Source: Asanoa ishikariensis | Lineage (GTDB): Bacteria > Actinomycetota > Actinomycetes > Mycobacteriales > Micromonosporaceae | NCBI RefSeq assembly: GCF_900107455.1 | Contig: NZ_FNQB01000003.1 | Coordinates: forward strand, 806,001-870,000 | Direction of reading: 5' to 3' | Length of the DNA stretch: 64,000 nt | Shown here: piece by piece, positions 1 through 64,000 of the stretch | Numbering within the stretch: the stretch's first letter is position 1 | Layout of the letters: every line of letters begins with the position of its first letter | Made by a program: the position numbers and the translations under genes | The notes under the pieces: model-generated | What the model was told of the DNA's origin: nothing | The model's database searches: none | What the model saw: only the letters and a program-made list of their open reading frames with translations

Positions 1-132
1 AAGCGGCAGATCGCGCCGTACAAGTACCCGCGCGCCGTCGAGTTCATCGCCAGCCTGCCTCGGACCAGCACGGGCAAGGTCCAGCGGTACGTCCTGCGGC
101 GGCAGGCCTCCGCCACCACGGATTCGGCATGA
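1..132 (+). CDS. C-terminal end of an acyl/aryl-CoA ligase (partial)
   Basis: Only the last 43 codons are in the window. The residues [15 protein letters not shown] followed by [11 protein letters not shown] are the conserved C-terminal end of adenylate-forming acyl-CoA ligases; the Lys in TSTGKVQR is the usual catalytic lysine of the A10 motif. The stop codon overlaps the ATG of the next gene (ATGA, 129-132), so the two are translationally coupled. Because the next gene is a 2-aminobenzoyl-CoA/salicylyl-CoA monooxygenase homologue, a benzoate-type (anthranilate or salicylate) CoA ligase is the natural guess, but substrate cannot be read from this fragment. Confidence 0.85.
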
Positions 133-2468
133 GGATCGCGGTGGTCGGGGGTGGTCCCGGTGGCCTCTACTTCGCGGCCCTCGTCCGGCAGCTCGGCGTG
201 GCGGACGAGGTCACCGTCTGGGAGCGCAACGCCGCCGACGACACGTTCGGGTTCGGCGTGGTGTTCTCCGACGAGACGCTCGGCGGCATCGAGCACGCCG
301 ACCCGCACATCTTCACGGAGATGGCCCGCTCGTTCGCGCGGTGGGACGACGTCGACGTCCACTTCCGCGGCCAGGTGCACACCAGCGGGGGCCACGGGTT
401 CGCCGCCATGGGCCGTAAGCGGCTTCTGTCGGTTCTGCAGCAACGGTGCCGCGAGCTCGGCGTCGACCTCCGGTTCTCCACCGCGGCGCCGGACGTCGAG
501 CTGTTGCGGGAGTCCTACGACCTGGTCGTGGCCAGCGACGGGGTCAACTCGACCGTGCGGACGCGCTACGCGGACGTGTTCCGGCCGTCGGTGGAGGCCA
601 GACGGTGCCGCTACATGTGGCTCGGCACCGACAAGGTCTTCGACGCGTTCAAGTTCTACGTCAAGGAGACGCCGCACGGCGTCATGCAGTTACATGGCTA
701 CCCGTACGACGCGCGGGCGAGCACCTTCATCGTCGAGATGAACGAGCAGGTGTGGCGCCGCGCCGGTTTCGCCGACCACTCCCTACTTCCGGGCGAGTCC
801 GACGAGAAGTCGGTGGAGGTGGTGCGCGAGCTGTTCCAGGACGTCCTGGGCGACGCCGCCCTGCACGTCAACAACTCGCGGTGGCTCACGTTCGCGACGA
901 TCCGCAACGAACGGTGGCGGCACGGCAACGTGGTCCTGCTGGGCGATGCGGCGCACACCGCGCACTTCTCCATCGGGTCGGGCACCAAGCTGGCCATGGA
1001 GGACGCCCTGGCGCTGGCGGCGTGCCTGCGCGAGCAGGTCGGGGTGTCCGCGGCTCTAATCGGTTACGAGGCGGAGCGGCGGCCCGTCGTGGTCTCGACC
1101 CAACGGGCGGCGCAGGCGAGTCTCGAGTGGTTCGAGAACCTGGGGCAGTACACCGACCAGGACCCGACGCAGTTCGCCTTCAACATCATGACGCGCAGCC
1201 GACGAGTCACCCACGAGAACCTGCGCGTACGCGACCCCGAGTTCGTGGCCCGGGTCGACGCCTGGTTCGCCGGCGACGGCGAGGTCCGGCCGCCGATGTT
1301 CCAGCCGTTCCGGCTGCGCGGAGTGGAACTGGTCAACCGCGTGGTGGTCTCGCCGATGGACATGTACTGCGCGGAAGAGGGCGTGCCCAACGACTTCCAC
1401 CTGGCCCACCTCGGCGGGAAGGCCCTGGGTGGTGCGGGCCTGGTGATGACGGAGATGGTGTGCGTCTCGCCTGGCGGCCGGATCACGCCTGGTTGCACCG
1501 GTCTCTACACAGACTCACAGGCGGCGGGCTGGCGACGCATCGTCTCGTTCGTGCACGAACACTCTGCCGCCAAGATCGGGGTCCAGTTAGGACACTCGGG
1601 TCGCAAGGGATCGACGCGGCTGATGTGGGAGGGGATGGACGAGCCGCTGCCGTCGGGCAACTGGGAGGTCGTCGCGCCGTCGGCGTTGCCGTACCGGCCG
1701 GGGGTCAACCAGACGCCGCGCTCGCTCTCGGTCGACGACCTGGGCCTCATCAGGGAACAGTTCGTGGCCGCCGCCCGCCGTGCCGTGATTGCCGGCTTCG
1801 ACCTGCTGGAGCTGCACTGCGCGCATGGCTATCTGCTGTCCTCGTTCATCTCGCCGCTGACGAACCACCGGACCGACAGTTATGGCGGCTCGCTGGCCAA
1901 CCGGCTGCGCTTTCCGCTGGAGGTCTTCGACGCGGTGCGTGCGGTGTGGCCGGCCGACCTGCCGACCAGCGTGCGAATCTCGGCGACGGACTGGTGCCCC
2001 GACGGCATCGACGGAGACGACGCGGTCGAGATCGCACGGGCGTTCGCCCGGGCCGGTGCCGACATCGTGGACGTCTCGACGGGCCAGGTCTCCCCGGCGG
2101 AACAACCGGCCTTCGGCCGCTCCTACCAGACCCCGTTCGCGGACCGAATCCGCAACGAGACCGGCATAGCGACGATGGCGGTCGGCGTCATCTCGTCGTA
2201 CGACGACGTGAACTCGATCCTGCTCGCCGGCCGCGCTGATCTCTGCCTGATCGGCCGGGCGCACCTCTACGACCCGAACTGGACCCTGCACGCCGCTGCT
2301 GAACAGGGCTACGCGGGGCCAGGGGCGGTGTGGCCGCTGCCCTGGCAGGCGGGATCACGTCGGCCACAGAGCGGCCGCAGCGACGGCCCGCGACCACGCC
2401 TCGACCTCATCCGGACGAGCGAGACAGGCACCCGCCACCGCCGCTGGCAACCCGGCCTACCGATCTGA
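129..2468 (+). CDS. Bifunctional salicylyl-CoA 5-hydroxylase / 2-aminobenzoyl-CoA monooxygenase-reductase-type protein
   Basis: A 779-residue fusion. Residues 1-380 form a class A flavin monooxygenase: the Rossmann motif GGGPGGLY is at 7-14 and the second FAD motif GDAAHTAHF near 277. From about residue 395 ([21 protein letters not shown]) to about 740 it is an Old Yellow Enzyme-type FMN oxidoreductase, with [10 protein letters not shown] and [13 protein letters not shown]. This order is that of 2-aminobenzoyl-CoA monooxygenase/reductase and salicylyl-CoA 5-hydroxylase, which hydroxylate the CoA thioester of an ortho-substituted benzoate and then reduce the ring. The last ~45 residues are rich in Arg, Pro and Gly and are not recognisable as part of either domain. 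It overlaps the CoA ligase upstream by 4 bp, supporting a CoA-dependent aromatic pathway. Substrate (anthranilate or salicylate) is inferred. Confidence 0.88.
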
Positions 2469-2601
2469 CCCACCACATCCGCCCGGCGGTGGCATCCCCC
2501 GGAGCCAACCCCCAGCTGCCCACGACGCGCCCACGCAGACATGGCACGATACGCCGCCACCGCAACCAAGACGTCGACATCGCGTCGGCTGCGGAATCTG
2601 T

Positions 2602-2925
2602 TCAGCCCGAGGTGTCCAGACCCAGCTCGAGTGCCGCCGAGTCGGCGTAGAACGTGGTCCGCGGCCAGGGTGGACTCTCCGCGGTGCGACTCCAGGTCAG
2701 GTGGACCACCGCCCATCCGCCACCCGAGATGCTGACGACGACGTCATCGGAGGCCTGCGATCGAGCCACGACGTCGATGTCCTGGCCGTGGAGGGGATGC
2801 CCGACGCCAACCTCGATAGCCAGTCGCGCTTTCAGGCCGCTGCGCTGCTCGACAGCGGCGGGTTCGCCGCCCCGCAGATCCCACCACGGATCTGCGAACA
2901 CGGGCTGCGGATTCCCTGGCGTCAT
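2602..2925 (-). CDS. Hypothetical protein (107 aa)
   Basis: A short protein starting at ATG 2925 (MTPGNPQPVFADPWWDLRGG). Features include an acidic/aromatic N-terminus, the segment VGHPLHGQDIDVVARSQASDDVVV, and a C-terminal half with GGWAVVHLTWS and PWPRTTFY. The amino-acid composition is protein-like rather than the Arg/Pro/Ala-rich composition of shadow frames here, and the layout recalls small actinobacterial hypothetical proteins (my recollection, no database check). The frame is open upstream to 3114, but the extension is low-complexity and overlaps the preceding gene. It lies 50 bp downstream of another same-strand hypothetical gene and may be co-transcribed with it. Function unknown; it is a single compact soluble domain with no signal or membrane segment. 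Confidence 0.55.
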   Translation of the reverse strand: MTPGNPQPVFADPWWDLRGGEPAAVEQRSGLKARLAIEVGVGHPLHGQDIDVVARSQASDDVVVSISGGGWAVVHLTWSRTAESPPWPRTTFYADSAALELGLDTSG

Positions 2926-2975
2926 CGTGAAATCACGTGTCCACCCTAGGTGGATAGCTGAACAGCCATGAGCGG

Positions 2976-3419
2976 TCAGAGTTCGATCCGGCGCAGCCAC
3001 CAGGGGTGGTGCTGTCGGACGAACGGGTTGTTGATCGTGCGCGCCAGGTAGCGATCGTCGAGTGGACGGAGTGCGTGCCGCAGCTCGCGTCTCGCCTTGC
3101 GCCGAAGTGCCCACGCCGCGTGCTCCAGCAGGGTTCGCACGTGGCAGTCACCGCTGCGCCAGTCCTCGGGCCAATCGTCGTGGTCCCGACCCGCGTAGCT
3201 GTCACCGTCGCGGTGAGCGGACCGTTGCTGACTGCTCAGCTCCCATCGACGGAAGGCGTATGCCACCTCTCCTGGGTGGAGTCTGTTGGCGCGCTCGAAG
3301 GAGGACAACTGGCGGTTGGCCGAAGCCGACAACCCACAAATCACCTGCGGTCGGCCGGATCGGCATCGTCGAGGCAACGTAGACCTGATCTCGCCCGGAG
3401 ACCGGCGAGGCATGACCAC
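2976..3419 (-). CDS. Hypothetical protein (up to 147 aa), C-terminal WWLRRIEL
   Basis: The C-terminal 60 residues look like a genuine protein: CHVRTLLEHAAWALRRKA, then RRELRHALRPLDDRYLART, ending NNPFVRQHHPWWLRRIEL. That ending resembles small actinobacterial hypothetical proteins (recollection). The first ~70 residues (PRRSPGEIRSTLPRRCRSGRP...) are less convincing, and the true start could be internal. It precedes the 107-aa hypothetical gene on the same strand with a 50-bp gap. The whole 2.6-3.4 kb interval sits between two plus/minus blocks and could be partly decayed. No function is assigned. Confidence 0.45.
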   Translation of the reverse strand: MVMPRRSPGEIRSTLPRRCRSGRPQVICGLSASANRQLSSFERANRLHPGEVAYAFRRWELSSQQRSAHRDGDSYAGRDHDDWPEDWRSGDCHVRTLLEHAAWALRRKARRELRHALRPLDDRYLARTINNPFVRQHHPWWLRRIEL

Positions 3420-3450
3420 TTCCAGGTTCTGGCGAAGAGCGTCCTGCTCC

Positions 3451-5151
3451 TCAGGTGATTTTACGCATCCGGGCCACGTGGACCGCCCAGAGGACGAAGG
3501 AGGCCGTGACCAGGACCAGGATTCCGAGCAGGGTGAACGACGACGGGTCTCGCAGTCCGGCGTCTTCAGGGTTGTTCGCTGGGTCGGCGACCAGGATCAC
3601 GGCGGCGCCCAGGGCCGCCATCATTCCGACGATCGAGGCGAGCACGATCAGCACGATCAGGCCGGCCTTTGACCCTCGACTCGGTGGGGCAGGCGTGCGT
3701 GGCTTCGGCTGCGGGATCGCGGCCTGCTCTCGCGCCGGCATCCGTATGAGGTTGGCCCGCGGGACGCTCGTGTCGATGCGGGCGAGCTGGTCGGGTTTCA
3801 GCGGGAAGACGGTCGGCTCGACCCGCACGGAGATGCCGTCCAGGCCGATGAGCTGGCGGCCGCCGTCCGGCCATGCCAGGGCGATCGCGCATTCGGCGTA
3901 CCGCACCGTCAGCGCGTGGTCGGCGTCAATCAGGCTGACGCCCTCGGCACCGACGACGAGCCTGACCGCGCCGCCCGATCGGGGCTGGTAGCGCAGCCCG
4001 TCGACGGCGGCGGTCGAAAACGTCGGGGCGGGCGTGAATCCGGCCCACTCCGCGGTGAGTCCGTGCGGCACCAGCAACAGGCCCGAGCCGGTGGCTTCCG
4101 TCGCCACCGCCTGCAGGTCGTCGATGGTGACGGCGCGTACCTCGTCGAGGATCTCGGCGGCGGTCAGGTTGGGTTGTCCGACAAGGGCGTTCATGGCGGC
4201 CGCCGGCAGTCGGGCCGCGTCGCTCTCGTCGTGGCGCAGCACCTCCTCGGCCTGCGAGCGGACGCTGTCGAGATCGGCCTGCTCGAACCGGCCGACCTGG
4301 AGTTTGGCGAGCACGTCGACGAAGGCGCCGAGCACCGCATCTTGTTTGTCCGGCAAGGCGTCCGCGTACGCGGTGATGGTGGCGAACTCGTCGCCGCGCG
4401 GGTCGTAGGACGTGTTGGCCGTGTAGGAGTAACCGCCCTCCTGGCGCAGGCTGCGGTACATTTCCCGCTCCAGCACCGCGGAGAACACCGACGCGGCCGA
4501 ACGACGGCGTACGACCGCGTCGAAGACGACGCCGTTGACGTGCTCGGTGAAGTACGCGGGCGTGGTGGGCAGCGTCGACGACGGCTGCGGCACGGGCCGG
4601 CGGGTTCCCTCGGGCAGGTTCAGTCGCAGCCCGGCGGGCACCTGATCGGCCGTCAGCCATAGCACGGCGTTCTGTCGGGTGAACCAGGTGGCGGCCCATT
4701 CGCGCACGTCGTCGGCGGTCAGCCGGGGCAGGCCCAGCTCCTCGTAGCTGACCAGGCCGTGGCCCTGCGCGCCGTACCGCCACAATGGCATCGACTCAAT
4801 GGCACCCACCTTGCGGCTGGCCGCCTCCGTACGCAGGATGCCCTTCTCGGTTTCCAATCGGGCCAGCGGCAGGTCGGCGAGCGCGTCGCACACCGCGATC
4901 AGGTGCTTGACGACGTCGTCCTCGGATCCTTGCAGGTGGAAATTGGTGACCACCGATCCCGTCGACCCGTTGTAGTGGTAGTCGCCCAACCCGACATTGT
5001 GCAGCGCCAGGTGCTCCAGCAGGTGGGTGATGCCGGCGGTGGCAAGGGTTTCGTCGGCCCGCCCGACCCGGAAGGTCAGGCCGGCCACGACCGGGCCACC
5101 CTTCGGCGCCAGCAGGGTCTGCACCCCGTCGACCTCTGTCTCCCGGATCAC
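3451..5151 (-). CDS. M16 (pitrilysin/insulinase)-family zinc metallopeptidase with C-terminal membrane anchor
   Basis: 566 residues. The inverted zinc motif HLLEH is at residues 43-47 (HxxEH), and the distal glutamates E102 and E109 keep the seven-residue spacing seen in M16 peptidases, so the catalytic site looks intact. A second M16-like half follows (about 190-400; RSLRQEGGYSYTANTSYDP is typical of the inactive C-terminal repeat). A linker rich in Pro and Lys (about 465-490) leads to two hydrophobic segments (KAGLIVLIVLASIVGMMAAL and FTLLGILVLVTASFVLWAV). These suggest membrane attachment with the peptidase in the cytoplasm, since there is no N-terminal signal. It is a single-chain protein, unlike paired mitochondrial processing peptidases. 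Its ATG overlaps the stop of the upstream gene by 4 bp (5148-5151), so the two are coupled. Confidence 0.85.
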   Translation of the reverse strand: MIRETEVDGVQTLLAPKGGPVVAGLTFRVGRADETLATAGITHLLEHLALHNVGLGDYHYNGSTGSVVTNFHLQGSEDDVVKHLIAVCDALADLPLARLETEKGILRTEAASRKVGAIESMPLWRYGAQGHGLVSYEELGLPRLTADDVREWAATWFTRQNAVLWLTADQVPAGLRLNLPEGTRRPVPQPSSTLPTTPAYFTEHVNGVVFDAVVRRRSAASVFSAVLEREMYRSLRQEGGYSYTANTSYDPRGDEFATITAYADALPDKQDAVLGAFVDVLAKLQVGRFEQADLDSVRSQAEEVLRHDESDAARLPAAAMNALVGQPNLTAAEILDEVRAVTIDDLQAVATEATGSGLLLVPHGLTAEWAGFTPAPTFSTAAVDGLRYQPRSGGAVRLVVGAEGVSLIDADHALTVRYAECAIALAWPDGGRQLIGLDGISVRVEPTVFPLKPDQLARIDTSVPRANLIRMPAREQAAIPQPKPRTPAPPSRGSKAGLIVLIVLASIVGMMAALGAAVILVADPANNPEDAGLRDPSSFTLLGILVLVTASFVLWAVHVARMRKIT

Positions 5152-6119
5152 GGGCGAGACCCCTTCTTGAACGCGAGCTCGCGGAGCGACACGAACTCGT
5201 CCACGTAGTCCTCACCGAGGTATTCCCACGGCCTCTGGTCGGCGAGGTTCCCGCCGGTCACCAGCGCGTCGTAGTGTTTGGCCGCGGCGGAAAAGTTGTC
5301 CGCCATGCTGAACGCCATCGCGAAGGCGCTGTGCGCGCCCACCCAGTCCGGCGCCGGCTCGAAGGCGGGGTTGAGCACCGAGTGCTCGGCCGCCCAGTGC
5401 AACTCCTGCTGAACCTGGGCGCGCTTCATGTACGCCACTCCGGCGCGGGAGCTCTCGTCGCGGATCACAAGCAGCAGATGCTCGACGTGCGCGAGCGCGA
5501 CCACGGCACCGTTGACGGAGCCGGGCGCAGATGCCTTCGTGCACTCGACGGCGAAGGCGTGCATGGCCTCGAACGAGCCGCCCCACTTAGGACACAGCTG
5601 CTGAACCATGGCCTGCTGCGCCGGGAAGAAGTGCGGGACGATCTTCCCGTAGCGCCTGCGCGCCTCGGTCTGTCCAAGGCTGAGCCCCCGCGCGGTGTGC
5701 AGCCGCTCGGTCCACGCGCTGGTGTAGCCGGGATGCCGGGCGGTCACCTGGATCAGAATCTGCTCGGCCCGGTGCAGATGCTCGTGGAAACCCTGCCACT
5801 GCTCCTGGCTGACGTGCTGACCCCAGGCCCCGGTGCGGATCTCCCATCCGTCGTCGACCAACCGCCACGCCAACAGGGTCCCGGCAAGCGCCGACGTCGG
5901 ATCCGCCGAGGCAGCCTCCTCGACGACGGCGCGATCGAGCAGCCGACCGACGAGGCTGATCGCCTTCTGATGCAGGGCCGGATCGGTGAGCTCACGGAAT
6001 CCGTCCTCGACCCCTTGCCAGTCCCCCGCCTTCGCGGCATCGCACACGCCACGAATCTCGGGAAAAGCAGCAAGACGATCGAAATTCGGCGCGGGTACGG
6101 CGGTGGGAGGCGCTGACAC
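5148..6119 (-). CDS. Hypothetical protein co-transcribed with the M16 peptidase (DUF4034-like?)
   Basis: 323 residues, mostly alpha-helical, with no signal peptide or membrane segment. Residues 9-60 (VPAPNFDRLAAFPEIRG...) are followed by blocks rich in Trp and His (HVSQEQWQGFHEHLHRAEQ; HPGYTSAWTERLHTARGLSLG; PKWGGSFEAMHAFAVECT). The pattern of paired helices, with repeated TSAW- and AAEH-type motifs, recalls tetratricopeptide-like or DUF4034-type proteins, but I do not recognise it firmly. It is translationally coupled to the membrane M16 peptidase, so it may be a partner or substrate adaptor (inference). The start is at ATG 6119. Confidence 0.7.
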   Translation of the reverse strand: MSAPPTAVPAPNFDRLAAFPEIRGVCDAAKAGDWQGVEDGFRELTDPALHQKAISLVGRLLDRAVVEEAASADPTSALAGTLLAWRLVDDGWEIRTGAWGQHVSQEQWQGFHEHLHRAEQILIQVTARHPGYTSAWTERLHTARGLSLGQTEARRRYGKIVPHFFPAQQAMVQQLCPKWGGSFEAMHAFAVECTKASAPGSVNGAVVALAHVEHLLLVIRDESSRAGVAYMKRAQVQQELHWAAEHSVLNPAFEPAPDWVGAHSAFAMAFSMADNFSAAAKHYDALVTGGNLADQRPWEYLGEDYVDEFVSLRELAFKKGSRP

Positions 6120-6164
6120 ATCGGGGAGCGTACGTCAACCGAACCGCTTTCATGTTGCCCTGAG

Positions 6165-7013
6165 TCAGTGGGTGTAGCGGGCGAGGAGGTCCTGGCGCCA
6201 CCGTTCGGTCTCGGCGAGCTGGTTGAAGGTGAAGATGTGCAGTCCTGTGAGGCTCACGTCCTGCGATCGCAGCGCCCGCACGACGTTGCGTAGCAGGGCG
6301 TCCGGCGTGTAGCCGCCCGGCACCGCCAGCCGGGCGAACCACGACGGGTGGCGGGTGACGAACCGGGTCGACTCGCCCACGCCGATCTTCGTCGCTACGG
6401 AAAGGAGTTTCGCCCGGTCGATCGGGCCGGCGAGCCCGAGGTACAACGGCAGCGACACCTGGCGGCGGCGCACTCTGGCCACCCAGCGCGCGATGACGCG
6501 TGGGTCGAAGCAGAGGTTGCTGACGATGTACGTCGCGTGCCGGCGCTTGTCCCACATCGACTGGATGGTGATGTCGTCCTCGATCGACGGGTGGCTCTCC
6601 GGATAGCCGGTGATGCCGACGCGGGGAAAGGGGTTGCCCAGTGAGCTGAGCGCGGTGAGCACGGGAAGCGCGGCGTCGTACGGGCCGAGCGGCGGGTCGG
6701 CGTCGCCGGCCGGCACGAACACATCCGATACGCCCGCGCCGACCAGCCGCTCGACGATCCCCGCGAGCTGTGGCTCGCCGGTGATCAGGCGGGCGGCCAC
6801 GTGTGGGACGACCGGATAGCCGGCGGCCGCGAGTCGCTCCGCCACGTCCAGTGTCGGTTCGAGGCCCTTGGTTGGCGAGGCGGTCACGGTCACCGTGACG
6901 TCGGACGGCACGGTGTCCCGGACCCGGCTCTCGACCGTCGCCGTCGGGATCACCTCGTAGCGGACGGCCGACAGCAGGCGCGTCAGCGTCTCGTGGTCAT
7001 CGCGCATGGTCAC
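6165..7013 (-). CDS. Methylenetetrahydrofolate reductase family protein
   Basis: About 280 residues of a MetF-type TIM barrel that interconverts 5-methyl-THF and 5,10-methylene-THF using FAD. Visible landmarks are the strand [20 protein letters not shown] near the N-terminus, PHVAARLI, a substrate-loop region [12 protein letters not shown], and [11 protein letters not shown], matching the MetF layout. Start is GTG 7013 or ATG 7007; both overlap the end of the choline dehydrogenase gene. It is the last gene of the minus-strand betaine-catabolism series. Given the methyltransferase genes at 20-24 kb, the likely direction is oxidation of methyl-THF released from betaine rather than methionine biosynthesis (inference from context). 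Confidence 0.82.
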
Positions 7014-8655
7014 GATGCCGGTAGAAATCGGCCGTGGACGGGGGTTCCGGTGTCGCGCCGAGAATCAGGTCGGCGCTCTTCTCGGCCAGCATCATCACCG
7101 GGGCGTAGATGTTGCCGTTCGTGACGTACCGCATGGCCGAGGCGTCGACCACCCGCAGCCCGGCCAGGCCGTGCACGCGCATGCTGTCCGGGTCGACGAC
7201 CGAGTCGGCGTCCGTGCCCATCCGGCACGTGCACGACGGGTGCAGTGCCGTCTCGGCCTCGCGACTCACCCAGTCCAGGATCTGCTCGTCGGTCTCGACC
7301 GCGGCCCCGGGCGAGATCTCGCCGCCGTCGAACGGCGCGAACGCCGGCTGACCGAGGATGTTCCGGGTGACCCTGATGGCCTCGACCCACTCGCGCCGGT
7401 CCTGTGCGGTCGACAGGTAGTTGAACCGCAGCCGCGGGTGCACGCGCGGGTCCACGCTGGCGATTTTGACCGTTCCGCGGGCGTCGGAGTACATGGGGCC
7501 GATGTGGACCTGGTAGCCGTGGCCACCGACGGGCGCCGAGCCGTCGTACCGCACAGCGATCGGCAGGAAGTGGAACATCAGGTTCGGGTACGCCACGTCC
7601 TCGTTGCCGCGGACGAAGCCGCCGCCCTCGAAATGGTTGGTGGCGCCCGGTCCCGTGCGGCCGAGCAGCCACTTCAGGCCGACCTCGGGCCGGTGCCGCC
7701 ACCGCAGGTACGGCTGCACCGACACCGGCTGGGTGCACGCGTGCTGCACGTACACCTCGAGATGGTCCTGGAGGTTCTCGCCGACGCCCGGCAGGTCCGC
7801 GACCACGTCGATGCCGAGGGCGGTCAGGTCGTCGGCCCGGCCGACGCCGGAGAGCTGGAGCAGTTGGGGTGAGTTGATCGCGCCGCCGCAGAGGATGACC
7901 TCGCCCGCGCGGACCTGGCGGACCGGTCCGGAGCCGCGCCGGTACTCGACGCCGACCGCCCGGGTGCCCTCGAAGAGCACGCGGGTGACGAGCACGCGGG
8001 TACGCACCTCGAGGTTGCGACGACGCATCGCCGGGCGCAGGTAGGCGCCGGCCGCCGACAGTCGCCGCCCCCGGTGGATGTTGCGGTCGAACGGTGCGAA
8101 GCCCTCCTGCCGGTAGCCGTTGACGTCGTCGGTCAGTGGATGGCCGGCCTGCTGGACCGCCTCGAAGAAGGCCTGGAAGAGCGGGCCGGTCGCCGGGCCG
8201 CGCTCGAGCAGGAGCGGTCCGCCACGGCCACGGAACGCGTCGTCCGGGTCGGCGGCCAGGCAGTTCTCCATGCGCTGGAAGTACGGCAGGCAGTGCGCGT
8301 AGTCCCACGCCTTCATTCCCGGGTCGGCCGCCCAGCGCTCGTAGTCGAGCGGGTTCCCGCGCTGGAAGATCATTCCGTTGATGCTGCTGGAACCGCCGAG
8401 CACCTTTCCCCGTGCGTGGTAAATGCGCCGGTCCCGCAGGTTCGGCTCGGGCTCCGACGAGTAACCCCAGTCGTAGAAACGGTTCCCGATGGGGAACGTC
8501 AGGGCGGCCGGCATGTGGATGTAGACGTCCCACGGGTAGTCCGGCCGCCCCGCCTCCAGCACCAGGACCCGGTTGGCCGGGTCCGCCGACAGCCGGTTGG
8601 CCAGCACGCTGCCCGCGGATCCGCCGCCCACGATGACAAAGTCCACGTCGCTCAT
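6997..8655 (-). CDS. betA: Choline dehydrogenase (GMC oxidoreductase)
   Basis: 552 residues from ATG 8655 ([22 protein letters not shown]), which overlaps the upstream stop by 4 bp. FAD-binding motif GGGSAGS sits at 9-15. GMC signatures follow: [21 protein letters not shown] and [20 protein letters not shown]. The C-terminal active-site block includes [11 protein letters not shown] and the [28 protein letters not shown] ending. Length fits BetA (about 550). BetA oxidises choline to betaine aldehyde (and often on to glycine betaine). It is embedded in a sarcosine oxidase/dimethylglycine oxidase operon, which supports choline as substrate over other alcohols. No separate betaine aldehyde dehydrogenase is present in the window. 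Confidence 0.85.
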
Positions 8656-9236
8656 TGGTCCACGGGCTCCCCTCTGATGTATTCGACCGCCGCGTCCAAC
8701 AGCCACCGGGCCAGGTAGTCGGCGAACGACGCGCCGACGAAGACCCGATAGGTCGTGGAGGCGGTCTGGTGCAGGATCACCTGGGCCTTGGCCAGGTTCG
8801 TCCGCGCGCACGAGCCCGGGCCGAAGACGCGCGGATGCAGGTCGAGGGCGCACCCGTGCGCCAGCACCTCACGCGCGTGCGGCCCGCTCAGCTCCACGAC
8901 GGTGCGGCCCGCGGAGACGTCCACCGCGGAGACGCCAGGGAGGTCGTCGGCCATCGCCTCGGCCAGGGCTGAGCCGGGCTCGTCGACGAGCAGGTACCAG
9001 CCGGGACCGCACCACAGCGCGTAGCGCGGTCCGGTGCCGGCCGCGTGCCCGGCGGTGGGCCAGGAGGCGGCCAACAGCGGGCCGGGGAACAGGGCTGCGC
9101 CGAGCCGCGCCATCGCCGGCTCAGCGGGATCGCCACGAACCTCGAAGGAGCTCAGGTACGGGAGCTCGCGCATGATGCCGGTGGCAGCCAGCGGTTCGGC
9201 CAGGTGCGCCAGCGGGCTTCTACGCGGGTCAGCCAT
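8652..9236 (-). CDS. soxG: Sarcosine oxidase subunit gamma
   Basis: 194 residues. The family pattern is present: [10 protein letters not shown] at the N-terminus, [43 protein letters not shown] and the [18 protein letters not shown] end. SoxG is the small GcvT-like subunit of heterotetrameric sarcosine oxidase, which oxidatively demethylates sarcosine to glycine with transfer of the one-carbon unit to tetrahydrofolate. It overlaps soxA by 8 bp upstream and betA by 4 bp downstream, completing the soxBDAG order. Confidence 0.9.
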
Positions 9237-12057
9237 CGCGGCGTGCTCCCTCCGGGTCGTAGAAGACCGGCTCGGTCACCACGACCGGCTGCGCTCGGCC
9301 GGCGTCGACGGCGTACAACGTCTCGCCGCGGAGGGTCAGGCCTCCGGCTACCAGTGCGAGCGCGAACGACCGCCCGAGCGCCGCGCTTCGGTAGCTGGAC
9401 GTGACGTGGCCGAGCATCGGGACCGGTGTCGGGGCGTCCGCGTCGACGACTAGCTGAGCACCCTCGGCGAGGACCACCGACGGGTCCGCCGGGAGCAGGC
9501 CGACGAGCCGCTTGCGGTCCGCCCGGGCGGTGTCCGCACGTGCCAACGAACGCGAACCGATGAAGTGCTTGGCGGTCGACACCGCCCAGCCGAGTCCCGC
9601 GTCGTGCGGCGTGACCGTGCCGTCGGTGTCCTGGCCGGCGACGATGAAGCCCTTCTCGGCCCGCAGTACGTGCATGGTCTCGGTGCCGTAGGGCGTGATC
9701 CCCTGGGCCAGCAGGGCATCCCACAGCGCCAGCCCGTGCCACGCCGGCACGTTGATCTCGTAGCTCAGCTCGCCGGTGAAGCTGATCCGGAACACCCGCG
9801 CCGGGATACCGGCCACCGTGGCGTCGCGGACCGACAGGAACGGGAACGCCGGTGCCGAGACGTCCAGGGAAGGTGCGAGCCGGCGCAGCACCTCCCGCGA
9901 GCCGGGGCCGACGACCGCGACCGCCGCCCACTGGTCCGTGACGGACGTCGCGGAGACCCGAAGAGAGGGCCATTCCGTCTGGAGCCACTCCTCCAGCCAG
10001 TCCAGCACCGCCGCGGCGTTCCCAGTCGTCGTGGTCAGGTGCCAGCGATCAGGCGCGATGCGGGCGGTGACCCCGTCGTCGAAGACCATCCCGTCGGCGA
10101 GACACATCACGCCGTAGCGGCACTGCCCGACCTTCAGCGTCGAGAACCTGTTGGTGTAAATGCGGTCGAGGAACTCCCCGACGTCCGGGCCGCTAAGTGA
10201 GATCTTGCCCAGCGTGGACACGTCCATCATCGCCACGCCTTCCCGGGCCGCGCGACACTCACGCTCGACGGCGCGGTCCAGGTCCTCGCCGGGCCTCGGG
10301 TAGTACCAGGGCCGCTTCCACTGCCCGACGTTCTCGAAGACCGCATCGGCGGCCTCGTGCCGTTCGTGCATCGGCGTCCGGCGCTCCGGGTCCAGCAGCC
10401 GGCCGCGGTCCCGACCGGCGAGCAGACCAAACGAGATCGGCGTGTACGGAGGCCGGTAGGTCGTCGTGCCGACCGCACCGACGGGAAGGCCCAGGAGCCC
10501 GGCCAGGACGCCGACCGTCGTGACACCGGTGGTACGCCCCTGGTCCGCCGCCGTTCCCGCCGTGGTGTACCGCTTGACGTGTTCGCTGGAGGTCATCCCG
10601 GCGCCGACCGCGCGCCGCACGTCGTGCAGCGTCGCGTCGCGCTGCAGGTCGACGAAGACGGTGTCGGGTCGCAGGTCGCTGGTGAGCCAGCAGGCCGCCG
10701 GCGCCCCGGCATCGGCCACCGAGTCGGTGGCGGGTGGCAACGGCTCCTCGCCACCGCCGCCATGGGTGCCCGCGCCCGCCTGCCAGCCCGCCTCCGCACC
10801 CTCGGCGAGCGCGTCGGCCAGGCCGAACGTGCCCGCCGCCGCACCGACACACGAGACCGCCGGCACGGGGTCGCCGGGCACGAACGCGGCGTGGTCGGCC
10901 GACCAGAGGGGCCGCCCGCCGGCCTGGCTGTACAGGTGGACAGCCGGGTTCCAGCCGCCAGAGGTGGCGACCAGGTCGCAGGGCACCCGACGGGGTGAAC
11001 CGTCGACGGGCGCCACCCACGCGGCTTCCAGCACGCCGTCCGCGTCAGCGTCCGTGCCCACCACGCCGTGGCCAGCGCTCACGGCGACGCCCCGGTCCCG
11101 CAGCGCCCGGTGCACCTGGCCCTCCGGGAGCCGGCGCACGTCGAGCACCGCGGCCAACTCGACGCCCGCGTCGAACAGGTCGACCGCCGCCCACAACGCG
11201 CCGTCGTGCGCCCCGGCCACGACGGCACGTCGCCCCGGCAAGACGCCGTAGCGCCAGGCATACCCGGCCGCCGCCGCGGCGAGCATGATGCCGGGCCGGT
11301 CGTTGTCCGGGAACAGGATCGGCCGTTCGTGGGCGCCGGTGGCCAGCACCACCCGCGCGGCGCGGATGTGCCACAGCCGTTGCCGGGCCACGTGTGCCGG
11401 CGCGTCCGCCCCGAGATGGTCGGTCCGCCGCTGCACCGCCACCAGGAAGTTGCCGTCGTAGAAGCCGGTGACGGTCGTGCGGGTGAGCACCCGGACCTCC
11501 GGCAGGCCGGTCAACCGGGCGTGCACGTCGCGGACCCAGTCCATCGCCGGGCGCCCGTCGAGGTGGGCGCGGCCGGCCAGCAGCTCGCCACCGGGCTCCG
11601 GCCGCTCGTCGGCCAGGATCACCCGGGCGCCGGTGACCGCCGCGGCGTGCGCCGCCGCCAGACCGGCGGGGCCAGCGCCGACGACGAGCACGTCGCAGTG
11701 CGCCCACGTCTTGTCGTACCGGCTGTGGTCAGGCTCGTCGCTCAGCTCTCCTCTGCCGGCCAGCGACCGGGCGACCAGACCGTCGTACACCTCGAGCGTG
11801 GTGGCCCGGACCATCGGCTCCCCCGGCCCGGAGTCGACCTGGACGAACGCGTTGGGCTCCTCGGCGCCGATGCCGTACGTGCCGCGCGGTCGACCGGTGT
11901 ACGGCCCACGCGCGACGACCCGGACCCCGTGCGCGAGCAGCGCCGAACTGAGGGTGTCGCCGGGATGTGCCTCGAAAGCCCGGCCGTCGAAGTGGAAGTT
12001 GAGCGTCCGGCTCCGATCGATCCGGCCACCGGCGGCGCGGCGGAACGCCTGGCTCAC
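9229..12057 (-). CDS. soxA: Sarcosine oxidase subunit alpha
   Basis: 942 residues from GTG 12057, chosen because it overlaps the soxD stop (GTGA, 12054-12057) and begins VSQAFRRAAGGRIDRSR, the usual SoxA beginning; the open frame upstream of it only shadows soxD. An N-terminal 2Fe-2S-ferredoxin-like fold (LNFHFDGRAFEAHPGDTLSSAL) is followed by an NAD(P)/FAD-type domain (VVGAGPAGLAAAHAAA; VVLATGAHERPI) and a C-terminal GcvT-like folate-binding domain (roughly the last 370 residues, with GEDLDRAVERECRAAREGVAMMDVSTLGK). It is the large catalytic subunit; the folate domain would capture formaldehyde as 5,10-methylene-THF. Confidence 0.93.
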   Translation of the reverse strand: MSQAFRRAAGGRIDRSRTLNFHFDGRAFEAHPGDTLSSALLAHGVRVVARGPYTGRPRGTYGIGAEEPNAFVQVDSGPGEPMVRATTLEVYDGLVARSLAGRGELSDEPDHSRYDKTWAHCDVLVVGAGPAGLAAAHAAAVTGARVILADERPEPGGELLAGRAHLDGRPAMDWVRDVHARLTGLPEVRVLTRTTVTGFYDGNFLVAVQRRTDHLGADAPAHVARQRLWHIRAARVVLATGAHERPILFPDNDRPGIMLAAAAAGYAWRYGVLPGRRAVVAGAHDGALWAAVDLFDAGVELAAVLDVRRLPEGQVHRALRDRGVAVSAGHGVVGTDADADGVLEAAWVAPVDGSPRRVPCDLVATSGGWNPAVHLYSQAGGRPLWSADHAAFVPGDPVPAVSCVGAAAGTFGLADALAEGAEAGWQAGAGTHGGGGEEPLPPATDSVADAGAPAACWLTSDLRPDTVFVDLQRDATLHDVRRAVGAGMTSSEHVKRYTTAGTAADQGRTTGVTTVGVLAGLLGLPVGAVGTTTYRPPYTPISFGLLAGRDRGRLLDPERRTPMHERHEAADAVFENVGQWKRPWYYPRPGEDLDRAVERECRAAREGVAMMDVSTLGKISLSGPDVGEFLDRIYTNRFSTLKVGQCRYGVMCLADGMVFDDGVTARIAPDRWHLTTTTGNAAAVLDWLEEWLQTEWPSLRVSATSVTDQWAAVAVVGPGSREVLRRLAPSLDVSAPAFPFLSVRDATVAGIPARVFRISFTGELSYEINVPAWHGLALWDALLAQGITPYGTETMHVLRAEKGFIVAGQDTDGTVTPHDAGLGWAVSTAKHFIGSRSLARADTARADRKRLVGLLPADPSVVLAEGAQLVVDADAPTPVPMLGHVTSSYRSAALGRSFALALVAGGLTLRGETLYAVDAGRAQPVVVTEPVFYDPEGARRDG

Positions 12058-12308
12058 GGCGTCACCCCCGGCGCGAACTCGTACGTCACGGTGTGCCGGA
12101 CGACGTCGAACCACCGCCGGCAGCCCGCCGAATGGAACCAGCGCTCGGCGAACCAACCCTTGGGGTTGTCGCGCAGGAACAGGTAGGAGGCCCACTCGGC
12201 GTCGGACAGGGCGGCCGGGTCGGATGGGTAGGCCACGTGCGCCTGCCCGCCGTACTTGAACTCGGTCTCGTCGCGCGGCCCGCACCACGGGCACGGCACA
12301 CTCAGCAT
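12054..12308 (-). CDS. soxD: Sarcosine oxidase subunit delta
   Basis: 84 residues, MLSVPCPWCGPRDETEF... with the zinc-binding CPWCG pair at residues 6-9 and a further Cys in HSAGCRRWFDVVRHTVTYEF. Length and sequence match SoxD, which contributes the structural zinc site of heterotetrameric sarcosine oxidase. It lies 13 bp after soxB and overlaps soxA by 4 bp, the canonical B-D-A-G order. Confidence 0.92.
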   Translation of the reverse strand: MLSVPCPWCGPRDETEFKYGGQAHVAYPSDPAALSDAEWASYLFLRDNPKGWFAERWFHSAGCRRWFDVVRHTVTYEFAPGVTP

Positions 12309-12321
12309 CGCGGCAACCCCC

Positions 12322-13518
12322 TCAGTGCGCGACCGCGGCCGCGCCGTGCTCGTCGACGAGCGCGCCGGTCGTGAAGCGGTCCAGGGCGAACGGCGCGGCG
12401 AGCGGGTGCGGGCGGCCGTGGGCGATGGTGTCCGCGTACACCCAGCCCGCGCCGGGGGTGGCCTTGAAGCCGCCGGTCCCCCAGCCGCAGTTGACGAACA
12501 CGTTCTCGACCGGTGTCAGGCCCAGCACCGGCGACGCGTCCGGGGAGACGTCGACGATCCCGGCCCAGGTACGCAGCACGTGCGCCCGCGCGAAGATGGG
12601 GAACAGTTCGACGGCGGCGGCCATCTGGCTCTCGATGACGTGGAATGAGCCACGCTGCCCGTAGCCGTTGTACGCGTCGACGCCGGCACCCATCACCAGC
12701 TCGCCCTTGTGCGCCTGGCTCACGTAGACGTGGATGGCGTTGGACATGACGACCGTGTCCAGCACCTGCTCCAGCAACTCGGACACCAGCGCCTGGAGCG
12801 GATGGCTGGCCAGCGGCAACCGGAACCCGAGCTCCGATGCCAGCACCGACGTGTGGCCGGCCGCGCACAGGGCGACCCGGTCGGCCTCGATGGTGCCGCG
12901 GCTCGTGACGACACCGCGGACGCGGTCCCCATCACGGAGGAAACCGGTGACCTCACAGTTCTGGATCAGGTGCACCCCGAGGCGATGCGCGGCGCGCGCG
13001 TAGGCCCACGCGACGTAGTCATGCTTCGCGATCCCGGCGCGCGGCTGGAAAGTGGCGCCCATGACGGGGTACCGCAGCTCCTGCGACGTGTTGATGATCG
13101 GCACGAGCTTCTTCACCTCGGCCGGGGTCAGCCACTCGGCGTCCACACCGTTGAGGCGGTTCGCGTTCACCCGGCGGATGCCCTCCCGCACGTCGGGCAG
13201 GCTGTGCGCGAGGTTGAGCACGCCGCGCTGGCTGAACAGGATGTCGTAGTCGAGCTCGTCGGACAGGCCCTCCCACAGCTTGAGCGAGTGCTCGTAGATG
13301 GCCGCGCTCGCGTCCCACAGGTAGTTGGACCGGATGATGGTCGTGTTGCGGGCCATGTTGCCGCCGGCCAGCCACCCGCGTTCGAGCACGGCCACGTTGG
13401 TGATCCCGTGGTTGCGGGCCAGGTAGTAGGCGGTGGCCAGGCCGTGCCCGCCGGCACCGATGACGACGACGTCGTACCCGCGCTCGGGTTCGGGGTCGGC
13501 CCAGAGGAAGTCCGTCAC
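12322..13518 (-). CDS. soxB: Sarcosine oxidase subunit beta
   Basis: 398 residues. The FAD Rossmann motif [18 protein letters not shown] is at 17-34, followed by the SoxB-specific [41 protein letters not shown]-binding residues cluster near HPLQALVSE and the C-terminal [22 protein letters not shown] is typical. SoxB carries the covalently bound FMN and the sarcosine oxidation site. Its ATG overlaps the dmgO stop by 4 bp, coupling removal of the second and third betaine methyl groups. Confidence 0.93.
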
Positions 13519-15902
13519 CCGCGTAGCCGTTCCATGCGCGGGTCGAACAACGGCTCGGCCGCGACGGTGGCCGGCACCAGCCGGTCAAAATAGCCTATGT
13601 GGACGGTCCGGCCCGGTGTCGCCAGGTCCGCCGGCAGCCAGGCGTAAGCGATCCCGGTGCCGACGGTGTATCCGTAGGCCGCGCTCGTGACGTGCCCGAC
13701 GCACGAACCGCCGGCGTAAACGGGTTCCTTGCCCATGACGACCTCCGGGAGAGTCAGGCAGGTCAGCCGGCGCACCGGGTCGGACCGCCCGAGCAGCGCC
13801 GACCGGCCGAGGAAGTCGCCTTTGTCGAGCTTCACCGCGAAACCCAGACCTGCCTCGTACGGGTCGTGCTCGTACGTCATGTCGGTGCCGAACAACCGGT
13901 ATCCCTTCTCCAGCCGCAGACTGGCGAACGCGCCACGCCCCCCGGCGACGACGCCGAGCGGCTGCCCCGCCGACCACAGCGTGTCCCAGAGCTTGAGGCC
14001 GAGCTCGGCGGTGGTGTAGAGCTCGTACCCGAGTTCCCCTACATAGGACAGTCGCAGGGCGGTGACGGGGACGACACCGATGTACGACCGCCGGGCCCGG
14101 AAGTACCGGAAGCCCTCGTTGGAGAAGTCGTCGGCGGTCAGCGACTGGACCAGGTCCCGAGCCCGCGGCCCCCAGACGCCGATGCAGCAGGTGCCCGCGG
14201 TCGTGTCCCGGACGGCGACCGAGCCGTCGGCGGGCAGGTGCCGGACGAACCAGTCCACGTCCAGCGGGCCGTTGATGCCGACCTGGAACTCGTGGGGTCC
14301 GAGCCGGGCCACCGTGATGTCGCTGCGGATCCCACCGTCCACGTCGAGCAGCAGACAGTAGGTGACCGTGCCGACCGACCGGTCGACGTTCCCGGTCGTG
14401 AGCCACTGCAGGTACGCGGCGGCGCCTGGACCGGTGACCTCGACCCGCTTGAGCGGGGTCATGTCGTAGAGCGCCACCGACTCGCGTGTCGCGAGAGCCT
14501 CGGCACCCACGATCGGCGACCAGTAGCGCGCCGCCCAGTCGTTCGGCAAAGGGATGTCGCGGCCGGCCAGGAGCGCTTCGTTGCGGCCGTACCACTGCGG
14601 CCGCTCCCACCCCGCGAACTCGAGAAACTCCGCGTCGAGCTGCCGGGGATAGAACGGCGTGGTCCGCATCGGTCGGGGCTCGGCCATCGGCTGCGACGGG
14701 TGGATGACGTCGTACACCTCGATGTAGTTCTGGCAGTCCCGGGCGAGCACGTAGTCGGGCGCGAGCTGGTGCGGCTCGAACCGGTTGAGGTCGCACTCGT
14801 GCAGGTCGAACGAGGAGCTGTGGTCCCGGACGAGCCATTCGGCGACCGCCCGGGCCACTCCGGCCGAGTGGGTGACCCAGACCGCCTCCGCGAACCAGAG
14901 GCCGTCCACCGCGGCGGACGGCCCCAGCAGCGGCATGTTGTCGGTGGTGAACGAGAACAGCCCGTTCATGCCCTCTTCGATCTTGGCCTCGCGGAGCACC
15001 GGCAGCAGGTCCTGCGCGGCGGTCCAGCCCGGCTCGAAGTCGTCCGGGGTGAACGGCAGCACCGAGGGCGTCGGCCCAGGTGCGATGTCGTCGACCGAGA
15101 CCGGCATCGGGCGGTGGCCGTAGTAGCCGACGCCGATGCGGTCGAACCGCTCGCGCAGGTAGAGGTCGGCGTCCTGGTGGCGCAGGATCGGCCGGACCGC
15201 CTCCGCCCGGGGGCGGGCGAGCGCCCGCAGCGGGCCGGTCCAGCCGAACTGATGGGCCAGCGGCGTCAGGGGCAGGTTGACCCCGACCATCCGCGCTATC
15301 CGCTGCCCCCAGATCCCGGCGCAGCACACGACGACGTCGGCGGGCAGCTCGCCGCGAGAGGTGACGACGCCGCGAACCCGGTCGCCCACCGCCCGGATGT
15401 CCAGCACCTCGTGACCGTCCAGCACCCGGACGCCGCGCTCCTGAGCGAGGGAGAGCTGTGCCGAGACCGCCTGGACCGAGTTCGCCAACCCGTCGCCCGG
15501 CACGTGCAGACCGCCGAGGACGGTGTCCAGCAGGGAGTGGTGGCGCACGCACTCGGCGGGATCGAGCACCCGCCCGGTGCCGCCCCACGCGGTCAACCAG
15601 CCGTGGCGCCGGTGCAGGTCGGCCAGCCGCGCCTCGCTCGTCGCGACCTCCAGGCTGCCCACCGTCGAGAAGCAGCCCAGCCGGGTCAGCTTGTCGATGG
15701 TGTACTGGGCGAACCTCGTCATCACCTTCGCCGAGTTGGTCTGGAATACCAGCCCGGGAGCGTGCGAGCTCGACCCACCCGGGCGCGGCAGACCGCCCTG
15801 CTCGACCACCGTCACGTCGGTCCAGCCCAGCGCCGACAGCTCGTCGGCGAGCGCGGCCCCGACCACGCCGGCACCGATGATGACGACCCGCGGCGCTGTC
15901 AT
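13515..15902 (-). CDS. Dimethylglycine oxidase (FAD-dependent, folate-binding)
   Basis: 795 residues, close to the 830-residue dimethylglycine oxidase of Arthrobacter globiformis, which it matches segment by segment from memory. The FAD motif [17 protein letters not shown] is at 6-22; [15 protein letters not shown] holds the His (H47) equivalent to the flavin-attachment region of mitochondrial dimethylglycine/sarcosine dehydrogenases. Mid-protein motifs include LPILRHQ-like [18 protein letters not shown] and [13 protein letters not shown]. The C-terminal GcvT domain (from about 425) has [33 protein letters not shown] and [15 protein letters not shown]. It oxidises dimethylglycine to sarcosine with oxygen, yielding hydrogen peroxide and methylene-THF. 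It overlaps soxB by 4 bp. Confidence 0.9.
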
Positions 15903-15912
15903 GGACCCTCCC

Positions 15913-16875
15913 TCAGTTCTTGATCCAGGCCTGCCAGACGTCGGGGTTGGCCTCGACCCACTTCTTCGCGGCGTCGTCGTCGGAGAGCTTGTTGACGGCG
16001 ATGTCCAGGGCCACGGCGTTCTGGTGCTCGTTCGTCCACTGGAAGTTCTTGATCAGCGCGGCGGCCGGGCTGCCCGAGTCCGCGAACTTCTTGCTCACGA
16101 TCTTGTCGAGGTCGTACGGGGCGTAGTCGCAGGCGACCTTCGCCGGATCCGCGTCACAGCCTTCCGTGTACGCGGGCAGGTTGACGTGGACGAGCTTGAC
16201 CTCGCTCAGGAACCACTGCGGCTCGTAGAAGTAGCCGATCATCCACTGCTTCTGCTGCTCGGCGGTCCGGAACGCCTGGATCAGCGCGGCCTCGCTGCCG
16301 GCGTACACCACTTTGAAGTCGAGCTTGAGGTTCTTGACCAGTGCCTCGTCGTTGGTGACGAACGACGGGTCGCCGAGGAGCAACTGGCCCTTCCCGCCGG
16401 ACTCGGAGGTCTTGAACTTGTCCGCGTACTTGTTCAGGTTGTTCCAGTCGGTGATGTCCGGGTGCTCCTGCGCCAGCCACGGCGGCACGTACCAGCCGAT
16501 GATGCCCTTGTTGCCGGTCAGTCCGTACTCGACGGCCACTTTCTGCTCGTCGATGTAGGTCTTCTTGAGGTCGGGGTGGCCCCAGTTCTCCAGGACCACG
16601 TCGACCGCGCCGGTGCCGAAGCCCTGCCAGGACACCTCTTCGGTGAGGTTCTTCTTGGTGACCGTGCAACCCAGTTCCTTGGTCGCGATGTACGCGATGA
16701 CGGCCGCGTCGGCCTGGTAGCCGACCCACGGGTTGACCGCGATGTTCACCGTGCCGCAGGCCGCCTTGCTCGGCGACGTCGACCCGGAGTTCTCGATCTT
16801 CGAACCGCACGCGGTCAGCGCGAGGGCGCCCACCGCCAGCACTGCCACGAACCTGCCTATGCCAACTCTGCTCAC
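15913..16875 (-). CDS. proX: Glycine betaine/proline-type ABC transporter substrate-binding lipoprotein
   Basis: 320 residues with a lipoprotein signal (lipobox LTAC, Cys23). The mature part begins CGTVNIAVNPWVGYQADAAVI, the OpuAC/ProX fold start, and contains several Trp/Tyr residues (VSWQGFGTGAVDVVLENWGH; GIIGWYVPPWL; MIGYFYEPQWF) of the kind that form an aromatic cage for quaternary ammonium compounds. It sits between the permease gene (15 bp away) and dmgO (10 bp), so importer and demethylases are probably one transcript. Glycine betaine is the likely ligand; choline or other betaines are possible. Confidence 0.88.
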   Translation of the reverse strand: MSRVGIGRFVAVLAVGALALTACGSKIENSGSTSPSKAACGTVNIAVNPWVGYQADAAVIAYIATKELGCTVTKKNLTEEVSWQGFGTGAVDVVLENWGHPDLKKTYIDEQKVAVEYGLTGNKGIIGWYVPPWLAQEHPDITDWNNLNKYADKFKTSESGGKGQLLLGDPSFVTNDEALVKNLKLDFKVVYAGSEAALIQAFRTAEQQKQWMIGYFYEPQWFLSEVKLVHVNLPAYTEGCDADPAKVACDYAPYDLDKIVSKKFADSGSPAAALIKNFQWTNEHQNAVALDIAVNKLSDDDAAKKWVEANPDVWQAWIKN

Positions 16876-16890
16876 GAATCCGTCCCCTTC

Positions 16891-18888
16891 TCAGCCTCGA
16901 TTTCCCACGTCGGCGCCGAAGCGCCGGGCGGCTGCCTGGGTGGTGCGGTCGAGCAGGACGCCCAGCAGCACGACCGCGACGCCGGCCGCGAGGCCCTTGC
17001 CGTAGAGATCGGACTGTGAGAACCCGGCGACGACGAGATAACCGAGAGCGCCGGCCCCGACCAGGCCGCCGACCACCACCATCGACAGGACGTAGATCAG
17101 GCCCTGGTTGGCGGCGAGGGTCAGCGACTGACGGGCCAGCGGAAGCTGGACCTTGGTGATGACCTGCCAGGAGCTGGAGCCGGACGCGGTGGCCGCCTCC
17201 ACGACGGTGGCCGGCACACCCCGCACGCCGTCCGCGACGAGCTTGATGGCCACGGGCGCCGCGAACACGACCGCCGCGACGATGGCGGTGAACCGGCTGG
17301 CGCCGAACAGGCCGAGGAACGGCACCAGGTAGACGAACGCCGGCATGACCTGGGCGGCGTCGAGGGTCGGGCGGATCAGCCCGTCGGCCCGGTCGCTGCG
17401 CCCCATCCAGACACCGACGACGACGCCCAAGGCCATCACGATGACGGTGGCGACCAGGGTGGCGGCCAGCGTGACCATGGCCTCCTGCCACAGGCCGGTG
17501 GCGACCAGCAGGCCCAGGCAGACCGCGACGGTCGGCACGATCCGGGCGCCGGCGACGATCCACGCGAGGGCGAGCACGACCGTCGACACGAGGTACCAGG
17601 GCGACTCCGCGATCAGGGACTGCAGCGGGTTCAGGAGCCCGTAGCTGATCGCGTTGCGGATGGCGTCGGTGACGGCACCGAGGTGGACCTGCACCCAGTC
17701 GCTGGCCTGGGTCACCCCGCTCGCGACCTGACCGCCGACGACGCCGCCGCTGTCCGGACCGGGAAAGAAGGCCGCCCAGACGTAGGTGTACGACAGGTAC
17801 AGCGAGACCGCGGCGCCGACTCCCAGCCCGGCGAGGGTTACGCGGCGGCGGCCGCGGGCCTTCGGGCCGAGGCGGTACTGGGTCTCCACCCGGTCCCGGG
17901 CGGCGGTGGTGACCCGGTCGAGGACGATCGCCATGATGACGATGGCCAGCCCGGCGCTGAACGCGGTGCCGACGTCGAGGGTCTGCAGGGCGCGCAGGAC
18001 GACCTGGCCGAGGCCGGGCGCGTCGATCAGCGCGGCGATGGTGACCATCGACAGCGCGCACATGACGGTCTGGTTGACGCCCAGCACGATCGTGCGCTTG
18101 GCCAACGGCACCCGGACCGTCCGCAGGAGCTGCCACTTCGTCGCGCCGAGCGAGGTGCCGGCCTCCACCGAGGAGAGGGCCACGGTCCGGATGCCGTGGG
18201 CCGTGATGCGGATGACCGGCGGCATCGCGTAGATGAGGGTCGCGATGACGCCGGAGGCCGGGCCGATCAGGAAGAACAGGGTCAACGGCGCGAGGTAGAC
18301 GAACGTCGGCATCGTCTGCATGAAGTCCAGGACCGGCGTGAGCACCCGGTGCAACCGATCGGACAGGCCGGCCCAGATCCCGAGCGGGATCCCGATGAGC
18401 AGGCAGATGAGCACCGCGGCCAGCGTCAGGGCCAGCGTGTCCATGCTCTGCTGCCAGTAGCCGAGCAGGCCGAACGAGGTGAACCCGGCCGCGGTCAGGA
18501 CCGCGACCCGCAGGTTGCCGACGGCGTACGCGCACAGGGTGGCCACCGCGACGACGCCCAGCCAGCCGATCAGCGGCACCGGTCGGCCGTACGCGGGCTG
18601 GCTGATCAGGGACTGGAGGAACACGGTCAGCGCGTCGACGGCCTGGCGGATCACGTCGAAGAACGCGGTGAAGACCGGGCTGCTCCCCCGGGAGCTGTTG
18701 ATGGCGTCGCGCAGGTCGTTGACCCGCTCGTGCAGCGGCGTGAGCTCCGACGTGGACAGTTCGAGCGTGTCCCGGCCGCGCAGCGGGATCCACAGCAGCA
18801 CCCAGACCGCGACCACGGCACCGACCAGGGCGCCCCGGGGCAGCCGCGCGGCACGGCGGCGGACCGCCCCCGCGCTCAGCGTCGTCAT
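16891..18888 (-). CDS. proW: Glycine betaine-type ABC transporter permease with two fused permease domains
   Basis: 665 residues from ATG 18888 ([17 protein letters not shown]), which overlaps the ATPase stop by 4 bp. Two complete binding-protein-dependent permease domains lie in tandem: the first around 145-320 ([24 protein letters not shown] as EAA loop) and the second around 455-655 ([25 protein letters not shown]). Each is preceded by its own N-terminal helix block ([37 protein letters not shown]). Most ProW proteins have one such domain and dimerise; here one gene encodes both halves. The frame stays open far upstream through two other genes, but codons there are antisense-like. Confidence 0.9.
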
Positions 18889-19949
18889 GGCTCCTCCGCC
18901 ACGATCACGCGCAGGATCGCCTCGTCGTCCACCATGCCGACCAGCACGCCGTCGTGGACGACCTTGACCGGCGCGGCTGACGACAGCACGGCCCGGACGG
19001 CGTCGCGCACCACGACGTCGGCGCCGAGCTCCGGACCGTCGAGCGGGTCGTCGTCGCGGACCGGACGCATCACCCAGCGGATGGTCAGCACGTGCGACTT
19101 GGGCACGTCGGCGACGAAGTCCCGCACGTAGTCGTCGGCGGGAGCGCCGACCACCTCGTCCGGCCGTCCGATCTGGACGGCCGCGCCGTCGCGCATGATC
19201 AGGATGCGGTCGCCGAGGCGCAGGGCCTCGTGCAGGTCGTGGGTAATGAAGATCATTGTCTTGCCGACCTCGTGGTGCAGCCGCAGGACCTCGTTCTGCA
19301 TGTCCCGGCGGATCAGCGGGTCGAGCGCGGAGAACGGCTCGTCGAAGAACAGGATCTGCGGGTCGACGGCGAGGGCCCGGCCCAGACCCACCCGCTGTTG
19401 CATGCCGCCGGAGAGCTGGTCGGGGAAGTGGTCCGCGTAGCCGCTCAGCCCGACCAGGTCGAGGACCTCGCCGGCGCGCCGGTACCGCTCGGTCTTGGCA
19501 ACGCCGCGGATCTCCAGCCCGTACGCGACGTTGTCCAGGACCCTCCGGTGCGGCAGCAGCCCGAAGTGCTGGAACACCATGGCGAACCGGTGCCGGCGCA
19601 GGTCGCGCAGCCGGCGCGGGTCGGCGCCCCGGATGTCCTCGCCCTCGATGAGCACGGACCCGGAGGTCGGCTCGACCAGGCGGGTCAGGCAGCGCACGAG
19701 GGTCGACTTGCCGGAGCCGGACAGACCCATCACCACGAACACCTCGGTGGGCGCCACCGTGAACGAGATGTCGCGGACGGCCGCGACGCACGCGGTTTGG
19801 GCCAGCAGCTCGGCACGCGGTAGCTCCGCGAGCGGGGTGCCGACGATCCGGTCCGCCCGCGGCCCGAACACCTTCCAGAGCTGCGACACGGCCAGCGCCG
19901 GCTCGGTGGCAGCCTGCACCCGTTCGTCTGCGATCAAGGGCTCTGGCAT
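18885..19949 (-). CDS. proV: Glycine betaine-type ABC transporter ATP-binding protein
   Basis: 354 residues from ATG 19949. N-terminal ProV-type segment ([14 protein letters not shown]), Walker [11 protein letters not shown]-loop [11 protein letters not shown], signature [15 protein letters not shown], Walker [14 protein letters not shown] and H-loop ITHDLHEAL. The C-terminal ~100 residues form a CBS-type regulatory region ([10 protein letters not shown]...[19 protein letters not shown]) as in ProV/OpuAA. A good sigma-70-type promoter lies about 55 bp upstream, so transport genes can be expressed separately from mttB. Confidence 0.92.
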
Positions 19950-20004
19950 GGGTGCCTCGATCTCTGCCGCAGTCCGGTGTGCACGGTCCTGTGATCTGCG
20001 CGAC

Positions 20005-20034
20005 AGTATCCGCACGGGCCGCGAAGCCCGTCAA
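20005..20034 (-). promoter_or_regulatory. Predicted promoter of proVWX-dmgO-sox-betA operon
   Basis: On the minus strand, TTGACG (20034-20029) and GATACT (20010-20005) are separated by 18 bp, a good match to the housekeeping actinobacterial promoter. It lies in the 93-bp gap between mttB and proV, giving a leader of roughly 50 nt. It would allow a long transcript from proV to the MetF homologue without mttB. Confidence 0.5.
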
Positions 20035-20042
20035 CCCCGGAT

Positions 20043-21482
20043 TCAGTCGCCGAGTTCCTTGCGCCGCCGCACGACGTACTCGTCGAGCTCCGCGCGGATC
20101 GCCTCGTCCAGCGGGGGTTGCTCGTAGTCTTCGAGCTGCTTGCGGGCAATCTCCCCCGCCCGGGCCGCCGCGTCCTGGCCGCCGTTGCGCAGCCACCGCT
20201 CGTAGTTCGCCGACGACGAGACCAACGGGCGGTAGAAGCACGTGCGGAACCGTTCCATCGTGTGTGCCGCACCGAGGAAGTGGCCGCCGTGCCCGACCTC
20301 GGCGTGCGCGTCGAACGCCAGCGCGGCCTCGTCGATCTCCAACGGCGTGAACTCCGCCTGGAGCATGCGCAGGATCTCGATGTCGATCACGAACTTCTCG
20401 TAGCTGGCCACCAGCCCGCCCTCGAGCCAGCCGGCCGCGTGCATGACCCAGTTCGTGCCGGCCAAGAACGTCGGCAACATCGTCATCATCGCCTCGTACG
20501 CCGACTGCGCGTCGGCGGTCTGGCTGGAGGTCAGGCCGCCGCCGGTGCGGAACGGGAGGCCGAAGCGGCGCGCGATCTGTCCTGTGCAGAGCAGGCCGAT
20601 CGCCGACTCCGGCGTGCCGAAGCAGGGCGAGCCGGACTGCATGTCGATGTTCGACAGGAACGAGCCGAAGATGACGGGCGAGCCGGGTCGGATGAGCTGT
20701 GACAGGGCGATCCCGGTCAGCGCCTCGGCCATCTGCTGGACGAGCGTTGCCGGCACCGACACCGGCGACATCGCGCCCATCAGCAGGAACGGGGTGATCA
20801 CGACCGCCTGGTTGGCGGCGCTGTACTCGAGCTGGGCGTCGAGCATTCGGTCGTCCCAGCGCAGGGGTGAGTTGCAGTTGATGAGCGAGATCGTCGCGGG
20901 CGTACGCTCGATCGCCTCCCGCCCGCCGAACAGGATCTCGGTCATCGCGATGGTGTCGCGGGCGTTGCCGCCGGACACGACATTGCCCATGTAGATCTTG
21001 TCGGTGAGCGTCTGCAACGCAAGGACCATGTCGAGGTGCCGCGAGTCGAGCGGCGTGTCGTTGGGCTCGCAGACCACCCCGCCCGCGGAGTCGAGCTGCG
21101 GGAACCGTTGGGCGAGCTTGGTGAACCGGCGGAAGTCGTCCATCGTCGCCTCGCGACGGACCTCCCCGTCGCGGACGAACGGTGGTCCGTAGACCGCGCC
21201 GAAGGCCATGTGGTCGCCGCCGAGGTGCACGGAGTTGGCGGGATTGCGGGCCTGCACGTCGAACTCGCGGGGTGCCTTCGCCACCTGTTCGAGCACGAAG
21301 TCGGGATCGAACCGGACCAGGTTCCCCTCGACCGTCTGCCCGGCCGCGCGGAACAGGTCGAGGGCCCGGTCGGACAGGAACTCCACCCCGATGTCGCTGA
21401 CCAGACGCCGCCAGCCCTTGTCCAACACGGCCATCGCGTCCTGGGACAGGATCTCGTAGCGGGGCATCTTGTTGACGAACAT
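20043..21482 (-). CDS. Trimethylamine methyltransferase (MttB) superfamily protein without pyrrolysine; probable glycine betaine:corrinoid methyltransferase
   Basis: 479 residues with a strong ribosome site (AAGGGAGG) 4-5 bp before ATG 21482. The MttB fold is recognisable throughout: VLDKGWRRLVSDIGVEFLSDRALDLFRAAG near the N-terminus, FAGAVYGPPF-like FGAVYGPPFVRDGEVRREATMDDFRRF, NCNSPLRWDDRMLDAQLEY, GAMSPVSVPATL, GSFLSNIDMQSGSPCFGTPE and MHAAGWLEGGLVASYEKFVID. The frame is uninterrupted by amber codons, so it is of the non-pyrrolysine class (the MtgB type, known to demethylate glycine betaine in Desulfitobacterium). The reaction would be transfer of a methyl group from a quaternary amine to Co(I) of the corrinoid protein encoded divergently at 22.4 kb. 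Neighbours (betaine importer, dimethylglycine oxidase) favour glycine betaine; proline betaine or carnitine are alternatives. Confidence 0.88.
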   Translation of the reverse strand: MFVNKMPRYEILSQDAMAVLDKGWRRLVSDIGVEFLSDRALDLFRAAGQTVEGNLVRFDPDFVLEQVAKAPREFDVQARNPANSVHLGGDHMAFGAVYGPPFVRDGEVRREATMDDFRRFTKLAQRFPQLDSAGGVVCEPNDTPLDSRHLDMVLALQTLTDKIYMGNVVSGGNARDTIAMTEILFGGREAIERTPATISLINCNSPLRWDDRMLDAQLEYSAANQAVVITPFLLMGAMSPVSVPATLVQQMAEALTGIALSQLIRPGSPVIFGSFLSNIDMQSGSPCFGTPESAIGLLCTGQIARRFGLPFRTGGGLTSSQTADAQSAYEAMMTMLPTFLAGTNWVMHAAGWLEGGLVASYEKFVIDIEILRMLQAEFTPLEIDEAALAFDAHAEVGHGGHFLGAAHTMERFRTCFYRPLVSSSANYERWLRNGGQDAAARAGEIARKQLEDYEQPPLDEAIRAELDEYVVRRRKELGD

Positions 21483-21539
21483 ATGACCTCCCTTGACGCG
21501 ATGGTCGAGAGGATTTTACGCTCGTCAATTGAAACTGCA

Positions 21540-21556
21540 GTTCTACAATATGGAAC
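21540..21556. promoter_or_regulatory. Predicted IclR operator in the mttB/iclR divergent region
   Basis: The 17-bp imperfect palindrome GTTCTACAATATGGAAC has GTTC/GAAC ends, a common arrangement for IclR-family operators. A second, perfect 10-bp dyad (AACTGCAGTT, 21533-21542) overlaps its left end. The -10-like TACAAT for the plus-strand regulator (21544-21549) lies inside the palindrome, so binding would repress the regulator itself. A minus-strand -10-like TAAAAT (complement of 21513-21518) could serve mttB. Confidence 0.5.
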
Positions 21557-21569
21557 TCCGGAGTCGAGC

Positions 21570-22340
21570 GTGGTCAACCAGCAGACCGGCACCCAGGCGG
21601 TCGATCGGGCCGCCGAGTTGCTGACGCATGTGGTCGAGGCGGCCGCGCCGCGCACGTTCACCTCGCTCGTCGAGCAGACCGGGCTGGCGAAGTCCACCGT
21701 GTCCCGGCTGCTCCAGGCGCTCGAACGCCACCGCCTCGTCCAGCGCGACCGCAGCGGCGTGTTCCGCCCGGGCGCGGTGTTCGCCCTGTACGCGGCCCGG
21801 CACGGCGTCGGCAACGACCTCGTCGAGTTGGCCATGCCGACACTGGAGCGGATCGGTGCGCGCACCGGCGAGACGATCAACCTCGCGGTGCCGCGCGGCG
21901 AGGCGGTCGTGCAGGTCGCGCAGGTCGACAGCGTGCACCTGCTCGGCACCACCAACTGGGTCGGGCTCAGCGTGCCCGCGCACTGCTCGGCCCTCGGCAA
22001 GATCTTCTACGCGTTCCGGACCCTTCCCCTGCCGACCGGCACGCTCGAACGTCGCACACCGCGGACGATCACCAGCCGCACAGAGCTCGAGCGCGATCTC
22101 GCGACGGTGATCCGGCGCGGCTACGCGGTCGCCCGCGAAGAGCTGGAACCGGGCCTGGTGGCCGTGGCCAGCCCGGTCCGCGCGCGGGACGGCGCCGTCG
22201 TCGCGGCGATCTCCGCCTCCGGCCCCACCGCCCGGATCACCGAGCGACGGGCCGAGCAGATCGGCGCGCTGCTGGTCACCGAGGCGGCAACGCTCTCATC
22301 GATCCTCGGCCACACCGCACGAACGGAGGGCGCCGCATGA
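21570..22340 (+). CDS. IclR family transcriptional regulator
   Basis: 256 residues from GTG 21570, selected for the GGAG ribosome site 6 bp upstream and the normal family length; the open frame extends upstream antisense to mttB. The N-terminal winged helix is AVDRAAELLTHVVEAAAPRTFTSLVEQTGLAKSTVSRLLQALERHRLVQRD. The effector domain includes ETINLAVPRGEAVVQVAQVDS, the conserved SVPAHCSALGKIF and ELEPGLVAVASPVRARDGAVVAAISASGP. It is divergent from mttB and heads the corrinoid operon, so it probably senses the betaine substrate or an intermediate and controls both arms (inference). Confidence 0.9.
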   Translation: MVNQQTGTQAVDRAAELLTHVVEAAAPRTFTSLVEQTGLAKSTVSRLLQALERHRLVQRDRSGVFRPGAVFALYAARHGVGNDLVELAMPTLERIGARTGETINLAVPRGEAVVQVAQVDSVHLLGTTNWVGLSVPAHCSALGKIFYAFRTLPLPTGTLERRTPRTITSRTELERDLATVIRRGYAVAREELEPGLVAVASPVRARDGAVVAAISASGPTARITERRAEQIGALLVTEAATLSSILGHTARTEGAA

Positions 22341-22385
22341 GGAAGCTTGCGACCGAATCATTTGGCTCAGTAGCCAGGGTCATGC

Positions 22386-22400
22386 CCGCGCGAAGCGCGG
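22386..22400 (+). other. Small hairpin just upstream of the corrinoid protein start
   Basis: CCGCGC-GAA-GCGCGG forms a perfect 6-bp stem with a 3-nt loop, ending 7 nt before ATG 22408. There is no good ribosome site before that ATG, and the stem could influence translation of the corrinoid protein. No cobalamin riboswitch could be recognised in the 67-bp gap after the IclR gene. Confidence 0.3.
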
Positions 22401-22407
22401 TGGGCGC

Positions 22408-23073
<666 letters not shown>

Positions 23074-23086
23074 GGGGTGTAGCACG

Positions 23087-23941
23087 ATGCACACCGTTGT
23101 CCGGTCCGCGTCGCGGACCGTCGTCATCGGACCGGACCAACCGTTCTGCGTCATCGGCGAACGACTCAACCCCACCGGCCGCCGCATCTTCCAGGATCAG
23201 TTGCGGGCCGGCGACCTGTCCCGCATCGAGCTCGACGTCGCCGAGCAGGTGGCCGGCGGCGCCATGGTGCTCGACGTCAACATGGGCGTCCCGTTGCTCG
23301 ACGAGGCCGAGCTGCTGTCCAAGGTCGTCCGGCTCGTGCAGGGCGTGACCGACCTGCCGCTGTGCATCGACTCCTCGGTCGTCGAGGCACTGGACGCCGG
23401 CCTGGCCGCCTACGAGGGCAAGGCGCTGGTCAACTCGGTCACCGCCGAGGACGACCGGCTCCAGGCGATCCTGCCCCTGGTCAAGCGGTACGGGGCCGCG
23501 GTCGTCGCCCTGCCCAACGACGAGGAGGAGATCCCGGAGGACCCGGCCCGACGGCTGGAGCTGGCCCGCAAGATCGTCGACGTGGCGACCGGCAAGTACG
23601 GCATCCCGATCGAGGACATCGTCATCGACCCGCTCGCGATGCCGGTCGGCGCCGACACGTCCCTGGTGGCGAAGACGCTCGACACGATCGCGATGATCAA
23701 GGACGAGCTCGGGGTGAACATGACGCTGGGCGCGTCCAACGTCTCCTTCGGCATGCCGCACCGGCACGCGCTGGGCGCGGCCTTCCTGCCGATGGCGATG
23801 CACGCCGGTCTCACCAGCGCCATCATGGACGCGCGTACACCCCAGATCGTCGACGCCGTCAAGGCGGCAGACCTGCTGCTCGGCAACGACGAGTGGGGCG
23901 CCAACTGGATCTCGATGTTCCGGGCCAGGCAGGCCGGATGA
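23087..23941 (+). CDS. MtrH/MtgA-like (dihydropteroate synthase-fold) methylcorrinoid:tetrahydrofolate methyltransferase
   Basis: 284 residues of the pterin-binding TIM barrel: FCVIGERLNPTGR at 20-32, AGGAMVLDVNMGVPL, LPLCIDSSVVEALDAGL, ALVNSVTAEDDRL, and LGASNVSFGMPHRHALGAAFL. This is the layout of corrinoid/THF methyltransferases (MtgA, AcsE) rather than of folate biosynthesis, where a different substrate loop would be expected. It should move the methyl group from methyl-Co(III) corrinoid to THF. The stop overlaps the next start (ATGA, 23938-23941). Product methyl-THF can be oxidised by the MetF homologue at 6.2-7.0 kb. Confidence 0.9.
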   Translation: MHTVVRSASRTVVIGPDQPFCVIGERLNPTGRRIFQDQLRAGDLSRIELDVAEQVAGGAMVLDVNMGVPLLDEAELLSKVVRLVQGVTDLPLCIDSSVVEALDAGLAAYEGKALVNSVTAEDDRLQAILPLVKRYGAAVVALPNDEEEIPEDPARRLELARKIVDVATGKYGIPIEDIVIDPLAMPVGADTSLVAKTLDTIAMIKDELGVNMTLGASNVSFGMPHRHALGAAFLPMAMHAGLTSAIMDARTPQIVDAVKAADLLLGNDEWGANWISMFRARQAG

Positions 23942-25767
23942 CTGACCTGGTCAGCCACGACGGCCACGGCCGGGTGCGGGTGCATTTCACGCCCGCCGCC
24001 CGCGACATCCGCGTGCCGCCCGGCGTGACCGTGTTCGACGCCGCGAGCTGGAACGGCATCGCCATCGACTCCACCTGCGGCGGCCACGGCACGTGTCGCA
24101 AGTGCCTGATCCGGGTCGACGAGGGCGCGCTGCCGGTGTCCTCATTGGACGTCCGTGCCTTCGGCGCCGACCAGTTGCGAGAAGGCTGGCGGCTCGCCTG
24201 CCGGGCGCACGTCACCGAGAACCTGCGCGTCGAGGTGCCACCGCTGGTCACCCGACCCAAGGCGGCGACGGTCGGGGTGGGCCGGCAGGTGATCCTGCGG
24301 CCGGCCATCCAGAAGCGCTACCTGGAGCTGACCGAGCCGACGCTCGCCGACCAGACGCCCGACCTCGAACGGCTGCTCGCCGCGATCGACGACCTCGAGC
24401 CGCGGGTGGACCTCGCGGTGCTGCGCGGCCTCGGTCGGACCCTGCGGGCCAGCGACTTCAAGGTGACGGCGGTGATCGTCGACGAGGTCCTGGTCGACGT
24501 CCAGGCCGGCGACACCACCGGCCGCTGCTTCGGCATCGCGTTCGACCTGGGCACCACCACCGTCGTCGCGAACCTGCTCGACGTCAGCACCGGCACACCC
24601 ATGGCCGTGCGCTCCGCGCTCAACGCGCAGCAGCCGTTCGGCGGCGACGTGATCACGCGGATCAGCGCGACGATGCTCGACCCCGCGGCGCTGGACCGGC
24701 TGCGCTCCCTGGCCCACGAGACGCTCGACGAGCTCACCCGCGAGGTCTGCGCCGCCGCCGAGGTCGAGCCGCACGAGATCTACGAGGTGGCGCTGGCGGG
24801 GAACGCCACCATGGTGCACATCGCGCTGGGCATCGACCCGGAGCCGCTGGGCGTGGCGCCGTTCATCATGTCGACCCGGGCGTTCCCCGAGATCATGGCC
24901 GCCGATCTGGGGATCCAGGTGCACCCGCGGGCCAGGGCGGCGGTGTTTCCGTCGCTGGGCGCGTACGTCGGTGGCGACATCGTCGCCGGGCTGCTCGCCT
25001 CCGGGATGGACCGCGACCGCCGGATGCGGCTGTTCATCGACATCGGCACCAATTGCGAGATCGTGCTGGGCAACGCCGAACGCCTCGTGGCGACCGCCGC
25101 TCCGGCCGGGCCGGCGTTCGAGGGTGCCTCCATCCGGTGCGGCATGCGCGCCGCCGACGGCGCGATCGAGGTCGTCCGCATCCGCGCCGGGGCGCTGGAG
25201 CTCGGCGTGATCGGCGACGCGACGCCGGCCGGGCTGTGCGGGTCCGGCCTCGTCGACGCCGTCGCGGCCCTCGTCGACGCCGGGCTCATCGACTCCACCG
25301 GCCGTTTCGTCCCGGAGGAGGACGCCGCCCGGATCGCACCGACGCTGGCGGCACGGTTCGGCAAATGGGACGGCGAGCGGGTCTTCGTCCTGTACGAGGA
25401 CGTCGTGCTGTCCCAGCGGGACGTGCGCGCGCTCCAGTTCGCGAAGGCCGCGATCGCCACCGGATGGAACCTGCTGCTCGGGGAGTTGGGTGTCGACCGC
25501 GGCGACATCCAGCAGGTGCTGCTGGCCGGCTCGTTCGGCAGTTACCTGTCACCGGCCAGCGCCATCCGCATCGGGCTGGTCCCGAAGCTGCCCGTGCTGC
25601 GTGTCGTCAGCGCCGGGAACGTGGCCGGCGAGGGGGCCAAGATGGCGCTCTTGAGCGTGCGTGAGCGGGCCGGTGCCACGACGTTGCTGGAGGAGGTCGA
25701 ATACGTTGAGCTCTCCGATCGGACCGACTTCAACGACCGCTTCGTCGATCTGCTCGCCTTCCCCTGA
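23938..25767 (+). CDS. RACo-type ATP-dependent corrinoid reductive activator (2Fe-2S + ASKHA, DUF4445)
   Basis: 609 residues from ATG 23938; the frame is open upstream but the coupled ATG gives the correct 2Fe-2S beginning. Cys47, Cys53, Cys56 (STCGGHGTCRKC) and Cys88 (LACRAH) form a ferredoxin 2Fe-2S site. A linker (about 105-195) precedes the ASKHA ATPase-like domain: GIAFDLGTTTVVANLLD at 199-215, LAGNATMVH, LFIDIGTNCEIVLGN and LLAGSFGSYLSP. RACo proteins reduce inactive Co(II) corrinoid back to Co(I) at the cost of ATP. Its presence is strong support for a working corrinoid methyltransferase that must cope with oxidation. Confidence 0.92.
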   Translation: MTDLVSHDGHGRVRVHFTPAARDIRVPPGVTVFDAASWNGIAIDSTCGGHGTCRKCLIRVDEGALPVSSLDVRAFGADQLREGWRLACRAHVTENLRVEVPPLVTRPKAATVGVGRQVILRPAIQKRYLELTEPTLADQTPDLERLLAAIDDLEPRVDLAVLRGLGRTLRASDFKVTAVIVDEVLVDVQAGDTTGRCFGIAFDLGTTTVVANLLDVSTGTPMAVRSALNAQQPFGGDVITRISATMLDPAALDRLRSLAHETLDELTREVCAAAEVEPHEIYEVALAGNATMVHIALGIDPEPLGVAPFIMSTRAFPEIMAADLGIQVHPRARAAVFPSLGAYVGGDIVAGLLASGMDRDRRMRLFIDIGTNCEIVLGNAERLVATAAPAGPAFEGASIRCGMRAADGAIEVVRIRAGALELGVIGDATPAGLCGSGLVDAVAALVDAGLIDSTGRFVPEEDAARIAPTLAARFGKWDGERVFVLYEDVVLSQRDVRALQFAKAAIATGWNLLLGELGVDRGDIQQVLLAGSFGSYLSPASAIRIGLVPKLPVLRVVSAGNVAGEGAKMALLSVRERAGATTLLEEVEYVELSDRTDFNDRFVDLLAFP

Positions 25768-26353
25768 GCTCCGGACGGCCGTCATCGCCTGCGGTGCCCT
25801 CGCCACGGACGTCTCCCGGGTCGCCGCGGCCCGCGGTTGGCCGGTGGACGTCCATCCCCTGCCGCCGCTGCTGCACAACCGGCCGGCGAAGATCGCTCCC
25901 GCGGTGGAAGAACTCGCCACAACGCTGCGCGACCGCTACAGTACCGTCGCCGTCGCCTATGCCGACTGCGGCACGTACGGCGCCCTCGACGAGGTCTGCG
26001 GCCGGCTCGGGCTGCGTCGACTGGGCGGTTCGCACTGCTACGACGCGCTGGCCGGCGCGGGCCGCCTGCGCGATCTGGTGAGTCGCGAGCCGGGCACGTA
26101 CCTATTGACCGACTTTCTGGTCCGTTCGTTCGAACGGACGGTTGTCGCGGAGCTTGGCCTCGACCGTTGGCCGGAGCTACGCGACGACTACTTCGGGCAC
26201 TACCGGCGCGCGGTCTGGCTGGCCCAACGGCCTGACGCGCGGTTGTCGGCGCTGGCTCACGCCGCCGCCGACAAGCTCGGCCTGCCACTCACGGTCCTGC
26301 ACGTCGGCGATGCCGGCCTGGAACGCGAGTTGGCGGCACTGCTCCGTCAATGA
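25706..26353 (+). CDS. DUF1638 domain protein
   Basis: 215 residues if translated from TTG 25706, which has AGGAGG 9 bp upstream; there is no ATG or GTG near the conserved start AVIACGALATDV. Conserved pieces include LLHNRPAKIAPAVEEL, VAVAYADCGTYGALDEVC, GSHCYDALAGAG and LLTDFLVRSFERTV, with Cys residues in CGALA, DCGTYG and SHCYD that could bind metal. DUF1638 proteins recur next to MttB-family methyltransferases in anaerobes (family knowledge); their role is unknown. The gene overlaps the 3' end of the reactivase gene by about 62 bp in another frame. Confidence 0.82.
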   Translation: MSSPIGPTSTTASSICSPSPELRTAVIACGALATDVSRVAAARGWPVDVHPLPPLLHNRPAKIAPAVEELATTLRDRYSTVAVAYADCGTYGALDEVCGRLGLRRLGGSHCYDALAGAGRLRDLVSREPGTYLLTDFLVRSFERTVVAELGLDRWPELRDDYFGHYRRAVWLAQRPDARLSALAHAAADKLGLPLTVLHVGDAGLERELAALLRQ

Positions 26354-26370
26354 TGTGAAGGAGAATTCCG

Positions 26371-27501
26371 ATGCGAATCTCGAATACCCGGGTGGCGGCC
26401 CTGGCGGCGTTGTCCGCCGTCGCGCTCGCCATTTCCGCCTGCTCCCCACCGTCGAGCAACAACGAGGCCGCCGCCAGTGATGCGGCGAAGGCCAAGAGCG
26501 CCGCGGACGTCGGCGGGATGGACAAGCTCGTCGAGGCGGCCAAGAAGGAAGGCGCGCTGAACGTCATCGCGTTGCCGCCGGACTGGGCCAACTACGGCGA
26601 GATCATCACCGCCTTCACCGCCAAGTACGGCATCAAGGTGAACTCGGCGCAGCCGGACGCCTCCAGCCAGGACGAGATCAACGCCGCCAAGCAGCTCAAG
26701 GGCCAGGGCGGCGCGCCGGACGTGTTCGACCTGGGCACGGCGGTCGCGCTGGCCAACACCTCGATGTTCGCCCCGTACCAGGTGGCGACGTGGAAGGACA
26801 TCCCGGACGCGCTCAAGGAGGCGAACGGGACCTGGGTCAACGACTACGGCGGCTACATGTCGATCGGGTACGACTCGTCGAAGGTGCCCGCGCCCACCGG
26901 TGTCGCCGACCTGCTGGGTGCCGCGTACAAGGGAAAGGTCGCCCTCAACGGTGACCCGACGCAGGCCGGTGCGGCGTTCAACGGCGTCGTCGCGGCCGCG
27001 CTCGGCAACGGTGGTTCGGCGGACGACATCGCCAAGGGTGTCGACTTCTTCGGTGCGCTGAAGAAGGCCGGCAACTTCCTGCCGGTCGACCCGACCCCGG
27101 CGACGATCGAGTCCGGTCAGACCCCGGTGGTGTTCGACTGGGACTACCTGAACGTCGCCCAGGGCGCCAAGCTCAAGGGCAAGGTCGAGTGGAAGACGGT
27201 CGTCCCCGCGAACGCGGTGGTGGGCTCTTACTACGTCCAGGCGATCAGCGCCGACGCCCCGCACCCCGCGGCCGCCCGGCTCTGGCAGGAGTTCCTCTAC
27301 AGCGACGAGGGCCAGAACCTGTGGCTCAAGGGCGGCGCCCGCCCCGTCCGGGCCGACGCGATGAAGACCGCCGGAACGCTCGACACCGCTGCCTTCGGCG
27401 CCCTGCCGCAGGTCACCGGCACCCCGGTGTTCCTCACGGAGGCGCAGACCAAGGCGGCCAACGACTATCTCGCCGCCAACTGGGCCAAAGTCGTCGGCTG
27501 A
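26371..27501 (+). CDS. ABC transporter substrate-binding lipoprotein (PotD/Fe3+-type fold)
   Basis: 376 residues with a lipobox (AISAC, Cys24) and a strong ribosome site (GAAGGAG). The mature protein (KLVEAAKKEGALNVIALPPDWANYGEIITAFTAKYGIKV) is the family of periplasmic proteins used for polyamines, iron and 2-aminoethylphosphonate. VFDWDYLNV and the following aromatic residues may line the ligand site. It begins only 17 bp after the DUF1638 gene, in the same operon as the methyltransferase set, so the cargo is probably a methylated amine or related compound (inference). Confidence 0.85.
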   Translation: MRISNTRVAALAALSAVALAISACSPPSSNNEAAASDAAKAKSAADVGGMDKLVEAAKKEGALNVIALPPDWANYGEIITAFTAKYGIKVNSAQPDASSQDEINAAKQLKGQGGAPDVFDLGTAVALANTSMFAPYQVATWKDIPDALKEANGTWVNDYGGYMSIGYDSSKVPAPTGVADLLGAAYKGKVALNGDPTQAGAAFNGVVAAALGNGGSADDIAKGVDFFGALKKAGNFLPVDPTPATIESGQTPVVFDWDYLNVAQGAKLKGKVEWKTVVPANAVVGSYYVQAISADAPHPAAARLWQEFLYSDEGQNLWLKGGARPVRADAMKTAGTLDTAAFGALPQVTGTPVFLTEAQTKAANDYLAANWAKVVG

Positions 27502-27507
27502 CCTTTG

Positions 27508-28359
27508 ATGAGCAGGCGTCTTCGTGACCTCCTCGGGGTGGTCCCGTTCCTCGTCTTCGTCGGCATCTTCCTGGTCGTACCCACCCTGGTGGTCGCGATC
27601 GGCGCGTTCCTGGACGAGGACAACCGGGCGACTCTGGACAACGTGACGGCACTGGCCGACGGCTACATCGTCCAGGCGTTCGTCCGCAGCATCGTGCTGT
27701 CCGCGGTGACCGCGATCCTGGGGGCGGTCATCGGCGCCCTGCTCGGCTACGCCCTGGTGACCGCCAAGCCGGACAGCACGGTCCGGCGGGTGGTCACCTC
27801 GGCGTGCGGCGTGCTGGCCCAGTTCGGCGGAGTGACGCTGGCGTTCGCGTTCATGGCGACGATCGGCCTGTCCGGCTTCGTCACGCTGTTCCTGCGCGAC
27901 TCGCTCGGCATCGACATCTTCTCCGGCGGCGTCTGGCTCTACGACCTGCCGGGGCTGGTGCTGGTCTACACGTACTTCCAAATTCCGTTGATGGTCATCG
28001 TCTTCCTGCCCGCACTCGACGGCATCCGTCCACAGTGGCGTGAGGCGACCGAGAGCCTCGGCGGGTCGACCTGGTACTACTGGCGACGGGTCGCCGGGCC
28101 GTTGCTCGCGCCGGCCTTCATCGGCTCCACGCTGCTGCTGTTCGCGAACGCCTTCTCGGCGTACGCGACGGCAGCCGCCCTGGTCAGCCAGGGCAGCCCG
28201 ATCGTGCCCCTGCAGATCCGCTCCGCGCTGACCAGCGAGGTGCTCCTCGGCCGGGAGAATGTGGGCAAGGCGATGGCGCTGGGCATGGTCGTGGTCGTCG
28301 CGGTCGTCATGGCCCTGTACGCCGTACTGCAGCGAAGGACGTCGCGATGGCTGGACTAG
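27508..28359 (+). CDS. ABC transporter permease (PotB-like)
   Basis: 283 residues from ATG 27508 (a TTG directly before it could also be used). Six membrane segments are visible, starting LLGVVPFLVFVGIFLVVPTLVVAIGAFL, and the EAA loop reads WREATESLGGSTWYYWRRVAGPLLAPA. It is the first of two permease genes and overlaps the next by 13 bp. It belongs with the PotD-like binding protein upstream and the ATPase at 29.2 kb. Confidence 0.88.
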   Translation: MSRRLRDLLGVVPFLVFVGIFLVVPTLVVAIGAFLDEDNRATLDNVTALADGYIVQAFVRSIVLSAVTAILGAVIGALLGYALVTAKPDSTVRRVVTSACGVLAQFGGVTLAFAFMATIGLSGFVTLFLRDSLGIDIFSGGVWLYDLPGLVLVYTYFQIPLMVIVFLPALDGIRPQWREATESLGGSTWYYWRRVAGPLLAPAFIGSTLLLFANAFSAYATAAALVSQGSPIVPLQIRSALTSEVLLGRENVGKAMALGMVVVVAVVMALYAVLQRRTSRWLD

Positions 28360-29165
28360 TGCGTCGCAGGGCCCGCCGACAACGGGTCCTGCGGTGGGTC
28401 GTCGTCGGCGTCCTCTCGATCGTGTTCCTGTTGCCCCTGTTCGCCCTGCTCGAGTTCACGACCCGTGGCCCGGGCGGGAAGCTGTCCTGGGACACCTGGC
28501 GCCTGCTGGTCGACTGGCGGCAGCTCAGCGAGACGTACCCGGTGCTGTGGACCGGCATGAAGGCATCGTTCTGGCTCGTGCTCCTGTCCGTCGCGCTGAC
28601 CCTGGTGCTGCTCGTGCCCACCGTGGTCTGGGTGCGCCTGCGGCTGCCCGGGCTGCGGCGGCTGGTGGAGTTCCTCTGCCTGCTGCCGTTGACCATCCCG
28701 GCGATCGTCCTGGTCGTCGGCCTGGCACCGGTGTACGCCTGGGTCGTCTACTTCGTCGGCGGGTCGTCGGTGACGCTGTTCCTCGCGTACACCATCCTGG
28801 CCCTGCCGTTCGCCTATCGGGCGATCGACACCGGCCTGTCGGCGATCGACGTGCGGACGCTGGCCGAGGCCGCCCGCAGCCTCGGCGCCGGCTGGCTCAC
28901 CGTGATGTGGCGGGTCGTGCTGCCGAACATTCGCTCGGCCGTGCTCTCCGCCGCCTTCCTCACGGTGGCGCTTGTGCTCGGCGAGTTCACCATCGCGTCG
29001 CTGCTCAGCCGCGACAACCTGCAGGTCGCCATCAACCAGTTGGGCAAGAGCAGCGCCACGATCTCGTTCGCGGTGTCGCTGGCGGCGCTGGTGCTCGCCT
29101 TCGTCCTGCTGTATCTGCTCTCGTTCGTCGGCCGCAGGCGCCGTCGGGAAAGGTCGGTCTCGTGA
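28347..29165 (+). CDS. ABC transporter permease (PotC-like)
   Basis: 272 residues with six predicted membrane helices, from VLRWVVVGVLSIVFLLPLFALLEF to SFAVSLAALVLAFVLLYLLSFVG. The EAA motif is LAEAARSLGAGWLTVMWRVVLPNIRSAV. Its stop overlaps the GTG of the ATPase gene (GTGA). It completes the heterodimeric membrane channel of the second importer in this locus. Confidence 0.88.
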   Translation: MAGLVRRRARRQRVLRWVVVGVLSIVFLLPLFALLEFTTRGPGGKLSWDTWRLLVDWRQLSETYPVLWTGMKASFWLVLLSVALTLVLLVPTVVWVRLRLPGLRRLVEFLCLLPLTIPAIVLVVGLAPVYAWVVYFVGGSSVTLFLAYTILALPFAYRAIDTGLSAIDVRTLAEAARSLGAGWLTVMWRVVLPNIRSAVLSAAFLTVALVLGEFTIASLLSRDNLQVAINQLGKSSATISFAVSLAALVLAFVLLYLLSFVGRRRRRERSVS

Positions 29166-30229
29166 CGACAACGGCCGTGTCCACCGGGGTGGCGGTGCGC
29201 CTGGAGGGCGTCAGCCGCCGCTTCGGCACCGTCCAGGCCCTCGACGGCCTGGACCTCGAGCTGGCCCCGGGCGAGCTCGTCGCGCTGCTCGGCCCGTCCG
29301 GCTGCGGGAAGACGACCGCGCTGCGCATCCTGGCCGGGCTGGAGGACGCGGACTCGGGCCGGATCCTGGTCGGCGGCAAGGACGTCGCTGACGTGCCGGT
29401 CAACCGCCGCGACATGGGCATGGTGTTCCAGGCGTACAGCCTCTTCCCGCACCTGACCGCCGCGGAGAACGTCGAGTTCGGCCTGCGCCTGCGCCGCCAG
29501 TCAGCGGCGGCACGGCGCCGGCGAGCACAGGAGATGCTCGAGCTCGTCGGGATCGGCACCCACGCCTCTCGTTTCCCCCAGCAACTCTCGGGCGGCCAAC
29601 AGCAGCGGGTGGCGTTGGCGCGGGCACTGGCGATCCAGCCGCAGGTGCTGTTGCTCGACGAGCCGCTGTCGGCCCTCGACGCGAAGGTGCGCCTTCAGTT
29701 GCGCGACGAGATCCGCCGCATCCAGTTGGAGGTCGGCACCACGACCCTGTTCGTCACCCACGACCAGGAAGAGGCCCTGGCCCTGGCGGACCGCGTCGGC
29801 GTAATGCGGGCGGGGCGACTGGAACAGATCGGGTTGCCGGAGGACATCTACCGCAATCCGGCGACGCCGTTCGTGGCCGAGTTCGTGGGGCTGAGCAACC
29901 GGTTCGCGGGCCAACTCTCCGCGTCAGGAGTGGAGGTGTTCAACACGCTGCTGCCGACCTTGAACGCCGGCTCCGTCGAGCACGGCCCGGTCGAGGTGCT
30001 GGTGCGACCGGAGTCGATCGACCTGACCGCGGACCCGCTCGGCGACGGTCGGGTGGTCGCGGTGAGCTTCCTCGGCCCGCTGGCCCGGGTGACGGTGGCG
30101 CTGCCCGACGAGACGCTCGTCGTGGCACAGGTGTCGAGCGCACGGCTGGCGGACCTACCGCCCGGCACACCCGTACGCGTCACCCTTCTCCCGATCCCCG
30201 TCGTCGTCTCCCCGTCCGACCAGACGTGA
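29162..30229 (+). CDS. ABC transporter ATP-binding protein (PotA-like)
   Basis: 355 residues from GTG 29162, coupled to the permease stop. Walker A is GPSGCGKTT, the Q-loop region VFQAYSLFPHLTAAENV, signature LSGGQQQRVALARAL, Walker B LLLDEPLSALDAKVR and H-loop VTHDQEEAL. A C-terminal TOBE-type beta domain (about 280-350; VEVLVRPESIDL...) is present, as in polyamine/iron importers. It ends the 21.6-30.2 kb plus-strand operon. Confidence 0.9.
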   Translation: MTTTAVSTGVAVRLEGVSRRFGTVQALDGLDLELAPGELVALLGPSGCGKTTALRILAGLEDADSGRILVGGKDVADVPVNRRDMGMVFQAYSLFPHLTAAENVEFGLRLRRQSAAARRRRAQEMLELVGIGTHASRFPQQLSGGQQQRVALARALAIQPQVLLLDEPLSALDAKVRLQLRDEIRRIQLEVGTTTLFVTHDQEEALALADRVGVMRAGRLEQIGLPEDIYRNPATPFVAEFVGLSNRFAGQLSASGVEVFNTLLPTLNAGSVEHGPVEVLVRPESIDLTADPLGDGRVVAVSFLGPLARVTVALPDETLVVAQVSSARLADLPPGTPVRVTLLPIPVVVSPSDQT

Positions 30230-30264
30230 CGTGTTCGGGGACGCCGGCCGGTGCGCGGTGCGGC

Positions 30265-30270
30265 TAGCCT
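30265..30270 (+). promoter_or_regulatory. -10 box of a probable leaderless gene
   Basis: TAGCCT lies 6 bp before GTG 30277, placing the transcription start on or next to the start codon. No ribosome site precedes this GTG, which supports leaderless translation. Confidence 0.45.
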
Positions 30271-30276
30271 GAAAGC

Positions 30277-30759
30277 GTGCTGGTCGCGAGTGAAATCAGC
30301 AAATGGAGCAACCGATACGTGGTGAGCCGCGACGGTCGGCGGGTCACCACGCTCGACGCCGTCGTTCGCGACAACAGCTCTGGGTCGTTCACCCTCGACG
30401 GCCGGCGTTATTCGTTGCCCGGTGCCGTTTGGGACACCCGCTTCGGGGTGCTCGACGCGCGGAACGAGGTGGTCGCGGAAGCGACCCGGGTCAACCGCGA
30501 GTGCTGGGCCATCAGCCATGCCGGCCAGGCCTATCATCTCCGCCGCATGTCCATCTGGGGCACGCGTCACCAGCTCGACGCCGGCGATCTGCCGCTGGGC
30601 ATGGCTTATCGGACCGGTGGCGCGGACCGTGCCGTCGAGCTCGACGTGGCCGGCGCACCGCCGCTGGTCGAGATCTTCGTGCTGGCGCTGGTCATCGCCA
30701 TGCGTGACGCGCAGGCGGCCAACAAAATCGGCTACCGGTCGGGGAGTTTGTGGTGGTGA
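30277..30759 (+). CDS. Hypothetical protein, LURP-one/tubby-like beta fold?
   Basis: 160 residues from GTG 30277. Beta-strand-rich sequence with alternating patterns: NRYVVSRDGRRVTTLDAV, GSFTLDGRRYSLPGAVWDTRFGVLDARNEVVAEATRVNRECWAISHAGQAYHLRRM. This resembles the repetitive strands of LURP-one/tubby C-terminal-like proteins (scramblase fold). A final hydrophobic helix (LVEIFVLALVIAMRDAQAANKIG) is present. No function is assigned. It stands alone between the importer operon and a strong terminator. Confidence 0.7.
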   Translation: MLVASEISKWSNRYVVSRDGRRVTTLDAVVRDNSSGSFTLDGRRYSLPGAVWDTRFGVLDARNEVVAEATRVNRECWAISHAGQAYHLRRMSIWGTRHQLDAGDLPLGMAYRTGGADRAVELDVAGAPPLVEIFVLALVIAMRDAQAANKIGYRSGSLWW

Positions 30760-30760
30760 C

Positions 30761-30789
30761 GGTGCCCGGGTCGTGGTGACCCGGGCACC
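30761..30789. terminator. Bidirectional terminator hairpin
   Basis: A perfect 12-bp stem (GGTGCCCGGGTC / GACCCGGGCACC) with a 5-nt loop GTGGT starts 2 bp after the stop of the plus-strand hypothetical gene and 12 bp before the end of the convergent S15 peptidase gene. There is no T-run, as is usual for actinobacterial terminators. Confidence 0.75.
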
Positions 30790-30800
30790 GCGCGGAGCGG

Positions 30801-32684
30801 TCAGAAGCCGAGTACGGCCTTGCCGCCTACCACCGGCAGACGCAGTTCACTGTCGTTCGGCGCCACCGTCAACTCGGTGCCGCCCAGCGGGAGCAGCGTG
30901 TAGTCCTGGTCCGTGGAGAACACGACCACGCCGATCTGGTGTCCGGCCTTGAAGATGTAGTCCTTCGGCTCCAGGGTCCACTTGAAGTCGTACAGCTTGC
31001 CCTGCTTGAGCTTCTCGCTGTGCGACGCGTTCTTGCGGTTCTGCGGGTCCATCCAGCCCCGGGTCACCACGGTCGGCGCGGCGGTCGAGCCGGCCGGGCC
31101 GTAGTCGACCAGATAGGTGGTCAGGTTCGCGTCCGGCTTGTTCTCGATGGCCATCCGCAGCCGCATCTCCGGACGGCCGGAGATCCGGACGTCCTGGCCG
31201 AGGGCCGGGGAGAGGTAGGCGAGCCGGTTCGGGCTGGCCGTCTCCGGGCCTGCCACCAACGTGCGGGGAGCGATCGTGCGGCCCTCGTCGACGAAGGTCT
31301 GCGAGACCTTGCCCTTCGGGGCCTTGCCGGTGGTCAGCGTGCCGGTGCCGGTCGAACTGGTCGCGGCGAACCGGAGTGCGACCTCCTTGGCGGCCTTGTC
31401 CGGCCAGTTGGCGTACGTCGTGTAGTTGCGGTCCTCGCGCTGCACGACGGCCGTCGGCTCGTCCATGATGCCGTTGCTGACGTTCCAGAGCCAGAAGTCG
31501 AACCAGCGGTTCTCGGTCTGCTTGTACGTCCAGGTCTGCCCGCTCGGCAGCGTCACCGCCGCGCTGTTGCCCGGGCCGCCGTGGCCACCCTGGTGCAGCC
31601 AGATCTTGCGCGGGACGTCCTTCTTGGCGAGCTCGTCCCACCAGCCGGCGAAGTTCTCGGTCTTGACGTTCCAGTCGTTCAGGCCGTGCACGACGAAGAC
31701 GCTGGCCTTCACGTCGCTCGCGTCGCGGTAGTCGCGGTCTTCCCAGAACTTGGAGTAGTCACCGGTGACCCGGTCCTGCTTCGCGGTGATGTCGGCGAGC
31801 TCGTCGAGGCACTTGCCCTCGGCCCGCGTCTGCCCGGCCGTGTACTGGGCCAGGATGTCGAGGTCCTCACCCTGGTACGTGCCCGGTGCGACGACGAGGC
31901 CGTTGGCACGGTAGTAGTCGTACCAGCTACTGATCGCGGAGACCGGGACGATCGTCTTGAGGCCCTTGACCCCGGTCGTGGCGACCTGGTTGGGCAGCGT
32001 CCCGTTGTAGGAGACGCCGGTCATGCCGACCGCGCCCGTGGTCCAGGTGGCCTTGACCGGCGCGCCAGCGGCGTCGAACGCCTTGGCCCGGCCGTTCAGC
32101 CAGTCGATGACCGCCTTGGTGCCGGCCGTCTCGGCCTGGTCGCCGCTGGTCGGGCAGCCGTCCGAGTCGCCGGTGCCGACGCTCTGGCCGAGCACCACGG
32201 CGTAGCCGCGGGGCACGTAGTAGTCGTCGAGCGAGCCGGGCAGGTTGGCCTTGGCCGCCGCGTTCGGGACGGGGCCGGCGGCCGAGCGCAGCAGCCCGTT
32301 GTGGCCGGACGCACCGTTCTGCGGCAGGTCGTCGACCAGCACGCTCGGGTACGGGACGTCGTCCCAGGTGTCCTTACGGTACGGGCTGTGCTCGAAGATC
32401 ACCGGCACCTTGAAGCCCTGGGTGGCGGTCTCCGCCGGGCGCGAGATGTCGATCGCGACCCGGTCGAGCTTGCCGTCGTGATCGGTGTCCACAGGGGTCT
32501 CGACGTAGACCCGCTCCTCGATCGCGTCGGCGAACGAGAAGACCGGCTGGGTCATGCCGTCGGTGACCACGATGTGCGGGGCCGGGGTCGCCGGCTGGTG
32601 GGCCGCCGCCGGGGAGGCGGCGGCCGCGACCAGCGTGCCGGATATCACGACGCCGAGCAAAGCCAGACTGGGAGGTCTGCGCAT
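30801..32684 (-). CDS. Secreted X-Pro dipeptidyl-peptidase / CocE-NonD family S15 hydrolase
   Basis: 627 residues from ATG 32684, with GGAG 6 bp upstream. A signal peptide (RRPPSLALLGVVISGTLVAAAASPAAAHQ) directs export. The alpha/beta-hydrolase domain holds the nucleophile Ser225 in GVSYNG, Asp337 in HGLNDWNV and His368 in HQGGHGGP, a complete triad. A C-terminal jelly-roll (PepX_C; about 430-627, RLAYLSPALGQDVRISGRPEMRLRM) completes the family layout. Members cleave X-Pro dipeptides from peptide N-termini or hydrolyse acyl esters. Expression may be governed by the 19-bp palindrome upstream. Confidence 0.88.
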   Translation of the reverse strand: MRRPPSLALLGVVISGTLVAAAASPAAAHQPATPAPHIVVTDGMTQPVFSFADAIEERVYVETPVDTDHDGKLDRVAIDISRPAETATQGFKVPVIFEHSPYRKDTWDDVPYPSVLVDDLPQNGASGHNGLLRSAAGPVPNAAAKANLPGSLDDYYVPRGYAVVLGQSVGTGDSDGCPTSGDQAETAGTKAVIDWLNGRAKAFDAAGAPVKATWTTGAVGMTGVSYNGTLPNQVATTGVKGLKTIVPVSAISSWYDYYRANGLVVAPGTYQGEDLDILAQYTAGQTRAEGKCLDELADITAKQDRVTGDYSKFWEDRDYRDASDVKASVFVVHGLNDWNVKTENFAGWWDELAKKDVPRKIWLHQGGHGGPGNSAAVTLPSGQTWTYKQTENRWFDFWLWNVSNGIMDEPTAVVQREDRNYTTYANWPDKAAKEVALRFAATSSTGTGTLTTGKAPKGKVSQTFVDEGRTIAPRTLVAGPETASPNRLAYLSPALGQDVRISGRPEMRLRMAIENKPDANLTTYLVDYGPAGSTAAPTVVTRGWMDPQNRKNASHSEKLKQGKLYDFKWTLEPKDYIFKAGHQIGVVVFSTDQDYTLLPLGGTELTVAPNDSELRLPVVGGKAVLGF

Positions 32685-32729
32685 GAACGTCTCCGTTCGA
32701 GAGGGGCTCACCGAGGGGTATCGGTAGTG

Positions 32730-32748
32730 GTGGATCATGATGATCCAC
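32730..32748. promoter_or_regulatory. 19-bp inverted repeat upstream of the S15 peptidase
   Basis: GTGGATCATGATGATCCAC is perfectly symmetric except for the central base (9-bp arms). It lies about 45 bp upstream of ATG 32684, in the promoter position of the peptidase gene. The arrangement fits an operator for a dimeric repressor (GntR, MarR or TetR type); no regulator gene is adjacent. Confidence 0.5.
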
Positions 32749-32817
32749 TGTCATGTTAGGCCCGTTCTCGCGTTCGCCCCGTCCTGCGACCCATGAAGAT
32801 GATCACGGTCGCGCGGG

Positions 32818-33417
32818 CTACAACCGGTACACCCGCATGCGGTAAAGCTGTTCCTCTCCCCACTCGTAACGCCCGGTGCTGAGCTGGAACCGGCCGAGCC
32901 GGAGCCGCACCAGGTAGGTCTCCACGCTTCCGTCGGGGTTCGTGTAGTACCACTCGCGGAAATTGCCGCTGCTGCTGCCCGAGTCGAAGACACGGGTCGC
33001 ACCCTGCGAGCCGCCCTCCGCGCCCTGGGTGGTGGGCACGTGGTTCACCGCGTCGGTGCACCAGCAGCCCCGGAACACGTCGATCCAGACCCGGGCGCGG
33101 TAGCCGTCGGTGTTCAGGTCCCACACCTTGAGGTGGATCCGGATCTCGTCGGTGCCGGCCTGCTGCGTGCCGGTGATGCCCAGGTCCGGCCAGCCCTGCA
33201 TCGACGACCGCAGGCCGGTGGTCTGGCCGTACGGGTACGCCTGGTAGCCGACGGTGCACCGTTCACTGGGGAACGTCCCCGTGTCGTAGCAGGGCAACGA
33301 CACGGCATATGCCGGAATGGGTGCGACTCCCAGCACCACAGCGGTCATCAGGGCCACCGCGATCGCCAGAAGGCGCACAAATCGACCGCTGCGGCGCGCT
33401 GTCATCAGGTCTGCCAC
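32818..33417 (-). CDS. Secreted hypothetical protein
   Basis: 199 residues from GTG 33417, which has an AGGAG ribosome site 6-7 bp upstream. The N-terminus is a signal peptide (RRSGRFVRLLAIAVALMTAVVLGVAPIPAYA). The mature part is small, with four cysteines (CYDTG...RCTVG and GCWCTD) likely forming disulphides, and is rich in Tyr, Trp and Gly (LKVWDLNTDGYRARVWIDVFRGCWCTD; REWYYTNPDGSVETYLVRLRLGRFQLSTG). It looks like an extracellular beta-sandwich. No family recognised. Confidence 0.75.
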   Translation of the reverse strand: MADLMTARRSGRFVRLLAIAVALMTAVVLGVAPIPAYAVSLPCYDTGTFPSERCTVGYQAYPYGQTTGLRSSMQGWPDLGITGTQQAGTDEIRIHLKVWDLNTDGYRARVWIDVFRGCWCTDAVNHVPTTQGAEGGSQGATRVFDSGSSSGNFREWYYTNPDGSVETYLVRLRLGRFQLSTGRYEWGEEQLYRMRVYRL

Positions 33418-33532
33418 GGCTCTCTCCTACGGACGAAGGTCGCGCACGGCTCGAAAGGGCCGTGTACGCCGCAGTGTCGCGTGGCGCACGAGCAGGACGC
33501 ACGGACCTTCGACGTACGTGGAAAGAGGCCGG

Positions 33533-34468
33533 TCAGCGCAGCGTGGACTCCGGCCGGCCGTCCAGCAGGCCGAGCTCGGCCCGAGTCGGCAGCCCTTCCC
33601 AGTCGCCGGGTGAGGCGACGGCGAAGGCTCCCGTGGTGACCGCGCGGTCGAGGCGGCCGGTCAGGTCCAGGTCGTCGAGCAGTCCGGACAGGTAGCCGGC
33701 GACGAAGGCGTCCCCGGCGCCGACCACGTCGACGACGCGCACGCGCCGGGCCGAAGCGTGAACGCTCGAGTGCCTGGTGTGAGCGCTCGCCCCGTCCGCA
33801 CCGCGTTTGATGACCACTTCGGCCACCCCCGCGTCGAGCAGTGCGGCCACCCGGTCGTTCTCGGTCGAGGCCGAGGGCGGCGCGACCAGCTCCAGCTCGT
33901 CGTCGGACGCGACGACCACCGACAGCGCGGAGACCAACGGGCGCAGCGCCGCGGCCGCCTGGTCGCGACCCCACAGGCGGCTTCGGTAGTTGACGTCGAG
34001 GCAGACCCGTACGCCCGACTCGACCGCCGCGCGCACCGCCAAGGCGGGCGCGGGACCGAGGGCCGGGGTGATGCCGGTGACGTGCAGCAGCCTGGGCGAT
34101 GGGTCCAGCGCGGGCAGGACGTCATCGGCCGACAGGAACGACGCCGCGGAACCGGCACGGTGGTAGATCACCCGCACCAGATCGCCGAGCCGGCGCTCGA
34201 ACAGGATGAGTCCGGTCGGCCCGCGCTCGTCGACCCGGGCGTGACCGACGTCGACCCCCTCGGCGCGCAGGGTCCGCAGCACGAGCTCTCCGGTCTCGTC
34301 GCGCCCGACGAGACCCGTCCAGCGGACCCGGTGACCCAGCCGGGCAAGGCCGATCGCGACGTTGGACTCGGCACCGGCGACCGAGAGCCGCATCGTCCCG
34401 CCGAGCCGGATCGGTCCGTCCGCCCGCAGGGCCGCCATCGTCTCACCGAAGGTGACGACGTCGCTCAC
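33533..34468 (-). CDS. PfkB-family sugar kinase, 2-dehydro-3-deoxygalactonate (or -gluconate) kinase
   Basis: 311 residues of the ribokinase fold: MSDVVTFGETMAALRADGP start, GGAxxN-equivalent AGAESNVAIGLARLG, and the C-terminal VVDVVGAGDAFVAGYLSG containing the catalytic Asp of GAGD. GETMA... plus LDVNYRSRLW are features of KDG-type kinases. It phosphorylates the 2-keto-3-deoxy sugar acid made by the neighbouring dehydratase. It overlaps the aldolase gene by 4 bp. Galactonate is favoured over gluconate because of the alpha-galactosidases downstream of the regulator. Confidence 0.85.
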   Translation of the reverse strand: MSDVVTFGETMAALRADGPIRLGGTMRLSVAGAESNVAIGLARLGHRVRWTGLVGRDETGELVLRTLRAEGVDVGHARVDERGPTGLILFERRLGDLVRVIYHRAGSAASFLSADDVLPALDPSPRLLHVTGITPALGPAPALAVRAAVESGVRVCLDVNYRSRLWGRDQAAAALRPLVSALSVVVASDDELELVAPPSASTENDRVAALLDAGVAEVVIKRGADGASAHTRHSSVHASARRVRVVDVVGAGDAFVAGYLSGLLDDLDLTGRLDRAVTTGAFAVASPGDWEGLPTRAELGLLDGRPESTLR

Positions 34469-35079
34469 AGCGCTGCCCGGAAGTCGCGGACCCGGCCGCG
34501 CAGGTCGTCCATGCTCCCACCGGCGGCGGCGTCGCCCACCAGTGGCGAGCCGACACCGACCGCCACCGCTCCGGCGGCCAGATAATCGGTGGCCTCCGCC
34601 ACTCCGACACCACCGACGGGCACGAACGGCACCTCCGGGAACGGGTCGCGCAGCGCGCGCAGGTGACGCACTCCGCCGAGCGACGCGGGAAACAGCTTGA
34701 TCGCCGTGGCGCCGGCGCCGAGCGCGGCCACCACCTCGGTCGGGGTGAGCGCTCCGGCCAGGACCGGAAGCCCCAGCGCATGGCCCGCCGCGACCCCTGA
34801 ACTCACCGCCGGAGTGACGAGGAAGGAGGCGCCGGCCTCGGCCGCGGCGTGCGCGTGGTCCGCGGTGACCACCGTCCCGGCGCCGAGGTTGGCTTCGCTT
34901 CCCAGAGCAGCGCGCACGTCGCGGAGAACCTGAAGCGCGTCCCGGGTCACCAGGGAGACCTCGACCAGGTCGACGCCCTCCTCGAACAAGGTCAGCACGG
35001 TACGCGTGGCCGCGCGCGCGTCCGGTCCACGCACGATCGCCAGGAGGCGGCGGGCCGCCAGCGTCTCCAGAAAAGACAT
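34465..35079 (-). CDS. KDPG/KDPGal-type aldolase
   Basis: 204 residues, a class I aldolase of the Eda/DgoA family. Visible motifs are LAARRLLAIVRGPDA (start), LVEVSLVTRDAL with the catalytic Glu, LGAGTVVTADHAHAAAEAGASFLVTPAV and ATAIKLFPASLGG with the Schiff-base Lys. It cleaves 2-keto-3-deoxy-6-phosphogalactonate (or -gluconate) to pyruvate and glyceraldehyde-3-phosphate, the last step of the De Ley-Doudoroff route. Start and upstream stop share bases (TGATG at 35081-35077). Confidence 0.88.
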   Translation of the reverse strand: MSFLETLAARRLLAIVRGPDARAATRTVLTLFEEGVDLVEVSLVTRDALQVLRDVRAALGSEANLGAGTVVTADHAHAAAEAGASFLVTPAVSSGVAAGHALGLPVLAGALTPTEVVAALGAGATAIKLFPASLGGVRHLRALRDPFPEVPFVPVGGVGVAEATDYLAAGAVAVGVGSPLVGDAAAGGSMDDLRGRVRDFRAAL

Positions 35080-35900
35080 CAGGACATCCGTTCCGCGGCC
35101 AGCACGAGCCGCCAGGTCAGTTCGCCCGACGGCGGCACGACCGCCGCGTCGTCGGGACCGGCTTCAGCGAGGTCGAAGACGGTGCCGAGCATGGGTTCGA
35201 CGCCGATGCTGCGATACGGCGAGCCCTCGGGGAAGCCGCCGAGGTTGCGCCACAGGGCCGTGGCGACCGGTACGCCCGACGGGGCCTCCACCCGCAGGTC
35301 GAGCGCGTCAGCCCCGTCCACCACCCGCACGGCGACGCAACACAGTACGGCACCCACGGCCGTCCCGTCCTCGGCGCCGAGCCGGTCGAGCTCCAGGCCG
35401 TGCGGCGCGGGCCAGGACCCGTCCAGATAGGCGGCGGCCGACGGCCAAACGCCCGGAAGCAGCGGCGCCGCCTCGGGGTACAGACGTGCCACGGTGCCCT
35501 CCGGTGCGACGAGCCGTGCCCGCTCGCTGAGGTCGAGCAGGGCATGAGCGGCCCAGACGAACCGGTACCCGGGGTCGGCGGACAGCCGGTAGGTCGCGAC
35601 GACCGCGCCGGCCTCGTCCTTGACGGTGCGCGACAGCTCGAAGTCGGCGCACCTCACGCTGGAGAAGGCCGCGGACCCGGTCCACGGACGGCTCCACACA
35701 TCGCCGTGGTCGGGCAGCCCGCGGACCGTGGGGACGCATTCCTCCAGACCGCCGGCGTCGACGAACGGTGCACCCGGCGAGACCGTGGACCGCGCGGGAT
35801 CGTGGCGTGACCACAGCCATTCGCGACCGCCGCCGGTCAGCGAGGTCCACCGACCGCCCAGGCCGAGGTCAAAGCGGGGGACCAGGGGGATCGTCACCAT
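35079..35900 (-). CDS. Aldose 1-epimerase-like protein
   Basis: 273 residues, all-beta, with a galactose-mutarotase-type layout: FDLGLGGRWTSLTGGGREWLW, GGLEECVPTVRGLPDHGDVWSRPW and the mid domain YRLSADPGYRFVWAAHALLDLSE. The C-terminal GVEPMLGTVFDL is a typical catalytic-Glu block (GxEP). It would interconvert sugar anomers, supplying beta-galactose to the dehydrogenase. It lies between the dehydratase and aldolase genes with overlaps at both ends. Confidence 0.75.
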   Translation of the reverse strand: MVTIPLVPRFDLGLGGRWTSLTGGGREWLWSRHDPARSTVSPGAPFVDAGGLEECVPTVRGLPDHGDVWSRPWTGSAAFSSVRCADFELSRTVKDEAGAVVATYRLSADPGYRFVWAAHALLDLSERARLVAPEGTVARLYPEAAPLLPGVWPSAAAYLDGSWPAPHGLELDRLGAEDGTAVGAVLCCVAVRVVDGADALDLRVEAPSGVPVATALWRNLGGFPEGSPYRSIGVEPMLGTVFDLAEAGPDDAAVVPPSGELTWRLVLAAERMS

Positions 35901-37057
35901 TCGGCGAACCCACCGTCGTCGTGCCGCCAGACCGGGTTGCGCCAGGCGTGTCCCGGCTTGTCCGCGCGCCTCACCGCGGCTTCGTCGACGTCGATGCCCA
36001 GCCCGGGCGCGGTCGGTCGGGAGACATGTCCGTCAGTGAACGCGAACACGCTCGTGTCGGCCACATAGTCGAGCAGGTCGGCGCCTTCGTTGTAGTGGAT
36101 GCCGATCGAGTGCTCCTGGATCAGGAAGTTCGGCGTCGCGAACGCGACCTGGAGGCTGGCGGCGAGGGCGATCGGGCCGAGTGGGCAGTGCGGGGCCAGC
36201 TTGGCGTCCCACACCTCCGCGAGGGCGGCGATCCGCCGGGTCTCCGAGATGCCGCCGGCGTGGGACAGATCGGGTTGCACCACGGCCACCCCGGCCTCCA
36301 GCGCGGGCCGGAAATCCCACCGCGAGTAGAGCCGCTCGCCCGTGGCGACCGGAACGCTGCTGGCGGTCACGACGCCGCGCAGCAGGTGTGGCCGGTCGGG
36401 CAGCACCGGTTCCTCGGCGAACATCGGATGGAGCGGTGCGATCAGCGGCAGGATGCGCCGGGCGTCGGCCGCGCTGACGCGGCCGTGGAAGTCGACCGCG
36501 ACGTCACGGGTCGGCCCGAGCACCTCGCGGGCCAACGCGACCCGCTCCACCACGCCGGTGAGGTCGGCGACGCTCGCCAGCGCGGGCATGCGACCGGTGG
36601 CGTTCATCTTGACCGCGTCGAACCCCTGCTCGAGCCGGGCGCCGACGTTCTCGGCCAGTTGGCCCGGGTCGTCGCCGCCGACCCACGCGTACATGCGGAC
36701 CCGATCGCGGACCGGGCCGCCGAGCAGCGCGTGGACCGGGACGCCGTAGGCCTTGCCCGCGATGTCCCACAACGCCTGGTCGAGGCCGGCCAGCGCGCTG
36801 GACAGCACCGGGCCGCCCCGGTAGAACCCGCCGTTGGCCATGACCTGCCAGTGATCCTCGATGCGCAACGGATCCTGCCCCAGCAGGTACTCGGCCAGCA
36901 CCTCGACGGTCGCACGCACCGCCTCGGCGCGACCCTCCACAATGGGCTCGCCCCAGCCGACCACGCCCTGGTCGGTCTCGATGCGGCAGAAAAGCCAGCG
37001 CGGTGCGACGGCGAACGTCTCGACGCGGACGATGCGGCCGGCGGCCTCCGGCGTCAT
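35894..37057 (-). CDS. dgoD: Mandelate racemase/enolase-family D-galactonate dehydratase
   Basis: 387 residues. The family signatures AVDFHGRVS (metal Asp with catalytic His in DFHGR), FAEEPVLPD and GERLYSRWDF give the Asp/Glu/Glu metal ligands, and HCPLGPIALAASLQVAFATPNFLIQE is characteristic of galactonate dehydratases. N-terminal capping domain: VETFAVAPRWLFCRIETDQGVVGWGEP. It dehydrates D-galactonate to 2-keto-3-deoxygalactonate. It overlaps the galactose dehydrogenase-like SDR by 4 bp and the epimerase by 7 bp. Confidence 0.88.
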   Translation of the reverse strand: MTPEAAGRIVRVETFAVAPRWLFCRIETDQGVVGWGEPIVEGRAEAVRATVEVLAEYLLGQDPLRIEDHWQVMANGGFYRGGPVLSSALAGLDQALWDIAGKAYGVPVHALLGGPVRDRVRMYAWVGGDDPGQLAENVGARLEQGFDAVKMNATGRMPALASVADLTGVVERVALAREVLGPTRDVAVDFHGRVSAADARRILPLIAPLHPMFAEEPVLPDRPHLLRGVVTASSVPVATGERLYSRWDFRPALEAGVAVVQPDLSHAGGISETRRIAALAEVWDAKLAPHCPLGPIALAASLQVAFATPNFLIQEHSIGIHYNEGADLLDYVADTSVFAFTDGHVSRPTAPGLGIDVDEAAVRRADKPGHAWRNPVWRHDDGGFAEW

Positions 37058-37773
37058 GCGGAGTCTTTCACGGCAGTCCAGCCGCCGTCGACGACGAGCG
37101 ACGCGCCGGTGATGTACGAGCTCTCGTCGCTGGCCAGGAACGTCACCGCGGCGGCCACCTCTTCGGGCCGGCCGAACCGCCGCACCGCGGTGGCCGCGAC
37201 GCTGCGCCGGCGGTCAGCCTCGCCGATGCCGTCCCAGGCCGAGGTGAGAATCGGTCCAGGTAGGACGGTGTTGACCCGCACGTGCGGGCCGTACTCCACC
37301 GCCAACTGGCGGCCGAGCGCCACGAGGCCGCCCTTGGCCGCGGCGTAGGCCGGGTGCCCGGGAAGGCCGACCAGCGCGTGCACCGAGGAGCTCAGCACGA
37401 TCGCGCCCCGGGCCTCCCGAAGGAGCCCGACGCAGTCGTGGACCGCCAGGTAGGTCGCTTTGAGGTTGACCGAGATCTGCCGGTCCCAGTCGTCCTCCGA
37501 CAGCTCGTGGGCCGGAGCCCGCACCGCGACACTCGCGTTGCTGTGCAGCACGTCCAGCCGCCCGAACTCGGTCCGCGCCGTGTCGGCGACCCGCCGCCAG
37601 GTCACCGCGTCCGCGACGTCACCGGTGATCGGCAGGACGCCGGCGCGGTCGTGGACCTGGTCGGCCACGTCCACCGCGATCACCCGCGCGTCCTCGGCCA
37701 GGAACCGCTCGACCACCGCGGCGCCGATGCCGGTGGCCGCGCCGGTCACCACAGCGACCTTTCCGGACAACAT
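37054..37773 (-). CDS. SDR-family oxidoreductase, probable D-galactose 1-dehydrogenase
   Basis: 239 residues from ATG 37773 (MLSGKVAVVTGAATGIGAAVV). NAD-binding TGAATGIG at 10-17 and acidic VDV after beta-2 (NAD preference). NAS replaces the usual NNAG. Catalytic SSS and YAAAK (Ser, Tyr, Lys) are present. The frame is open upstream, but the extension contains the divergent promoter. Context (galactonate dehydratase coupled by 4 bp, mutarotase, alpha-galactosidase) points to oxidation of galactose to galactonolactone; a lactonase is not seen. Confidence 0.82.
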   Translation of the reverse strand: MLSGKVAVVTGAATGIGAAVVERFLAEDARVIAVDVADQVHDRAGVLPITGDVADAVTWRRVADTARTEFGRLDVLHSNASVAVRAPAHELSEDDWDRQISVNLKATYLAVHDCVGLLREARGAIVLSSSVHALVGLPGHPAYAAAKGGLVALGRQLAVEYGPHVRVNTVLPGPILTSAWDGIGEADRRRSVAATAVRRFGRPEEVAAAVTFLASDESSYITGASLVVDGGWTAVKDSA

Positions 37774-37817
37774 GTTTCCCACGCAGCGAGTCAACCCGCG
37801 CCCGCCCGCCTGAGGAA

Positions 37818-37862
37818 TGGCGGATGCTCGCCACCACCTGGACAATCCGATGGCGTTTGCCA
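37818..37862. promoter_or_regulatory. Divergent promoter region with two TGGCG inverted repeats
   Basis: TGGCG-N6-CGCCA (37818-37833) and TGGC-N4-GCCA (37851-37862) lie between the SDR start (37773) and the AraC regulator start (37874). The two TGGCG half-sites are 33 bp apart on the same strand, i.e. on the same face of the helix. This fits an AraC-type operator serving both directions. Confidence 0.4.
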
Positions 37863-37873
37863 ATACTGGGCCG

Positions 37874-38737
37874 ATGCCGATCCAGGAGGGGTTCCGCAAC
37901 CAGCGACTGACCGTCGTGCCGCGCCGGGTCGTGGTCGAGACCTGCTCGCGCCAGGTGACCCGGCGCCTGATGGTGACCGACACCGGCTACTACCCCGCTG
38001 CTGCGGATCACCTGATGGAGCGGCCTTCCGGCATCGCGGAGACCGTTCTCATCGTCTGCACGACGGGCACCGGCTGGGCAAACGTCGCGGGCACGCAGCA
38101 CCGGATCGGGGCCAGCATGGCACTGGTGGTCCCGAGTGGGACGCCACACGCCTACGGCGCTTCGGCGGACAATCCCTGGACGATCTGGTGGTGCCACCTG
38201 CGCGGCACCGATCTACCCGAACTGATCGCGGAGATCGGCGCCAGCGCCACCAGGCCGGTGGTGCCCATCCGGCGCCTCGACCGCGCGGTCGCCATGCTCG
38301 ACGAGATCGTGACCACCCTGGAGCGGGATCACTCTCCGGCGAGCCTGACCGGCACGGCCGGCGCCGCCTGGAAACTCCTCACGCAGATCGTGGTCGACCG
38401 CGCCATGCCCCTGCCGGGCGATCCCCTCCAGCGCGCGATGGCCTATCTGGCCGAGCGCCTGGACAGCACCGTCCGGGTGGCCGACCTGGCGTCGCTCGTG
38501 GGTGTCTCGCCCTCCCACCTCAGCGCGCTGTTCCGCCACGCGACCGGGGGCGGTGTGCTCGCGCACCACACCGCCCTCCGGATGGCCCAGGCCCGCAACC
38601 TGCTCGACACGACCGACGCGACCGTCGCCGCGATCGCCCGCGAGGTCGGCTACCCGGACCCGTTCTACTTCTCGCGTCACTTCAAGCGGATGCACGAGGC
38701 CAGCCCCAGCGAGTACCGCAACCGCGCGAAGGGTTAA
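37874..38737 (+). CDS. AraC family transcriptional regulator
   Basis: 287 residues from ATG 37874 (MPIQEGFRNQRLTVVPRRVV); an earlier in-frame ATG at 37817 lies within the promoter region. The N-terminal cupin arm reads GTGWANVAGTQHRIGASMALVVPSGTPHAYGAS and NPWTIWWCHLRG, typical of sugar-responsive AraC regulators. The C-terminal double helix-turn-helix is LDSTVRVADLASLVGVSPSHLSALFRHATG and AIAREVGYPDPFYFSRHFKRMHEASPSEYR. It sits inside the galactoside locus, facing the minus-strand catabolic genes, and probably activates them. Confidence 0.9.
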   Translation: MPIQEGFRNQRLTVVPRRVVVETCSRQVTRRLMVTDTGYYPAAADHLMERPSGIAETVLIVCTTGTGWANVAGTQHRIGASMALVVPSGTPHAYGASADNPWTIWWCHLRGTDLPELIAEIGASATRPVVPIRRLDRAVAMLDEIVTTLERDHSPASLTGTAGAAWKLLTQIVVDRAMPLPGDPLQRAMAYLAERLDSTVRVADLASLVGVSPSHLSALFRHATGGGVLAHHTALRMAQARNLLDTTDATVAAIAREVGYPDPFYFSRHFKRMHEASPSEYRNRAKG

Positions 38738-40861
38738 CTAGCGCGCCACGACGTGCAGCAGCACCGAACGGTCGACGTCCAGAGACGGCGCCTCGATGCC
38801 GACCAGCCGCAACACCCGCCCGGGCAGGACCACGCCGGCGTGCTGCCACGGCGGCAGCACGGCGCCGGCCGCGGGCGCTGACCCGGGGTAGACGGCTTCG
38901 ACGGCGTACGCCCGCTCGTCGTCCAGTCCCGGCAGGCGGATCCGCCCCGGCGGCCAGGTCGACGGGCGCTCGACGACGCTGAAGGCGTAGAGCGCCTCGC
39001 CCCGGTCCGCCGCGACGACGCCCTCCAGGCGCAACGCCGCGTCGGGCAGATCGGCGTGGACGACGTCACCCGAGTGCAACAGAGCCCGGTGCCGCTTGTG
39101 GAAGGCGACCCACCCCGCGATCGCGGCGCGGGTCTCGTCGTCGGCGGTGAGCAGGTTGACCTCGACGCCCAGGTGTCCCCACAGCGCCTTCTCGGCGCGA
39201 TAGTCGAGCGGATGCGTCCGGTGGGTGGTGTGTGACTCCTCCGCCCCGATGTGGGTGCCCTGAAGCTCCGGCGGGACCAACAGCCCCGTGTAGCGCTGGA
39301 TCTCGAGGCGCTCGTGCGGGTCGTTGCAGTCGCTCGACCAGACCCGGTCGGTGAACTCGAGGACGCCGAGGTCGACGCGCCCGCCACCGCTGGCGCACGA
39401 CTCGATCTCCAGCCCCGGGTGGGCCGCCTTGAGCTCCGCCATCAGCCGGTACGTCTGCTCGACCTGGGTCCGCACTCCCGGCCGGCCGTCGGGTGTGTGG
39501 CCGGCGTCGAGCAGATACCGGTTGTGGTCCCACTTGAGGTAGGCGATGCCGAGCGTCCCGACCAGCTCACTGATCCGGTCGAACAGATGGGTGTACGCGC
39601 CGGGGTGGCCGAGGTCGAGCACGTGTTGGTGGCGCGAGGGCAGGCCGGCACCGTGTCCCGCATCGAAGATCCACTCCGGGTGCGCGCGGGCCAGGTCGGA
39701 GTCGAGGTTGACCATCTCCGGCTCGAACCAGAGCCCGAAGTCCATGCCGAGCTCGCGTACCCGTGCGACGAGGGGTTGCAGTCCCTCGGACCAGACCGCC
39801 GGATCGACCGTCCAGTCGCCCAGGGACGTGGTGTCGTCGCGGCGCCCGAGGAACCAGCCGTCGTCCAGCACGAAGCGTTCGGCGCCGACCTCCGCGCCCC
39901 GCTCGGCCAGCGCGGTCAACGTGTCGAGGTCGTGGTCGAAGTAGACCGCCTCCCACGTGTTCAGCACGACCGGCCGGGGCGAGCGGGGCTGCCGCCGAAG
40001 GTGCCGGTGGAACCGCGCGGCCAGGTCGTCCAGCCCGACTCCCCACGACCCGTACTGCCAGGGGCTCCGATGCGCGTCGCCCGGCCCGAGCACCACCTCG
40101 GACGGCAGCAGCACTTCGCCCGCGCTCAGGTGTCTCGTGCCGGCCGGCAGCCGCTCGGCGGCGAGCACCTGGTTGCCGCTCCACGCGAGGTGGGTCGCCC
40201 ACACCAGCCCGTGCCGGAAGCCGAACCCCGCCTCGCCGGCGGCCAGGAGCAACGTGTGCTCCAGTCCCGGCTTGCCTCCGCGCGAGGCCCGGACCCACTC
40301 CCCGACGTGGAACGGACGGCGCTGTGGCACCCGCTCGAGGGCCCAACGGCCCGTCAGGTCGAGGATCTCGGTCGCGTCCGAGGGCACCGGAAGGGCCAGT
40401 TCGAGAGAGCCGATCCGGTACGGGGTCTCCCCCGCGTTCGTGACCACGGCCCGCTGGCGCACGAGTCCGCTCGCCGCGAGCACCTGAAGCTCGAGTTCCA
40501 GCGAGAGGCCGTACTCGGCGTCGTGGGCCGAGCTCACCAGCACCGGCCCGTCGGCCGTGTCGTCGACCCGCGTGGTCGCGTCGCGGAACTTCGGTGCCCA
40601 GCGGTGCCCCTCGCTGTCCCCGACCAGTCCGGGGCGTCCGAGCCAACCCTCGGCGAGCTGCGGCAGCACCGGGACCGGCTGCGGATAGGTGACCGCGCTG
40701 TCCCCGATGGCGGGCAGCGCCGCCAGCCGCACGTCGGCCAGGGCCCGGTCGTCGAGCTCGCCGAGGTCGTGGCCCCAGTGCAGGATGCGCGGAAGCCGGC
40801 CGCCGTCGACGGCGACGACCAGGCTGGTGCCGCCCGCCCGCAGGTGGATATTGTCTGTCAT
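38738..40861 (-). CDS. Alpha-galactosidase, glycoside hydrolase family 36
   Basis: 707 residues from ATG 40861, coupled to the permease stop (ATGA). An N-terminal beta-supersandwich (1-290) is followed by the TIM barrel: FVLDDGWFLGRR (330-341), FGLWFEPEMVN, and the catalytic nucleophile D445 in YLKWDHNR. The acid/base D514 is in SSDCNDPHERLEIQRY; SCASGGGRVD forms part of the sugar site. No signal peptide, so it acts in the cytoplasm on imported alpha-galactosides. Its stop codon abuts that of the convergent AraC gene (38737/38738). Confidence 0.93.
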   Translation of the reverse strand: MTDNIHLRAGGTSLVVAVDGGRLPRILHWGHDLGELDDRALADVRLAALPAIGDSAVTYPQPVPVLPQLAEGWLGRPGLVGDSEGHRWAPKFRDATTRVDDTADGPVLVSSAHDAEYGLSLELELQVLAASGLVRQRAVVTNAGETPYRIGSLELALPVPSDATEILDLTGRWALERVPQRRPFHVGEWVRASRGGKPGLEHTLLLAAGEAGFGFRHGLVWATHLAWSGNQVLAAERLPAGTRHLSAGEVLLPSEVVLGPGDAHRSPWQYGSWGVGLDDLAARFHRHLRRQPRSPRPVVLNTWEAVYFDHDLDTLTALAERGAEVGAERFVLDDGWFLGRRDDTTSLGDWTVDPAVWSEGLQPLVARVRELGMDFGLWFEPEMVNLDSDLARAHPEWIFDAGHGAGLPSRHQHVLDLGHPGAYTHLFDRISELVGTLGIAYLKWDHNRYLLDAGHTPDGRPGVRTQVEQTYRLMAELKAAHPGLEIESCASGGGRVDLGVLEFTDRVWSSDCNDPHERLEIQRYTGLLVPPELQGTHIGAEESHTTHRTHPLDYRAEKALWGHLGVEVNLLTADDETRAAIAGWVAFHKRHRALLHSGDVVHADLPDAALRLEGVVAADRGEALYAFSVVERPSTWPPGRIRLPGLDDERAYAVEAVYPGSAPAAGAVLPPWQHAGVVLPGRVLRLVGIEAPSLDVDRSVLLHVVAR

Positions 40862-41703
40862 CCCTTGATCCCACTTCCTGCGATTCCCGCGAAGAACTGT
40901 CGTTGCAGAACAAGAAACACGGTGATCAGCGGGATCGAGCAGACGAACGCTCCCGCCATGAGCGTGGGGTAATCGGTGCCGAACTGGCCCTGTAGTCCCG
41001 CGAGACCTACCGACAGCGGGCGGTTCTCCCCCGCCGGCGACACGATGAGCGGCCAGAGCAGGTCGTTCCAGGAGTAGAGCCCGGTGAGCACGGCCAGAGC
41101 GGCGACCGTCGGCTTGGCCATCGGCAGCATGATGTGCCAGAAGACCTGGAACGGGTTGGCACCGTCGAGCCGGGCCGCCTCCTCGTAGTCGTTGGGCATG
41201 CTCAGGAAGGCCTGTCGCATCAGGAACACGCCGAACGCGGAGAAGAGGCCGGGGATGGCCAACGCCGGCAGGGTGTCGAGCAGCTTCAGGTCGCGAATCA
41301 GCCCGTACTGACCGATCAGGAAGAGCTGGCTCGGCACCATCAGCATGGCCAGGAACAGGCCGTGGAGCAGGCCGCGCCCGCGGAAAGGGATGCGCGCGAA
41401 CGCGTACCCGGCGAGCGCCGCGATGATGATCTGCCCGCCGACCCGCAGGACGAGCGCGCCGGTGGAGACCGCGAACATCGACCAGAACGGCACCGTCGCG
41501 AAGAACGTCTCGAACGAGTGCAGGCTGTAGCCCTGCGGCAGGATCGTCGGAGGGATCCGCGTCACCTCGGCGGTCGACTTGAACACCGTGAGGAGCTGCC
41601 AGACGAACGGCACCACCATGAAGGCGGCCGCGGCGCCGAGGATCAGGTGGAGGTGCCAACGCGTGGCCCGCCGGGGTCCGCGCCGGGCGGTGGAGTCAGT
41701 CAT
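40858..41703 (-). CDS. Carbohydrate ABC transporter permease (MsmG/MalG-like)
   Basis: 281 residues, six membrane segments beginning LHLILGAAAAFMVVPFVWQLLTVF, and the EAA loop DYEEAARLDGANPFQVFWHIMLPMAKP typical of CUT1 sugar importers. It overlaps the upstream permease by 8 bp and the GH36 gene by 4 bp. With MsmF/E-like genes it forms an oligosaccharide importer, presumably for melibiose/raffinose-type sugars. No ATPase gene is present; such importers usually share MsmK. Confidence 0.9.
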   Translation of the reverse strand: MTDSTARRGPRRATRWHLHLILGAAAAFMVVPFVWQLLTVFKSTAEVTRIPPTILPQGYSLHSFETFFATVPFWSMFAVSTGALVLRVGGQIIIAALAGYAFARIPFRGRGLLHGLFLAMLMVPSQLFLIGQYGLIRDLKLLDTLPALAIPGLFSAFGVFLMRQAFLSMPNDYEEAARLDGANPFQVFWHIMLPMAKPTVAALAVLTGLYSWNDLLWPLIVSPAGENRPLSVGLAGLQGQFGTDYPTLMAGAFVCSIPLITVFLVLQRQFFAGIAGSGIKG

Positions 41704-42625
41704 AGAAGACCCAGGATCTCTGCAGACGGAACTGGAGCGCCGTCGCGATCATGATGACGAGCAGGAGCACGACCGCGATGGCGGCGCCGTAGCCCTGATG
41801 GAACTGGACGAACGCCTTCTCGTAGAACAGGTAGACGATGGTCTTCGAGTCGGCCAGCGCCGTGTTGTTCACCCCGCGCAGCATGATGAAGTTCAGGTCG
41901 AACATCTGCAGCGCGCCGATGACGGTCAGCACCGTGACGAAGAAGATGCTCGGGCTCAGCAGCGGCACGGTGATCCGGAAGAACTGCCGGACGCGACCGG
42001 CACCGTCCAATGCGGACGCCTCGTACAGGGCCTTCGGAATGGCCTGTAGTCCGGCACCCAGAATGATCAGGTTGATGCCGAGGCCCATCCAGATGCCGAC
42101 GACACCGAACGCGTAGATCGTGAACCGGGGATCGGCCACCCAGAACTGGCCGTCGACGCCGAACCAGGACAGCACGGTGTTGAGGAGCCCGAAGTCGCCG
42201 TTGTAGATGAAGCGCCAGACCATGCCGATGGCGACGGGCAGGGTGACCACGGGCAGGAAGAAGAGCACGCGGTAGAGCGCGCGTCCCCGGCCGACCTGCT
42301 CGATCAGCGCGGCCAGCGCGATGGCGACGGGGACACCGAGCAGCACGATGGCGGTGTAGAGCGCCGAGTTGCCGAACGCCTTCCAGAAGTCCGGGTCGTG
42401 CAGCAGGGCCGTGTAGTTGTCGGTGCCGACCCAGGTCGCCGGCCCGAACGCCGGCACATCCTGGAAGCTGTCGATGACCGTCCTCAGGAACGGCCACACG
42501 TACAGCAGCAGCAGACCGATCGTCGCCGGGGCGATGAACGCCAGTGCCCACCAGCCGTTGGGAGCGGAAACGCCCCCGCGGCGGCCGGACGGCCGCCGCG
42601 GAAGCTTCGTTGCCGAGGACGTCAT
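41696..42625 (-). CDS. Carbohydrate ABC transporter permease (MsmF/MalF-like)
   Basis: 309 residues with six helices (ALAFIAPATIGLLLLYVWPFLRTV first) and the EAA loop LYEASALDGAGRVRQFFRITVPLLSP. Central sequence LPVVTLPVAIGMVWRFIYNGDFGLLN is typical of CUT1 permeases. It overlaps the binding-protein gene by 4 bp (42622-42625) and the second permease by 8 bp. Confidence 0.9.
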   Translation of the reverse strand: MTSSATKLPRRPSGRRGGVSAPNGWWALAFIAPATIGLLLLYVWPFLRTVIDSFQDVPAFGPATWVGTDNYTALLHDPDFWKAFGNSALYTAIVLLGVPVAIALAALIEQVGRGRALYRVLFFLPVVTLPVAIGMVWRFIYNGDFGLLNTVLSWFGVDGQFWVADPRFTIYAFGVVGIWMGLGINLIILGAGLQAIPKALYEASALDGAGRVRQFFRITVPLLSPSIFFVTVLTVIGALQMFDLNFIMLRGVNNTALADSKTIVYLFYEKAFVQFHQGYGAAIAVVLLLVIMIATALQFRLQRSWVFYD

Positions 42626-43878
42626 TTCTTGGCGAGAACCTGGTCCACGGCGGCCTGGTACTCCGTGGCCGCTTCCTGGACGGGCTTCTTACCGCTCCAC
42701 GCGGGGCCGAGGTACTGCGTGGCGAGCCCCTGCCACTCGGACGCGTTGCCCGCGACCGGGAGGGGAACGCTGTAGGCGATGGCGTCGATGAAGACCTGGA
42801 GCTTGTACTCCGGCATCGAGTCGAGCCACGGCTGCTGCGTGCCCTCATAGGCCGGCAGCACGGTGCCGGTGGCCGCCTGGATCTCGGCCGCCTTGGACCC
42901 GCCGAGGAAGGCGAGGAACTTCTTGAGCTGCTCCGGGTGCTTGCTGCCGGCGTAGCCCGCGTTGCCGATGCCGCTGGTGACGGTGGCGCGCTTGACACCC
43001 TGCGGCAGCGGCGCGACGTCGATCTTGCCCTTCAGCGCCGCGTTGTTGTGGAACTTCAGCGCCCAGTAGGCACCCGAGAAGTACATGGCGACCTTCTGGT
43101 TCTCGAACATGGAGACGGCCTCCGTGTCCGAGAGCTGCTCCAGCGTCGGCGACGCCTTGGCGGCCTGCAGGTCGGTCCAGAACTTCAGGCCCTCGACGCC
43201 CGCCGGGCTGCCGAAGTCGGACGCGGTGCCGTCGGCGTTGATGATGGAGCCACCCGCCTGCAGCATCGTGTTGTAGAAGCCGCCCTGCGCGTCGATCGGC
43301 GCCGCGATGCCGAACACGCCCTTGGCTGGGTCGGTCAGCTTCTTCGCCGCGTCCTGCGCGTCCTGCCAGGTCCAGGTGTCGTCGGGGTACTTCACACCCG
43401 CGGCGTCGAACAGCGCCTTGTTGTACCAGATGCCGTTGGTGTCGAAGTCCTTCGGCAGTGCGAAGAGCTTCCCGTCGTACGTGTAGGAGTCCGAGACCGC
43501 CTTGGGGTACTTGGCAAGGTCGATGTTGTTGGACTTCACCGTGTCGGACATGTCGACCAACTGGCCGCCCTTGGCGTACTCGCGGAAGTGGTCGGCGAGC
43601 ATCCAGAACGCGTCCGGCGCGGTGCCGCCGGCGGCACCGACCTGGAGTGTCGTCCAGTACTCCGTCCACGGCAGCGTCTGCACCTTGATGGTGATGTCAG
43701 GGTTCGCCTTCTGGAACTCGTCGGCGATCTGCTGCATCGCGGGAGTCTGGTCCTCACTCCAGTTCGCGTACGTGAGGGTGACCTTCTCACCTGACGCCTC
43801 GTCGGATTGCCCCGAGCAGGCGGTAAGCAGGGTTACCGCGGCGGCCAGGGCCGTGGCGGCGATCCACCTACGTTTCAT
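42622..43878 (-). CDS. Carbohydrate ABC transporter substrate-binding lipoprotein (MsmE-like)
   Basis: 418 residues from ATG 43878, with AAGGAG 6 bp upstream. Lipobox LTAC with Cys21. The extracytoplasmic solute-binding family 1 layout is clear: VTLTYANWSEDQTPAMQQIADEFQKANPDITIKVQ, then WYNKALFDAAGVKYPDDTWTWQDAQDAAKKL and MYFSGAYWALKFHN. It should capture an alpha-galactoside and hand it to the two permeases encoded directly downstream. Confidence 0.92.
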   Translation of the reverse strand: MKRRWIAATALAAAVTLLTACSGQSDEASGEKVTLTYANWSEDQTPAMQQIADEFQKANPDITIKVQTLPWTEYWTTLQVGAAGGTAPDAFWMLADHFREYAKGGQLVDMSDTVKSNNIDLAKYPKAVSDSYTYDGKLFALPKDFDTNGIWYNKALFDAAGVKYPDDTWTWQDAQDAAKKLTDPAKGVFGIAAPIDAQGGFYNTMLQAGGSIINADGTASDFGSPAGVEGLKFWTDLQAAKASPTLEQLSDTEAVSMFENQKVAMYFSGAYWALKFHNNAALKGKIDVAPLPQGVKRATVTSGIGNAGYAGSKHPEQLKKFLAFLGGSKAAEIQAATGTVLPAYEGTQQPWLDSMPEYKLQVFIDAIAYSVPLPVAGNASEWQGLATQYLGPAWSGKKPVQEAATEYQAAVDQVLAKK

Positions 43879-43949
43879 GGTGCTCCTTCGATGAAAACTC
43901 ATTCCGGCCGGGGACAGCCGGGGATGGGGTGTTGCGGGGTTGGGGGATG

Positions 43950-46415
43950 TCAGATGTGGACGGTCGTGCTCACCCAGTCGACGTGCACGCCGACGTCCTG
44001 GGGGGTGACGGGCTCGCCGCGCAGGCACAGCGTCCGCACTCCGTGGACCGGGAGGTCGAAGGTCGTGACGGGCTTGCCCGCCTCGACCGTGGCGGTGAAG
44101 ATCTCGTGCCCGTCGGCGAGCACGCTGACCCTGGCCCGCCCGGTCGACTCGTCGTCGACGCCGACGGCGCCGGTGAACGTCTCGGCGCGGCCACCGAGGT
44201 GGAAGCGGGCCTCGGAGACCGGCGCGGTGCCGAGGCCGCGCTCGAACTCCTGACCCGCGACGCGCATCCGCTGCCCGTCCCGGGGGTTGCCGCCGCCGTT
44301 GGACTGGTCGCGCTCGACCGGCCCGTCGGCGTTGGCGAAGGAGAGCATCGGGAGGTCCGACAACGCGTACGCGCCGGGCGTCAGGGGCTGCACGACCCGC
44401 GCATGGGCGACCACGGGAACCGGGCCGTCGCCCTGCCGCTCGACGGTGACCACGCCGAGCTGCCCGGGCCGCAGCGACGAGTCCGGTCGGACGACCCAGC
44501 CGGTCTCGCCGACGCGGTCGACCGACCAACCGGCCGGGAGCCGCAGGCGGGCTCCGACGTCGGTCGTCAGCGACGCGGTCCCGTCGGTGCCGATGTCGGC
44601 GACCGCCGGGTGCACGACCGGCTCGGGGTGGGTCGGCCGGGGCTCGGACCGGAACACCTCGGTGCCGGCCGGCGCCACCACGGCGACGAAGCCGCCGTCG
44701 CGGGCCACCTCGACCTCGAACGCGTCCGAGACGGTGCCGGTCCGCTCCGCGAGCCCGGTCGCCGCGTCGTCGCCGACGATCCAGACCTGGGCGTCCGGTC
44801 CGGCGTTGAGGTGCTCAAGGGGCACCCGGATCGTGCGGGCTTCCCCGGTGGCGATGCACCCCACGAACCAGCGGTCGCCGGACCGGCGGGCGATGACCGC
44901 ATGGCTGTCAGGGTCGCCGGCCAGCAGGACGGTCTCGTCCCAGGCCGGTGCCAGCTCCGACAGGAAGCGGGCGGCCGCCGGACGGTCGGTGTACGCGTCG
45001 ACATGGTCGGCGAAATGAGTGATCCCGGCTTCGAACGCCACCGAGAGTCCGAGCTCGTGGCCGTCACTGGTCGTGCGGTTCGCGGCGCCGAACGCGACCG
45101 GGGTGGCGTCCATCCCACCGACGATGTTGCGGGTGAAGGGCTGGATCACGTTGTGTGCCGCGGTCAGCGCCTGGTCCTCGAAGAAGACGTAGTACTCGGC
45201 CCCGCGGATCGCCTCGTAGCCGATGACCTGGGGGAAGGTCCGCGCCCAGCCGCGCGGGATGACCGAACCGTGGAAGTTCACCATCAGGCCGAGCCGGGCG
45301 GTCTCCAGGAGCACCGAGTCGTACCAGCGATAGCGGTCCTTCGACTCGGACTCCATGAAGTCGACCTTGATGCCGGCCACACCCCAGGAGCGCCACAGCG
45401 CCAGCTTGCGAAGGTCTTCGGGGCTGTTGAGATCGCGCCAGATGGTCCACAGGTGCACCTGGATCCCGCGGCGGCTCGCGTAGGCGACGATCTCGGGAAC
45501 CCAGGTCTCCTCCCACCCGCAGTCGATGAGCAGGTGCTCCCAACCCAGGTCGGCGGCGACGTCGACGAAGTGCTTCTGCTTGTCGAGCTGCGCGCCCGAG
45601 TAGAAGTCCGACCACCACGACCAGGCGGCCCGCCCCGGCCGGACCCACGTCGCGTCGTCGAGGTCGGGCGAGACCGCCGGCGCCAGCTCCTCGACCAGCA
45701 GCGATGACACGAGGTCGGGCAGGGTGCCGACGAGGATGACGCGCCACGGGGTGACCGCGCCACGGGCGACCTCGACGCTGTCGTCGGCCAGGGTGAACCG
45801 CAACGTCCGGCTGCCGTCCGGCTCGGGGTCGCCGGCGACCACGTGCGCGCCGGCGAACCGGCCGTCGATGCCCGACTCGGTGACGAGAATGTGCGTCTTG
45901 TCGTCCAGCCGGCTCAGGAATGGGAAGCCGTACGCACCAGGGGCCAGGTCGGTCGTGTCGACGCCGAACCGGGGCGTCTCGTACCAGGTCTGGTAGTCGA
46001 GCACCCAGTTGCGTGACCGCGCGGGAAGCGTGACGGCGGTCCGGTCCCCGGTGATGCGCGCGGTGCCGTCGAGCGCCGGAAGGAGGTAGCGGATCGCCAC
46101 GCCGTCCCGTGCGGTGCGCACGACGACCTGCCACTCGACGCCTTCGCCGGTGCGGAACGTGTGCACGCTCTCGTGGTGCTCGTATGCGTGCAATCCGGTC
46201 GACTTGCCGGAACGAAGGCGGAAGCTCTCGCGGACTGTACGCTCCGAAACCCGGACGAGCTCGGCATTCGTCCCGACTTCGGCGCCGTTGACGGTGAAGC
46301 CGAGGGGGATGCGGTCAAGGACGATCTCGCCGTGCCAGGTCACGGTCAGCTCGACACCGGCGTCCGCGTTCCGGACGACGGCGCCCACCGGGCGAGGGCG
46401 TATCTCGTCGCTCAA
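43950..46415 (-). CDS. Glycoside hydrolase family 97 with C-terminal NPCBM-like domain
   Basis: 821 residues if started at TTG 46415, which has GGAG 5 bp upstream (GTG 46418 is 2 bp from it and less likely). The N-terminal beta domain (1-260) is followed by the barrel: WSWWSDFYSGAQL, LLIDCGWE, VHLWTIWRDLN, and GIKVDFMESES with D352 as candidate nucleophile. MVNFHGSVIPRGW and GYEAIRGAEYY (E401 as candidate acid) are classic GH97. An Asp at 352 matches the retaining (alpha-galactosidase-type) branch rather than the inverting branch (family knowledge). The last ~130 residues (GQEFERGLGTAPVSEARFHLGG...) resemble NPCBM. No signal peptide. It lies 71 bp upstream of the MsmE gene. Confidence 0.88.
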   Translation of the reverse strand: MSDEIRPRPVGAVVRNADAGVELTVTWHGEIVLDRIPLGFTVNGAEVGTNAELVRVSERTVRESFRLRSGKSTGLHAYEHHESVHTFRTGEGVEWQVVVRTARDGVAIRYLLPALDGTARITGDRTAVTLPARSRNWVLDYQTWYETPRFGVDTTDLAPGAYGFPFLSRLDDKTHILVTESGIDGRFAGAHVVAGDPEPDGSRTLRFTLADDSVEVARGAVTPWRVILVGTLPDLVSSLLVEELAPAVSPDLDDATWVRPGRAAWSWWSDFYSGAQLDKQKHFVDVAADLGWEHLLIDCGWEETWVPEIVAYASRRGIQVHLWTIWRDLNSPEDLRKLALWRSWGVAGIKVDFMESESKDRYRWYDSVLLETARLGLMVNFHGSVIPRGWARTFPQVIGYEAIRGAEYYVFFEDQALTAAHNVIQPFTRNIVGGMDATPVAFGAANRTTSDGHELGLSVAFEAGITHFADHVDAYTDRPAAARFLSELAPAWDETVLLAGDPDSHAVIARRSGDRWFVGCIATGEARTIRVPLEHLNAGPDAQVWIVGDDAATGLAERTGTVSDAFEVEVARDGGFVAVVAPAGTEVFRSEPRPTHPEPVVHPAVADIGTDGTASLTTDVGARLRLPAGWSVDRVGETGWVVRPDSSLRPGQLGVVTVERQGDGPVPVVAHARVVQPLTPGAYALSDLPMLSFANADGPVERDQSNGGGNPRDGQRMRVAGQEFERGLGTAPVSEARFHLGGRAETFTGAVGVDDESTGRARVSVLADGHEIFTATVEAGKPVTTFDLPVHGVRTLCLRGEPVTPQDVGVHVDWVSTTVHI

Positions 46416-46581
46416 CACTGCTCCATGTGATCCGGCCGGGTCGTGCACCTGACGTGTTCCGGTGCGACGGTATAGGTCCCGACATGCTCGCCCACATGGG
46501 GTTTCTTACTTGTTGCATGGACGATCCGACGATCCGGCAACCGCCCGACCCGCGGCGGTCGGCGGCAGTGAAAGAGGGCTA

Positions 46582-46587
46582 TAGGCT
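46582..46587 (+). promoter_or_regulatory. -10 box of a probable leaderless gene
   Basis: TAGGCT ends 6 bp before GTG 46594. There is no clear ribosome site, so the transcript of this hypothetical gene likely begins at the start codon. Confidence 0.4.
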
Positions 46588-46593
46588 GCCAGG

Positions 46594-47073
46594 GTGATCA
46601 ACGCCGACGGGTATCTCGAGAGCCTGGAGGAGCGGCTCGCCGCCGACGGTTGCGCGGTGACGCACGAAGGGCTCGGGCTGGTCGCTTACAAGACTCAGAT
46701 GCGAGCCCTGGTCCGCGGCCACGTGTTCCTAGTCGCGACGAAGGCAGGCGCCGTCGACGAGACCGCGGTGGCTGAGTTCGGCTCTGCCGCCGTCAACCTG
46801 GCGGTCGAACGTAAAGGGCAGTGGCGCGGCTTCCAGTCAGGCGTGATCGTGCTGCCGGTCATCGTTGCGGAAAGCGCCGACCAGAGCGCCGTGGCGATGA
46901 CCCAACGCGTCCACCGACTCAATCTCGGCGGCTTCGCGGTCATGGCCCAGCCCGCTGTCGTCGACCTCGCCACCGGCAGGTCCCACCTCTTCCGAGGCAC
47001 CCGCCTGTGGGGCTACGCCTTCAACTCCCTGATCAAGAAGAAGTTGGCCCTCTACCTCCCCGACCCCGCCTGA
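46594..47073 (+). CDS. Hypothetical protein (159 aa)
   Basis: Starts at GTG 46594 (MINADGYLESLEERLAADGCAV). The middle has alternating strands (MRALVRGHVFLVATKAGAVDETAVAEFGSAAVNLAVER) and the end is LFRGTRLWGYAFNSLIKKKLALYLP. It appears soluble, without signal peptide, similar in feel to small conserved actinobacterial proteins of unknown role. Its stop overlaps the ATG (TGATG) of a decayed reading frame downstream. Confidence 0.7.
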   Translation: MINADGYLESLEERLAADGCAVTHEGLGLVAYKTQMRALVRGHVFLVATKAGAVDETAVAEFGSAAVNLAVERKGQWRGFQSGVIVLPVIVAESADQSAVAMTQRVHRLNLGGFAVMAQPAVVDLATGRSHLFRGTRLWGYAFNSLIKKKLALYLPDPA

Positions 47074-47928
47074 TGCGATCGGAGATGGAGCGGCTGGACC
47101 CTTGCGCGGAGCTGCTGCGCATCGGGGAGGCCGGCCGCGAGCCCCGCGGATGGCTGGACGACGACGATCCCGGTGTTCGTGGATGTGCGGCCCTCGCTCC
47201 GGCACTCGCCGCCGACGGGAAGGCAACCGGCGTCCTATGCCAGCTGGCTGCGTCCGCGCGGGCGTTCGACCGCGCGCTCGGGTTCGGCGGCGACTCGCCG
47301 GCGCTTCGGCACTTCACGGGACCGCAGCGCTGGGCGCTCGCCGAGGCCGTCTGTGTCCGGGCCGAGAAGCCGCGCGACCTGCTGCAGGCGGCCTGCGCCG
47401 CGCGTTCCGTGTATCGCCGTGCCCGGAGGTTTCGCCGTACCTGCGCGCCGTCTTCCCGCACGGGTGGCCGCGGGCGGGAAGCGTGACGGGGGCTCAGCTG
47501 ACTCTCGCCCGGCGGCTCCTCGATCGATCCGAGTTGTGGAAAGGGGAACGACGAGCATCGCGCCGCGTCGCTGCGGCCGCTCGGCTTGCCTGATGACGCC
47601 GGGTCGTGGCACGAGCTGTCGCGCTCACCGACCACCGCTGTCGACATCCTGGTGATCGAAGGCATGCTGCACGCGGCCCGGATGCGGCCGGAGCTGTACC
47701 TCGACGGTGTCGGGCCCGAAGCACCGGACCTATCTGGTCACCGTGCTCACCTGGCCCGTGCGCGACGACTGCGTGCGGTCGTTCACCGCGCGCGGGTTGG
47801 CGGCGGCCCGGGTGGGCCGCATCGACCCGACCGGAGTGATCTCGTTGCGGTCCGGCGACCGGTCCCAGCCGGTCGTCGACCTGGCCGCCGCGCCCGCCAC
47901 GGGCCTGCGTCGACCGTCGTCAGCCTGA
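47073..47928 (+). pseudogene. Decayed coding region (HEAT-repeat-like protein and another remnant)
   Basis: Protein-like sequence is spread over several frames. From ATG 47073: LDPCAELLRIGEAGREPRGWLDDDDPGVRGCAALAPALAADGKATGVLC resembles actinobacterial HEAT-repeat proteins. At about 47420 the frame shifts to YLRAVFPHGWPRAGSVTGAQLTLARRLLDRSELWKG, then again near 47580 to GLPDDAGSWHEL and DILVIEGMLHAARMRPELYLDG. Near 47710 the sequence GPKHRTYLVTVLTWPVRDD...AARVGRIDPTGVISLRSGDR continues in yet another frame to about 47928. At least three frameshifts are needed, so it is a pseudogene or contains sequencing errors. Confidence 0.5.
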
Positions 47929-48111
47929 GCCCGCGGCCCGCGTTTGGTCGTAGCGTCGGCGAAGTCGGCGTCCTGCGAAACCCGCGTCCCCATGCCTTTC
48001 ACGGTCCGCGTCGTCGTCGGAAATGAACAGGGCGTTAGCCGGTAGTTTGGCGGTCGTCGCGGACCTATCATCGACATCGGGCCGCCGGACCACGGCCGAC
48101 CGGGGGCGCTG

Positions 48112-50372
<2,261 letters not shown>

Positions 50373-50376
<4 letters not shown>

Positions 50377-50963
50377 GCGCGGCTGACGACCTCCCGGCGG
50401 CGGCGCGCGAACCGGACCGTCTCGACCACCACGGTCACCGACATCGCCACTGCCAGGCCCAGCAGCAGCCCGCGGACCGGGTCGCCCTCGAAGGCCGTGC
50501 CGCCGAAGTAGCCGATCAACGCCGAGTAGAGCGCCCAGGTGACCGCGGCGACGGCGTCGAACGCGGTGAACCGCGACCGCGGGTAGCCGAGCGCGCCCAT
50601 CGACAGCGTCACCGCCGTCCGTCCGCCGGGGATGTACCGGGCGATCACGAGGATCAGCCCGCCGCGCTCGGCGATCGCCGACCGCGCCCAGGTCAGCGCG
50701 CGTGACCGGGGAGGGCGCCCGCGGCCGGCGGCCCGGCCCAAGGCGTACGAGATGTGGTCGCCCACGAACGCACCGGCGGCCGCGACCGCGACCAGCGGCA
50801 GCAGGTCGGGTTGCCCGCTCGCGGCGAACACGCCGGCGGTGATGACGGCGGTCTCGGCCGGCACGATCGGGAAGAAGCCGTCCAGCGTCGCGAGCGTGAA
50901 GACGAGCAGATAGAGCCACGGTCCGGCCATCAGTGCGTGCAAAGCGTCGAGGACGACATCCAT
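50373..50963 (-). CDS. DedA family membrane protein
   Basis: 196 residues from ATG 50963 (ribosome site GGGTGG), with hydrophobic segments WLYLLVFTLATLDGFFPIVPAE, TAVITAGVFAASG, LPLVAVAAAGAFVGDHISYALG and two near the C-terminus. DedA hallmarks are FPIVPAETAVI, the GDHISYALGR re-entrant region and ARYIPGGRTAVTLSMGALGYPRSRF. Members act in lipid/undecaprenyl-phosphate transport across the membrane. The stop codon TAG is read from the same CTAG (50373-50376) as that of the convergent regulator. Confidence 0.88.
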
Positions 50964-51052
50964 GCGTCCACCCTTCGCGACGCGGCCGTCACGGGGCACC
51001 GGGAGAGTCCCTGTCGATCCCCGGACCTCACGGTCGGGGTAGACCCGGAGTC

Positions 51053-51085
51053 TTCACGTGGCCGTTGCCGACAGCTCACGTGGAT
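51053..51085 (+). promoter_or_regulatory. Direct repeats (TCACGTGG) upstream of the PhoX-like gene
   Basis: TTCACGTGG and CTCACGTGG are repeated exactly 22 bp apart (51053 and 51075), two helical turns, about 70 bp before GTG 51156. The spacing equals two 11-bp units, the geometry of PhoP PHO boxes in streptomycetes, although the sequence is only a partial match (TCAC). Confidence 0.35.
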
Positions 51086-51155
51086 GGCGTTGCGCTGTCG
51101 GTCCGCAGGCGTTGGCTCAGGTTGTCTCTCCTCCGGATCAAGGAGCAACAACAAA

Positions 51156-52604
51156 GTGTCTACCTCTCGTCGTGCCCTGCTCGCCGGCGGTGCCGCCGGT
51201 GTCGGCCTCGCTGTGGCCGGTGCTGTGCCCTCGCTGGCCCAGGCACACCCCAACAAGCCCCGCCCGTCCGAGGACCACAAGCCGTTCGGACCTCTGGTGA
51301 AGGACCCGGCCGGCATCCTCGCCCTGCCCGCGGGCTTCAAGTACACGATCGTGACCCGCACCGGCGTCAGCAAGCTCGACCACGGCCAGGGCCGCACCCC
51401 GGGCTCACACGACGGCATGGCCGTCTTCGACGCCGGGCGTGACCGCTACACGATCATCCAGAACCACGAGATCGACCCGGGCGACGAGCACGGCGTGCCG
51501 CACGTCAAGGGCACCGTCTACGACCCGGGCGCGATCGACGCCGGCGGCTGCACGGTGATCACGACCGACCGCGCGGGCCGCAACTACGGCGAGTTCGTCG
51601 GCATCTCGGGCACCGTCTCCAACTGCGCCGGCGGCCCGACCCCGTGGCACACCTGGCTGACCTGCGAGGAGACCGAGGACCAGGCCGGCGACGAGTGGGA
51701 GGCGGACAGCGGCCGCAAGGGCGTCTTCCAGAAGGACCACGGCTACGTCTTCGAGGTCTCCTCCGACGGCAAGTCGGACCCGCGCCCGATCAAGTGCCTC
51801 GGCCGGTACGCCCACGAGGCGCTGGCGATCGGCACCGACAAGGCGAGCGTCTACCTCTCCGAGGACGCCAGCGAGCCCAACGGCCTCTTCTACCGCTGGA
51901 CCGCGCCGCACGGTGTCAAGCTCGGCCCGGGCGTGCTCACCCGCCTCGCCCCGAACGCCGGCACCCTGGCCGCGATGCAGATCATCATGGACGACGGCTC
52001 GGTGCTGCCGGACGTCGCCTACCTGACCTCCGCCCAGCTCGGCCGCCCGTTCCCCGTCCGGTGGATCGAGGTCCCCGAGCGCGACGCGCAGTCGAAGCCG
52101 GTGCGGGAGCAGTTCGCGGACGGCAAGGTCACCCGCGGCAAGAAGTTCGAGGGTGTCTGGGCCACCGACGAGGGCGTGTACGTCGTCAACTCGTACGCCT
52201 GGGAAGAGGGCGACCTCCCGAAGGACGCCGCACCGCACGACGGAATGGTGTGGTTCTACCACTTCAAGAACCAGACCATCCAGCTCGTCACGTACTTCCC
52301 GCACCAGGCCTCGACCGAGGAGGGCGCGGCGCCCAAGTACACCGACCTCACCTTCGACGGCCCGGACAACGTCACCGTGACGCCGTGGGGCAGCCTGGTG
52401 CTGGCCGAGGACGGCGAGGGCGCGTCGCACGTGCTCAGCTCGTTCCCCGGCGGCCCGACCTACGCGATCGCCCGCAACGAGCTCAACGACTCGGAGTTCT
52501 GCGGCCCGACGTTCACCGCCGACGGCAAGGTCCTCTTCGTCAACATGCAGGACCCGGGCCTGACCCTGGCCATCACCGGCCCGTGGGAGAAGTACCTCGG
52601 CTGA
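51156..52604 (+). CDS. Tat-exported DUF839 / PhoX-like phosphatase family protein
   Basis: 482 residues from GTG 51156, with AGGAG 10 bp upstream. A Tat-type signal (STSRRALLAGGAAGVGLAVAGAVPSLAQA) leads into a beta-propeller-like DUF839 domain: GMAVFDAGRDRYTIIQNHEIDPGDEHG, ISGTVSNCAGGPTPWHTWLTCEET, HGYVFEVSSDG, YAHEALAIGTDKASVYLSEDASEPNGLFYRW, DNVTVTPWGSLVLAEDGEG and LNDSEFCGPTFTADGKVLFVNMQDPG. TCEE and EDASEPNG correspond to metal-binding regions of PhoX alkaline phosphatases, but it is shorter than full-length PhoX, so activity is not assured. It is divergent from the DedA gene and ends at a strong terminator. Confidence 0.82.
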   Translation: MSTSRRALLAGGAAGVGLAVAGAVPSLAQAHPNKPRPSEDHKPFGPLVKDPAGILALPAGFKYTIVTRTGVSKLDHGQGRTPGSHDGMAVFDAGRDRYTIIQNHEIDPGDEHGVPHVKGTVYDPGAIDAGGCTVITTDRAGRNYGEFVGISGTVSNCAGGPTPWHTWLTCEETEDQAGDEWEADSGRKGVFQKDHGYVFEVSSDGKSDPRPIKCLGRYAHEALAIGTDKASVYLSEDASEPNGLFYRWTAPHGVKLGPGVLTRLAPNAGTLAAMQIIMDDGSVLPDVAYLTSAQLGRPFPVRWIEVPERDAQSKPVREQFADGKVTRGKKFEGVWATDEGVYVVNSYAWEEGDLPKDAAPHDGMVWFYHFKNQTIQLVTYFPHQASTEEGAAPKYTDLTFDGPDNVTVTPWGSLVLAEDGEGASHVLSSFPGGPTYAIARNELNDSEFCGPTFTADGKVLFVNMQDPGLTLAITGPWEKYLG

Positions 52605-52614
52605 CCTGACCGCC

Positions 52615-52645
52615 GCCGGGGGTCGGGCCTGTGCCGACCCCCGGC
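52615..52645 (+). terminator. Terminator hairpin after the PhoX-like gene
   Basis: A perfect 12-bp stem (GCCGGGGGTCGG / CCGACCCCCGGC) with a 7-nt loop begins 10 bp after the stop codon. Confidence 0.8.
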
Positions 52646-52678
52646 CGGCGGGCCGTCCCAAGTGCTAACTTTCAGCCG

Positions 52679-53278
52679 ATGCCTGATGAGAACACCTCGC
52701 CCAGCATCCGCGCGGACGCGCGGGAGAACCGGCGCCAGTTGATCGACGCGACGCGTGCGGCGATCGCCACGCGTGGGCTCGAGATCTCCGCGCTGGACAT
52801 CGCGACCGCGGCCGGCGTCGGGGTGGGCACCCTCTACCGCCGGTTCGGCACTAAGGAAGCCCTACTCGACGCCGTCGTGATCGGCCTGTACGACGAGATG
52901 GTGGAGCTGGCCCAGGTCTGCCTCGAACGCCCCGACGCGTGGGACGGGCTCACGGAGTTCATGACCGAGCTCGTCACCGCTCACCGCGACAGCCTCGGGT
53001 TGGCGGAGTTCACCGCCCACGACGAGCGGCAGTCGCCCGACATCGCGCAGCGCACCCTCGCCCTCCAGGACGCCGTCCGGCTCCTGGCCGAGCGCGCCCA
53101 CGCCACCGGTGACCTGCGCGAAGACGTGACCTGGCAGGACCTCCTGCTCTGCTCCCGCGCACCGCTCGACACCGACCACTGCCTCGGTGTCGACGGCGGA
53201 CCGGAGGGCTGGCGCCGCATCCTGACCCTCCTGTTGGACGGCATGCGCGCCCCCGGGCGGACCCCACTCGCACCGTAG
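52679..53278 (+). CDS. TetR family transcriptional regulator
   Basis: 199 residues from ATG 52679. The DNA-binding domain is ENRRQLIDATRAAIATRGLEISALDIATAAGVGVGTLYRRFGTKEALLDAV, typical of TetR repressors, followed by a helical ligand domain. A -10-like TAACTT lies 7 bp before the ATG, so the message may be leaderless. It precedes an SDR-MFS pair whose promoter carries matching inverted repeats, so it most likely represses them. Confidence 0.9.
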   Translation: MPDENTSPSIRADARENRRQLIDATRAAIATRGLEISALDIATAAGVGVGTLYRRFGTKEALLDAVVIGLYDEMVELAQVCLERPDAWDGLTEFMTELVTAHRDSLGLAEFTAHDERQSPDIAQRTLALQDAVRLLAERAHATGDLREDVTWQDLLLCSRAPLDTDHCLGVDGGPEGWRRILTLLLDGMRAPGRTPLAP

Positions 53279-53291
53279 GACCCGCCAGTAT

Positions 53292-53315
53292 GCCCAGCCA
53301 CCAGGGTGGCTGGGC
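53292..53315 (+). terminator. Terminator hairpin after the TetR gene
   Basis: A perfect 10-bp stem (GCCCAGCCAC / GTGGCTGGGC) with loop CAGG lies 13 bp after the tetR stop, separating it from the next promoter. Confidence 0.7.
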
Positions 53316-53342
53316 TCACGTATCTCCGGGCCCAGATTAAGC

Positions 53343-53357
53343 GGACGACCGCCGTCC
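53343..53357. promoter_or_regulatory. Predicted TetR operator 1
   Basis: GGACG-N5-CGTCC inverted repeat, sharing the GGACG half-site with operator 2. Its centre is 37 bp from that of operator 2. Confidence 0.45.
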
Positions 53358-53378
53358 CGTTGGGGTAGCTTCTCGAAC

Positions 53379-53395
53379 CGGACGATGATCGTCCG
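53379..53395. promoter_or_regulatory. Predicted TetR operator 2
   Basis: CGGACGATGATCGTCCG is a perfect 17-bp palindrome (8-bp arms, one central base) located 36 bp before ATG 53431 of the SDR gene. It is the strongest candidate for binding by the upstream TetR protein. Confidence 0.6.
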
Positions 53396-53430
53396 TATCT
53401 AACTCCCTCATCAGAGACAAGGGCCTCACC

Positions 53431-54189
53431 ATGCGTTTCGCAGACAAAGTCATCCTGGTCACCGGCGCCACCTCCGGCATGGGCCGCGCCGTCGTCGAAC
53501 GGGTCGCCGCCGAGGGCGCCCGGGTCGTCCTGGCCGCCCGGGGCAAGGACGCCGGCGAGGCGTTCGCCGCCGAGCTGCGCGCGGCCGGGCGCGACGTGCT
53601 CTTCGTGCCCACCGACGTGACGGTCGGCGCCGAGGTCGAGCGGCTCGTCCAGCGCGCACTAGACACCTACGGCCGGCTCGACGGCGCGTTCAACAACGTC
53701 GGCGCCGCCACCGCGCTCGGCCCGATCACCGAGATCGACCACCAGGCCTGGGGTGCGGAGCTGGCCCTGAATCTCGACAGCGTCTTCTTCGGACTCAAGT
53801 ACCAGATCCCCGCGCTGCAGGCGTCGGGCGGCGGGGCGATCGTCAACAACGCCTCGACCACCGGGGTCACCGGTGTGGCCGGCCTGGCCGCGTACGGCGC
53901 CGCCAAGCACGGCGTCGTCGGGCTCACCCGGTCCGCGGCACTCGACGTGGCCACCTCGGGCGTACGGATCAACGCGCTGGTCACCGGCGGCGTCGACACC
54001 CCGCTGCTGCGGCGCAACATGGGCGCCAACCCGCAGGAGGCCCTGCACCTCGCCAACGCGATGCACCCGGTCGGCCGGATCGGCCAGCCCGCGGAGCTCG
54101 CCGCGTTCGCCGCCTTCCTGCTCAGCGACGAGGCCCCGTTCATCACGGGTGCCGCGCTCGCCATCGACGGCGGGCTGACGGCCGCATGA
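53431..54189 (+). CDS. SDR-family oxidoreductase
   Basis: 252 residues: NAD(P)-binding TGATSGMG near residue 10, LAARGKDAG (likely NADP-type loop), NNVGAA instead of NNAG, catalytic Ser in NNASTTGVTG and YGAAKH with Tyr and Lys, and C-terminal FLLSDEAPFITGAALAIDGGLTA. Substrate unknown. It overlaps the MFS gene by 4 bp and is probably controlled by the TetR repressor upstream; together they may detoxify and export a small molecule (inference). Confidence 0.9.
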   Translation: MRFADKVILVTGATSGMGRAVVERVAAEGARVVLAARGKDAGEAFAAELRAAGRDVLFVPTDVTVGAEVERLVQRALDTYGRLDGAFNNVGAATALGPITEIDHQAWGAELALNLDSVFFGLKYQIPALQASGGGAIVNNASTTGVTGVAGLAAYGAAKHGVVGLTRSAALDVATSGVRINALVTGGVDTPLLRRNMGANPQEALHLANAMHPVGRIGQPAELAAFAAFLLSDEAPFITGAALAIDGGLTAA

Positions 54190-55634
54190 ACGCCGACGCA
54201 CAGCGGTGGAAGGCCCTGTTCTTCATCTCCATCGCCCAGCTCATGGTCGTGCTCGACTCGGCCGTCATGAACATCGCCCTCCCCTCGGCGCAGCAGGCGC
54301 TGCACTTCTCCGACGGCAGCCGGCAATGGGTGGTCACCGCGTACGGCCTGGCGTTCGGCGCCCTCCTGCTAGTCGGCGGCCGCGTCGGTGACATGGTCGG
54401 GCGCAAGCGCGTGTTCCTGTTCGCCCTGGCCGGTTTCGCGATCGTCTCGGCGATCGGCGGCCTCGCGGTCAACGCCCCGATGCTGCTGATCGCCCGGGCG
54501 TTCCAGGGCGTGTTCGCGGCCCTGCTCGCGCCGGCGGCCCTGTCCCTGATCTCGCTGTCGTTCACCCAACCACGGGAACGAGCCAAGGCCTTCGGTGTGT
54601 TCAGTGCGGTCTCCGTCGCCGGCGGTGCGGTCGGCCTGATCGCCGGTGGGCTACTCACCGAGTACCTGAGCTGGCGCTTCTCGATGTTCGTCCTCGTGCC
54701 GATCGCCGTCATCGGGATCCTCGGCGCCATACCGACGGTGCACGACACGACCGAGCGGCACCGCGCCCGGCTCGACATCCCCGGCGTCCTGCTGGCCAGC
54801 TTCGGCCTCGTCGCGGTGGTCTACGGCTTCAGCAGCGCCGAGAGCGACGGCTGGACCGGCGCACTGACCATCGCGTCGTTCGCCGTCGGTGTCCTGCTGC
54901 TGGCCGTGTTCATCGCGGTGCAGGCGCGGGTGACCTCACCGTTGCTACCGCTGCGGGTCCTGACCGAGCGCAACCGGGCCGCCGCGTACCTGTCGGTCGC
55001 GTTCGCCGCGCTCGCCATGTTCGGGATGTTCCTGCTGCTGAGCTACTACTTCCAGCAGGTCAAGGGCTGGTCGCCGGTGATGGCGGGCCTGGCCTTCATG
55101 CCGATGGCGGCGGCACAGGTCATCGGGGCGACGCAGATCGGGGCCCGGCTCGCGCACCGGATCGCTCCACGGCCGATCATGGTCGGCGGCTATCTCGTCA
55201 CGGCGGTCGGGCTCGTGCTGCTCGCTGTCCTCGACACCGGCAGCGGCTTCCCCGAGATCGCCGTCGCCGAGACCGTGGTGGGCCTGGGCATCGGCGCCGC
55301 GCTCATGCCGGCGATGAGCGTCGCGACCCACGGCGTCGCGCCGCAGGACGCCGGCGTCGCGTCGGCTCTGATCAGCTCGTCGCAACAGGTCGGCGGCTCG
55401 ATCGGCACCGCACTGCTGAACACCGTCGCGACCGGCTCGGCCGCCGCGTACCTGGTGTCCCACGGCGGCGCCACCGTGGCCGAGTCGCAGGTGCACGGCT
55501 TCTCCCTGGCCTACTGGCTGGCTACCGCAGTCGTCCTCGCCGCGGCCGCCGCCACGGCGGTGATGGTGAACGCCCGGTCGCCGAAACACGCACCGGCCAC
55601 GGAAGACGCTCCGGACCTCGTGGCCGTCCACTGA
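54186..55634 (+). CDS. MFS drug exporter (EmrB/QacA-like)
   Basis: 482 residues with about 14 membrane segments. Motifs: FFISIAQLMVVLDSAVMNIALPSAQQAL (helix 1), WVVTAYGLAFGALLLVGGRVGDMVGRKRVFL (motif A), and an antiporter-type motif C around SVAGGAVGLIAGGLLTEYLSWRFSMFV. These are typical of DHA2 proton-driven multidrug efflux. Coupled to the SDR gene upstream (ATGA). Confidence 0.9.
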   Translation: MNADAQRWKALFFISIAQLMVVLDSAVMNIALPSAQQALHFSDGSRQWVVTAYGLAFGALLLVGGRVGDMVGRKRVFLFALAGFAIVSAIGGLAVNAPMLLIARAFQGVFAALLAPAALSLISLSFTQPRERAKAFGVFSAVSVAGGAVGLIAGGLLTEYLSWRFSMFVLVPIAVIGILGAIPTVHDTTERHRARLDIPGVLLASFGLVAVVYGFSSAESDGWTGALTIASFAVGVLLLAVFIAVQARVTSPLLPLRVLTERNRAAAYLSVAFAALAMFGMFLLLSYYFQQVKGWSPVMAGLAFMPMAAAQVIGATQIGARLAHRIAPRPIMVGGYLVTAVGLVLLAVLDTGSGFPEIAVAETVVGLGIGAALMPAMSVATHGVAPQDAGVASALISSSQQVGGSIGTALLNTVATGSAAAYLVSHGGATVAESQVHGFSLAYWLATAVVLAAAAATAVMVNARSPKHAPATEDAPDLVAVH

Positions 55635-55659
55635 GCAGTCCCGCCCATATCATCATGAA

Positions 55660-56742
55660 ATGGATGGAACTGAACCGGGCCGGTGGTGGCGGATCACCGG
55701 GCAGGAGATCGCCGGTGCGTTCCGACCGCGGCGCGAACCGCCTCCGTTGCTGCCGTTGCGGCGCGGGATCATGGCCGGCGCCGGTCCTTTGCTGCTCGCG
55801 CTGCTCGTCGGGGTGGGTTTCATCGCGGCGTTCGTCGGCGCTCTGCACAACCCCCGGCCACACGACGTTCCCGTCGGTGTGGTGCGCGGTGACCAGACCG
55901 CGCAGGCGTTGCTGGCCGCGACGGCTCCACAGCTACGGGCCGTCGAGTACGGCGAACCCACGGACGCGGACGAGGCGGTGCGCCGCGGCGACGTCTACTC
56001 GACGCTCACGAGCGTGCCGCCCGGGTTGACGCTGACCGTGGCCACCGCCGCCGGGCCGGCCGCCACCACCACGACGGCCGCCATCCTGGCCGTGGCGGCC
56101 CGCAGCGCGGGCGTGCCGCTCACGGTGACCGACGTGGTGCCCGTCGACCCGGCCGACCCACGTGGCGTGGTGCCTTTCTACCTGGCGATCGGCCTGGTGA
56201 TCGGCGGCTACTTCGGCGGCATCGCACTGAGCCTGGCGTTGGGAACCGTGCCGCGGACCATGGCCCGGGCCGGCGTACGCGTCGCTGGTCTCACGCTGCA
56301 TGCCCTCCTGCTCGGCCTCGCCGGGACCCTCATCGTCGGTCCGGGGCTGGGCATCTGGAACCAGAACCTGTTCGGCCTCTTCGCGGCCGGGATGCTGCTC
56401 GCGCTCGCCGCCGCGCTCTTCGCCGCCGCCGTGCAGAGTTGGCTGGCCCGGGTCGGCACCACGTTGATCATTATGTTGGTGGTGGTGCTGGGCAACCCCG
56501 GGTCCGGCGGCATCTACCCACCCGAGTTCCTGCCGGGCTTCTTCCGGGGCGTCCACGAGTGGGACCTGCCGGGCCTCGGCGCCGACCTGGTCCGGTCGGT
56601 GGTCTACTTCCCGGCCGGCTCGGCCGCCTGGACCGCCGGCAAGCTCGCGATCTGGTGCGTCGCCAGCGTGGCCGTGTTCGCGGCCGCGACGATCGTGCTC
56701 GGCCGGCCGGTCAGCTCCGATCGAACCGGACCCGGATCTTGA
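55660..56742 (+). CDS. Membrane protein, ABC-2/YhgE-Pip-like (DUF3533?)
   Basis: 360 residues. A first helix (IMAGAGPLLLALLVGVGFIAAFVGAL) is followed by an extracytoplasmic domain of about 115 residues (HNPRPHDVPVGVVRGDQTAQALLAATAPQLRAVEYG...) and five C-terminal helices (FYLAIGLVIGGYFGGIALSLAL through LAIWCVASVAVFAAATIVL). That is the half-permease layout of ABC-2 type/YhgE-Pip proteins. It follows the MFS gene by 25 bp and may belong to the same transcript. Its 3' end overlaps the convergent gene by 32 bp. Confidence 0.75.
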   Translation: MDGTEPGRWWRITGQEIAGAFRPRREPPPLLPLRRGIMAGAGPLLLALLVGVGFIAAFVGALHNPRPHDVPVGVVRGDQTAQALLAATAPQLRAVEYGEPTDADEAVRRGDVYSTLTSVPPGLTLTVATAAGPAATTTTAAILAVAARSAGVPLTVTDVVPVDPADPRGVVPFYLAIGLVIGGYFGGIALSLALGTVPRTMARAGVRVAGLTLHALLLGLAGTLIVGPGLGIWNQNLFGLFAAGMLLALAAALFAAAVQSWLARVGTTLIIMLVVVLGNPGSGGIYPPEFLPGFFRGVHEWDLPGLGADLVRSVVYFPAGSAAWTAGKLAIWCVASVAVFAAATIVLGRPVSSDRTGPGS

Positions 56743-57145
56743 CCAACGCGGCGTGTACGTTCGCCCGGTCGGCCAGGTAGGCGGAGATGGCCGCGGCGTC
56801 GGCGTCGCCGGCCAACGGCGCCGTGCCGATCGCGAGCACGATGTAGCGCCGGCCGATCGCGTTCGCCGTCCAGTCGTCGATGACCGGGTGGCTGAGCCAC
56901 ACACCGTCCGGCCCGCACAGCTCGACCCGCATCGCGCGCAGCGACGCGTACAACGTGTCGGTGCCGATCGGCAGGATGTCCCCGTCGGCGTCGAGCCGCC
57001 GCATGCCGAGGTTGGCGACCGCGCCGGCGAACGTCCCGTCGTCGTCGCCCGAGATCGGGTGCACGAGCACGAAGGCGGTCGGCTCACCGAACGGGTTCGG
57101 GGCCGACCAGGCCGTCAGTCCGATCTGGATGGTCGCGACGCTCAC
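56711..57145 (-). CDS. Hypothetical protein co-transcribed with oxalate decarboxylase
   Basis: 144 residues from GTG 57145, chosen because it overlaps the oxalate decarboxylase stop (GTGA). The sequence (VATIQIGLTAWSAPNPFGEPTAFVLVHPISGDDDGTFAGAVANLGMRRL...HPVIDDWTANAIGRRYIVLAIGTAPL) is protein-like, soluble and unrecognised. An acidic loop SGDDDG could bind a cation. It may assist the decarboxylase, but nothing in the sequence proves this. Confidence 0.65.
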   Translation of the reverse strand: MSVATIQIGLTAWSAPNPFGEPTAFVLVHPISGDDDGTFAGAVANLGMRRLDADGDILPIGTDTLYASLRAMRVELCGPDGVWLSHPVIDDWTANAIGRRYIVLAIGTAPLAGDADAAAISAYLADRANVHAALVKIRVRFDRS

Positions 57146-58332
57146 CGGTTGACCTTCGACTGGTCGTACCAGATCACCGGGGCCGGTTGGTCTTCCGTGG
57201 GCAGCGACTCCGCGAACTGGGTCGTCACGTTGAGGTGGTCGGCGACGACCTTGGCCGGGTTCGAGGCCAGCCATTTGTTCGCGGAGATGTCCGAGTACTC
57301 GGGGTGCTTGAACACCTCGATGAAGATGAGCTTCTCGTCGCCGATGTTCTGCACGTAGTGGCCGGCGACGAACGGCACGATGCCGACGTCGCCCGCGGTG
57401 AAGTCGAAGGTGCGCGCGATGCCGTTGGAGTTGAAGATGGTCATCCGCGCCTTGCCCTGGATGTAGTACTGCCACTCCGCGGCCTTCGGGTGCCAGTGCA
57501 GTTCGCGCATGCCGCCGGGCTCGACCTCGACGAACGCCGCGGAGATCGTCTTGGCGGCCGGGAACACGTTGACGTCGACGATGCGTACCCGCCCGGCCTC
57601 GGACTCGATCGGCTTGACGGTCTCCATGTGCAGCGTGAACGGCGACGGCACCTTGCCCTGCGCTGTCGGCCGGTCGACCTCGGCCATCGGTCCGGGCAGG
57701 TCGGCCGAGAAGATGTACTTCTGGGTCTTCGGGAAGACGTCGATCTCGGCCACGGTCTTCTTCAGGTTGGCGGCCACCACGTCCTGCGGCATGTGCGCGA
57801 ACCAGTCGGACAGCAGGAACGTGAAGTTCTCGGAGAAGTCGGCGTCACTGAAGACGAGCAGGAACTCGACGCCGTCCTCGAGACCCTGGATCGAGTGCGG
57901 CAGGCCGGCCTCGAAGTTCCACAGGTCGCCCGCCTTGACCTCGTCGATGAAGGAACGGCCGTGCTCGTCGATCGCGGTCAACCGGCAGCTACCGACGAGC
58001 ACGAGGCCCCATTCGGCCTCCTTGTGCCAGTGCAGCTCCCGGTACGCGCCGGGCTCGAGGGCCATGTTCACGCCGGCCAGGTCGAGCGACGCCGGGATCT
58101 CCCGGTTCGTGACCTCGCGGGTCCAGCCCCCTTTCTCCAGCCGCTGGTGCGCGTCGGAGAACGAGAACTTCATGTTGGGCATGGTGCCGTTGTCGGTCGG
58201 CGGCGGGACGAGGATGTCGGGGTTCTCCCGGTCGCGGTGGATGTCCCGAGGCCCGAGGTCAAGCCACCCCTTGCCGTCGGACGTCCTCATCGGGTGCGGA
58301 ACGGTCTCGACATCGGCCACAGTGGTCTCCAT
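57142..58332 (-). CDS. Oxalate decarboxylase (bicupin)
   Basis: 396 residues. Two cupin domains each supply a complete Mn site: H101, H103, E107 and H146 in the first (HWHKEAEWG; GLPHSIQG) and H279, H281, E286 and H325 in the second (HWHPKAAEWQYY; GHYVQN). All positions correspond to the Bacillus subtilis OxdC ligands shifted by six. The active-site lid at 167-171 reads SENFT, keeping the proton-donor Glu (E168; OxdC Glu162) but with Phe in place of the Ser of SENST. The enzyme converts oxalate to formate and CO2. No signal peptide. It is divergent from a Mn importer. Confidence 0.92.
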   Translation of the reverse strand: METTVADVETVPHPMRTSDGKGWLDLGPRDIHRDRENPDILVPPPTDNGTMPNMKFSFSDAHQRLEKGGWTREVTNREIPASLDLAGVNMALEPGAYRELHWHKEAEWGLVLVGSCRLTAIDEHGRSFIDEVKAGDLWNFEAGLPHSIQGLEDGVEFLLVFSDADFSENFTFLLSDWFAHMPQDVVAANLKKTVAEIDVFPKTQKYIFSADLPGPMAEVDRPTAQGKVPSPFTLHMETVKPIESEAGRVRIVDVNVFPAAKTISAAFVEVEPGGMRELHWHPKAAEWQYYIQGKARMTIFNSNGIARTFDFTAGDVGIVPFVAGHYVQNIGDEKLIFIEVFKHPEYSDISANKWLASNPAKVVADHLNVTTQFAESLPTEDQPAPVIWYDQSKVNR

Positions 58333-58407
58333 CCCCGTCGGTCGCCTGCCTTTCCACTCTAGAAACGCGAGGGGCGGTCGTTACTGAAGTTGGCGTAAAT
58401 CGCCCAT

Positions 58408-58421
58408 TTCGGCCCGCCGAA
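58408..58421. promoter_or_regulatory. Predicted metal-regulator operator 1
   Basis: TTCGGCCCGCCGAA: 6-bp arms, no mismatch. It coincides with the expected -35 position of the Mn importer promoter and lies in the spacer shared with oxalate decarboxylase. Confidence 0.55.
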
Positions 58422-58440
58422 CTGTCCGGTTTCATACTGT

Positions 58441-58456
58441 TTTCGGTATGCCGAAA
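58441..58456. promoter_or_regulatory. Predicted metal-regulator operator 2, overlapping the start codon
   Basis: TTTCGGTATGCCGAAA is a perfect inverted repeat (6-bp arms around TATG) that contains the ATG of the Mn-binding protein gene (58448). It has the same core as operator 1, 34 bp downstream. A -10-like TACTGT (58435-58440) lies between them. Binding at both would block transcription; the natural candidate is the DtxR-family protein encoded at the end of this operon. Confidence 0.6.
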
Positions 58457-59350
58457 CTGCGCGTGGTCGCGCTGCTCGCCCTGGCCGGCGTGCTGTCCGG
58501 CTGCGCCGTGAGCCGCTCGGAAGACCCCCGGCCGGTCGTGCTGACGACGTTCACGGTGCTGGCGGACATCGCGCGGGTCGTGGCCGGCGACCACCTGCGG
58601 GTCGAGTCGATCACGAAGGTCGGCGCGGAGATCCACGGGTACGAGCCGACGCCCGGTGACGTCGCGAAGGCCTCGGACGCCGACCTGATCCTGGACAACG
58701 GCCTCAACCTGGAGCTGTGGTTCGCGAAGTTCGTCCAGTCCGCGGACGTGCCGCACGTGGTGGTGACCGAGGGCGTGCCGGCCATGGACATCACCGAGGA
58801 CGCGTACGCCGGGAAGCCCAACCCGCACGCCTGGATGAGCCCACGCAACGTCCAGGTCTACGTGGACAACATGGCCGCCGCGTTCGGTGAGCTGGCGCCG
58901 GCACACGCGGCGGACTTCCGCGCGAACGGTCTCGCCTACCAGAAGGAGCTTGCAGGCGTGCACGACGGACTCATAACACGGCTGTCGACGGTGCCGGCCG
59001 ACCAGCGGGCGCTGGTGACGTGCGAAGGCGCGTTCTCTTACCTCGCCCGCGACGCCGGACTCGCCGAGCGCTACATCTGGCCCGTGAACGCGGAGCAGCA
59101 GGCCACACCGCAGCAACTCGCGGCAACGATCGAGTTCGTCCGTACCAAGCGGGTCCCGGCGGTCTTCTGCGAGTCGACAGTGTCCGACCGCCCGATGCGG
59201 CAGGTCGTGGAGGCCTCTGGCGCCCGGTTCGGCGGCACGCTCTACGTGGACTCGCTGTCGGCCGCGGACGGACCCGTGCCGACCTATCTCGACCTGATCC
59301 GCTACGACACCGACCTGATCGTCGCCGCGCTGACCGGGTCCGCCGCGTGA
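58448..59350 (+). CDS. Manganese/iron-type metal ABC transporter substrate-binding lipoprotein
   Basis: 300 residues; lipobox LSGC with Cys19. Cluster A-I fold with metal ligands H63 (IHGYEPTP), H127 (NPHAWMSP), E193 (TCEGAFSY) and D268 (YVDSLS). A His-His-Glu-Asp set, with Glu rather than His third and no His-rich loop, points to Mn(II) (or Fe) and not Zn (family knowledge). It is the first gene of a four-gene operon (GTGA/ATGA overlaps) ending in its own DtxR-type regulator. Confidence 0.88.
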   Translation: MPKLRVVALLALAGVLSGCAVSRSEDPRPVVLTTFTVLADIARVVAGDHLRVESITKVGAEIHGYEPTPGDVAKASDADLILDNGLNLELWFAKFVQSADVPHVVVTEGVPAMDITEDAYAGKPNPHAWMSPRNVQVYVDNMAAAFGELAPAHAADFRANGLAYQKELAGVHDGLITRLSTVPADQRALVTCEGAFSYLARDAGLAERYIWPVNAEQQATPQQLAATIEFVRTKRVPAVFCESTVSDRPMRQVVEASGARFGGTLYVDSLSAADGPVPTYLDLIRYDTDLIVAALTGSAA

Positions 59351-60045
59351 TCCGGGTCGAGCACGTCGTCGCGCGCTACGGCGAGGTCCTCGCACTCGAC
59401 GACGTCTCGCTGTCCATCCGACCCGGGCTGGTCACCGGCCTGGTCGGGATGAATGGGTCGGGCAAGTCGACCCTGTTCAAGACCCTCATGGGTCTCGTCA
59501 AGCCGGAACGCGGCCGGGTGCTGCGCGGCCCCGGGTCGATCGGGTACGTGCCGCAGAGCGAGCACGTCGACTGGGCCTTCCCGGTCAGCGTCCGCGACGT
59601 CGTGATGATGGGCCGCTACGGAAGCCTGGGCCTGACCCGGCGGCCACGTGCGGCCGACCACCGCGCGGTCGCGGACGCCCTCGCCCGGGTCGAGCTCACC
59701 GACCACGCCGAGCGGCAGATCGGCCAGCTCTCCGGCGGGCAGCGCAAACGGACGTTCGTGGCCCGGGGCATCGCCCAGGACGCGCGGATCCTGCTGCTGG
59801 ACGAGCCGTTCGCCGGCGTCGACAAACGCTCCGAGGCGACCATCGTCCGGCTGCTGCGGGAGCTCGCCGCGGACGGCCGGACCGTCCTGGTCTCCACCCA
59901 CGACCTGCACGCACTGCCCCGGTTGGCCGACGACGTGGTTTTGCTGCTGCGCCGGGTGCTGTTCCACGGCCCGGTCGACGAGGCGCTGCGGCCGGAGAAC
60001 CTGGCCCGCGCGTTCGGGCTCGACGTGTTCGAAGGAGTCGCATGA
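59347..60045 (+). CDS. Metal ABC transporter ATP-binding protein
   Basis: 232 residues from GTG 59347, coupled to the upstream stop; the open frame extends further upstream but only as an overlap with the binding-protein gene. Walker A GMNGSGKST, Q-loop YVPQSEHVDW (a hallmark of Mn/Zn ATPases), signature LSGGQRKRTFVARGI, Walker B LLLDEPFAGVD and H-loop STHDLHAL. Confidence 0.9.
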   Translation: MIRVEHVVARYGEVLALDDVSLSIRPGLVTGLVGMNGSGKSTLFKTLMGLVKPERGRVLRGPGSIGYVPQSEHVDWAFPVSVRDVVMMGRYGSLGLTRRPRAADHRAVADALARVELTDHAERQIGQLSGGQRKRTFVARGIAQDARILLLDEPFAGVDKRSEATIVRLLRELAADGRTVLVSTHDLHALPRLADDVVLLLRRVLFHGPVDEALRPENLARAFGLDVFEGVA

Positions 60046-60890
60046 GGGTGATCATCGAGCCGCTCCAGTACGACTTCATGGTCCGCGCCCTCGTCACCAC
60101 CGTGATCGCCGCGGTCGTCTGCGCGCTGCTGTCCTGCTGGCTCGTTCTCGTCGGCTGGTCGCTGATGGGAGACGCGGTGTCGCACGCCGTCCTGCCGGGC
60201 GTGGTCATCGCGTACGTCGTCGGCGCCCCGTTCGCCGTCGGCGCACTGGTGTTCGGCTTTCTGGCCGTGGCGCTGATCGGCGCGATCCGCAACACCAGCC
60301 GGGTCAAGGAGGACGCCGCGATCGGGATCGTCTTCACCAGCCTGTTCGCGCTCGGGCTCGTCCTGATCTCCGTCACGCCCAGCCAGACCGACCTGAACCA
60401 CATCATCTTCGGCAACATCCTCGGCGTCTCGGGCACCGACCTGGCCCAGATCTGCGTGCTCGCCGCCGGCGCCTTCGCGGTGCTCGTGCTCAAGCGCCGC
60501 GACTTCACGCTGTACGCCTTCGACCCGACGCACGCGCTGGTGATCGGCCTGCGCCCTCGGCTGCTGGGCGGGCTGCTGCTCGCGATCCTCGCCCTCACCG
60601 CGGTGGTCGCGTTGCAGGTCGTCGGCGTGATCCTGGTCGTCGCCATGCTGATCATCCCGGGCGCGACCGCCTACCTGCTCACCGACCGGTTCGGCCGGAT
60701 GCTGCTCATCGCGCCGACCCTCGCCGCCACCACCTCGGTGCTCGGCATCTACCTCAGCTACTGGCTCGACGCTGCCTCCGGCGGACTGGTCGTGGTGGTC
60801 CAGGGCGCGCTGTTCACGGCCGTCTACCTGCTCAGTCCTCGGCACGGCCTGCTCGGCCGCGCGCGGCGTCGCCAACTGGTCAACGCATGA
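60042..60890 (+). CDS. Metal ABC transporter permease
   Basis: 282 residues with about eight membrane segments: LVTTVIAAVVCALLSCWLVLVGWSLMGDAVSHAVLPG near the N-terminus (the GDAVSHAVLPG loop is typical of ABC-3 permeases), then HIIFGNILGVS and VVGVILVVAMLIIPGATAYLLTDRF. It is the MntB/ZnuB-type channel, overlapping its neighbours by 4 bp on each side. Confidence 0.9.
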   Translation: MRVIIEPLQYDFMVRALVTTVIAAVVCALLSCWLVLVGWSLMGDAVSHAVLPGVVIAYVVGAPFAVGALVFGFLAVALIGAIRNTSRVKEDAAIGIVFTSLFALGLVLISVTPSQTDLNHIIFGNILGVSGTDLAQICVLAAGAFAVLVLKRRDFTLYAFDPTHALVIGLRPRLLGGLLLAILALTAVVALQVVGVILVVAMLIIPGATAYLLTDRFGRMLLIAPTLAATTSVLGIYLSYWLDAASGGLVVVVQGALFTAVYLLSPRHGLLGRARRRQLVNA

Positions 60891-61996
60891 CGGCCACCGA
60901 GAACTACCTGAAGGCGGCCTTCAACGCGCGCGAGTGGTCCGACCGGCCGGTCACCGTCGGCCTGCTCGCGTCCGTGCTCGGCCTGTCGCCCTCGTCCGCG
61001 TCGGAGCAGGTCCGCAAGCTCACCGACCGCGGGCTGTTCACCCACGCCCGCTACGGCGCGATCGAGCTCACCCCCGAGGGCCACCGCATCGCGCTGGCGA
61101 TGGTCCGCAAACACCGCATCGTCGAGACCTTCCTGGTGGAGCACCTCGGGTACGGCTGGGACGAGGTGCACGACGAGGCCGAAGCGCTCGAACACGCCGT
61201 CAGCGACCTGTTCGTCGAGCGCCTGGCGCGGCGCCTCGGCTCGCCGACCCACGACCCGCACGGCGACCCGATCCCCGGACCCGACGGCACCCTCCCCGAC
61301 GACCAGCAGCAACTCCTCGACACGGTGCCAGCCGGCTGCCGGGTGCGGGTGGCCCGCGTCTGGGACGACGACCCCGCGCTGCTGCGCCACCTCGACGACC
61401 TGGGCATCACCATCGGCACCGTCCTGACTGTCCTGGCCCGCGCCGGCGGCACGGTAGAGGTCAACCGCGACGGCACACCGACCACCCTCGACTCGACGGC
61501 GGCACGGTCCATCCGCGTGGTGCTCCTGCCGCCGGACGTCGTGGCCGCCCCCGCACGCGCTGTCGTCCGCGCGTCCGACGTGATCCATGTCCGGCTGACC
61601 GACATCGCCGTCGAGGTCACCAACCGAACCCGGCAGCGGGTACGAATGCGCGTCACGCTGGGCTCCGCGACCGACGCGCACGCGGTGTTCGAGACGCGGC
61701 TCGGCCCCGACGAGTCCCACACGGAGCCGACCGACGCCGTGCCCGCGGTGGCCGCACTGACGCCACCCAGCGCGGTGCTCCGGCACTGGAGCCACGAGTC
61801 GGCCGAGGTCTACGAGGGAGGCGACCGGCGGATCGTGCGGGTCGAGACGTCGCTGCTCGACGCCGACGATCACGTCCTCGTCGCCCGCACCGACGAGCCG
61901 CCGAACGGCCTCTCGTTCTCGATCACCGCACGCGACCTCAAAGCGTTGGTCGCAGAGCCCTTCCGCTTCGCGCAGGCCGAAGGGGCCGCCGGCTAG
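60887..61996 (+). CDS. DtxR/MntR-family metalloregulator with an extra C-terminal domain
   Basis: 369 residues; about 220 is normal. Residues 1-65 form the winged helix (NYLKAAFNAREWSDRPVTVGLLASVLGLSPSSASEQVRKLTDRGLF) and 65-140 the dimerisation/metal domain (HRIVETFLVEHLGYGWDEVHDEAEALEHAVSD), followed by a FeoA/SH3-like domain to about 225 (PAGCRVRVARVWDDDPALLRHLDDLGITIGTVLTVL). The remaining ~145 residues (VIHVRLTDIAVEVTNRTRQRVRMRVTLGSATDAHAVFETRL...) look like a beta-sandwich that is not part of known DtxR proteins. It probably represses this operon when Mn is sufficient. Confidence 0.87.
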   Translation: MTATENYLKAAFNAREWSDRPVTVGLLASVLGLSPSSASEQVRKLTDRGLFTHARYGAIELTPEGHRIALAMVRKHRIVETFLVEHLGYGWDEVHDEAEALEHAVSDLFVERLARRLGSPTHDPHGDPIPGPDGTLPDDQQQLLDTVPAGCRVRVARVWDDDPALLRHLDDLGITIGTVLTVLARAGGTVEVNRDGTPTTLDSTAARSIRVVLLPPDVVAAPARAVVRASDVIHVRLTDIAVEVTNRTRQRVRMRVTLGSATDAHAVFETRLGPDESHTEPTDAVPAVAALTPPSAVLRHWSHESAEVYEGGDRRIVRVETSLLDADDHVLVARTDEPPNGLSFSITARDLKALVAEPFRFAQAEGAAG

Positions 61997-62008
61997 ACCC
62001 GGCCGCGC

Positions 62009-62065
62009 GCGTTAACAAGGGTCCCTTCCTATGCGGAAAGCGTTAACAAGGGGCCCTTCCTTGCA
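62009..62065. repeat. Interspersed palindromic repeat, two copies
   Basis: Two 26-bp units (62009-62034 and 62040-62065) begin GCGTTAACAAGGG and contain AAGGG(T/G)CCCTT, differing at a few bases; the unit spacing is 31 bp. They fill the gap between the convergent dtxR and nitronate monooxygenase genes. I recall this GTTAACAAGGGGCCCTTCCT-type repeat from Micromonosporaceae intergenic regions; that is recollection, not a search. Confidence 0.8.
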
Positions 62066-62069
62066 CTGT

Positions 62070-63092
62070 TCAGGCTCCGGCCGCCAGGCGGGCCAGGATG
62101 GTCCCGACCGGGTCGTCGGTGGCGTGGCGGAAGCCCGTGCCGGACCACAGGTGCACGCGTTCCGGGTCGCCGGCCGCGGCTGCCGCGCGGCGGATCGGGC
62201 GGGTCAGGGTGTGCAGCGCCGGGTAGCCCGCCGGGGCCACGGCGCTGTAGCGGTCCGTGAAGTCGTTGCGCAGCCCGCGGGCCGGGCGGCCCGTGAACGC
62301 CCGGGTGACCACGGTCGTCGTGCGGGCAGGGTCGGCCAGAGCGGCGCGGTGCGTGGCAGAGGTGCCGGCCTCCGCCGCACGCAGCAGGACTGTGCCGACC
62401 GCGACCAGCGTCGCGCCGGCACCCAGGGCGGCGGCCACGTCGGCGGCGGTGCCCACACCGCCCGCCGCGATCACCGGCAGCGGCACGGCCGCGCGGATCT
62501 CCGCGACCAGGGCCGGCAGCGGCACCACCGGCACCGGCAGGTCCGGTGTGAACGTGCCCGAGTGGCCCCCAGCGGCGGCGGCCTGGACGACCAGCACGTC
62601 CAGGCCGGCCTCGGCGGCCGCCCGGGCCTCGGTCACCGAGGTCACCGTCTGGGCCAGCGCCGCACCGGTCGCCCGGAGCAGCGCCAGGTCGGCCGCCGGT
62701 GGCAGGCCGAAGGTGAAGCTGACCAGCGGGACCGGCCACTGGCGGAGCACTTCCAGCTTGTCCCGCCAGGCGTCGTCGTCCTCCACCGGGTCGGGCGGCA
62801 AACCCACCCCGAACCGCGCGGCCTCGGTTGCGAGCAGCGCGGCGTAGTCCCGGTAGGCGGCCGCGTCGACCGGCACCGTGTTGGGCGCGAACAGGTTGAC
62901 CCCGAACGGCACCCCGGCGGCGGTGACCGTGGCGATCTCCTCCGCGAACGCCGTCGGCGGTTGGTATCCGCCGGCGAGGAAGCCCATCCCGCCCGCCCGG
63001 CCGGCGGCGACCACGAAGGCCGGTGTGCCGGGACCGCCGGCCATCGGTGCGGCGATGACCGGCAGCGCCAGGTCGGGCAGGACCGTCGTCAC
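62070..63092 (-). CDS. Nitronate monooxygenase family protein
   Basis: 340 residues from GTG 63092, overlapping the aminopeptidase stop (GTGA). FMN-dependent TIM barrel: LALPVIAAPMAGGPGTPAFVVAAGRAGGMGFLAGGY, VPFGVNLFAPNT, VSFTFGLP, VVQAAAAGGHSGTF (FMN phosphate site and the conserved GGH), PVIAAGGVGTAADVAAALGAGATLVAVGT. It oxidises alkyl nitronates such as propionate-3-nitronate. Annotated members also act as 2-nitropropane dioxygenases. Confidence 0.88.
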   Translation of the reverse strand: MTTVLPDLALPVIAAPMAGGPGTPAFVVAAGRAGGMGFLAGGYQPPTAFAEEIATVTAAGVPFGVNLFAPNTVPVDAAAYRDYAALLATEAARFGVGLPPDPVEDDDAWRDKLEVLRQWPVPLVSFTFGLPPAADLALLRATGAALAQTVTSVTEARAAAEAGLDVLVVQAAAAGGHSGTFTPDLPVPVVPLPALVAEIRAAVPLPVIAAGGVGTAADVAAALGAGATLVAVGTVLLRAAEAGTSATHRAALADPARTTTVVTRAFTGRPARGLRNDFTDRYSAVAPAGYPALHTLTRPIRRAAAAAGDPERVHLWSGTGFRHATDDPVGTILARLAAGA

Positions 63093-64000
63093 CAGGCGGT
63101 CGGCTTCGACGGCTGGTAGAGCCAGGTCTGGAAGAACGCGTCGAGCTGCTGGTGGCCGCGCTTCTCGGCCAGCCGGATGAAGTCGGCGGTGGTGACGTTG
63201 CCGTCGCGGTTGTGTGCGTACCAGTCGCGGAGCAGGGCGAAGAACGCCTTGTCACCGATCTTCACGCGCAGTGCCTGGAGTGTCATCGCACCTCGATCGT
63301 AGACCGGGGAGCTGAACATGACGGCCGGTCCGCCGACGTTGGCCGGTGGGCGGGTCCAGAACGAGCTCGTCGCCGGGCGGGCGAAGGAGGCGTCGAACGA
63401 CTGCTGCGCGGTGTCGCCGCCGTGCCGCTCGTCGTAGATCCACTCGGAGAAGGCCGCGAAGCCCTCGTTGAGCCAGATGTCCTGCCACACCGTCAGGGTC
63501 ACGCTGTTGCCGAACCACTGGTGGGCGATCTCGTGCACCACGGTGCCCGCGCCCGGCGTCTCGTCGTACTGCGACTTGGTCTGCGACTCGAGTGCGTAGC
63601 CGACCTCGGGCGCGTGGTCGACGATGCCGCCGCCGCTGCTGAACGGGTACGGCCCGTACAGCTTCGAGAAGAACGTGATGACCTCGGCCTCGGCGGCGAG
63701 CCGGTCGAACGCGCCCTTGGGCACCTCGACGGGGTCGACCGCGTGGTAGAGCGGGATCCGGCCGACCTTGCTGACGCGTAGCTCGAACACGCCGTTGGTG
63801 GCGGTGGCCAGGTACGTCGCCATCGGCGAGTCCTCGCGCCAGCGCCAGGTGGTCTTGCCCTTGTGGTCGTGCTTGCCGACCAGCCGCCCGTTGCCGATCG
63901 CGGTGATCCCCTTGGGCACGGTGATCGCGAAGTCGAACGTCGCCTTGTCACGTGGGTTGTCGTTGGCCGGGTACCAGCCCGGCGAGCCCTGCGGCTCGTT
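63089..64000 (-). CDS. M1 family zinc aminopeptidase (5' part outside window)
   Basis: The last 303 residues are present; the gene continues beyond the window's right edge. HEIAHQWFGN supplies the HExxH zinc motif and the third ligand Glu lies in WLNEGFAAFSEW; the GxMEN exopeptidase motif is not recognisable in this part (EVGYALESQTK occupies the site). It resembles secreted actinomycete M1 peptidases. It overlaps the nitronate monooxygenase gene by 4 bp. Confidence 0.9.
   Translation of the reverse strand, partial: NEPQGSPGWYPANDNPRDKATFDFAITVPKGITAIGNGRLVGKHDHKGKTTWRWREDSPMATYLATATNGVFELRVSKVGRIPLYHAVDPVEVPKGAFDRLAAEAEVITFFSKLYGPYPFSSGGGIVDHAPEVGYALESQTKSQYDETPGAGTVVHEIAHQWFGNSVTLTVWQDIWLNEGFAAFSEWIYDERHGGDTAQQSFDASFARPATSSFWTRPPANVGGPAVMFSSPVYDRGAMTLQALRVKIGDKAFFALLRDWYAHNRDGNVTTADFIRLAEKRGHQQLDAFFQTWLYQPSKPTAW

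What the first reader, a model, noticed from the sequence alone, without database searches (positions are those of the whole stretch)
20043..26353. Corrinoid-dependent methyltransferase system wired into an aerobic betaine pathway
An MttB-family methyltransferase without pyrrolysine, a corrinoid protein (GDVHDIG), an MtrH/MtgA-like pterin methyltransferase, a RACo reactivase and a DUF1638 protein form a complete methyl-transfer set. Known members come mainly from anaerobes because Co(I) is oxygen-sensitive. Here they flank a betaine-type importer, dimethylglycine oxidase and sarcosine oxidase, enzymes that use O2. The simplest reading is a glycine betaine:THF methyltransferase performing the step usually done by BHMT or GbcAB. 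Seen: gene set and order. Inferred: substrate and oxygen tolerance.
Basis: partly seen in the sequence, partly recalled or inferred. Interest (0 to 1): 0.85.

Follow-up and report, generated by a model that had tools for sequence, protein, structure and literature searches.

The report
Vitamin B12-dependent betaine demethylase in actinobacteria
An actinobacterium of the genus Asanoa carries a compact set of vitamin-B12-type enzymes that most likely strips one methyl group off the common osmolyte glycine betaine and keeps it for metabolism; the same idea was published in 2025 for other bacteria, and here it appears as a conserved version with its own branch of the family tree in actinobacteria.

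Summary
Confirmed: window 20043-26353 (Asanoa) encodes a non-pyrrolysine MttB, an IclR regulator, a corrinoid protein, an AcsE/MtgD-type pterin methyltransferase (not MtgA-like), a 2Fe-2S RACo and DUF1638, beside an OpuA-type importer, dimethylglycine oxidase, sarcosine oxidase SoxBDAG, choline dehydrogenase and an MTHFR homologue. All six core genes recur in 52 of 55 full-length loci. In 295 Actinomycetia genomes RACo is in 27 of 27 MttB carriers and 1 of 268 others; DUF1638 in 26 of 27 and 0 of 268. Choline-to-betaine genes lie near MttB in 21 of 26 other carriers. In five MttB-less genomes of one genus a similar choline/betaine cluster carries a Rieske oxygenase plus reductase instead, as expected if both blocks demethylate glycine betaine. 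An MTHFR gene of one of two distinct types lies near or inside the block in 23 of 27 carriers. A palindrome marks the MttB/IclR gap in 68 of 80 loci. Best reading: catabolic glycine betaine:THF methyltransferase. The principle is published (Ruegeria pomeroyi MtgBCD, PNAS 2025), so this is a new member, with its own clade, control and partners. Substrate and oxygen tolerance are inferred, not tested.

The parts
20043..21482 (-). MttB-superfamily methyltransferase without pyrrolysine (proposed glycine betaine:corrinoid methyltransferase)
   Evidence: PF06253 629.8 bits; 46.8% identity to the S. meliloti protein = PDB 4yyc, 40.3% to D. hafniense MtgB 2qne; Leu at the Pyl position
21540..21556 (.). 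predicted operator, GTTCTACAATATGGAAC (one mismatch to GTTCCA-N5-TGGAAC), in the divergent MttB/IclR intergenic region
   Evidence: at <=1 mismatch within 300 bp upstream of MttB in 68 of 80 loci; mean 0.01 of 80 in 100 mononucleotide shuffles
21570..22340 (+). IclR-family transcriptional regulator, divergent from MttB
   Evidence: PF01614 and PF09339; best NCBIfam BhcR, below cut-off; present in 54 of 55 full loci
22408..23073 (+). corrinoid protein (MtgC-like) with GDVHDIG
   Evidence: PF02607+PF02310; best NCBIfam MtgC 207 bits, cut-off 370; PDB best 1y80
23087..23941 (+). methylcorrinoid:THF methyltransferase, AcsE/MtgD type
   Evidence: NCBIfam PRK07535 312 bits over cut-off 259; aligned to Moorella MeTr, residues D75, N96, D160, N199 all kept
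23938..25767 (+). RACo, ATP-dependent reductive activator of corrinoid protein, with N-terminal 2Fe-2S domain
   Evidence: PF00111, PF17650, PF17651, PF14574 all over cut-off; PDB best 3zyy 341 bits
25661..26353 (+). DUF1638 protein (true start probably downstream of 25661; conserved part from about 25769)
   Evidence: PF07796 72 bits; family found in 26 of 27 MttB genomes
18885..19949 (-). OpuA/ProV-type ABC ATPase
   Evidence: NCBIfam proV 341 bits over cut-off 326.6
16891..18888 (-). OpuA/ProW-type permease, two fused domains
   Evidence: PF00528, two stretches; NCBIfam ABC_choXWV_perm 394 bits over 363
15913..16875 (-). OpuAC substrate-binding protein
   Evidence: PF04069 130 bits
13515..15902 (-). 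N,N-dimethylglycine oxidase
   Evidence: PDB 1pj5 926 bits versus 329 for dimethylglycine dehydrogenase 5l46
12322..13518 (-). sarcosine oxidase beta, SoxB
   Evidence: TIGR01373 624 bits over cut-off
12054..12308 (-). sarcosine oxidase delta, SoxD
   Evidence: PF04267 127 bits
9229..12294 (-). sarcosine oxidase alpha, SoxA (ORF start probably too far upstream: it overlaps SoxD)
   Evidence: TIGR01372 1196 bits over cut-off
8652..9236 (-). sarcosine oxidase gamma, SoxG
   Evidence: PF04268 59.5 bits
6997..8853 (-). choline dehydrogenase BetA (true start probably near 8650; the ORF overlaps SoxG)
   Evidence: TIGR01810 818 bits over cut-off, match from residue 71
6165..7013 (-). MTHFR homologue, proposed methyl-THF oxidation
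   Evidence: PDB 7xg9 5,10-methylenetetrahydrofolate reductase 105 bits; PF02219 20.3 bits, below cut-off 24

Best explanation
The block is a dedicated glycine betaine:tetrahydrofolate methyltransferase of an aerobic actinobacterium. Glycine betaine comes in through the OpuA-type importer or is made from choline (BetA here; BetA plus betaine aldehyde dehydrogenase in many related loci). MttB moves one methyl to Co(I) of the corrinoid protein, giving dimethylglycine. The AcsE-type enzyme moves the methyl from Co(III) to THF. An MTHFR homologue probably oxidises methyl-THF to methylene-THF. Dimethylglycine oxidase and SoxBDAG take the remaining two methyls as C1-THF, leaving glycine. RACo, driven by ATP and a low-potential 2Fe-2S cluster, rescues corrinoid oxidised to Co(II); DUF1638 assists in an unknown way. 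The IclR protein controls both divergent transcripts through one palindrome. Shown here: genes, domains, conserved residues, co-occurrence, conserved neighbours, module replacement in one genus, palindrome. Inferred: substrate, direction of the MTHFR step, oxygen tolerance, roles of RACo and DUF1638, regulation. That Asanoa and its relatives are aerobes is recalled.
For: Core six genes in 52 of 55 full-length loci. In 295 Actinomycetia genomes RACo in 27 of 27 MttB carriers and 1 of 268 others, DUF1638 in 26 of 27 and 0 of 268. In the 26 other carriers fetched (stretches of 10-19 kb), BetA and/or BADH in 21 of 26. In five MttB-less genomes of one genus a similar cluster (BetA 77-78%, MTHFR homologue 65-67%, an IclR protein at only 35-38%; four of five also PurU, BADH, OpuA ATPase) carries a Rieske oxygenase and its ferredoxin reductase, and no core corrinoid gene. 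Own genome: three PF02574 proteins, all MetH over cut-off, so no BHMT found; no GbcA or GbcB over cut-off. DMGO orthologue (89% or more) only in the 4 of 6 same-genus genomes with MttB. MTHFR of one of two distinct types in 23 of 27 carriers' stretches. The same gene set in S. meliloti and Paracoccus, a type whose MtgC and MtgD are reported essential for betaine demethylation in R. pomeroyi.
Against: MttB lies in its own clade, outside both D. hafniense MtgB and the S. meliloti 4yyc clade; its nearest rows (long branches) are a Leisingera/pSymA pair of unknown substrate. Family-specific NCBIfam models score below cut-off for MttB and corrinoid protein. 8 of 55 full loci show none of the betaine supply or demethylation genes tested. 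The window's MTHFR type is in only 6 of 27 MttB carriers and in 24 of 268 others, so it is not tied to MttB. 'No GbcA/GbcB over cut-off' is weak: the GbcA cut-off is reached by 0 of 295 genomes and 0 of 14 controls, the GbcB one by 0 of 14 controls. Full-length GbcA-like proteins in 0 of 27 carriers versus 5 of 268 others is not significant. The replacing Rieske enzyme scores 213-228 of the 670-bit GbcA cut-off and its best PDB matches are other ring-hydroxylating/demethylase entries, so it could act on a different betaine. Bmt-like genes or MetH near MttB in L068, L069, L080 hint at methionine coupling in some lineages. No expression, growth or enzyme data.
Confidence: 0.82

Rival explanations
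1. MttB works on another quaternary amine, most plausibly proline betaine (stachydrine) or carnitine, and sits by the betaine genes because the importer and the downstream demethylases are shared.
For: MttB superfamily members differ in substrate at 53% identity (MtyB/MtcB, passage). The actinobacterial clade groups with neither the characterised MtgB nor 4yyc. The Rieske enzyme in the replaced clusters has best PDB matches 3vca and 4qup ('Monoxygenase; demethylase'), ahead of carnitine monooxygenase 6y8j.
Against: BetA and/or BADH, whose end product is glycine betaine, are in the stretch around MttB in 21 of 26 other carriers. Enolase-superfamily genes that sit beside other alphaproteobacterial MttBs (L129, L133) have no match at E<=1e-8 in the 26 carrier stretches or the 80 contig loci; the only hit is a weak one in the window, 14 kb from MttB. 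The genome has one MttB only.
Confidence: 0.11
2. The block is mainly a methyl shuttle for methionine synthesis, as the dual-function MtgBCDE of marine bacteria, rather than a catabolic demethylase.
For: MtgC and MtgD serve both methionine synthesis and betaine demethylation in R. pomeroyi. Bmt-like genes lie near MttB in L068 and L069, and a MetH in L080.
Against: The Asanoa genome encodes three full-length MetH and no separate PF02574 homocysteine module. DMGO, SoxBDAG and the MTHFR homologue point to catabolism.
Confidence: 0.04
3. The system is silent or works only under oxygen limitation; betaine is demethylated aerobically by an unrecognised enzyme, for example the single Rieske oxygenase of this genome.
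For: A single PF00848 protein exists, 39% identical over 330 residues to the Rieske enzyme of the replaced clusters.
Against: It scores 163 of 670 bits against GbcA and a helicase gene lies beside it. The block is linked to DMGO, an oxidase. R. pomeroyi shows the same kind of system in an aerobe, and S. meliloti the same gene set.
Confidence: 0.03

Closest known systems
MtgBCD glycine betaine demethylase of aerobic Ruegeria pomeroyi, with the co-located gene set of Sinorhizobium meliloti (Mausz et al. 2025, PMC12478193)
   Same: Same five functions: MttB-family enzyme, B12 protein, AcsE/MetH-type pterin methyltransferase, ASKHA activator, DUF1638, with an MTHFR nearby; 46.8, 47.9, 50.7, 35.3 and 42.9% identity to the S. 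meliloti Ak57 locus.
   Different: Separate MttB clade; no MtgE-type homocysteine module in the Asanoa genome, three MetH instead; different MTHFR types; IclR plus palindrome; linked to choline/betaine, DMGO and SoxBDAG genes.
MtgABC of Desulfitobacterium hafniense (anaerobe)
   Same: MttB 40.3% identical; same proposed methyl route from betaine to corrinoid to THF.
   Different: The pterin enzyme is not MtgA-like: no MtgA chain among its 17 PDB matches; clade outside MtgB.
MttB of Methanosarcina (trimethylamine methyltransferase)
   Same: Same superfamily (PF06253).
   Different: 25.3% identity, Leu at the pyrrolysine position, THF-type acceptor enzyme instead of a CoM system (CoM: recalled).
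GbcAB Rieske glycine betaine monooxygenase
   Same: Catalyses the same carbon step, betaine to dimethylglycine.
   Different: Unrelated, needs O2 and loses the methyl as formaldehyde (recalled); a Rieske enzyme of this general kind replaces the corrinoid block in five related clusters.
S6MTHFR of Sphingobium lignivorans SYK-6 (PMC12585457)
   Same: An MTHFR homologue reported to oxidise 5-methyl-THF; PDB 7xg9, which I take to be this enzyme (link recalled), is the best PDB match of window 6165-7013.
   Different: Methyl source there is vanillate via LigM; direction in Asanoa not shown.

Membership tests
MtgBCD aerobic glycine betaine:THF methyltransferase | PF06253 protein without pyrrolysine | tested here: met
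   PF06253 629.8 bits, Leu at Pyl position
MtgBCD aerobic glycine betaine:THF methyltransferase | separate corrinoid protein with DxHxxG | tested here: met
   GDVHDIG, PF02607+PF02310; 47.9% to S. meliloti
MtgBCD aerobic glycine betaine:THF methyltransferase | MtgD/AcsE-type methyl-THF enzyme with conserved pterin residues | tested here: met
   50.7% to S. meliloti; D75, N96, D160, N199 conserved
MtgBCD aerobic glycine betaine:THF methyltransferase | reductive activator (RamA/RACo type) and DUF1638 | tested here: met
   co-occurrence
MtgBCD aerobic glycine betaine:THF methyltransferase | MttB in the same clade as proven glycine betaine enzymes | tested here: not met
   own clade (100/99), outside 2qne and outside 4yyc; R. 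pomeroyi SPO2108 and SPO2134 were not available
MtgBCD aerobic glycine betaine:THF methyltransferase | activity with glycine betaine; growth defect of mutants | not testable with these tools
   bench work needed
MtgBCDE dual-function methionine synthase | separate homocysteine module MtgE | tested here: not met
   three PF02574 proteins in the genome, all MetH over cut-off
D. hafniense MtgABC | MtgA-type pterin methyltransferase | tested here: not met
   17 PDB matches at E<=0.001, none MtgA
MtpB, MtcB, MtyB (E. limosum) | grouping with those proteins in a tree | not tested
   I obtained none of these sequences; only an identity quoted in a paper was seen
GbcAB | GbcA and GbcB over curated cut-off in the same genome | tested here: not met
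   the GbcA cut-off is reached by none of 295 genomes, so the test is weak
RACo | 2Fe-2S, linker, middle and ASKHA C-terminal domains | tested here: met
   all four over cut-off, 3zyy 341 bits

The most novel reading that the evidence does not exclude
Across Actinomycetota the first demethylation of glycine betaine is done by two interchangeable blocks plugged into one choline/betaine cluster: an O2-consuming Rieske oxygenase in some lineages and, in others including small-genome relatives of the freshwater Nanopelagicales, an O2-independent B12 block under one IclR operator that saves the methyl as methyl-THF and oxidises it with a recruited MTHFR of either of two distinct types. Unlike the marine MtgBCDE system it would be purely catabolic.
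Probability: 0.55. Interest if true: 0.6.

Novelty: new member of a known kind. Interest (0 to 1): 0.5.

Why it matters
It extends corrinoid-dependent betaine demethylation, shown genetically so far in a marine proteobacterium, to a conserved form with its own clade in actinobacteria, and gives a clean test: similar clusters with two unrelated demethylating blocks. It also names a likely operator and likely methyl-THF oxidases, and makes RACo plus DUF1638 a near-perfect marker of this trait in the Actinomycetia genomes sampled. If right, vitamin B12 supply would limit betaine use in these organisms.

Tried and rejected
MtgA-like pterin enzyme: rejected. Substrate from MttB phylogeny alone: tried, does not decide; the E. 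limosum enzymes could not be added. The window's MTHFR type as a marker tied to MttB: rejected, 6 of 27 carriers against 24 of 268 others; what holds is that 23 of 27 carriers' stretches have one of two distinct MTHFR types (18 + 4 + the window), 2 of the other 4 being cut by contig ends. Mutual exclusion of MttB and full-length GbcA-like proteins: no statistical support. DUF1638 function from fold: confident model (pLDDT 90.7) but no PDB fold match at E<=0.001 (best 2.7e-3, TM 0.30) and no PDB sequence match better than E 0.07; five invariant residues C8, H36, C67, C77, C90 are a lead only. Cobalamin riboswitch: no Rfam family reaches its gathering score in the window. Second ABC transporter (26371-30229) as part of the system: rejected, found in 2 of 55 full loci, both Asanoa. 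The PF06253 hit of G170 (21.1 bits, below cut-off) was dropped before the counts of 27.

Papers: PMC12478193 seen as outline with abstract, passages and section 5; PMC8604678, PMC9842639, PMC12422013, PMC12381374 as passages; PMC7154762 part 1 of 2; PMC12585457 whole short text. Searches for an actinobacterial description (open-licence papers only): no listed title or abstract start describes this locus, but most listed papers were not opened, among them PMC6081815 (MtgB and Actinobacteria). PMC12478193 does note that 5% of ocean mtgC reads were classified as Actinomycetota.
Full report
What is there. The window is C3:806001-870000 of a 9.09 Mb genome in which one PF06253 protein was found. 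The nearest relatives in named genomes are Asanoa iriomotensis and A. hainanensis at 94% MttB identity. MttB (20043-21482, -) is divergent from IclR, corrinoid protein, pterin methyltransferase, RACo and DUF1638 (21570-26353, +). Downstream of MttB on the - strand follow an OpuA-type importer, dimethylglycine oxidase (PDB 1pj5, 926 bits against 329 for the dehydrogenase), SoxB, SoxD, SoxA, SoxG, choline dehydrogenase and an MTHFR homologue. No betaine aldehyde dehydrogenase was found in the window.

Catalytic anatomy. MttB has Leu where M. barkeri MttB has pyrrolysine, as do D. hafniense MtgB and 4yyc. The corrinoid protein keeps GDVHDIG. The pterin enzyme keeps D75, N96, D160 and N199 of Moorella MeTr (their role in pterin binding is recalled). 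RACo has all four domains and matches 3zyy over residues 14-605 of 609.

Conservation. The single genome-contig scan gave 327 relatives; the best 80 were kept (78-94% identity), all actinobacterial by title; the other 247 were not seen. Of the 80, 55 have at least 20.4 kb. All six core genes are in 52 of 55; BetA in 34, BADH in 35, the OpuA ATPase in 35, the MTHFR homologue in 42, a dimethylglycine oxidase/dehydrogenase or SoxB in 15, PurU in 32, Fhs in 22; 47 of 55 have at least one betaine supply or downstream demethylation gene, 8 have none of those tested, five of them Planomonospora/Planobispora.

Co-occurrence. In 295 Actinomycetia genomes, 27 have MttB over cut-off (a 28th, G170, has a weak hit and was dropped). 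RACo is over cut-off in 27 of 27 and in 1 of 268 others; DUF1638 in 26 of 27 and 0 of 268. The genomes are related, so the Fisher values overstate independence, but in this sample RACo and DUF1638 go with MttB. Within the genus, 4 of 6 genomes have MttB and the same 4 have the close DMGO orthologue.

Neighbours in the other 26 carriers (stretches of 10-19 kb, several cut by contig ends): BetA in 20, BADH in 20, either in 21 of 26. A PF02219 MTHFR (83 bits for the L040 copy) lies between the corrinoid and pterin genes in 18; in L170 the pterin gene itself is beyond the contig end. The window's MTHFR type lies by the block in 4, and in the window 13 kb from MttB. The two types align over only 34 residues. 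So 23 of 27 have one type, L151 and L176 are cut by contig ends, L155 and L156 have neither. Presence of one or the other fits a need to oxidise methyl-THF. Against a tight link, the window's type alone is in 6 of 27 carriers and in 24 of 268 others; and of the 55 full contig loci 8 show neither type within their flanks, two of these being Asanoa loci whose flanks end before it.

Module replacement. The non-carrier genomes with the closest MTHFR homologues (65-68% identity; five genomes of one unnamed genus, all without a PF06253 match) show a similar cluster: BetA 77-78% and the MTHFR homologue side by side in 5 of 5 with an IclR protein (35-38%), and PurU, BADH and the OpuA ATPase in 4 of 5 (not L149). 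In 5 of 5 a Rieske oxygenase (PF00355+PF00848; 88-94% identical to that of L147) and next to it a ferredoxin reductase (80-87% to that of L147) are present, in L150 about 8 kb from BetA, and no core corrinoid gene is found. The Rieske protein's best NCBIfam model is GbcA, far below cut-off. Conversely a Rieske relative is in 1 of 81 MttB loci, at 27%, and in 0 of 26 carrier stretches. I selected these five by the MTHFR hit, so this is one genus, perhaps one event. It still points to glycine betaine, the product of BetA and BADH, as the shared substrate.

Alternatives in this genome. GbcB has no match over cut-off; the single PF00848 protein scores 163 of 670 against GbcA and a helicase gene lies beside it. 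These cut-offs are strict: the GbcA one is reached by 0 of 295 genomes. Three PF02574 proteins are all full-length MetH, so no BHMT was found. One canonical MTHFR exists elsewhere.

Phylogeny. In a tree of 56 MttB proteins (15 of the 80 contig loci, 28 genome-survey loci, the window, nine alphaproteobacterial plasmid proteins, three PDB chains) 42 of 44 actinobacterial rows form one clade (100/99); the other two are second copies from two genomes. The clade is outside D. hafniense MtgB and outside the clade of 4yyc, which is 100% identical over the compared stretch to the S. meliloti Ak57 protein; the nearest rows are Leisingera and pSymA proteins, a join of long branches. Small genomes of family f21 (1.3-1.8 Mb) join named Nanopelagicales rows (99/98). 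The tree neither proves nor refutes the substrate.

Regulation. The MttB/IclR gap holds GTTCCA-N5-TGGAAC at no more than one mismatch in 68 of 80 loci, against 0.01 of 80 in mononucleotide shuffles; one site lies elsewhere in the 1.46 Mb of these loci. It is in 24 of 26 carrier stretches (L169 has a second site away from the gap) and at 21540-21556 in the window. An IclR operator is the natural reading; not tested.

What is known. Mausz et al. (PMC12478193; [quoted passage not shown] pomeroyi, with RamA, DUF1638 and MetF2 more abundant on betaine, and describe a co-located set in S. meliloti. The S. meliloti Ak57 and Paracoccus loci seen here have that set, 35-51% identical to the window's proteins except the MTHFR. 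An MTHFR homologue that oxidises methyl-THF is reported for Sphingobium. So the principle is known; the actinobacterial clade, its control, its MTHFR variants and the Rieske replacement I did not find in print within the searches listed under Tried and rejected.

Verdict. Observation confirmed; interpretation supported at about 0.82; new member of a known kind; interest 0.5.

Noticed in passing
window 21540-21556: Highly conserved palindrome GTTCCA-N5-TGGAAC in the divergent gap.
   Followed up: yes
L146-L150: Five clusters of one unnamed genus with a Rieske oxygenase and reductase in place of the corrinoid block near similar choline/betaine genes.
   Followed up: yes
L152-L154, L157-L171: A PF02219-type MTHFR gene next to the corrinoid gene, between it and the pterin gene.
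   Followed up: yes
L154, L162, L164, L165, L167-L169, L171: Genomes of 1.3-1.8 Mb (family f21, grouping with named Nanopelagicales) keep the block; cobalamin supply there was not checked.
   Followed up: partly
window 25769-26353: DUF1638 has invariant C8, H36, C67, C77, C90 (numbered from 25769) and a confident model without a close PDB fold.
   Followed up: partly
L068, L069, L080: A Bmt-like S-methyltransferase (L068, L069) or a full MetH (L080) within about 6 kb of MttB, hinting at methionine coupling in some lineages.
   Followed up: no
L029, L035, L040, L047, L059: Planomonospora/Planobispora loci lack the tested betaine genes within 10 kb; in L029 an FAD-linked oxidase, an Fe-S CCG protein and malate synthase lie nearby.
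   Followed up: partly
G000 C2:447973, C3:1549897, C3:1587599: Three full-length MetH paralogues in one genome.
   Followed up: no
window 26371-30229: A second ABC importer (SBP_bac_6 type, ATPase nearest a 2-aminoethylphosphonate family, below cut-off) next to DUF1638, found only in the Asanoa loci.
   Followed up: partly
window 35894-37057: ORF with weak similarity (24-31%) to enolase-superfamily proteins that sit beside other MttBs in Alphaproteobacteria.
   Followed up: no
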